Shown here: positions 1 to 32,851 of the stretch, one piece after another
How the letters are laid out: each line of letters begins with the position of its first letter
Position numbering within the stretch: the first letter of the stretch is position 1
From: an uncultured archaeon
GTDB taxonomy: Archaea; Nanobdellota; Nanobdellia; Woesearchaeales; CAIVOO01
Reading direction: 5' to 3'
DNA: 32,851 nucleotides
Assembly: GCA_903907555.1 (NCBI GenBank)
Contig: CAIVOO010000042.1
Span: 1 to 32,851, forward strand
Position numbers and translations under genes: made by a program
Notes under the pieces: model-generated
What the model saw: only the letters and a program-made list of their open reading frames with translations
What the model was told of the DNA's origin: nothing
Databases searched by the model: none

Positions 1-2
1 TC

Positions 3-617
3 ACAGCCATAAGCAAGGAAAATCCTGTCGCTGATTTGATTCTGGAAAAAGGATTGAAGAAAAGCGATTTTGTCGGCATATGGATGAATGATACAAATTT
101 ATCATGGGGAAATCTTGTCGGAACTAACGAAAGCACAAAGGTCAACGTTTACACAAGATCAGATTCCTGCGGAGCTGCAGAAACCTGGGCCAAATACCTT
201 GGTGGAAAGCAGGAAGATTTGAAAGGAATTGCTGTATACGGCGATCCTGGAATTGCAGAAGCTGCCAAGAAGGATGTTAATTCAATAGGATACAACAATC
301 TTAATTACGCATACGACCCAAACACAAGCTTGGCTGTTGAAGGGCTGATTATTGTGCCGATAGACGTGAATGAGAACGGAAAGGTTGATCCTGAAGAGGA
401 CGTAAGCACAAAAGAAAAAGCCATCAAGGCGATTTATGCAAATGTGTATCCCTCGCCTCCTGCAAGAAATCTCTTTATCATGGTGAAGGGAAATTTCTCA
501 GGAGTAACTGCTGATTTTGCGAAATGGATACTGAATGACGGGCAGGCTTTTGTGGATGAGGTAGGCTATATAAAGCTGACAGACAGCGAGCTCTCAGACG
601 CGAAGAGCAAAGTCTGA
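3..617 (+). CDS. pstS: Phosphate ABC transporter substrate-binding protein PstS, 3' part (5' end outside window)
   Basis: Frame is open to the left window edge (TAISKENPVADLILEKG before the first Met). PstS-like C-terminus 'YPSPPARNLFIMVKGNFSGVTADFAKWILNDGQAFVDEVGYIKL', followed directly by pstC/A/B. Confidence 0.85.
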   Translation, partial: TAISKENPVADLILEKGLKKSDFVGIWMNDTNLSWGNLVGTNESTKVNVYTRSDSCGAAETWAKYLGGKQEDLKGIAVYGDPGIAEAAKKDVNSIGYNNLNYAYDPNTSLAVEGLIIVPIDVNENGKVDPEEDVSTKEKAIKAIYANVYPSPPARNLFIMVKGNFSGVTADFAKWILNDGQAFVDEVGYIKLTDSELSDAKSKV

Positions 618-630
618 TTAGCCATCACAA

Positions 631-1530
631 ATGAAAGCAAGGAAGAAAGCGGATTCAATCGCTACTTTCTTTTTTTATTCTTCAGCAATATTCATAGGAA
701 TCCTTGCTCTCATCATTTTAGCAGTTCTTGTTGTAAAATCATTGCCCATACTTTCAAATAACAATTTTTTTGAGCTTCTTTTTTCAAGCTCTTGGCGTCC
801 GTCCAGAGGAGAATTCGGATTCCTGCCTTTTATTGTGGGAACCATAGAAGTCACTTTGATTGCCATGGCTATAGCAATACCAATCTGCCTGCTGAGCTCG
901 ATATATCTTTCAGAATACGCGACCAAAAGAATGAGAAGCATCTTCATGCCTGTCATAGATTTGCTGGCAGGAATACCATCTGTGGTTTTTGGCTTGTTCG
1001 GTATCCTAGTTATCGTGCCGTTTGTATCATTTCTTGGAAAAATGTTTGGCTCATCCACAACAGGCTACAGCCTGCTGTCCGGAAGCATAATCCTTGCAAT
1101 AATGGTGTTCCCGATAATAATTTCTGTGGCGACTGCTGTGCTCAGGTCTGTGCCGCATGAGCTTAGGGAGAGTTCGCTGGCATTGGGAGCCACAAGATGG
1201 CAGACTGTGAAGAAAGTTGTTGTCAGAAGCTCAATCGGCGGGCTTATAGCAGCGGTTGTGCTTGGATTCTCGAGAGCGATCGGAGAGACAATGGCAGTTC
1301 TTATGGTAATAGGAAATGTTGCAATAATACCTAAATCATTGTTCGATCCTGCATACACTTTAACATCTCTTATTGCAAATAATTATGGAGAGATGATGTC
1401 GATACCTATGTATGATTCAGCTCTTTTGCTCGCTGCACTTATGCTGCTCCTGATTGTGGCTTTTTTTAACATAATATCTCACATCATACTTTCAAAATTA
1501 ATAAAACACAATTATACAAATGAAGCGTAA
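631..1530 (+). CDS. pstC: Phosphate ABC transporter permease PstC
   Basis: Polytopic; 'FGFLPFIVGTIEVTLIAMAIAIPICLLSSIYLSEYA', 'LLAGIPSVVFGLFGI', EAA-like loop 'ELRESSLALGATRWQTVKKVV', 'SRAIGETMAVLMVIGN'. Confidence 0.93.
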   Translation: MKARKKADSIATFFFYSSAIFIGILALIILAVLVVKSLPILSNNNFFELLFSSSWRPSRGEFGFLPFIVGTIEVTLIAMAIAIPICLLSSIYLSEYATKRMRSIFMPVIDLLAGIPSVVFGLFGILVIVPFVSFLGKMFGSSTTGYSLLSGSIILAIMVFPIIISVATAVLRSVPHELRESSLALGATRWQTVKKVVVRSSIGGLIAAVVLGFSRAIGETMAVLMVIGNVAIIPKSLFDPAYTLTSLIANNYGEMMSIPMYDSALLLAALMLLLIVAFFNIISHIILSKLIKHNYTNEA

Positions 1531-2380
1531 AATAAAAAGAAGTGAAATTGAAGAGAAGATATTCAAGATACTCATGATTGTATCCCTTGCGATAGTTTTG
1601 CTTTCACTTATCGGGATAATATCTGTAATAGTGATAAAAGGTTTCTCTGCATTGAGCTGGTCCATGATTTTCGAGACTCCGAAAGGAGGATATTATCTCG
1701 GCAAGGAAGGAGGGATAGCAAATGCAATAGTCGGCTCACTTTATCTTGCATTCGGGGCGCTCATTCTTTCATTGATAGTAAGCATACCTCTGGCTTTTGC
1801 CCTTCAGAAAGATTATTTGAATAAAAAAATTGCAAACTTGATCAGGGTGCTGCTTGATGTCCTGTGCGGAGTGCCCTCGATTGTGTATGGCGCGTTTGCA
1901 TTTATTGTCATGATGCATTTCATGATAAGGGCATCCCTTCTCGGAGGGATAGTCACGCTTGCGCTTTTCATGACGCCCATAATGACAAGGGCAATGGATG
2001 AGTCAATCAGGCTGGTTCCTGCCGAGCTGAAAGAAGCATCTTACTCAATGGGCGCGACAAGGTTCGAGACTTCATTCAAGATTGTGCTAAGGCAGTCTCT
2101 GCCTGGAATTGCAACAGCTGTTTTGATTGCATTCGGAAGAGGCATAGGCGATGCAGCATCGATATTATTCACAGCAGGATACACTGATTCAATACCGACA
2201 TCGCTTTTCAGCCCTGTCGCTTCACTGCCGCTGGCAATATTCTTCCAGATAGCAACCCCGATAGCTGAAGTGCAGAGAAGAGCTTACGCCTCTGCATTTA
2301 TACTGCTGGCGATAGTCCTTATCGTCAGCATAATCACAAGATATTTAAGCAGCAGATTTTCGAGGTACAACCTGAGCTGA
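1520..2380 (+). CDS. pstA: Phosphate ABC transporter permease PstA
   Basis: 'GGIANAIVGSLYLAFGALILSLIVSIPLAFAL', 'LLDVLCGVPSIVYGAFAF', EAA loop 'ELKEASYSMGATRFETSFKIVL', 'GRGIGDAASILFTAGYTDSIP'. Overlaps the pstC end by 11 bp. Confidence 0.93.
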   Translation: MKRKIKRSEIEEKIFKILMIVSLAIVLLSLIGIISVIVIKGFSALSWSMIFETPKGGYYLGKEGGIANAIVGSLYLAFGALILSLIVSIPLAFALQKDYLNKKIANLIRVLLDVLCGVPSIVYGAFAFIVMMHFMIRASLLGGIVTLALFMTPIMTRAMDESIRLVPAELKEASYSMGATRFETSFKIVLRQSLPGIATAVLIAFGRGIGDAASILFTAGYTDSIPTSLFSPVASLPLAIFFQIATPIAEVQRRAYASAFILLAIVLIVSIITRYLSSRFSRYNLS

Positions 2381-2385
2381 GGAAA

Positions 2386-3216
2386 ATGACGCACACAAAA
2401 CTTAGGAAACTGAAAATTTCATACGGGGACAATCATGCGCTTAAAGAGATAAATGTCGACATACCTGACAAGCAGATTACAGCAATAATCGGGCCTTCCG
2501 GATGCGGAAAGACAACCCTGCTGAAAAGCATAAACAGGATAATAGAGCTTTCTGAAGGAGTCAAAGTTCGAGGAGAGGTCTTGATTGATGGGGCAAATAT
2601 CTACGGCAAAGATGCAGATGTGCTTGCGCTAAGAAAGAAAGTAGGCTTTCTTCCGCAAAGGCCGTGCCCCTTGCCGATGTCTATTTATGATAATGTTGCT
2701 TTCGGGCCGAGGATACACAGGCTGAGCGAGGAGCAGATAACAAAACAGCTTGAAAAGCAGAAAACAAACGGCCTTGTGAAAAAAGAGAAATCAAAAAAGT
2801 ATCAGGATTATTCAAAGATGGACCATCTTGTTGAGCATTATCTCAAGCTTGCCGGGCTTTGGGATGAAGTGAAAGACAGGCTGCATTCGTCAGCTTCAAA
2901 ACTTTCGATAGGACAGCAGCAGAGGCTTGCGCTTGCAAGAGTGTTAGCGATAGAGCCTGAAGTGATTCTTGCTGACGAGCCGACTTCTGCCCTTGACCCG
3001 CTTTCTGCAAAGCTTGTCGAAGAGCAGTTCAAGCTGCTGAAAAAGGATTACACAATTGTTATAGTAACTCACATTCTCCGTCAGGCAAGAAGGATTGCCG
3101 ACTATGTGATGTTCATGTATTTGGGAGAGCTGATTGAGCACGGTCCGGCAGAAAAGTTTTTCAATGCTCCGCAAAAAGATAAGACAAAAGAATATCTGTC
3201 TGGAGAGATAAGCTAA
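2386..3216 (+). CDS. pstB: Phosphate ABC transporter ATP-binding protein PstB (LSIGQ signature variant)
   Basis: Walker A 'GPSGCGKTT', signature '[34 protein letters not shown]', PstB-like '[33 protein letters not shown]'. Confidence 0.92.
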
Positions 3217-3217
3217 A

Positions 3218-4459
3218 ATGGAAAAAAATAATGATTCGCAGGAAAATCTGAAATTTGTAATTGTAGGGCATGTCGATCATGGCAAGTCCACATTAATCGG
3301 AAGACTGCTCTATGATACAGGTTCTTTGCCTGAAGGTAAGATTGAGGAGATAAAAGCATTATGCGAATCAATGGGCAGGGAGCTTGAATTCGGATACATA
3401 ATGGATAATCTGGAAGAGGAAAGGGACCAGAATATCACTATTGACACAGCGCAGATATTTTTCAAGACAAAAAGAAGGGAATACACAATCATTGATGCTC
3501 CGGGGCATGTCGAGTTCGTCAAGAACATGATTACAGGAGCCTCGCAGGCAGAGGCAGCAATCCTTATAGTGGATGCTGATGAAGGAGTCAAGGAGCAGAC
3601 AAGAAGGCATTCATACATCCTAAGCATGCTCGGGCTGAAGCAGATTATTGTAGTAATCAATAAGATGGATTTGGTCGGATACAGTAAAGAAAGATTTGAT
3701 GAAGTCAATAAGGAGCTGGCAGAATTTTTAGGGAAAGTAAACATAAAGCCGATGTACTTAATTCCCATCTCTGCAAAGAAAGGGGATTTCATCGCGAACA
3801 GAAGCGGGAATATGGATTGGTATTCAGGACCGACAGTCCTTGAAGCGCTGGACACATTCAAGCCTCATGTTTCAAAAGATTCTTTGCCCCTGATATTCTC
3901 TGTGCAGGATGTCTACAAGCCTGACAAAAGGATAATTGTCGGAAGGGTTGAGACTGGAACTTTAAGGAAAGGCGATGAAATCATCATACTTCCGTCAGGC
4001 GAGAAGACTTCTATTGAAAGCATTGAGGAATTCCTGAGAGAAAACATTTCAGAAGCAGAGACAGGAAGAGCCACTGGCTTTGTATCAAAGGATAAAGTCT
4101 TTGTTGACAGGGGCAACATAATCTGCAAGCAGGAATTCATCCCAAAAATCAAAGATAAATTCAAAGCGCATCTTTTCTGGATGGACAAGGAGCCGCTGAA
4201 GAAAGGCGAAAGGCTTATGCTGAAATGCTCGACACAGCAGGTTGTCTGCGAAGTGGAAGAATTCTCGCGGATAATCGATTCTTCAACCCTGCAAGTCATT
4301 GACAGGAATGACGAGCTGAGAAACAGGGAAGTTGCGGATGTTGTCATAAAAACAGACAAGCCGGTGATTGTAGAGAACTTCAATGATGTTGAGGAATTGG
4401 GAAGGTTTGTCCTAGAAAGGCTGAACACCTGCGCTGGAGGGATAATTACAGAAGTGTGA
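3218..4459 (+). CDS. CysN/EF-1A-like translation-factor-family GTPase (sulfate adenylyltransferase subunit 1-like)
   Basis: G1 'GHVDHGKST', G3 'DAPGHVEF', G4 'NKMD'; '[30 protein letters not shown]' and '[15 protein letters not shown]' match CysN-type features. Starts 1 nt after the pstB stop. Confidence 0.8.
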
Positions 4460-5216
4460 ACTTTTTAGCAATTATTATGTCTTGATAGCTTAAGAATTTC
4501 TTTCTTCCGCACCAGTTTCCGTAATGTATTGGCTTGATGACTTCAAGATTGTATCTTTTGTAAATATTCAATATTGTTTTTTCATCATATAGAACAGCAG
4601 CCTCAGGTAAGTCGAGATATTGCGTTGAATAATTTTCATGATGGAACTTAAAGTCGATTGTGCTCTTTCCTTGTGCCAATAATCTTTTTGATTCATCATT
4701 TTTCAGAAAGTATGTTATCAGGCATTTCCCATCCTTCTTCATGACTCTTGATATTTCTGAAAAATAATTTTCCATGTCTTCTGGAAGCATGTGAGTGAAT
4801 ACTGAAGTCAGAAAAACAAAATCAAAGCTCTCATTTCTGTATGGGAATTTGAATTCAGAAGCATTTATTTTTCCTGCAGGATTGTAATGCTTGTTGTAAA
4901 CATCTGTAAATCTAAAATTGAAATTTGAATACCTTGCTGTAATATTGTCCTGGCACCAGTCAATCTCTTTTTTTACAATGTCGAAACCCTCATATGAGCC
5001 TGTTTTAAGATATTTTGTCAGCGGTATTGCCATTCTTCCAACGCCGCATCCAATGTCAAGCACTTTGTGATGCGGCTTGAGGCTGCAGAATTTTATGAAA
5101 TTCTTTAGAAAATGCTGACCGATATCCTTGAAATCGCCGCTGCCGATTGCAGTTATATACTTTTTCGGCGGCATTGGTATTCCATTGTTCCTTTTCCAGA
5201 ACTTCCAGTTTATCAT
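4446..5216 (-). CDS. Class I SAM-dependent methyltransferase
   Basis: Motif I '[17 protein letters not shown]'; '[43 protein letters not shown]' (Methyltransf_11-like). Tail-to-tail overlap with the CysN-like gene. Confidence 0.85.
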
Positions 5217-5238
5217 GACACTATTTAGCTATGCTTTC

Positions 5239-5304
5239 TTTATAAATATTGGGAGCAACCTTTATAAACAGGTTTATTTTCTTGTTTATGGGGGTATTTA
5301 TAAA
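5239..5304. promoter_or_regulatory. Divergent archaeal-type promoter region with three TTTATAAA boxes
   Basis: TTTATAAA at 5239-5246, 5261-5268 and 5297-5304. The first lies ~26 nt upstream of the minus-strand ATG at 5216; the third overlaps the ATG at 5304. Confidence 0.5.
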
Positions 5305-6440
5305 TGGTTGAGGGTGTTGAGATAAGTGTAGTTTTGCCTTGCAGGAATGAGGAGAAAGCAATAGGTTTCTGCATCAAAAGGATAAAGGAAGTATTTCTAA
5401 AGTACAACATTAACGGGGAAATCATAGTCTCTGATTCTTCTAAAGACAGGTCGCCAGACATTGCAAGAGAGCTTGGAGCGATTGTTGTAAAGCATGACAA
5501 GAAAGGCTATGGAATCGCTTATCTTGAAGGATTCAAGGCTGCAAAAGGAAAATACATATTGATGGCAGATGCTGATGGGACTTATGAATTCAGGGATATA
5601 CACAAATTTCTGCATTATCTAAAGCAGGGATATGATTTTGTGATAGGCGACAGGTTTGGCGAAGGCATGGATAAGGACATAATGCCCTGGACGCACAAAT
5701 ACCTAGGGAATCCCGCGCTTTCAGGAATGCTGAGATTATTTTTCGGAACAGAAGTGAAAGACGCCCACTGCGGAATCAGGGCGATTACAAGAAAAGCGCT
5801 TGACAAGCTTGACTTGAAAACAACAGGCATGGAATTCGCTTCTGAAATGGTTGTGAAAGCGATAAAAAATAGATTAAGAATAAAGCAGTTCGCAGTGCCT
5901 TACTACAAAAGGATAGGCGAATCAAAATTAGAGACGTGGACAGACGGGTGGAGGCATCTGAGATTCATGCTGCTTTATGCACCTGACTATTTGTTCATGA
6001 TTCCCGGATTATTCTTGTTTATTATCGGCATAATAGTGATGGCGTTGTTCCTCGTCGGACCGGTAAAGATTGACGGGCTTGTGCTGTACACTCACCCGAT
6101 GATTGTCGGAAGCTTCCTTACTATCGTCGGATACCAGATACTGACATTGGGAGTCTATGCAAAGACTTACGCGGTAGCTACGGGATTTGAGAAAAGGGAC
6201 AGGGTTGTTGATTTCATTGCAAAGTACATAAACTTCGAGTCAGGCATAATAATCAGCCTGCTGCTCTTGCTTCTGAGCTTTGGATTCGGCGTAAAGATAT
6301 TATTGACATGGATATCAAGCGGATATCCGGCAATGTTAAGAACCAATGATATGATTTTGATACTCACGCTGGCAATAACAGGCGTGCAGACAATGTTCTC
6401 AGCATTCTTCCTTAGCCTATTGCTAGTTGGGAAAAGATGA
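5304..6440 (+). CDS. GT2 family glycosyltransferase, dolichyl-phosphate hexose synthase-like, with C-terminal TMs
   Basis: 'ISVVLPCRNEEKAIGFCIKRIKEVF', 'IIVSDSSKDRSPDIARELGA', 'MADADGTYEF', 'DAHCGIRAITRKALDKLDLKTTGMEFASEM'; C-terminal hydrophobic helices. Confidence 0.88.
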   Translation: MVEGVEISVVLPCRNEEKAIGFCIKRIKEVFLKYNINGEIIVSDSSKDRSPDIARELGAIVVKHDKKGYGIAYLEGFKAAKGKYILMADADGTYEFRDIHKFLHYLKQGYDFVIGDRFGEGMDKDIMPWTHKYLGNPALSGMLRLFFGTEVKDAHCGIRAITRKALDKLDLKTTGMEFASEMVVKAIKNRLRIKQFAVPYYKRIGESKLETWTDGWRHLRFMLLYAPDYLFMIPGLFLFIIGIIVMALFLVGPVKIDGLVLYTHPMIVGSFLTIVGYQILTLGVYAKTYAVATGFEKRDRVVDFIAKYINFESGIIISLLLLLLSFGFGVKILLTWISSGYPAMLRTNDMILILTLAITGVQTMFSAFFLSLLLVGKR

Positions 6441-8113
6441 AAATTTTTGAGTATTTGAAAAAGAATAAAAAATTGCTGTTTTGGATAATTCTATTATTAT
6501 TAATATTTTCAATTGGATATTATTTAAGAGCTTATATTGCAATACACAAGGGTTTGGAGGGTTCTCCCTATGAAATTTTCACCAGCAAATACGAATACAA
6601 ACTTTTCAGTACAGGTTTTGGATATCATGATTATCAAGCCAAATCTTCCCGATACCCTACAAGCATTATTCTAAACTCGATTTTAAGACCTATATTCGGC
6701 AATATTTATCTACTTTATATTTTTGGAGCAATTGTAATATTCTTTTTAGGAAAGGAGATTTCTGGAAAAAACTTGGGGGGATTCTTGGCCTTTGCCCTGT
6801 ACGCAGTATCTAGTGAAAATTTGATACAATACACAAAAACGATTGGAAGTTCAGGATTATGTTATGTTTTAATCTGGTTGAGCCTTTTATTCTTACTAAG
6901 ATATCTAAGAGGCAGGAAGAACGCAGATATTGTCTTTTTTGCTATATCTTCGGTTTTAGCTCTTACAAGCTATCATAGCGGCGCTACTGCCTTTATTTTT
7001 TATTTATTCGGGATAGCTATCTCTTTAGCATATTCATCGAAAAAAGTTCCTACCAACAAGTATGTTATAGAAAAGAAACTGTTGATGGTTTTCATTGCCA
7101 TATTCTTCTTTTATTATTTGTGGATAAAAATCTTTGATCCTGGCCAACTTTTGCTAATGCAAAACTCCTTATTCGCTGCTGTAAGCACAATTTTCAAATA
7201 TCCTGTTTTAAAAGTATTATTATGTTTTACTGCGGTAGCTGTTTTTACACTTCTGATATTTCTAATCTCAAGATTGAAAATTATCGACTCAGAATATATC
7301 CCTTTATTGATGCTTATTCCCTCTGCAGTATTAATCTTCTCAAACATTGATTTTTTTGGAAAATTATTATCTTTGGGTGTTAAGAATTATTACAGTTCTT
7401 CAATGACTTTGAACAATTATCTTGCTCAGGCATTGCTCACTCACGTGTATGTAATTATTTTACTGCCTTACCTATTCAAAAGAGACCTTTCTGAAAAGTT
7501 TATCTTGTTAAGAGGCTGGTTGATAGGGTTAGTCCTCGTATTCTTGGCTTTATTAACTCAAAAATATTATGCCAGAATTTTTGATTATTCATTCCCGCTT
7601 ATGTTTGTGCTGTTCGGATTATATTGGAGTAAAAAAAGGCCTTTCAGAATCATTGTTGTGACTCTAACCATAGCTTTCTTGATTATTTCTCAATTAATGA
7701 TTTTTCATGATCCATTCACGATGAGAAGATATTATAATGTGGATGAAATGGACTCTGCCAAGAATGTCATAGGCCTTGGGTTGGACGGAGTTTTTGCCAG
7801 CGATCTAAGAACATCAGCATTATTCAGCTATCTGGATAAAAAAGATGTCTTATTCGGAAATTCCGGAGAGCCGCTTCATGATAAACTTTTCTACGAATAT
7901 CAGAATATCACTGATCTGAACGTAAATTATGTCATTCTCTCAAAATACATGAAATATATTGTTTATGATGCTAATTTTGAAACTAAACCGATTTCAGATG
8001 AAGTCTTTGGTTATTATGACTCGAATTTTGAAAAAGTTTACGATGATGAGGTTTTAAAAGTTTATAAAATCACTCATAATCCCATTAAATCATTAGGGAA
8101 TAGCACAATATGA
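6437..8113 (+). CDS. Polytopic membrane protein, probable GT-C-type glycosyltransferase
   Basis: Many TM segments; N-terminal 'YYLRAYIAIHKGLEGSP' luminal loop; short soluble C-terminus 'FEKVYDDEVLKVYKI'. ATGA overlap with both neighbours. Confidence 0.6.
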   Translation: MKIFEYLKKNKKLLFWIILLLLIFSIGYYLRAYIAIHKGLEGSPYEIFTSKYEYKLFSTGFGYHDYQAKSSRYPTSIILNSILRPIFGNIYLLYIFGAIVIFFLGKEISGKNLGGFLAFALYAVSSENLIQYTKTIGSSGLCYVLIWLSLLFLLRYLRGRKNADIVFFAISSVLALTSYHSGATAFIFYLFGIAISLAYSSKKVPTNKYVIEKKLLMVFIAIFFFYYLWIKIFDPGQLLLMQNSLFAAVSTIFKYPVLKVLLCFTAVAVFTLLIFLISRLKIIDSEYIPLLMLIPSAVLIFSNIDFFGKLLSLGVKNYYSSSMTLNNYLAQALLTHVYVIILLPYLFKRDLSEKFILLRGWLIGLVLVFLALLTQKYYARIFDYSFPLMFVLFGLYWSKKRPFRIIVVTLTIAFLIISQLMIFHDPFTMRRYYNVDEMDSAKNVIGLGLDGVFASDLRTSALFSYLDKKDVLFGNSGEPLHDKLFYEYQNITDLNVNYVILSKYMKYIVYDANFETKPISDEVFGYYDSNFEKVYDDEVLKVYKITHNPIKSLGNSTI

Positions 8114-9198
8114 AAATAGCAATATTCCACAACTTCATGGACAATATCGGCGGGGCTGAAGTAGTCACGCTCACGCTTGCAAGGGATCTAAAAGCAGATC
8201 TTTATACAACAAACATAAACCCTGACAAGATAAAAAAGATGGGATTCTCAGGAATAAGAATTATCTCGCTCGGAAAGATTCCTGTCAATGCTCCTTTCAG
8301 GCACATGCTTGCATTCCATAAATTCAGAAAATTGAATCTTGGAAAGAAGTATGATTTCTATATAATCTCAGGCGACTGGGCCATGTCAGGAGTCGTGAAC
8401 AACAAGCCGAACATGTGGTACATGCACTCGCCTCTCAACGAGCTGTGGCAATTCAAGGATTATGTCCGTGAAAAGGTTCTTGCGCCCTGGAAGAGGCCAG
8501 TATATGATATTTGGGTCATGCTGTACAGATGGCTGAATAAAAGATATCTTAGGGATGCGCAGATTCTTGTGGCCAATTCTGAAAACACAAGGAGCAGATG
8601 CAGGAAATATTACGGAAGAGATGCAGTTGTTATTAATCCGCCGATTGAAACATCAAATTATCATTACAAGCCTCACAAGGATTACTGGCTTTCTGTAAAC
8701 AGGCTTATTACGCATAAAAGGATAGAGATGCAGATGAAGGCATTCGCTAAGCTGCCCGACGAGAAATTAATCATCGTGGGAAGCTACGAGAAAGGCGCGA
8801 GGCAGTTCGAGGACTACAGGAGATATGTCGAAAGCCTCAAGCCAAAAAATGTGAAAATAATCAACTGGGTTGACCAGAAAGAGATGATTGACCTGTATGC
8901 GAACTGCAAAGGATTCATCACGACTGCAAGAGACGAGGATTTCGGGATGACGCCGATAGAGGCAATGGCTTCTGGAAAGCCTGTGATTGCAGCTAATGAA
9001 GGCGGATACAAGGAAAGCGTTATTGACGGTGTGACTGGAAAACTGATTGATAACATTAATCCAGACAAATTGGCTGAGGCGATAAAAGATATCGGGAAGA
9101 ATCCTGAAAAATACAAGGATGCCTGCATCAATCGGTCGAAGAAGTTTGACACGAAGGAATTCATAAGGAAGATCAAAGAACAGATTGGTGCAAAATGA
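8110..9198 (+). CDS. GT4 family glycosyltransferase
   Basis: 'NIGGAEVVTLTLARDL', 'VANSENTRSRCRKYYGRDAVVINPPIE', 'GFITTARDEDFGMTPIEAMASGKPVIAANEGGYKESVIDGVTGKLI'. Confidence 0.92.
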   Translation: MKIAIFHNFMDNIGGAEVVTLTLARDLKADLYTTNINPDKIKKMGFSGIRIISLGKIPVNAPFRHMLAFHKFRKLNLGKKYDFYIISGDWAMSGVVNNKPNMWYMHSPLNELWQFKDYVREKVLAPWKRPVYDIWVMLYRWLNKRYLRDAQILVANSENTRSRCRKYYGRDAVVINPPIETSNYHYKPHKDYWLSVNRLITHKRIEMQMKAFAKLPDEKLIIVGSYEKGARQFEDYRRYVESLKPKNVKIINWVDQKEMIDLYANCKGFITTARDEDFGMTPIEAMASGKPVIAANEGGYKESVIDGVTGKLIDNINPDKLAEAIKDIGKNPEKYKDACINRSKKFDTKEFIRKIKEQIGAK

Positions 9199-10085
9199 TT
9201 TTAGGTCTTCAGATGGGGATGTTTAGAAACGAACCTTGGAAAGAATCCATAGACCATTTTATCATGCTTGCCAAAGAATGCTCGCTTAATGCCTGCGAAC
9301 TTCATTTAGATGGGAGTTTATACAAATCTGCGATAAAAATAGGAGACAAGCATCAAGCAGATTACATTGTTGAGAATATGCGGCCAATCGTGAAAAAATT
9401 AGGAGTTCATCTGCCTTTTTTCAGATTAGGCCCTGTTTCAAAGAATAAAAAGTTGGCACAAGCCAGCAAAAAAATTCTTGAAGATTCTATTATGTTTGCA
9501 TCAAAAATCAATGCAGATTATGTAGTTTTCCATGGGAGACAAGAAAAATCATCAAAAAAAAGCAGTTATGAAATATGGCTGAAGATGATTAATCATCTAT
9601 CAAATCTTGCAGATAAAAAAGGATTGATATTCTGCCTTGAAAATGCAGACGATATCAAAGATGTTGGAGAAATAAGAAAGATTTTGGGCAAAACTTCGAA
9701 TAGAACGAAAATTTGCCTTGATACAGGACACCTCTACGAAAGGGAATATTCAAACATGGGTTTAAGAAGATATTTTTATATCTTAAACGACCGTTTATTC
9801 CCTAGCCCATTTAAATTAAGATCTGGCCTTCCGATTAAGAACTATGAAAGCATTTCAGAAGTTTTAGAACTGTTCAGGAAGAGAATAGGATGCATTCATA
9901 TCCATAATAATGATGGTGTAAAATCCCATGTGCCCATAAATGAAGGTAAGATAGATATGAAAACCTTAAGTAAGAGCAGAGATTTTCTGAAGGAAGTTCC
10001 AATAATCCTTGAGGCAGATTATAGGGACAGGAGCATCAGCACCATAAAAAAGGACATAATGCTTGTTCAGGAGATGCTATCATGA
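9195..10085 (+). CDS. Sugar phosphate isomerase/epimerase (xylose-isomerase-like TIM barrel)
   Basis: 'YVVFHGRQ', 'FCLENADD', 'KICLDTGHLYE', 'GCIHIHNNDGVKSHVPINEGKID', 'PIILEADYRD'. Confidence 0.8.
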   Translation: MILGLQMGMFRNEPWKESIDHFIMLAKECSLNACELHLDGSLYKSAIKIGDKHQADYIVENMRPIVKKLGVHLPFFRLGPVSKNKKLAQASKKILEDSIMFASKINADYVVFHGRQEKSSKKSSYEIWLKMINHLSNLADKKGLIFCLENADDIKDVGEIRKILGKTSNRTKICLDTGHLYEREYSNMGLRRYFYILNDRLFPSPFKLRSGLPIKNYESISEVLELFRKRIGCIHIHNNDGVKSHVPINEGKIDMKTLSKSRDFLKEVPIILEADYRDRSISTIKKDIMLVQEMLS

Positions 10086-11179
10086 AAAAGATAGTCAGGA
10101 TTTCCAATATGCTGCTTGGGAAAAAAGTAGAATATCTTTATGATGGCATTGTATTCTCAGCAAAACCAACTATAAAGAGAGTTACAAATTATTTGTTAAG
10201 CAGGATTGAACACAAATTAAGGATAAATAAGCCGTATTCATACCCTGTCGGGCTTCAGCTTGAGCCGACGACAAACTGCCAGCTTTCATGCCCTTTATGC
10301 CCGAGACAAAAGGATGTAAGATTAAACGGGCCTAGAGATATGGAATGGGATAATTACGAAAAGCTGATGAGCGAGATAGGGCCGTATCTCACCCACATAG
10401 CATTCTGGCAGTGGGGAGAGCCTCTTTTGCATCCAAAAATAAGCAGGATGATAAAACTCGCACATGATTACGGCATTATTACTGCAATCAGCACAAATGC
10501 ACAGACTGATTTAAGTGAAAATGATATTTCAAAACTCATAAAATCAGGGCTTGACATGATTATCATTTCGATGGATGGGGTATCTGAAAAAACATACAAG
10601 AAATTCAGGAATGGAGGGAATGTCGAGAAAGTTAAGAATTTTACAAAGAAAATTGCAAAGGCAAAAAAAGATTTGCATAGCAAAACTCCTTTAGTTAATG
10701 TGCGTTGCATTGCAACAAGACATAATGAAGGCGAAATCGAGAAAGTAAAGAATTTTGCCACAAATGCTGGCGCAGATATTTTCTCAATAAAGGGCGTAAG
10801 CCTGTATCATGATGCAAGTCCTGAAAATCCTGATTTGCCTGAAAACAAAGCCTACAGGACCTATCAATACAGGGGAAAACATGAAGCAGAGCAGTATCGA
10901 AAGATGCCGAATTATTGCTGCAAACCCTGGGCTTATCCGACATTGAGAAACAATGGGAATTTGTTGATGTGCGAATGCGATCATCATATGGAACAATTGG
11001 TTGGAAATGTCTTTAAGGAAAGTTCATTCAGAAAAGTTTGGCAGAATAAAAAAGCTCAAGAAATACGCAGGAAATTTTCGAGGAGCGGAAAAATCGATTT
11101 AAGCTTCTGCAGGAGATGCAGGTATAAAATTGATGATGCGATGCGTGAGGTTGAGAATCTTAAGAAGGAGATAGAATAA
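10082..11179 (+). CDS. Radical SAM protein with C-terminal SPASM-like domain
   Basis: 'LQLEPTTNCQLSCPLCPRQ' (CxxxCxxC), 'FWQWGEPLLHPKI', C-terminal Cys cluster 'YCCKPWAYPTLRNNGNLLMCECDHH...FCRRCRYKID'. Confidence 0.9.
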   Translation: MKKIVRISNMLLGKKVEYLYDGIVFSAKPTIKRVTNYLLSRIEHKLRINKPYSYPVGLQLEPTTNCQLSCPLCPRQKDVRLNGPRDMEWDNYEKLMSEIGPYLTHIAFWQWGEPLLHPKISRMIKLAHDYGIITAISTNAQTDLSENDISKLIKSGLDMIIISMDGVSEKTYKKFRNGGNVEKVKNFTKKIAKAKKDLHSKTPLVNVRCIATRHNEGEIEKVKNFATNAGADIFSIKGVSLYHDASPENPDLPENKAYRTYQYRGKHEAEQYRKMPNYCCKPWAYPTLRNNGNLLMCECDHHMEQLVGNVFKESSFRKVWQNKKAQEIRRKFSRSGKIDLSFCRRCRYKIDDAMREVENLKKEIE

Positions 11180-11180
11180 A

Positions 11181-12299
11181 ATGAAAGAAATAGAAATTAC
11201 TCAATTTCCTGAAAAACTTCCTGGAAGCTTTTGGGGCATCACAACATTTTACAATCCTCAAAGGTACAAGAACAAGATAGAGAATTACAGGAAATTCAGG
11301 AACTCGATCAAAAAGCAAGGATTGAAGCTGCTGACTGTGGAGCTGGCTTTTGGAAATGACGATTTCGAGCTTAAGCATAATGAAGCAGATAAAATCGTGA
11401 GAGTCAGGTGCAATTCTGTGATGTGGCAGAAGGAAAGGCTTCTGAATATCGGCCTGAAAAATCTGCCTGAAGACTGCGATAAGATTGCATGGCTTGATGC
11501 AGACATCATTTTCTTGAATAAGAATTGGGTGAGCGAAACATCAAAACTGCTTGAAGATTACGCTATTGTGCAGCCGTTCTCCTGCTGCGTGAGGCTTCCG
11601 AAAGGAAATCCGAAGCTTAATCTTGCAGTCCTGGAAGAAGGAAGGTTGGAGGGAGAAAAGCAGAAGGGTGTTGTTTTCGCTTTTATAAGTTCTCACGGCC
11701 TGAAGTCATTTAATGATTTTGTCAAGTTTCATCCAGGCTTTGCGTGGGCCGGCAGAAAGAAGATTTTTGATGAGCTCGGGTTTTATGACAAGCTGGTGGC
11801 TTCCACGTCATCAGATACATTGATGGCGTTCTCTTTCTTGAAAAATTTGTTCAAATTCAACTTAAGGATATATCATGGAAAAATAAAAAGCGATTCAGAA
11901 GCATGGTCTGGCAAGATGTATGAAAAAACGTCTGGAAGCGTTTACTATGATGACGGCACAGTATTGCACCTTTTTCACGGCTCGATGAACAACAGGCTTT
12001 ATGGCGAAGTTGACAAGCTGATGTCTGAATGTAATTACGATCCAAATAAGGACATCAAGCTGAATAAGAGCTGCTGCTGGGAGTGGACAGGAAACAACAA
12101 GGCGCTTGAGGCAAAAGTCAAGAACTATTTCAAAACCCGGAATGAGGAAGGCAAATTGCACAGGGATTTTATGAATGTCTTTTTTGACGACAAAAGGAAA
12201 ATATTGCTGAGAATCGACAGGCAGATTGGCTTGTTCGGAAGATTTCTGAAACGTCATTCTCCGCGATTGTATTTCTTACTGAAGCGGTTCAAAAAATGA
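11181..12299 (+). CDS. Putative GT-A-fold glycosyltransferase with C-terminal shared tail
   Basis: 'FWGITTFYNPQRYKNKIENYRKFRNSIKKQGLKLLTVELAFG', 'MWQKERLLNIGLKNLPEDCDKIAWLDADIIFL' (DxD); ends 'IDRQIGLFGRFLKRHSPRLYFLLKRFKK'. Confidence 0.65.
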   Translation: MKEIEITQFPEKLPGSFWGITTFYNPQRYKNKIENYRKFRNSIKKQGLKLLTVELAFGNDDFELKHNEADKIVRVRCNSVMWQKERLLNIGLKNLPEDCDKIAWLDADIIFLNKNWVSETSKLLEDYAIVQPFSCCVRLPKGNPKLNLAVLEEGRLEGEKQKGVVFAFISSHGLKSFNDFVKFHPGFAWAGRKKIFDELGFYDKLVASTSSDTLMAFSFLKNLFKFNLRIYHGKIKSDSEAWSGKMYEKTSGSVYYDDGTVLHLFHGSMNNRLYGEVDKLMSECNYDPNKDIKLNKSCCWEWTGNNKALEAKVKNYFKTRNEEGKLHRDFMNVFFDDKRKILLRIDRQIGLFGRFLKRHSPRLYFLLKRFKK

Positions 12300-14326
12300 A
12301 AATGAATACCAAACCAAAAATAAAAATCAATTTCATGTGCCAGCCTCCTGCAAATTATTATATACAATATTTTTTCATGAACCTTCTGAAAAAAGATTAT
12401 GATATCGTCCTTTCAAATAAACCAGATTATGTCATATATTCCGAATTTGACGGTAAGAATTTACACCCTGTCGCTTATAAAAGTGAGTGCGTGAAAAGCA
12501 TCGACACAAAAATGGGTTTGGTTGGACATTTTATAAAAAAATGCAGTTTTCCGCTTTACTCTGTGCTCAAAAAAATCTCCTTGCCAGTAACAAGCAGGAT
12601 TAAGAACAATCAACAGGTTGTGCCGCTGAAAATGCCAAAATTATACGGACCTTTCAAAAAGATTTTCTATGCTATCGAAAACTGCAGGCCTGAAATGGAC
12701 AAATGCAACTGGGCTTTCACTTTTGACTATGATGAGGAACTTAATGATCCAAAGCATTTGAGAATCCCTTTATACGCCATTGTTGTGGACGAGGAGCTTG
12801 TCAAGCACAATGTCAATGCGGAAAAAATTACTGCAGAGAAAAATAAATTCTGCAATTTCGTATACTCGAACAATGTGGAGTTCAGGAATAATTTTTTCCA
12901 TAAACTGAATAAATACAAAAAAGTGGAATCATGGGGAAAGTGCTGCAATAACATGGGCAAGCTTCTTCCAGGAGGCAATTGGGGCAAAAGGCATAATAAT
13001 GCAAGCGTGAAGTTTTATAAGAAAAAAGATTTTCTTAAACAATACAAATTTACAATCGCTTTCGAGAATAGTTCGTACCCGGGATATACCACAGAAAAAA
13101 TTACTGAGCCGATGCTTGCAAACAGCATACCTATTTATTGGGGGAATCCTCTTGTAAGCAGAGATTTTAATACAAAAAGCTTTCTGAACTATCACGACTT
13201 TGAAAGCCAGGCTAGAAATAAATTTCCTGATTTTATTTTGAAAATTCCTGGAATCAAGTCAGTTATTAATAAGATAATAGCTGAAAAAGCCACAAGTAAC
13301 CTCATAAAGAGGATTATAGAGATAGATAACAATGATGAGCTGTATGAAGAGTACCTCAAGCAGCCATGGTACAACAATAATAAGCCATCGAAATACGTCG
13401 ACAAGAAGATTTTGATAAAAAGGTTTCATGAAATCTTTGATAAAAATCTTAAGATTAAGAAAATTGATTCTGGAAGCCTGAATGCCAAATTTTATGTTAG
13501 AAATAATGTTGACAAATATATTATTGATGAGATATGGAAAAATAATGAATACAGCATGTTTCCTGATTTTGACATTAAAAAAGATGATGTGGTTATAGAT
13601 ATAGGAGCCAATGTTGGGGCGTTTACGGTTTATGCCTCGCTGCTCGCAAAAGAAGTTTTTGCTTTTGAGCCTGAAAAAGAGAATTATGAAATGCTGAGAA
13701 AAAACATCCAGCTGAACAGTTTAAAGAATGTTAATCTATTCAATTCAGTGGTATCCAGCGTCTCTGGCAGGATAAAGCTCTATCTTACCAATATACCTTG
13801 CTCGTACGGAATTTTTAAGATGGGCAATTCGCTGGCTGATGCTGATGTAAAGTCCGTTACATTGAAGGAAATATTTGACAGCAACAAGATTACCCGCTGC
13901 AATTTACTGAAAATAGACACAGAAGGTTCTGAATATGACATCCTGGCTTCATTGCCTAAGGAGTATTTCGGTCTGATAGACAGGATTGTTCTGGAATACC
14001 ACGATGTATTAATGGCTGATGTGTCAAAAAAATTAATAAAGTTTTTATCGCAGAATAATTATGACATAAAAACTGTGCCAACAAATGATGGCTTAGGCTT
14101 GATATATGCCAGAAGGATTGCCAATTCGCACAGTAAGTTTTATTATCCTTGTGCGCTGTCCAGGTTTGCTTGTCAAAAATACAGTCTAACATTTGATAAT
14201 TATTTTAGCGACTTTTATAAAAATAAAGTGCGAAAAAATGTTGATAGGATTATCGGAATAATAGGATTATCAATAAAAAAACTACATCCGAAATTATACC
14301 ATCAACTAAAAAAACTCAAGGATTGA
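12296..14326 (+). CDS. Bifunctional GT10 (fucosyltransferase-like) / FkbM family methyltransferase, with C-terminal shared tail
   Basis: N-terminal GT10 motif 'FTIAFENSSYPGYTTEKITEPMLANSIPIYWGNPLVSRDFN'. C-terminal FkbM 'DDVVIDIGANVGAFTVYASLLAKEVFAFEPEKENYEMLRKNI...LLKIDTEGSEYDIL'. Ends 'VDRIIGIIGLSIKKLHPKLYHQLKKLKD'. Confidence 0.87.
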   Translation: MKMNTKPKIKINFMCQPPANYYIQYFFMNLLKKDYDIVLSNKPDYVIYSEFDGKNLHPVAYKSECVKSIDTKMGLVGHFIKKCSFPLYSVLKKISLPVTSRIKNNQQVVPLKMPKLYGPFKKIFYAIENCRPEMDKCNWAFTFDYDEELNDPKHLRIPLYAIVVDEELVKHNVNAEKITAEKNKFCNFVYSNNVEFRNNFFHKLNKYKKVESWGKCCNNMGKLLPGGNWGKRHNNASVKFYKKKDFLKQYKFTIAFENSSYPGYTTEKITEPMLANSIPIYWGNPLVSRDFNTKSFLNYHDFESQARNKFPDFILKIPGIKSVINKIIAEKATSNLIKRIIEIDNNDELYEEYLKQPWYNNNKPSKYVDKKILIKRFHEIFDKNLKIKKIDSGSLNAKFYVRNNVDKYIIDEIWKNNEYSMFPDFDIKKDDVVIDIGANVGAFTVYASLLAKEVFAFEPEKENYEMLRKNIQLNSLKNVNLFNSVVSSVSGRIKLYLTNIPCSYGIFKMGNSLADADVKSVTLKEIFDSNKITRCNLLKIDTEGSEYDILASLPKEYFGLIDRIVLEYHDVLMADVSKKLIKFLSQNNYDIKTVPTNDGLGLIYARRIANSHSKFYYPCALSRFACQKYSLTFDNYFSDFYKNKVRKNVDRIIGIIGLSIKKLHPKLYHQLKKLKD

Positions 14327-14327
14327 A

Positions 14328-15320
14328 ATGAAAAAAAATCTTATAGTGACATTGGCAAATGAACCTTTCTTGGATCAGGCTAAACAAGTTTTTTCCAGCA
14401 TCTATTGGAATGCAGGCTGGAAAGGGGACTACATGCTTCTGGCGCATGATGTTCCTGAAAGAAAGCTGGCGTGGTTCAGGGAGAAAGGCATTTTAGTGAG
14501 AAAATGCAAGCCTATATTCAAGAATGCAGGAATGCCATTGGAAGTTTTACTTAGCAAATATTATCTTTTCAAACCCGAGTTCAAGAAATGGAATGCAGTG
14601 GTTTTTCTTGACGCGGATACAATGGTGAATGCCTCCCTTGACGGGCTTACAAAGGTCAGGGGATTTGCAGCCCCTGAAAGCGAGATGTTTCTGGAAAAAA
14701 TAAAAGGCCCTTTCCTGATGAGGCTGATGAACATCGATAAGGGCATATTTGAAGAATTAAAAAAAGAATACAATCTCAACAAAAGGCCTTTCTGCTCTGG
14801 CGTGATGGCTTTCAACACAGAAATAATCAAGAAGGACACATTCAAAAAATTGATCGGGCTTTACAAGAAGTACGGGATGCTTAGCGAGTGCTATGACGAA
14901 ATGGCGCTAAACCTGCTTTTTTACAGAAATTTCAAGAAAGTCCCTGACGCATACAATATTTATCCTTTCTTCTTCACATCCCGAGGAATTGAAAAAGAAA
15001 ATATGTTCGGGGCAATACTGCATTTTGTAATTGAAAAGCCCTGGATTCCTGGTGCAATATTCTACAAGGAGTGGAAGCAAAGCCTTGACAGGGCGGATTT
15101 GATAAATCTTAAAAACAGGCCGAAAGCCGCTAAAGTCTTGAGCAAAGAGGAGATTGAAAAATGTGGAAAACTTTACAACAGCATGCTCCACAAACCAAGA
15201 AACCTGAAAAAGATATTTGCAGATTCTAAAATGACAATCGACAGGCATATGGGCCTATTCGGCATTTATCTGAAGTACAGGCACAACTGGCTGTACAGAC
15301 TGCTTAAGAGGCTGAAATGA
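14328..15320 (+). CDS. GT8-like glycosyltransferase (paralogue 1), with C-terminal shared tail
   Basis: 'MKKNLIVTLANEPFLDQAKQVFSSIYWNAGWKGDYMLLAHD', 'VVFLDADTMVNASLDGL', 'RPFCSGVMAFNTEIIKK'. Paralogous to the next gene. Confidence 0.75.
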   Translation: MKKNLIVTLANEPFLDQAKQVFSSIYWNAGWKGDYMLLAHDVPERKLAWFREKGILVRKCKPIFKNAGMPLEVLLSKYYLFKPEFKKWNAVVFLDADTMVNASLDGLTKVRGFAAPESEMFLEKIKGPFLMRLMNIDKGIFEELKKEYNLNKRPFCSGVMAFNTEIIKKDTFKKLIGLYKKYGMLSECYDEMALNLLFYRNFKKVPDAYNIYPFFFTSRGIEKENMFGAILHFVIEKPWIPGAIFYKEWKQSLDRADLINLKNRPKAAKVLSKEEIEKCGKLYNSMLHKPRNLKKIFADSKMTIDRHMGLFGIYLKYRHNWLYRLLKRLK

Positions 15321-16285
15321 AAAAAAGCCTTTTAGTAACATTGGCTGATGAACATCAGATTGATCAGGCTAAGCAGCTGTTTTCTTCTGTGTATTGGAAT
15401 TCGGGCTGGAAAGGGGATTACATGCTGCTTGCATACGGAATCCCTGAAAAAAAACTAAGATGGTTCAGAAAAAAAGGCATTTTGATAAAGAAATGCAGAC
15501 CTATTTTCAGGAATGAAAATAGATTCCGCTCAATAGTGACCTGCAAGTTCTACATGTTTGTTTTGGAATTCAAAAAATGGCAGAATGTAGTATTTCTCGA
15601 TTCTGATATCATTGTCAGAGCATCACTTGATGAACTTGCCAAAGTCAAAGGGTTTGCAGCTGTTGAAGAGAAAATCTTGGCGGATCAATTTATCTCGTTT
15701 TCCGGATCAGAACAAGATAATGTCTTATTGAGAAATTTGAAAGAAAATTATGATTTAGGCGAGATGCGATTCAATGCAGGAGTCGTGGCATTCAATACAA
15801 AAATAATAAATAAAAAAGTTTTCCCTGAATTGAAAAGACTGTTCAATTTTTACAAAAGGATAAATCTCTTGAATGACCAATCGATACTTAATTTGGTTTT
15901 CTACAAGAAATGGCAGAGGCTGCCTCTTTGCTACAATGTCTCGCCTTATCTGCTAGCTCATCCTTTTTTCATCAGAAATATAAAAAAAATTCCGGGTATA
16001 ATCTTGCATTTCATGAGCAAACGAAAGCCTTGGGATAAAGGGGACCCATTCAATAAGGAATGGAGGCGCAATCTTGAGATTGCGGAATTCATCGACGTGA
16101 ACAAGCCGGTGCCTGCAAGAGATTTTGATAAAAAAGCGATAATGAAAATTTCCAGACGCGTAAAAATAAAAATGCTTACTTATACTCCTGTAAGAATCAT
16201 GGATAGGTGGGCGGGATTATTCGGACTTGTGTTGAAGGAAAGATGCCCGAAGATTTATGAAAAACTGAAAAGATTGGCAAATTAA
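15317..16285 (+). CDS. GT8-like glycosyltransferase (paralogue 2), with C-terminal shared tail
   Basis: 'MKKSLLVTLADEHQIDQAKQLFSSVYWNSGWKGDYMLLAYG', 'VVFLDSDIIVRASLDEL', 'MRFNAGVVAFNTKIINKK'; ends 'MDRWAGLFGLVLKERCPKIYEKLKRLAN'. Confidence 0.75.
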   Translation: MKKSLLVTLADEHQIDQAKQLFSSVYWNSGWKGDYMLLAYGIPEKKLRWFRKKGILIKKCRPIFRNENRFRSIVTCKFYMFVLEFKKWQNVVFLDSDIIVRASLDELAKVKGFAAVEEKILADQFISFSGSEQDNVLLRNLKENYDLGEMRFNAGVVAFNTKIINKKVFPELKRLFNFYKRINLLNDQSILNLVFYKKWQRLPLCYNVSPYLLAHPFFIRNIKKIPGIILHFMSKRKPWDKGDPFNKEWRRNLEIAEFIDVNKPVPARDFDKKAIMKISRRVKIKMLTYTPVRIMDRWAGLFGLVLKERCPKIYEKLKRLAN

Positions 16286-16286
16286 A

Positions 16287-17228
16287 ATGAATAGCTTATT
16301 CAGCAATAAAAAGAAGAAGATAGTACTGTCGCCTCATTTTGACGATTTTGCTATTTCACTAGGGGGACTTGCGTTCAAATGGTCTGCGAATGAATGTGAC
16401 GTAGAGGATGTGGTGGTATTTTCCAACTCGGAATTTGCACCTGGTTACAACATCGCTTCTGAAAAAAGGAAAAAGATAATTTCTAAATTAAGATTTCAGG
16501 AGGAGATGAATGCAACTAAAAAAATAGGCAACATTAAAATAAGATTATGCAACCAGGATGATGCTCCGATAAGAAGGCATCATGAATTGTACGGTTCATA
16601 TAATATCACTAGAAGAAAGGACAGAGAAGCAATAAATAATATATATGAATTAATCAATACATTGTTGTTTTCCAGCGATATACAATTATTTGTTCCGCTT
16701 GCAGTAAAAGAGCATGTAGACCATCTGATTGTCAGGAATGTAGTGATTAATTCTATATTAAAAAATAAAAATAAGATGAAAGCGCAGGTATTCTTTTACG
16801 AAGACCTGCCATATGCTGCGTCAGCCAATAAAGATGAGCAGAAAAAGATTGGCAGATTCATTAAAGATAATCAATTGGTTCCAATAACATATCCGATCGA
16901 TTTGGGTTCTAAATTAAAGCTTTTAGATAATTATAAATCTCAACCAATACAAGGTTATTATGACGCAATCAACCGAAGGGCTGAACAGATTCAAGAGCAA
17001 TCAAGCAAAAAAACACCTTCTGAAAAAGTATTCATGTTCTCGCCGCAGAATGCTGTTTTTAAGCATAACAGATTGTATCCCTTAGAAACTTCCTTCCTGC
17101 TAAATAAATCATGCTCGGCAAAAAGCAATGTGCAGCAATTTATTGATAAGAAAATAGGTGAAACAGGCATATTCCTGAAAAATATTTCTCCAGAATTATA
17201 CTATGCGTTAAAGCGGGTGATAAAATGA
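16287..17228 (+). CDS. PIG-L/LmbE family deacetylase with C-terminal shared tail
   Basis: 'IVLSPHFDDFAISLGGLAFKW' (PHxDD...GG), 'LFVPLAVKEHVDHLIVRN' (HxDH); ends 'IDKKIGETGIFLKNISPELYYALKRVIK'. Confidence 0.85.
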   Translation: MNSLFSNKKKKIVLSPHFDDFAISLGGLAFKWSANECDVEDVVVFSNSEFAPGYNIASEKRKKIISKLRFQEEMNATKKIGNIKIRLCNQDDAPIRRHHELYGSYNITRRKDREAINNIYELINTLLFSSDIQLFVPLAVKEHVDHLIVRNVVINSILKNKNKMKAQVFFYEDLPYAASANKDEQKKIGRFIKDNQLVPITYPIDLGSKLKLLDNYKSQPIQGYYDAINRRAEQIQEQSSKKTPSEKVFMFSPQNAVFKHNRLYPLETSFLLNKSCSAKSNVQQFIDKKIGETGIFLKNISPELYYALKRVIK

Positions 17229-18358
17229 AAATCTGCATGTTATCGCACAGCTACCCTCCAGAACTTGAAAGAAGCGGGATTAGCACATATACTCATATTA
17301 TTGCAAACGAACTTGCAAATAAACATGAAGTTACAGTAATTGCAGAATCTGCTGGCGGAGAAAAAGATTACATAGAAAACAATGTCCGTGTTATTAGAAT
17401 AAATCCGAAAATCATAAGGCTTCCAATCTTTAACATCTTTTTCGGAAACTTCATCCATAAACTATGCTACAGCTACCAGGTTTACAGGAAAATTAAATCC
17501 TTGAAAATTCCTTTTGACATAATACACGCAGGTGAATGGAGTTTTGAAGCATTATTTCTGACATTCTGCAAAAATACAAATATTGTGACAACAATTCATT
17601 CTCCGACAATCCTGACTCGGCCCTGGGAGGAGAAAGGCATCCAGATGCAGGACAGGTTGATAAATCTCTTGGAAAAAACCCAGACAAAAAGAAGCAAAGC
17701 GATTATTTCCCCTTCCAGCTTTCTTAGAAAAATTGTCTCAGAAGAATGGGATATTCCTCTTCATAGTATACAGATTATCAGCAATCCGACCAAAGAGATT
17801 GTGCTGGCAAAGAGAAAAGTTCCCTACAAAAATTTCATGGTTTATTATGGAAGAGTTGAGAAACTGAAGGGTGTTTTAGTACTTCTGAAAGTGCTGGATG
17901 GTGTTTTTGAGTTGCACCCTGACCTAAAAATGCTGTTTATAGGAACAGACCGCATTAATATAAAAAAATATTTAAATGAATCGCGCCATAAAAAAAATAT
18001 AATCTTATTGCCCCATCTTAGCCAAGAAGATTTGTTCCCGATAGTTTCAAAAGCCAGATTGGTTATCCTGCCTTCATTATTTGAAAACTTCGGGCTCACC
18101 TGCCTTGAGGCGATGGAATTAGGCAGGGTAGTTATTGCAACACGCAAAACAGGATTTGAGGAGATAATACAGGACGGTATTTCAGGATTTTTGGTGGAAC
18201 CAGGCAATGCAAAAGAATTGCAAGAAAAAATAATTTCCTGCTTGGAAAGAAAGGATCTCGGCATGATAAGCAAAAATGCACAAAAAAGAGCAGAAGATTT
18301 TGATGTTAAAATCATTGCTGAACAATTAGAAAAGTTGTATAAACAAGTACAAAAATGA
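17225..18358 (+). CDS. GT4 family glycosyltransferase
   Basis: 'MLSHSYPPELERSGISTYTHIIANEL', 'MVYYGRVEKLKGVLVLLKVL', 'LVILPSLFENFGLTCLEAMELGRVVIATRKTGFEEIIQDGISGFLVEPGN'. Confidence 0.93.
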   Translation: MKICMLSHSYPPELERSGISTYTHIIANELANKHEVTVIAESAGGEKDYIENNVRVIRINPKIIRLPIFNIFFGNFIHKLCYSYQVYRKIKSLKIPFDIIHAGEWSFEALFLTFCKNTNIVTTIHSPTILTRPWEEKGIQMQDRLINLLEKTQTKRSKAIISPSSFLRKIVSEEWDIPLHSIQIISNPTKEIVLAKRKVPYKNFMVYYGRVEKLKGVLVLLKVLDGVFELHPDLKMLFIGTDRINIKKYLNESRHKKNIILLPHLSQEDLFPIVSKARLVILPSLFENFGLTCLEAMELGRVVIATRKTGFEEIIQDGISGFLVEPGNAKELQEKIISCLERKDLGMISKNAQKRAEDFDVKIIAEQLEKLYKQVQK

Positions 18359-19527
18359 AACACGAAACAATAGTCTTAATCCCGAACTACAATGGGAGGC
18401 AGCATCTGGATGAATGCCTGTCCTCTTTGCACGAGCAGACATATCGTGATTTTAAAATAGTTTTTATTGACGACTTCTCCAAGGATAATAGCATATTGTT
18501 TGTAAGAACAAATTTTCCAGATGTTGATGTTCTTGCTTTGCCTGAAAACATGAATTTCGCAAGGGGAGTGAATATCGGAATGAAATATGCTATTGACAAG
18601 TATTCCCCGAAATATATTGCTGTCCTGAATAATGATACTAAAGCTGACAAGGATTGGCTGAAGCATCTGGTGGCTGCAATAGATTCTAAAGAAAGGATTG
18701 CAGCGGTAGCTTCCAACATGCTCTTCTATGATAACCACAGAATCATCAACAGCCAGGGCGGAACCTATAATTTCTTTGGAGAGGGGCATGACATTAACAT
18801 GTATAAAAATCGAAGTGAAGTCAAAGAGGCAAGAAGCAGTGTGCTGAGCACTTGCTGGGGAGCCACACTCATAAAAACTGAATACATAAAAAACATAGGT
18901 TATCTTGACGGCAGGTACACTGCTTATTTCGAGGATTTGGACTGGGGGTGGAGAGCAAATTTGTTTGGCTACAAGTTAATCTTCGAACCTAAAGCAATAG
19001 TTTATCATAAAGGAAGCTCATCCTGGAAAAATCAGGAGATAAGAAAGTACTATCTTTGCTTAAGGAACAGCCTTTGCACAATGCTCAAGAATTATGAGTT
19101 CAGGTCTCTTGTAAAAATATTGCCTGTAATTTTTTCCAACTATCTGTTTTTTTACATCGGGAGACTTTTTTCAAGCAGCAGGAAAAATCCTGATGAATTG
19201 TCTTTTTATAAAAGATTAAGATACTCCCTGATTCCTGTGCGGTTGCTGCTCTGGAATGCAGGAAACTTGCCTAAAACACTATATCTGAGAAGGTCAATCC
19301 AATCCAGAAGAAAAATATCTGATGCTGAAATATTCAGGTTTTTCACTCCTGTGAAACACAGGCTTTTATCTGCCAAACCCGAGTCTCATTTTATGAAATA
19401 TTCTCGGTTCTCTCCGCCTAACCTGTTTCTTTTCTTCTCAGGTTGCATAGGAAAGACAATCAAGGCATTTTCACCAAAAGCATACCGCAAGCTGAAAAAG
19501 CACGAGCATGTCTGGGTCAGAAAATAA
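18355..19527 (+). CDS. GT2 family glycosyltransferase (rhamnosyltransferase-like), degenerate C-terminal shared tail
   Basis: 'VLIPNYNGRQHLDECLSSLHEQTYRDFKIVFIDDFSKDNS', 'VLNNDTKADKDWL', 'YFEDLDWGWRANLFGYKL'; near-terminal 'CIGKTIKAFSPKAYRKLKKH'. Confidence 0.92.
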   Translation: MKHETIVLIPNYNGRQHLDECLSSLHEQTYRDFKIVFIDDFSKDNSILFVRTNFPDVDVLALPENMNFARGVNIGMKYAIDKYSPKYIAVLNNDTKADKDWLKHLVAAIDSKERIAAVASNMLFYDNHRIINSQGGTYNFFGEGHDINMYKNRSEVKEARSSVLSTCWGATLIKTEYIKNIGYLDGRYTAYFEDLDWGWRANLFGYKLIFEPKAIVYHKGSSSWKNQEIRKYYLCLRNSLCTMLKNYEFRSLVKILPVIFSNYLFFYIGRLFSSSRKNPDELSFYKRLRYSLIPVRLLLWNAGNLPKTLYLRRSIQSRRKISDAEIFRFFTPVKHRLLSAKPESHFMKYSRFSPPNLFLFFSGCIGKTIKAFSPKAYRKLKKHEHVWVRK

Positions 19528-19529
19528 GA

Positions 19530-20258
19530 TTATGAGCTTTTCAGATAACTTGATGATACTTCTTTGCTGCTGCCGATCTTCACAACCATTCCGTTGTCCA
19601 TCCATATGGCCCTGTCGCAGTATTTCTCTATCATTCCAAGGCTGTGGCTTACCAACAAAACTGTTGTTCCTTTCTTAACCAGCTCTTTTATCCTTTCCGA
19701 GCTCTTTGTCCTGAATTTCTCGTCCCCGACTTCAAAGACTTCGTCTATGAGAAGTATGTCCGGGTTGGAATGGATTGCTATCGCAAATGCAAGCCTCTGC
19801 TTCATTCCTTCCGAGAACTGGAATACTTTTGTGTTTACATATTCTTTTAATTCTGAGAATTCGACTATTGAGTTGAACCTCTGCTTTATCATCCTGTTTT
19901 CAACGCCAAGCAGGGAGCAGCATAAAAAGATATTGTCTCTCATCGTAAGCCTTTCTTGCATTCCTATATTCAGGTTGATGAGTGGTATCATCCTGCCGTT
20001 TATCTTTACAGAGCCTTCATCTTTCTCATAAATGCCTGCGATTGTCCTTAGGAGAGTGCTTTTTCCGCTTCCATTCTTCCCTATGATTCCTACAACTTCG
20101 CCTTCTTTTGCTGTGAATGAGATGTTTTTCAGCACCTGGATTTTTTTCTTTGTGTCCCTGTCAGAAAACAATGATAAGATCCTTGACAGAGCAGAGATGT
20201 TTTTTCTTATGCCTATCTTGAAAGTTTTCGATACATTGTTTATGATTATCCTATCCAT
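19530..20258 (-). CDS. Polysaccharide ABC exporter ATP-binding protein (Wzt/TagH-like, short form)
   Basis: Walker A 'GIIGKNGSGKSTLLRTIAGI', 'FSEGMKQRLAFAIAIHSNPDILLIDEVFEVGDEKF', typical of Wzt-type ATPases. 242 aa, so no C-terminal carbohydrate-binding domain. Confidence 0.9.
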   Translation of the reverse strand: MDRIIINNVSKTFKIGIRKNISALSRILSLFSDRDTKKKIQVLKNISFTAKEGEVVGIIGKNGSGKSTLLRTIAGIYEKDEGSVKINGRMIPLINLNIGMQERLTMRDNIFLCCSLLGVENRMIKQRFNSIVEFSELKEYVNTKVFQFSEGMKQRLAFAIAIHSNPDILLIDEVFEVGDEKFRTKSSERIKELVKKGTTVLLVSHSLGMIEKYCDRAIWMDNGMVVKIGSSKEVSSSYLKSS

Positions 20259-21008
20259 TTATACCATCTCTGCGAATTTGTTTTTCAGCTTATTGAATAT
20301 AAGGTATCCGAAGACAAATGATACTGCTGTGAAACCAACCAGTATGAGCACTGAACTCAAATCAGGAAGTTTGGAGTATATCAGAAGGTCTCTTGAAATG
20401 CTGATTATGTGATACATTGGGTTGAATAAATTTATCTTGTAAAGCATTCCGTTCGCTTCTGTCACGACATAGAATATCGGAGTCCCGAACCACCAGATTC
20501 TCGACGCAAACATCCAGATGTTGTTCAAATCCCTAAAATATATCATTATTGAAGACAGTGCGAAGCACAGCCCTAATGTGAACAAGAACATCATTAACAG
20601 CACAATAAGGAACAAAGGCAGTAAATATGGTGTTATGCCGAAGAACAACAAGAATATTATGAACACTAAAAGCTCAAAGAAATGTGATATCAGCGCCATA
20701 AGCACATTTGATATGATCAGTGATTCCCTGCTGAAATTCAAAGATTTTATTAGATGCGAGTTTTGTATGATGTTCTCCATCGATGCGCCTGTCGCCAATG
20801 TTATGAAATTGAACTGTATCAATCCTAATAAGAGATAAAGCGGGTAATATTCAACTCCTGTACCTAAATTCTTTGAGAATATGAAATACAGCAGGACAAA
20901 CATCAGCAGGGGATTGAGCAGATACCAGGCTATTCCGAGGTAGCTTCCTTCATTTCTCAGCTTGAAGCTTGTCTTTGTTAATTGGATTATCAAATCTAGG
21001 TTTTTCAC
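20259..21008 (-). CDS. Polysaccharide ABC exporter permease (Wzm/ABC-2 type)
   Basis: 'LIIQLTKTSFKLRNEGSYLGIAWYLLNPLLMFVLLYFIFS'; ABC-2 hydrophobic profile; stop abuts the ATPase start (TAA/ATG). Confidence 0.88.
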   Translation of the reverse strand: MKNLDLIIQLTKTSFKLRNEGSYLGIAWYLLNPLLMFVLLYFIFSKNLGTGVEYYPLYLLLGLIQFNFITLATGASMENIIQNSHLIKSLNFSRESLIISNVLMALISHFFELLVFIIFLLFFGITPYLLPLFLIVLLMMFLFTLGLCFALSSIMIYFRDLNNIWMFASRIWWFGTPIFYVVTEANGMLYKINLFNPMYHIISISRDLLIYSKLPDLSSVLILVGFTAVSFVFGYLIFNKLKNKFAEMV

Positions 21009-21023
21009 TTTGCCCCAAAGAGT

Positions 21024-21134
21024 GCGTTTAAAGTCGCCATTTATGGCCAGTGAGCAAATTTACATATTGTAAAACAGCACTGATGCTCAATTCAATCATC
21101 TGCCATTTGAGCATGCGAACGAGACTTTAAACGC
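21024..21134. repeat. Intergenic nested inverted repeats (12-bp outer arms, 8-bp inner arms)
   Basis: gcgtttaaagtc (21024-21035) and gactttaaacgc (21123-21134) are exact reverse complements. Inside them, atgctcaa (21083-21090) / ttgagcat (21107-21114) and gccat-tt-atggc (21036-21047). Confidence 0.75.
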
Positions 21135-21274
21135 GTCCCGAGGGTGTGAATTTTATGAAGTTTTTAAATCTGCTTGTTCTGACTAAGAAGTGAATATGAG
21201 ATATATCTTGAAAATGGAAATCTTTTTAAATAATCTGCATATTATACTAATATATATCATGTTTAAAAAAAATC

Positions 21275-21280
21275 GAGGTG
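21275..21280 (+). promoter_or_regulatory. Shine-Dalgarno-like GAGGTG upstream of the beta-helix gene
   Basis: GAGGTG with 7-nt spacing to the ATG at 21288; AT-rich upstream sequence contains TATA-like elements. Confidence 0.55.
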
Positions 21281-21287
21281 TTTTTGT

Positions 21288-24200
21288 ATGAAAAAGACTA
21301 TAGTTTTAATGTTAGTTCTGTTTGTGTTCTGTGCAGGAATGGCATTTGCATTGCCGGGTCCCAGACCTGTAGGCACGTGCGGAGGCGAATTGCGATGCGA
21401 CTGCGGAGAGGCAGTTACGAGCAATGTAACCCTCAGCGATAATATTGAATGTACTACAGATAATTACGGACTATATGCCTATGGGAATGACATTACTATC
21501 AACTGTAATGGCCATAGCATTACCACTCCGTATGGCGACCTTGCAGGTATTATTATTCCAGGACCTTACGGCGATGTTCATGTAACCGATTGTAATATAC
21601 AAGGATTCGATAAAGGAGTATATACAACAAATTCTGACGGAAATCATATAGAAGAGAATACAATATCCGGAGTAAATTACGGAGTCTACCTTCTAACTTC
21701 TGCTTATGGAGAAGTAACTGAAAACGACATAATTGATACAGCTAATAGCGGCATCTATTTAGACGGCAGAGGTGGCGCCTCTTATAACACAATAAGCGGG
21801 AATACAATCAATTATTCTGCTCAGGACTGCAGCAGTAGCGGCGGTCCTAGTTGCGGCGCTATAGAGCTGAACTACGAAGATAACTGTGTGATAGAAGACA
21901 ATCACATCTACAGAAGCGACAATAATGGAGTCACATTATATGAATCAAACCATAATCAAATACTTGACAACACTCTTGTTGATATCAATAGCTGGGGCAT
22001 AAGATTAGCAGCCCACAATCCAAACGTTGGCGGCGATAATACAGTAAATGGAAATACCTTAACTGGAAGTGAAATAAGAGTCGCAACTGAAAGGAACACA
22101 ATTAATAATAATGTACTTGATGGACAAGGTGACAGCTGGAATGGCATCTACTTAGGCGAGAGCAATTGGATTGACACAGAGGGTAATACTTTTGATGGCA
22201 ATGATATTTCAGGATATTACAAAGGTGTGTATGCAGGCGGCGTAGACAGCTTCATCATGTCAGATTCACAAATACATGGCAACTGTGAAGGAATAAGACT
22301 GGAAAGCGCTGGATTAAGCGCTTATGGTGATGTCGTGCAAAACAATGATCCAGACAATCTTGAGTTCTGCAATGATATGGATAGGAAGACTGGAATTTAT
22401 GTAGACTCATCATCAACATTGAATTTTTATGGCGGAACAATAAGCAATAACGGGGATTACGGAATCTTTTCAATTTTAGGAAGCAAAGTTGACTGGCAGG
22501 CAGATGGTTCTGCGACATGCGCAAACAATGCGCTTTATCTCGGAGATTATCCTTCCGGAGACCATTCTGTTGACAGAGATGTTGACAGGGAAAACTGTCC
22601 AATCTGGCCGGCGGAAGCAGAATATAAGTGCGGGGATGTTATCACAGAGGATGTGACATTAACAAATCCGATAGTTTGCCAAGGCATGTACACTTATGGC
22701 CTTGTGGCTGGAGCAAACAACATAACAATTAACTGCGACGGACAGGAAGTATCAGGGGATGGTGGAAGTGGCAGCGGAATATTCGTCAATGGCTACGGCG
22801 GAGTTACTATTGAGAACTGTGACATCTCTGGATTCAGCTATGGTATAGATGTTTGGGATGGGTTGCCAGGCGTAACAATGCAAAACAACCATATCCACAG
22901 CAACTCGTATGGAGTGTACTCAAGAGAAAATGAAAGGACACACGTTTTGGAAAATACGTTTGAGTCTAATTCGATAGGTGTCTATTTCCTGGCAACTGCA
23001 TACGGAGACATAATTGCCAATACAATAACAGACGGCAACATAGGCGTTTATTTAGTAGAAGGTGTGTTGCCTGGTTCTTACAACACAGTAGAAGGAAACA
23101 CAATAGATCCTTGGTCAAGTGGAACCGGAATAAAAATCAATGACGACAATAATCAGATTATAAGAAACACCGTAGACTGTCGATGGAGATCATCCGGAGG
23201 ATACGGAATATATCTGGCAGGGGAAGACAATACATTTTCAGGGAATGATGTCTCCAACTGCGGCAAAGGGTTCGTTGCTGATTCAGTTGACAATTTTACA
23301 ATAAGCGGAGACAACTACCATGATAACAATGAAGGAGCTTTTATCAATGGCGCATCCGGAACAATTGTCGACACAGACTTTAGTGACAATGGCGGAGCAG
23401 AGACAGGACTGAGTCTCAACAATTCAGAAATTGAACTGGTGAATGGAAATTTCATAAACAACGGAGACTGGGGTGTTGATGCGTACGGAAATGGCAACAC
23501 TCTGCATTGGGCTTTGACTGATGATGTTGTGTGCTCTAATAATGACATACAGTTGAGCGGCTGGATTGTCCCGTTCGGCGGAACTTTAGACCATAGCGAT
23601 AATTGTGATGTCTATGTTAATGGGGTACTTTTGGGAGAAAATCAGTCTGGAATTTATGTAGAGGATATAGACACTTCGGGAGACAATGAATACACTTTCG
23701 GCAATCCAGATTTCGGCATAGAAGGTGAGATACATTCAACAGACGGTTCTACAGGAACTCTGACTGTGAATTTCTACAGCAAGCCTCCTGAAGGCGGAAC
23801 TAAGTTCAAGCTTGAAGGATTAGGAATTTGGGTTGATGTGAATATCTCAGGTGACATTGTAAATGGTTTGGATTATTGGATTTTGAGGATCTACTATACT
23901 GATGAGCAGTTGAGGGCTGCTGGTGTGACAACGAGTTCTCTGAAAATTACGTGGTATAATCCTGCTACACTGAAGTGGGAGACTTTGGACACTACTGTGA
24001 ATAAGGCAGAGCATTATGTTGAAGCCAGAATAAATCACTTCAGCTTGTTTGGTGTTGGCGGAACTTCAGGCGGTGGTGGCGGTGGAGGTTCTGGTGGTGG
24101 TACAACAGCTTCATATGGCGGTACTACTTTGACTGGCTCGAACACTACTGTGGAGAATTTCATTATGGAGACTTGCCTGTCGCAGGATCAGACTGTGTAC

Positions 24201-24722
24201 TTCTATATTCAGAAGCTTAAGCAGATGATGACTATGACGAACTTGGATACTAATGAGTTGAGGCTGAACAACAATCCGGTAACTATAGCGCAGAATGCCA
24301 CAGAGTACTATGATGTGAACAACAACGGCGTGCCAGATACTAAGATTGTAGGTTCCAGGAAGCTGGCTACTAAGAGCTGCTTCACGATATACGAGCTGAA
24401 TGAAGGCATGTACACAAAGAAAGAGGAAGTGAAGAAAGAAGAGGAAGCAGCTGCTAAGGCGGCAGAGGAAGCAGCAAAGGCAGCAGCGCAGCCGACTGCA
24501 GAAGCTAAGGCTCCTGAAGTCAAGGAAGTGCCTGTCGCAGGAACCAACTGGAAGACTATATTATCATGGGGAGTTCCTGTGCTGGTGATAGTCGCTTTGG
24601 CAGGGCTGTATATGTATTTCAGGCCTAAGAGCCCTTCAGCAAGTTATGTGCCGACGAAGACTTATGCGCCAAGTGCGGAAGTTAAGGCGCCGGCGAGGCA
24701 TCACAAGCCAAAGAGACACTAA
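21288..24722 (+). CDS. Secreted parallel beta-helix (NosD-like) surface protein with stalk, C-terminal TM and basic tail
   Basis: Signal peptide 'MKKTIVLMLVLFVFCAGMAFA'; repeated beta-helix rungs ('NTISGNTINYS', 'GVYLLTSAYGEVTENDI'); 'ARINHFSLFGV' beta domain; Gly-rich linker; Glu/Ala/Lys stalk; TM 'VPVLVIVALAGLYMYF'; 'RHHKPKRH' tail. Confidence 0.88.
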   Translation: MKKTIVLMLVLFVFCAGMAFALPGPRPVGTCGGELRCDCGEAVTSNVTLSDNIECTTDNYGLYAYGNDITINCNGHSITTPYGDLAGIIIPGPYGDVHVTDCNIQGFDKGVYTTNSDGNHIEENTISGVNYGVYLLTSAYGEVTENDIIDTANSGIYLDGRGGASYNTISGNTINYSAQDCSSSGGPSCGAIELNYEDNCVIEDNHIYRSDNNGVTLYESNHNQILDNTLVDINSWGIRLAAHNPNVGGDNTVNGNTLTGSEIRVATERNTINNNVLDGQGDSWNGIYLGESNWIDTEGNTFDGNDISGYYKGVYAGGVDSFIMSDSQIHGNCEGIRLESAGLSAYGDVVQNNDPDNLEFCNDMDRKTGIYVDSSSTLNFYGGTISNNGDYGIFSILGSKVDWQADGSATCANNALYLGDYPSGDHSVDRDVDRENCPIWPAEAEYKCGDVITEDVTLTNPIVCQGMYTYGLVAGANNITINCDGQEVSGDGGSGSGIFVNGYGGVTIENCDISGFSYGIDVWDGLPGVTMQNNHIHSNSYGVYSRENERTHVLENTFESNSIGVYFLATAYGDIIANTITDGNIGVYLVEGVLPGSYNTVEGNTIDPWSSGTGIKINDDNNQIIRNTVDCRWRSSGGYGIYLAGEDNTFSGNDVSNCGKGFVADSVDNFTISGDNYHDNNEGAFINGASGTIVDTDFSDNGGAETGLSLNNSEIELVNGNFINNGDWGVDAYGNGNTLHWALTDDVVCSNNDIQLSGWIVPFGGTLDHSDNCDVYVNGVLLGENQSGIYVEDIDTSGDNEYTFGNPDFGIEGEIHSTDGSTGTLTVNFYSKPPEGGTKFKLEGLGIWVDVNISGDIVNGLDYWILRIYYTDEQLRAAGVTTSSLKITWYNPATLKWETLDTTVNKAEHYVEARINHFSLFGVGGTSGGGGGGGSGGGTTASYGGTTLTGSNTTVENFIMETCLSQDQTVYFYIQKLKQMMTMTNLDTNELRLNNNPVTIAQNATEYYDVNNNGVPDTKIVGSRKLATKSCFTIYELNEGMYTKKEEVKKEEEAAAKAAEEAAKAAAQPTAEAKAPEVKEVPVAGTNWKTILSWGVPVLVIVALAGLYMYFRPKSPSASYVPTKTYAPSAEVKAPARHHKPKRH

Positions 24723-24745
24723 ATTTTTTTATTATTTTTATTTTA
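24723..24745 (+). terminator. T-rich archaeal-type terminator
   Basis: attttttttattatttttatttta immediately after the TAA of the beta-helix gene, ahead of a convergent gene. Confidence 0.45.
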
Positions 24746-24759
24746 ATTAAATTATTCAG

Positions 24760-25800
24760 CTACAAATCTATGATTGCATTATAAGAACTCCTATAAGCGC
24801 TGCCATGTGTGACCAGAAATGGCTTTTTGATGCTAACTTTAGTATCTGCTGTATCTTTTTTTGTCAATACAAACAGGTACATGTTATGCAGGAAATCAAT
24901 GGGTGCTATTGAGACAAGCAATTCCCCGTGGATGCCTCTTGATTTTTCCATCTGACGCAAAGTGAAATAAAGGTCAAGGGCGCCCATTCCCTGGAAAATC
25001 TTTCCGCACGATTCGAGCAGCCTCTTCTTTTCATATTCCTTTCCTGGATTTGTAGGATAAAGATAAGGATAGCCGAACAATGGCGGATCCTCGCCAATCA
25101 GCATCAGCATCCCGTCTTTTCTAAGAGACTTGTAGAACAGTTCAATCATCTTCTCTTTTCTTGCCCAGCCGACAACAAAATCAAGGAACTGGGATCCGAA
25201 GATTATGTCAACGCTTCCAGGCTTGACCTGGAACTTTTCCAAAACCGAATCAATGACTTTATCATACACGCTGTCTGTAGCAAGCATTCTTGGGTTTGTC
25301 CTGAACCTGTGCATCAGAAATTCAGCATAGCCTCCCTTGTTGAGTTTCTTGTATTCAGTTTCATACTCGCGGTGCAAAGCAGGATTTTCAAAAACATCTG
25401 GAAGCGTGTTGATATTGTATGTCAATAATCTTGCTACAGAAGGTATCTTCCTGCTGTATATTGCGCTTTGGATGTTGGCTTCTGCTTGTGTAGTCATTTT
25501 TTTTGAAAGATCATTTATTATAAGAGAGATATCCCTTACTTCATATCCCCGCAGCTGCGAAAGGAAATCTACCAATACAGTGCCTTCGCCGACAGCAGGG
25601 TCCAGGATTGTCGGGGATGTGTTTTGTTTGAGGCAGTTGTCAAGGAATACAAAATTGTTCAATGACTCCAGCAGTGTGCTGATTGCTGCCAAGTGTGTTC
25701 CCATGTCATTCTTGTAGTTGGCAGACCAGAAGTCAAAGAAGTCTCTGATTAATTCTTCGACAGGCTTTTCCCTTTTTCCGCCCCCTTGTTTATTAACCAT
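24760..25800 (-). CDS. SAM-dependent methyltransferase-like protein
   Basis: 'SPTILDPAVGEGTVLVDFLSQL' (motif I-like), 'VDIIFGSQFLDFVVGWARKEKMIELFYKSLRKDGMLMLIGEDPP'. Confidence 0.65.
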   Translation of the reverse strand: MVNKQGGGKREKPVEELIRDFFDFWSANYKNDMGTHLAAISTLLESLNNFVFLDNCLKQNTSPTILDPAVGEGTVLVDFLSQLRGYEVRDISLIINDLSKKMTTQAEANIQSAIYSRKIPSVARLLTYNINTLPDVFENPALHREYETEYKKLNKGGYAEFLMHRFRTNPRMLATDSVYDKVIDSVLEKFQVKPGSVDIIFGSQFLDFVVGWARKEKMIELFYKSLRKDGMLMLIGEDPPLFGYPYLYPTNPGKEYEKKRLLESCGKIFQGMGALDLYFTLRQMEKSRGIHGELLVSIAPIDFLHNMYLFVLTKKDTADTKVSIKKPFLVTHGSAYRSSYNAIIDL

Positions 25801-25900
25801 TTATGAGTCGTAAAATCCTGGCAAATATAAACTTTGCGCATAAAACGCTGGTTTGCTGCAGTGCAGGAGAGCAAATTTTATTTAACTTATTAAGACGAAA

Positions 25901-25910
25901 TATTTAAATA
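25901..25910 (+). promoter_or_regulatory. TATA box of the subtilase gene
   Basis: tatttaaata centred ~28 nt upstream of the ATG at 25933, which predicts a leaderless or near-leaderless transcript. Confidence 0.5.
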
Positions 25911-25932
25911 CCGTTCTGGTTTATAATCGACG

Positions 25933-28900
25933 ATGAGCATGAAAAAGTGGTGGGTGGCGATAGTTCTGCTTATAGTTCTGCCAATGGCTTATTCTTATGG
26001 GCAGGATACTTATGAGGCTGACAACACAACTGCAACAGCCAAGTGGATAACAACTGATGGTGTTTCACAGGAACATACAATATCCCCTGCTGGTGATGTT
26101 GATTATGTGAAATTTAATGCCACTGTTGGAGCAAAGTATATTATAAGAACAAGCGACTTGAGAAACGGCTCAGATACAATCATCGCGTTATACGATGGCG
26201 TCGCTAAACTATCTGAAAATGATGATATCATTCCATATTCGATAATTTCATCACAAATTGACTGGATTGCTGATAAGACAGGAACTTTTTTTGTGAAAAT
26301 AAAAGATTTCAGCTCTGGAACAGATGGCGCAATTTATAACATATCTGTTTTAGAAAATCCCATAATAGATCTTTCCATTAGTAATTATCCTGCACTAGTC
26401 AACAGAAATTCATTCTTTAACATCACTGTCAATGTGAGCTGCTCAGGGGTTAACTGTATTGAATTGAATGTTTATCTTGACCCAAAAAAACAGGAGGGTG
26501 GTATAGATAAATCCGAGGATTTCAACATTCTTAACAACATTTCTGCATTGGATGAGAAAGAATATAATGTAATTGTCAAACTTAAAGATGACTTTGAAAA
26601 AAAGCCGAGAGTCTTGAGAAAGAATGATTTAAATTTGTGGAGAGACTTTGTCGATAAAAAACAAAAGAGAGTTCTGACAGTTCTCGACGAGTCAAAGTTC
26701 AAGCTGAACAAAAAATATGGGGTTATAAATGCCTTTTCAGGGGCAGTTACAAAGGAAGGGCTGGAAGCCCTAAGAAACAATCCAGAAGTTGAGAGCGTGC
26801 AGGAGATTTACAACTTAAGCATAACTCTTGATAACTCTACAAAATTAATAAGAGCCAATGACACTTGGGCTGAGCAGTACAAAGGAATTAACATCACAGG
26901 CGCTGGGCAGACTGTGTGCATTCTTGATACTGGAATAAATTACAATCATTCTGACTTTGGAGGCGCCCATGGATTCCCAAGCGACAAGGTTATTGGCGGA
27001 TACGATTATGTAAATGATGATTTTGACCCGTGGGATGACAATGGGCACGGAAGCCATGTAGCTGGAATTGTTGCCTCGGAGGATTCGACTTATACAGGTG
27101 TGGCTCCTGATGCAGATATTGTTGCGATAAAAGTGTGTGACAACGTAGGAATGTGCTCTTCAGATTATATAACTGCCGGAATAGACTGGTGCATTTCTCA
27201 TTCTGAAGAATACAATATAAGTGTTATCAGCATAAGCATTGGAGACAACTCAAGTATGCAAACATACTGCGATGACGAAGTGATGGCTGAAGCGATAAAT
27301 TACGCTCATGATTTAGGAATTGCTGTTGCAGTTGCTGCTGGGAATGACGGCTTGACTAACGGAATTTCAGCTCCTGCCTGCGCAAGCGGCGCAATAGCTG
27401 TAAGCTCAATAAACAAGGATGATTCAACAATTTCATCTTTTAGCAACAGAGGTAACCTGACTGATGTTTTGGCTCCTGGAAATTCAATTGTTTCATCAAG
27501 AGCTATTGGTGTATGTTCAGGATTCTGTTCTTGTGTCGGTGAACGCATGACATGTTCAGGCACATCAATGGCTACACCTCACGTTGCAGGCGCAGCTGCA
27601 TTATTAAATCAGTATTATTCTATGTATGATGGGATAAGGCTTCACGCAGATAAGATTGAGGATGTTTTAAAGGCTTCAGGCGCTAGCAGGCATGATTCAG
27701 GAAGTGGGCTGAATTTTTCAAGGTTAGATATTTATTCAGCTGTGCATTATCCATTACCTAAAGGGCTAGTTTCAACAACAGATGGTGATACCCCTTTTTA
27801 TACAACTGACAGCAATCCGCAGACTATAACAATAAATGCGGGGGAATCAGCTTTAGTTACTTGGGAAGTTAATGCCACAGGAGATTATTTGAGCAATTAT
27901 GAATTCTACACATTCGCAGACTCTGACGTCCTGCCTGAAGAAATATTATCAAATAAAGTAAATATCTCAATAGCCCCGCCTGCGCCTGTGCTGCAAGCAA
28001 TCGGAAACAAGGAAGTTGATGAGAATGACACACTGACATTTATTGTAAATGCAACAGATGAGGATAACGACACATTAACATACGCCACAAACTTCACAAA
28101 AGGAACATTCAACACAACTTCAGGGGAATTCAATTGGACTCCATCATTTACAGAATCTGGAACTTACTCTGTCGAATTCAATGTTTCCGACGGGCATGAC
28201 GGAACAGATTATGAAATAATCAATATTACAGTGAATGACATTGGAGGGTTGGTTGAAGGAAATGCAAGCGATGTCAACACGACATTGAACTTAAGCGTCA
28301 CAATAAACGGCACCAACGCTTCATCCGGACTATTGACAGGCGTCCTTGATGTTAACTTTACAGAGAACGGCGAGCCTGTGGTTGAGTTCGAATGGAACTT
28401 CTCTGCAAATGATGTGCTGAATTTCTCAGGGATTACTGTTGTGGAAAATGTATCTAATGGAAAGTCTTACATCATAATATCAGGAATTGATTTATCTTCA
28501 CAAGGCGCTACAAAAACTGTTTATATGAATCAAACATCAAGCTCAACAAACGGCGTATGCATAGAAGATGCAGAAATCGCCTCAATAAGCGATTTAAGCA
28601 CAAAATGCAATGGGGCTAATGAGCATAAGGTGAAATGCGATAATGCGACATCATCTGGATACAAGTGCGAAGACTTGGGAACAAGGCTGAAAATCAGCGG
28701 ATTATCGCATTCAGGAGTTCAGCAGTACACCATCTCCAGCGGTGGCGGTGGTGGAGGCGGCGGTGGCGGTGGTGGAGGCTCTGGAGGAAGCACAGGCTTC
28801 AGCTCGACGCAGAATGTCACAGAACAGCCGTCAGAACTTTTCATAATAAGCACCTGCCTAAAACAAAATCAATCAGTCAATGTTTACGTCAAAGAAGTCA

Positions 28901-29526
28901 AGACGACAATCACTTTAATAAAAACATCAGCAGGAAATGCAGAGTTAAGCGTTTCAGGCAGATCATACAACCTGTCAGACAACCAGAATGTTTCAATAGA
29001 TTCCGACGGAAACGGGCTGCAGGACTTAAAGATTAAGTCGACAGGCGCCACAGAATCAAAGGCATGCCAGATGTACTATGAGATGAACGAGGCCAAGCAG
29101 AATTCAAGCTCGCCAGTCGCAAAGGCTGAAGCCAAGGAAACACCGAAAGAAGAGACGAAGACAGAAACAAAGGCAGAAACAACTCCTGCAGGCATGGTTG
29201 CCGGAACAACAGAGACAAACAATCAGGCAGCACAGCAGCCAGCCGAGAAACAAATATCTGTCAACAAATGGTATTCTGGATTTAATATCCTATTGGCAGT
29301 TGCGATAATCTTGCTTGTCGGCTCATCAATAGCAATGTTTGTATTGATGAAGCCAAAGCCGAAAGTTTATGTTCAGCCAAAAACTGAAACAAAGATTGAA
29401 GAGCCGAAGCAGCAGCCAATAAAACTAGAAATAAGAAAGCCAGAACATCATAAGAGAAGCGGTATTGCAAAAGAACTGCATAGAAAAGAATTAAGGCTTG
29501 AAAGGGAATTAAGAAAAATCAAGTAA
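25933..29526 (+). CDS. S8 subtilisin-like serine protease, multidomain cell-surface protein with C-terminal stalk/TM module
   Basis: Catalytic D 'VCILDTGINYNHSDF', H 'DNGHGSHVAGIVA', S 'CSGTSMATPHVAGAAAL'. N-terminal PPC-like domain, I9-like propeptide, Ig/cadherin-like 'GNKEVDENDTLTFIVNATDEDNDTLTY', Gly13 linker, TM 'GFNILLAVAIILLVGSSIAMFVL'. Confidence 0.93.
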   Translation: MSMKKWWVAIVLLIVLPMAYSYGQDTYEADNTTATAKWITTDGVSQEHTISPAGDVDYVKFNATVGAKYIIRTSDLRNGSDTIIALYDGVAKLSENDDIIPYSIISSQIDWIADKTGTFFVKIKDFSSGTDGAIYNISVLENPIIDLSISNYPALVNRNSFFNITVNVSCSGVNCIELNVYLDPKKQEGGIDKSEDFNILNNISALDEKEYNVIVKLKDDFEKKPRVLRKNDLNLWRDFVDKKQKRVLTVLDESKFKLNKKYGVINAFSGAVTKEGLEALRNNPEVESVQEIYNLSITLDNSTKLIRANDTWAEQYKGINITGAGQTVCILDTGINYNHSDFGGAHGFPSDKVIGGYDYVNDDFDPWDDNGHGSHVAGIVASEDSTYTGVAPDADIVAIKVCDNVGMCSSDYITAGIDWCISHSEEYNISVISISIGDNSSMQTYCDDEVMAEAINYAHDLGIAVAVAAGNDGLTNGISAPACASGAIAVSSINKDDSTISSFSNRGNLTDVLAPGNSIVSSRAIGVCSGFCSCVGERMTCSGTSMATPHVAGAAALLNQYYSMYDGIRLHADKIEDVLKASGASRHDSGSGLNFSRLDIYSAVHYPLPKGLVSTTDGDTPFYTTDSNPQTITINAGESALVTWEVNATGDYLSNYEFYTFADSDVLPEEILSNKVNISIAPPAPVLQAIGNKEVDENDTLTFIVNATDEDNDTLTYATNFTKGTFNTTSGEFNWTPSFTESGTYSVEFNVSDGHDGTDYEIINITVNDIGGLVEGNASDVNTTLNLSVTINGTNASSGLLTGVLDVNFTENGEPVVEFEWNFSANDVLNFSGITVVENVSNGKSYIIISGIDLSSQGATKTVYMNQTSSSTNGVCIEDAEIASISDLSTKCNGANEHKVKCDNATSSGYKCEDLGTRLKISGLSHSGVQQYTISSGGGGGGGGGGGGGSGGSTGFSSTQNVTEQPSELFIISTCLKQNQSVNVYVKEVKTTITLIKTSAGNAELSVSGRSYNLSDNQNVSIDSDGNGLQDLKIKSTGATESKACQMYYEMNEAKQNSSSPVAKAEAKETPKEETKTETKAETTPAGMVAGTTETNNQAAQQPAEKQISVNKWYSGFNILLAVAIILLVGSSIAMFVLMKPKPKVYVQPKTETKIEEPKQQPIKLEIRKPEHHKRSGIAKELHRKELRLERELRKIK

Positions 29527-30763
29527 TGTTATATAATCTTCCTCTGACAATTGTTGCTTCAACTTTTCCTGGGAAAACAACATCCTCATAAGGGCTCCAG
29601 CTGCATTTTGTCTTGAGCAGCTCGTGCATCACTCTGGTTGGATTGTTCGGGTTGATTACTGTGAACGAGCCGATTCCGTTCTTTTCTATCAATCCATATG
29701 CTTCTCCCAAGAATTTTCCAGGATTGTATGATGTGATTCTTGCAATATTGTGAGGGTTCATCTTCTGCATGAGATATGTGACAAACAATCCGTAAGTGTC
29801 GAGATTCGGGACGCCTCTTATGCCTTTCTCCTTCTCTTCAAGCAGATGAGGAGCGTGGTCTGAAGCAAGTAAATCTATCTGGCTGTTAATCAAAGCCTGC
29901 AGGAGAAATTCCCTGTCCTCTTTTGTCCTGATTGGAGGGTTCATTGTTATGAAATCAGACATCTTGTAATTTCTGAAATTGCTTTCATCAAATAATAGAT
30001 GATGCGGTGTAACTTCGCATGTTACCCTGAGCCCGCTGTTGATAATTGCCTGAAGCCCTATTCTCGTCGAGACATGGCAGATGTTTCCAACCAGCTGGTA
30101 TTTTTTTATTATGTCCAGAGCCTTGTTTATTGCGCTTAATTCAGAAATCTCAGGCCTTTCAGGATCCTGCTCAATCATTGCAGGGTCTTCGCAATGAAAG
30201 CTTACAACCTTAGGCTCGCTGAAAATTCCTTTCTTGTACAACGCCATCTTCGCATCTAATGATTCAAAGTTCCTGAAATAAAGCTCTCCCACACTTTTTG
30301 CCATGAAAACTTTGTAAAATCTGTGGTTTGCAGGCTTTGTCTCAGGGCCTATTCCAAGATAGAAATGAAAATCAATCGGCAGCTCTTTCGCTTTCTTCTG
30401 CTTAAGCTCCAAGTCAGCCATTGTGGTTATCGCATGCTTTGTGTTCGGCATGTCCATGACAGCAACAACCCCGCCGTTGATTGCAGCAGCTGCAATCGTG
30501 CTCAAGTCTTCCTTGTGCTGCTCTGCCCCTTTCGGGTCCTCGCGCGAATGAACATGCAAATCAACAAATCCAGGAAATATGATGTTGTTTGGATTATACT
30601 CTGCGTCAGGCTTCCTGAAATCAGAATGCTTGGTTATAACATCAGTAATAATGCCGTCGGAAACAACAACCTGCCCGTAGAATTCTTTTACAGCATCAAC
30701 AAATCTTCCCTGAATGACAATGTTAGATTCTTTTTCCACAGTTATCTCTTTTGTGCATTCCAA
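29519..30763 (-). CDS. pyrC: Dihydroorotase
   Basis: 'IIFPGFVDLHVHSREDPKG', 'VMDMPNT', 'CHVSTRIGLQ', 'VTCEVTPHHLLF', 'LLASDHAPHLLEEKEKGIRGVPNLDTYGL'. The listed start overlaps pyrDK by 41 bp; a GTG at about 30739 is an alternative start. Confidence 0.92.
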   Translation of the reverse strand: MECTKEITVEKESNIVIQGRFVDAVKEFYGQVVVSDGIITDVITKHSDFRKPDAEYNPNNIIFPGFVDLHVHSREDPKGAEQHKEDLSTIAAAAINGGVVAVMDMPNTKHAITTMADLELKQKKAKELPIDFHFYLGIGPETKPANHRFYKVFMAKSVGELYFRNFESLDAKMALYKKGIFSEPKVVSFHCEDPAMIEQDPERPEISELSAINKALDIIKKYQLVGNICHVSTRIGLQAIINSGLRVTCEVTPHHLLFDESNFRNYKMSDFITMNPPIRTKEDREFLLQALINSQIDLLASDHAPHLLEEKEKGIRGVPNLDTYGLFVTYLMQKMNPHNIARITSYNPGKFLGEAYGLIEKNGIGSFTVINPNNPTRVMHELLKTKCSWSPYEDVVFPGKVEATIVRGRLYNIT

Positions 30764-32357
30764 AACCTGTGTCTCTAAGCTGATCTGCTGTGAAGACAGG
30801 TCCGTCTATGCAGCTTCTATATCCACCTAAGTCGCAGCTTCCGCAGATTCCTATCCCGCATTTGCAGTAGCGCTCGACAACAACCTGAATATCATTTAGA
30901 GGAACTCCATTTTTAGAAGAGATTTCAACAACCCGCTTCATCATCTGCTCTGGGCCGCAGGTTACAACTGCAGACGGCTCTGCAAATTCGCTGAAAGCCT
31001 CTAAGATTTTTCCGGGCTTGCCATCATCTGTCCGCACTAAAAGAAATTTCATCTGCTTTTGCAGGTAATCTCCAAAAGGCGCATCTTTCTTGTCGCTTAA
31101 TCCCAAGAATGTCAAGACCTTGTGATTTTTTGAAAGCAGATAGGCAGGAGCTACCCCGCATCCTCCTACGACAGCTACAGTCTTATCCTGGAATTTCACG
31201 CTGTTGCCGTAAGGGCCTCGCACATATTTTTTATCACCAACATTCCATTCAAACATTTCTCTTGTGTAATCGCCAACCTTTCTGACTATCAGCATCAAAG
31301 GGTCATTATCCATCACAGATAACGGCTTCTCGTTCTTGCCGTCGTAAAGGAATACGAATTGTCCAGGAAGCGCATCTATTGATTGGTCAAATGTGAAAAC
31401 CCTGAGTGATGGTGAGATTTTTTCTATGGCAAGAATCTTAACTTCCCTGTACTGCATGTTCAAGTCATCCTTGACAAAAGCATTTGCATTTCTTGTTTCA
31501 TCCCTTAAGTCTTCCTTCAAGGCTTTAAGATATTTGAATGCTGTTTTGGTATCCATCCCTGCAAAAACAGTGCCTAAGCCGAAAATATCAGCTCCTGCTC
31601 TTTTGTAGCTAATGACATCTTCAGCAGTTGCTATTCCGCCGTTTGCTATCAAATAAACATTTCTTCCGCATGATTTTATTACTTCAGAAATCTCGTGAAC
31701 GCATTGCAGCCCTCTTTCTTTAATTGCCTTTCCAGACCTTCCGCAGTTGAAATTGCTTACGTGCGCATTGGTTGTCGCAACAGTATTTATTGCTGTAATC
31801 CCGTCGGCGCCTGCCTCGATTGCTGCCCTCGCAAGCTCGCCAATATTAGGAACATTGGGGGTGAGTTTTGCAATGACATCAATGCCTACAGCATCCTTCA
31901 CTGCCTGGACGCATTCTGCAACAGTCCTCGCATTCTTCCCAATTTTCATCCCCTCATCTCCTTTTGCGTGAGGGCAGGAGATATTAAGTTCAACAGCATC
32001 TGCTGTGGTATATTCTGCAACCTGCTTTGCCAAGTCAGCAAACTCTTCAGGGGTTCCTGCAATCAAGGAAACTATCAATGCCTTGTTTTCAGGAAGCTCC
32101 AATGATGAGAATTCGCTCGAGAATTCTTCAATGCCTGGATTTGCAAGCCCGACAGCATTGTTTAATTCTCCTGGATACGGCTGCGCAACAATAGGCTCCT
32201 TATATCCTCCTCTGGGTTTGCTGCTTATGCTCTTGGTTGTGAATATGTCCAAAGAAAAATCCTTCCACCTGTTGATTATGTCAGCAGTTGTGGTTGCTGT
32301 GCCTGAATTGCTGACTAAAGGAAACGTTTCCCTCATAATTATGTCGCGGAGTTTCAT
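30723..32357 (-). CDS. pyrDK: Fused dihydroorotate dehydrogenase (PyrD) - electron-transfer subunit (PyrK)
   Basis: PyrD: 'AVELNISCPHAKGDEG', 'LIANGGIATAEDVISYKRAGADIFGLGTVF'. PyrK: 'GQFVFLYDGKNEKPLSV', 'VAVVGGCGVAPAYLLS', 2Fe-2S 'CKCGIGICGSCDLGGYRSC'. ORF extends to 32423, but the Met at 32357 forms an ATGA overlap with pyrI and is preferred. Confidence 0.9.
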   Translation of the reverse strand: MKLRDIIMRETFPLVSNSGTATTTADIINRWKDFSLDIFTTKSISSKPRGGYKEPIVAQPYPGELNNAVGLANPGIEEFSSEFSSLELPENKALIVSLIAGTPEEFADLAKQVAEYTTADAVELNISCPHAKGDEGMKIGKNARTVAECVQAVKDAVGIDVIAKLTPNVPNIGELARAAIEAGADGITAINTVATTNAHVSNFNCGRSGKAIKERGLQCVHEISEVIKSCGRNVYLIANGGIATAEDVISYKRAGADIFGLGTVFAGMDTKTAFKYLKALKEDLRDETRNANAFVKDDLNMQYREVKILAIEKISPSLRVFTFDQSIDALPGQFVFLYDGKNEKPLSVMDNDPLMLIVRKVGDYTREMFEWNVGDKKYVRGPYGNSVKFQDKTVAVVGGCGVAPAYLLSKNHKVLTFLGLSDKKDAPFGDYLQKQMKFLLVRTDDGKPGKILEAFSEFAEPSAVVTCGPEQMMKRVVEISSKNGVPLNDIQVVVERYCKCGIGICGSCDLGGYRSCIDGPVFTADQLRDTGFGMHKRDNCGKRI

Positions 32358-32851
32358 GAAGCTTTCTTTATCACAAGCGGATTCTGTTCTGTAGGCTTTG
32401 TAAGCTTGTCGCAGTAATAGCATCTAAGCACATGATTATTTTTGTCTTCAACATAAAATCTAGACGGTGTGTGCTCATTGTGTTCTGGCCTTGTTATGCA
32501 CGAAGGATTGCTGCACTGCGCGATATTGCCAATCATCCTTCCAAGCTCATACCGGAACTTGCTTTGCAGTTTTCCATCCCTTATGTAATTGATAGTCGCT
32601 TCAGGAGCCAAGAGGCTGATTATTGACAATCTTTCCTCGTCCAATTCCAAAAGCCCGTCGTATTTTACAAGGTCTTTCTTGCCTAATTTTCCAGAATGAA
32701 GCCTTGAGCCTGTGTATTCTGGAACGTCTGTGATTTCCAAAAGCTGGACAAGCTTCTTCGCAGTGCCTTCCGGAAGCCTGTCAATGACAACACCGTTTCC
32801 GTCTATTCTTCCAACCTTGTAGGATTTCCTGTCTTTTTGCGAGCTGTCAAA
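32354..32851 (-). CDS. pyrI: Aspartate carbamoyltransferase regulatory subunit PyrI (5' end outside window)
   Basis: Frame is open to the window edge ('FDSSQKDRKSYKVGRIDGNGVVIDRLPEGTAKKLVQLLEITDV'). Zinc ligands 'CSNPSCIT...LRCYYC'; 'APEATINYIRDGKLQSKF'. Confidence 0.88.
   Translation of the reverse strand, partial: FDSSQKDRKSYKVGRIDGNGVVIDRLPEGTAKKLVQLLEITDVPEYTGSRLHSGKLGKKDLVKYDGLLELDEERLSIISLLAPEATINYIRDGKLQSKFRYELGRMIGNIAQCSNPSCITRPEHNEHTPSRFYVEDKNNHVLRCYYCDKLTKPTEQNPLVIKKAS

Follow-up and report, generated by a model that had tools for sequence, protein, structure and literature searches.

We analyzed a 32,851-nucleotide stretch of DNA from an uncultured archaeon of the Woesearchaeales (contig CAIVOO010000042.1), referred to here as the window. 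In its glycan locus, five consecutive glycan-enzyme genes share one ungapped 28-residue C-terminal tail. The genes and tail copies considered here are listed below; E values of tail copies 1 to 5 come from leave-one-out HMMs.

5304-6440, + strand: TM-bearing GT2, untailed (Pfam)
6437-8113, + strand: multi-TM protein, untailed (Pfam)
8110-9198, + strand: GT4, untailed (Pfam)
11181-12299, + strand: GT-A-like enzyme of a conserved family (GTx) with no Pfam or NCBIfam model
12213-12296, + strand: tail copy 1, IDRQIGLFGRFLKRHSPRLYFLLKRFKK, C-terminus of GTx; E 1.1e-9
12296-14326, + strand: GT10 fucosyltransferase-like domain fused to an FkbM methyltransferase (Pfam PF00852, PF18025, PF05050)
12500-12583, + strand: internal tail copy, IDTKMGLVGHFIKKCSFPLYSVLKKISL, in the GT10 N-terminal domain of the GT10-FkbM protein
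14240-14323, + strand: tail copy 2, C-terminus of the GT10-FkbM protein; E 2.9e-5
14328-15320, + strand: first GT8 glycosyltransferase (Pfam PF01501, E 5e-12)
15237-15317, + strand: tail copy 3, C-terminus of the first GT8; E 3.6e-7
15317-16285, + strand: second GT8 glycosyltransferase (Pfam PF01501, E 3e-18; AlphaFold fold matches)
16199-16282, + strand: tail copy 4, C-terminus of the second GT8; E 3.0e-6; AlphaFold model
16287-17228, + strand: PIG-L family deacetylase (Pfam PF02585)
17142-17225, + strand: tail copy 5, C-terminus of the PIG-L deacetylase; E 5.7e-5
17225-18358, + strand: untailed GT4 glycosyltransferase flanked by tailed genes (Pfam PF00534)
18355-19527, + strand: GT2 glycosyltransferase with a degenerate tail (Pfam PF00535)
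about 19441-19500, + strand: degenerate tail copy close to the GT2 C-terminus (34-tail profile)
19530-20258, - strand: Wzt-like ABC ATPase, putative glycan exporter part (Pfam PF00005)
20259-21008, - strand: Wzm-like ABC-2 permease, putative glycan exporter part (Pfam PF01061)

A first-pass annotation had proposed that five of these enzymes end in a common peptide and that the GT2 protein carries a sixth, degenerate version. The tail is real: the five peptides are exactly as quoted there, and a stop codon directly terminates each of them. When each tail was omitted in turn and sought with a profile of the other four among 685 six-frame ORFs of the window, it was recovered at E values from 1.1e-9 to 5.7e-5, while the top unrelated ORF had E > 0.1. 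The GT2 tail is marginal by five-tail models (E 0.0026 to 0.7) but reaches E = 2.3e-5 genome-wide with a profile of 34 sequences built without it. The count of six was incomplete, since a seventh copy (residues 69-96 of the GT10-FkbM protein) had been missed within the GT10 domain; HMMs built without this copy detect it at E = 7.8e-6 to 2.8e-3, and it sits in an insertion relative to Helicobacter pylori FucT. A scan of the whole 1.18-Mb genome confined all tail copies to this single locus.

Pfam agrees with the catalytic domains originally proposed for the tailed enzymes, except for the first gene, the GT-A-like GTx, homologues of which occur in other tailed loci. Both GT8s pass the PF01501 gathering score (46.3 and 66.7 bits against a cutoff of 24.3), and the PF01501 match stops near residue 240, ahead of the tail. 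The AlphaFold model of the second GT8 resembles WbbM, GlyE, and LgtC, and glycogenin is also a fold match. Homologues of the untailed genes between 5304 and 9198 reappear, also untailed, in other tailed loci, and Wzm/Wzt genes adjoin tailed genes in many loci.

The first-pass annotation had not recognized the tail as a named domain, and the domain searches here agree. Searched alone, the tails (n = 34) gave only isolated single-member chance matches in Pfam, and no NCBIfam model matching the tailed proteins extends to the tail. The catalogued GT8 C-terminal domain, Glyco_transf_8C (PF08437), did not match the GT8s of the window or other tailed GT8s at E values up to 0.01, nor any tail alone at E values up to 1. 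A search of the PDB with the tail profile returned only chance matches, and our searches of the open-access literature turned up no account of a tail shared in this way. The tail is therefore an uncatalogued module in the domain catalogues searched (Pfam and NCBIfam).

Across 28 ungapped columns, G6, G9, and Y20 are nearly invariant, being present in 36/38, 37/38, and 38/38 tails, respectively; D2, K13, P17, and K24 are also conserved. Among GT8s, the linker before the tail is variable (18% identity) compared to the tail itself (32%). The likeness of tails from different folds within a locus is 0.454, versus 0.400 for GT8 tails between loci, a slight locus effect (permutation p about 0.02). 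The synonymous codons of the tail copies are randomized to chance level, which shows long purifying selection on the peptide in each copy. We therefore rejected a recent DNA duplication as the origin of the copies.

In total, the tail was found on 44 proteins from 23 loci, which belong to DPANN archaea, Patescibacteria, Bacteroidota, and Cloacimonadota. The hosts comprise at least ten enzyme types in glycan loci of several phyla, including GT8, GTx, GT10 (GT10-FkbM), GT2, FUT8/NodZ-like proteins, methyltransferases, PIG-L deacetylases, and radical SAM proteins, as well as GNAT and sulfotransferase fusions; because approximately half of the loci were found via GT8 homologues, counts of the hosts are biased. 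The tail lies within 18 residues of the C-terminus in 39 of the 44 proteins and between two enzyme domains in the other five. In nearly every genome, one glycan locus holds all of the tail copies, and 1,995 genome scans, in which some genomes were repeated, yielded almost no significant matches outside glycan loci. The best match in the reversed-sequence control had an E value of 0.02. One match (G169, E 1e-4) falls in a TauE-like permease, and we took it to be chance. No tail was found in the viral contigs, phages, and plasmids scanned. These results bear out the proposal of an independent module appended to varied enzymes: profile matches are mostly C-terminal, in glycan loci, and on varied folds, and the tail is neither the C-terminus of one GT family nor restricted to the proteins of the window.

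Within the tailed loci, the tail was detected in 29 of 32 GT8 homologues, and a degenerate version ends deltaproteobacterial GT8 homologues. By comparison, none of the 19 GT4s, the 11 TM-bearing GT2s, or the 31 Wzm/Wzt proteins in these loci carry it, as expected if only soluble enzymes lacking membrane-binding parts of their own need the tail. Some soluble enzymes of these loci (one radical SAM protein and the GT4s) are also untailed and presumably manage, an observation that runs against a membrane tag.

In the AlphaFold model of the second GT8 (15317-16285), the tail, with a pLDDT of about 90, is predicted to form two helices, the first of them long, separated by a single residue ahead of the conserved proline. 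The model of GTx again places a helix at residues 340-359, a break, and a helix at 361-371, but it is poor (pLDDT 51, 7 sequences) and we give it no weight. The hydrophobic moment of tail residues 1-15 exceeds that of shuffled sequences in 38/38 tails, and the mean charge is +5.8 for tails compared to +1.4 for other C-termini. The predicted terminal helix is thus amphipathic and basic, as in a KpsC/WbdD-type anchor. The conserved face lies 126 and 80 degrees off the hydrophobic face. The amphipathic, basic hairpin suggested earlier is thus borne out in its amphipathicity and charge, but the hairpin itself is not established, given that the model is helix-break-helix.

The reading we favor, with modest confidence, is that the tail is a portable tag that recruits soluble enzymes to a membrane-bound site of glycan assembly and makes a second, specific contact via its conserved face. 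We infer membrane binding, the second contact, and a role in an assembly line as follows. The tail would be a discrete, transferable module, an amphipathic, cationic helix-kink-helix of about 15 + 11 residues with the kink at the conserved S/N-P, tied by a variable linker to an otherwise soluble enzyme. With its hydrophobic, lysine-rich surface, the tail would rest on the cytoplasmic face of the membrane, next to the polyprenyl-linked glycan. The second contact would be made by the conserved stripe (D2, G6, G9, and K13, with P17, Y20, and K24), whether between the two helices of the tail, to a common partner, or to another tail. By gaining a tail, an enzyme would join one membrane-bound assembly line, the product of which would leave via Wzm/Wzt or, in Cloacimonadota, apparently via a Wzx-type flippase. 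The invariance of G6, G9, and Y20 exceeds the needs of simple membrane binding, which weighs against this reading.

A pure docking tag would bind one scaffold or other tails, with the membrane having no direct part, by a logic akin to that of the C-terminal segment of glycogenin on glycogen synthase or of microcompartment encapsulation peptides. The near-invariance of G6, G9, Y20, K13, and K24, a conserved face distinct from the hydrophobic one, the limitation of tail copies to one locus in nearly every genome, and the finding that tails resemble each other across folds within a locus as much as GT8 tails do across loci all suit docking. However, no common partner gene was identified among the tailed loci, and the strong positive charge and amphipathicity suit a membrane surface; we regard pure docking as rather doubtful. 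Only tentatively would we suggest that the tail is a horizontally spread address tag by which glycosyltransferases, methyltransferases, deacetylases, sulfotransferases, and radical SAM enzymes dock specifically onto one common partner or onto each other; in archaea and bacteria alike, acquiring the tag would then bring an enzyme into a glycan assembly line. We are just as tentative in suggesting that such a docking address tag is previously undescribed. Docking specifically to Wzm/Wzt was rejected as the whole explanation, given that a Wzx-type flippase is present in the tailed loci of Cloacimonadota, where no Wzm was seen; mostly untailed Wzm/Wzt loci in relatives also counter it.

The prevalence of the tail among GT8 homologues and its degenerate deltaproteobacterial version indicate that GT8 may be the original host. 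It is nonetheless quite improbable that the tail is simply part of the C-terminal structure of an ancient subfamily of GT8, passed on by chance fusion or exchange in operons and with no targeting function of its own, given the variable linker between catalytic part and tail, the range of enzyme types and phyla, the copies that lie within the GT10 domain or at the junction of fused domains, and the selection on each copy. Chance likeness among generic Lys/Leu-rich amphipathic C-termini, which the simple composition of the second half (PxLYxxLKK) and the permease match might suggest, is nearly refuted already on profile statistics: leave-one-out E values reach 1e-9, far from the best reversed control, the three near-invariant residues recur in ungapped alignment, and significant matches almost never fall outside glycan loci.

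How the soluble enzymes of surface-glycan pathways are held at the membrane has so far been studied mostly case by case. One homologous tag on many unrelated enzymes would provide a general, testable rule. The tail alone would then reveal new glycan-modifying enzymes, such as GTx and an untyped protein in L145, and would provide a point of access to the cell surfaces of uncultured DPANN archaea and Patescibacteria.

Several known systems share parts of this arrangement. Glycogenin, a eukaryotic enzyme of the GT8 fold, docks on glycogen synthase through a C-terminal helical segment behind a variable linker; it is like the tailed GT8s in fold and layout, but it is a single enzyme. Encapsulation peptides are short amphipathic helices on linkers that occur on unrelated enzymes, terminally or between domains, and gather a pathway. 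They bind the shell proteins of bacterial microcompartments, whereas the setting of the tail is a membrane glycan pathway, and Pfam scans covering most of the proteins of the window showed no microcompartment shell domain. H. pylori FucT (GT10) and LgtC (GT8), from the same catalytic families as two tail hosts, have basic and hydrophobic amphipathic C-termini thought to bind membranes. Because the tail profile found no PDB sequence, homology to these C-termini was not detected, although PDB constructs may be truncated. Two precedents for the favored reading are the C-terminal amphipathic helices of KpsC and WbdD. The helix of the capsule Kdo transferase KpsC (PMC10148158) resembles the tail in being C-terminal, linker-tethered, and amphipathic; KpsC is likewise a soluble enzyme, its substrate is a membrane-bound glycolipid, and its pathway is ABC-exported. 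However, the KpsC helix belongs to one enzyme family, and it is not described as having a common sequence across unrelated enzymes, the G6/G9/Y20 pattern, or copies at internal positions. WbdD, the O9a/O3 terminator of a Wzm/Wzt pathway, has a C-terminal region with a membrane-associated amphipathic helix and recruits WbdA (PMC11231755, PMC6286764). WbdD is a single protein with a coiled-coil ruler, whereas the tail is shared by many enzymes, yet its C-terminal region combines both of the functions proposed for the tail, membrane association and partner recruitment.

The first-pass annotation had placed a common 28-residue C-terminal peptide, here called the tail, on five enzymes of the glycan locus and, in degenerate form, on a sixth. 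The five tails lie at the positions claimed, and each runs to the stop codon of its gene. Their relatedness held in a leave-one-out test over 685 six-frame ORFs of the window, in which an HMM of four tails recovered the fifth with E 1.1e-9 to 5.7e-5, while the top unrelated ORF had E >0.1. The sixth tail, on the GT2 protein, was marginal with narrow models but reached E 2.3e-5 genome-wide with a profile of 34 tails built without it. The HMM also located a copy that had been overlooked:

Window 12500-12583, residues 69-96 of the GT10-FkbM protein: additional tail copy

Compared with Helicobacter FucT, this copy lies within an insertion before FucT residue 84. Elsewhere in the 1.18-Mb genome, no tail copies were found. 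Recent duplication as the origin of the tail is ruled out by a pairwise DNA identity among window copies of 43-58%, together with chance-level codon agreement at identical residues (66/180 vs 68.5 expected from codon usage). Because this agreement is no better than usage predicts, the peptide is long-standing in the window genes, and selection acts on the protein.

We collected 44 tailed proteins from 23 loci, many of which were found by way of GT8 relatives; most, if not all, of the carrier genomes come from metagenomes. As proposed, the catalytic hosts are varied: glycosyltransferases (GT8, the GT-A-like family GTx, GT10+FkbM, GT2, PF10111-like GT2, FUT8/NodZ-like), FkbM alone, Methyltransf_24, Methyltransf_11-GTx, PIG-L, and radical SAM/SPASM proteins. 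The tail ends within 18 residues of the C-terminus in 39 of the 44 and lies between two enzyme domains in the other 5. Internal tails in other genomes include:

Locus L090: GT8-tail-tail-GNAT
Locus L148: GT8-tail-sulfotransferase
Locus L146: GTx-tail-GT2
Locus L149: GTx-tail-methyltransferase (weak)

Within tailed loci, no tail was found on GT4 proteins (0/19), TM-bearing GT2 proteins (0/11), or the ABC-2 permease Wzm and ABC ATPase Wzt (0/31). GTx is a conserved family with a WLDADI motif (window 11181-12299; homologues in L087, L093, L146, L148, and L149), frequently fused with methyltransferase or GT2 domains, and no Pfam or NCBIfam model for it was found. A tailed 355-aa protein in a Wzm/Wzt locus (L145, 8488-9552), which has no Pfam match, is a candidate new glycan enzyme identifiable only by its tail.

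The tail alignment has 28 gap-free columns. Y20 occurs in 38/38 tails, G9 in 37/38, and G6 in 36/38, and P17, K13, L23, and K24 are almost as invariant. The suggested basic and amphipathic character was borne out: mean net charge is +5.8 vs +1.4 in other C-termini, and residues 1-15 have a larger hydrophobic moment than shuffles in 38/38 tails, with a helical periodicity of ~100 degrees. The most conserved direction is 126 degrees off the hydrophobic direction in helix 1 (D2, G6, G9, K13) and 80 degrees off in helix 2. An AlphaFold model of GT8 (33 GT8 sequences; pLDDT 92.9) predicts a helix at 272-309, a break at 310, and a helix at 311-321. Mean identity among GT8s is 44% in the catalytic part, 32% in the tail, and 18% in the linker. 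Tail similarity is as high between different folds of a single locus (0.454) as between GT8s of different loci (0.400), so the tail is not tied to the catalytic fold; there is a slight locus effect (permutation p about 0.02).

A narrow-profile survey of 359 genomes of the source order yielded two more true carriers, one with a tailed GT8 gene adjoining Wzt (G082) and one with neighbouring tailed GT2-like and FUT8/NodZ-like genes adjoining Wzm/Wzt (G354). A contig scan with the GT8 proteins reached Pacearchaeota, Nanoarchaeota, Patescibacteria, Bacteroidota, Cloacimonadota, Omnitrophota, and Deltaproteobacteria, and many of these contigs carry the tail, frequently on consecutive genes. In whole-genome searches, one locus holds every tail in nearly all genomes, and the Omnitrophota and deltaproteobacterial genomes had no match. 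Deltaproteobacterial GT8 homologues (L032, L033, L039-L041, L043) have a degenerate C-terminal tail, e.g. LGVFLKNNYPQIYKLQRKLRN, that scores under the profile threshold. The ancestral host of the tail may have been GT8. Tail-profile surveys found carriers in 6/121 genomes of a Pacearchaeota order (4 new), 3/74 Cloacimonadota (2 new), 2/287 Patescibacteria (1 new), and 1/197 Bacteroidota (the seed genome only). This occurrence is rare and patchy, as expected for a laterally moving element; viral, phage, and plasmid sequences yielded no carrier. Three proteins of a Bacteroidales locus (L089) have a common variant tail, ...SWxxxxxxKrxxPxxYxxLKK, as though its copies had diverged together inside the locus:

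1621-3135, minus strand: B12-binding radical SAM protein
6776-7795, minus strand: GT8
7817-8812, minus strand: GT8

Wzm, with or without Wzt, occurs in 15/23 tailed loci, a count in which a missing exporter is not always informative, as several contigs are short. The exporter genes and the tailed genes frequently run convergently, an arrangement also seen in the window. This Wzm type is present in 25/196 genomes of the order, including 3/3 tailed genomes (hypergeometric p about 0.002). Relatives' Wzm/Wzt loci are mainly untailed, and Cloacimonadota tailed loci have a Wzx-type flippase (PF01943) with no Wzm seen; the tail therefore goes with glycan assembly rather than with one exporter.

Beside the glycan locus, the window encodes two large putative surface proteins, a beta-helix protein and a subtilase (21288-24722 and 25933-29526), with a common ~80-residue C-terminal region (BLASTP E 4e-7); a hydrophobic segment and then a basic tail come after it, and this C-terminus may serve both proteins as a surface anchor. 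Further features are a 566-aa fusion of dihydroorotate dehydrogenase and a PyrK-like electron-transfer part (30723-32423, minus strand; DHO_dh and DHODB Fe-S domains) and an EF-Tu/CysN-like GTPase (3218-4459) immediately after a Pst phosphate transporter operon.

Wzm/Wzt export glycans that are assembled on a polyprenyl lipid on the cytoplasmic side of the membrane, and KpsC and WbdD have C-terminal amphipathic helices through which they associate with the membrane (PMC11231755, PMC6286764, PMC10148158). The tail is probably a membrane-recruitment tag for glycan enzymes. Such a role fits its charge and amphipathicity, the lack of tails on membrane-spanning enzymes, and the freedom with which the tail is placed, terminally or between two domains. 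From the strictness of the G6/G9/Y20 face, a further specific contact seems likely, either inside the tail or to a partner; we infer membrane binding, this contact, and complex formation alike. No library entry covering the tail was found, nor any description in the open-access literature. Membrane anchoring by a tail is already known for single glycan enzymes; what is new is a homologous tag common to many unrelated pathway enzymes in archaea and bacteria.
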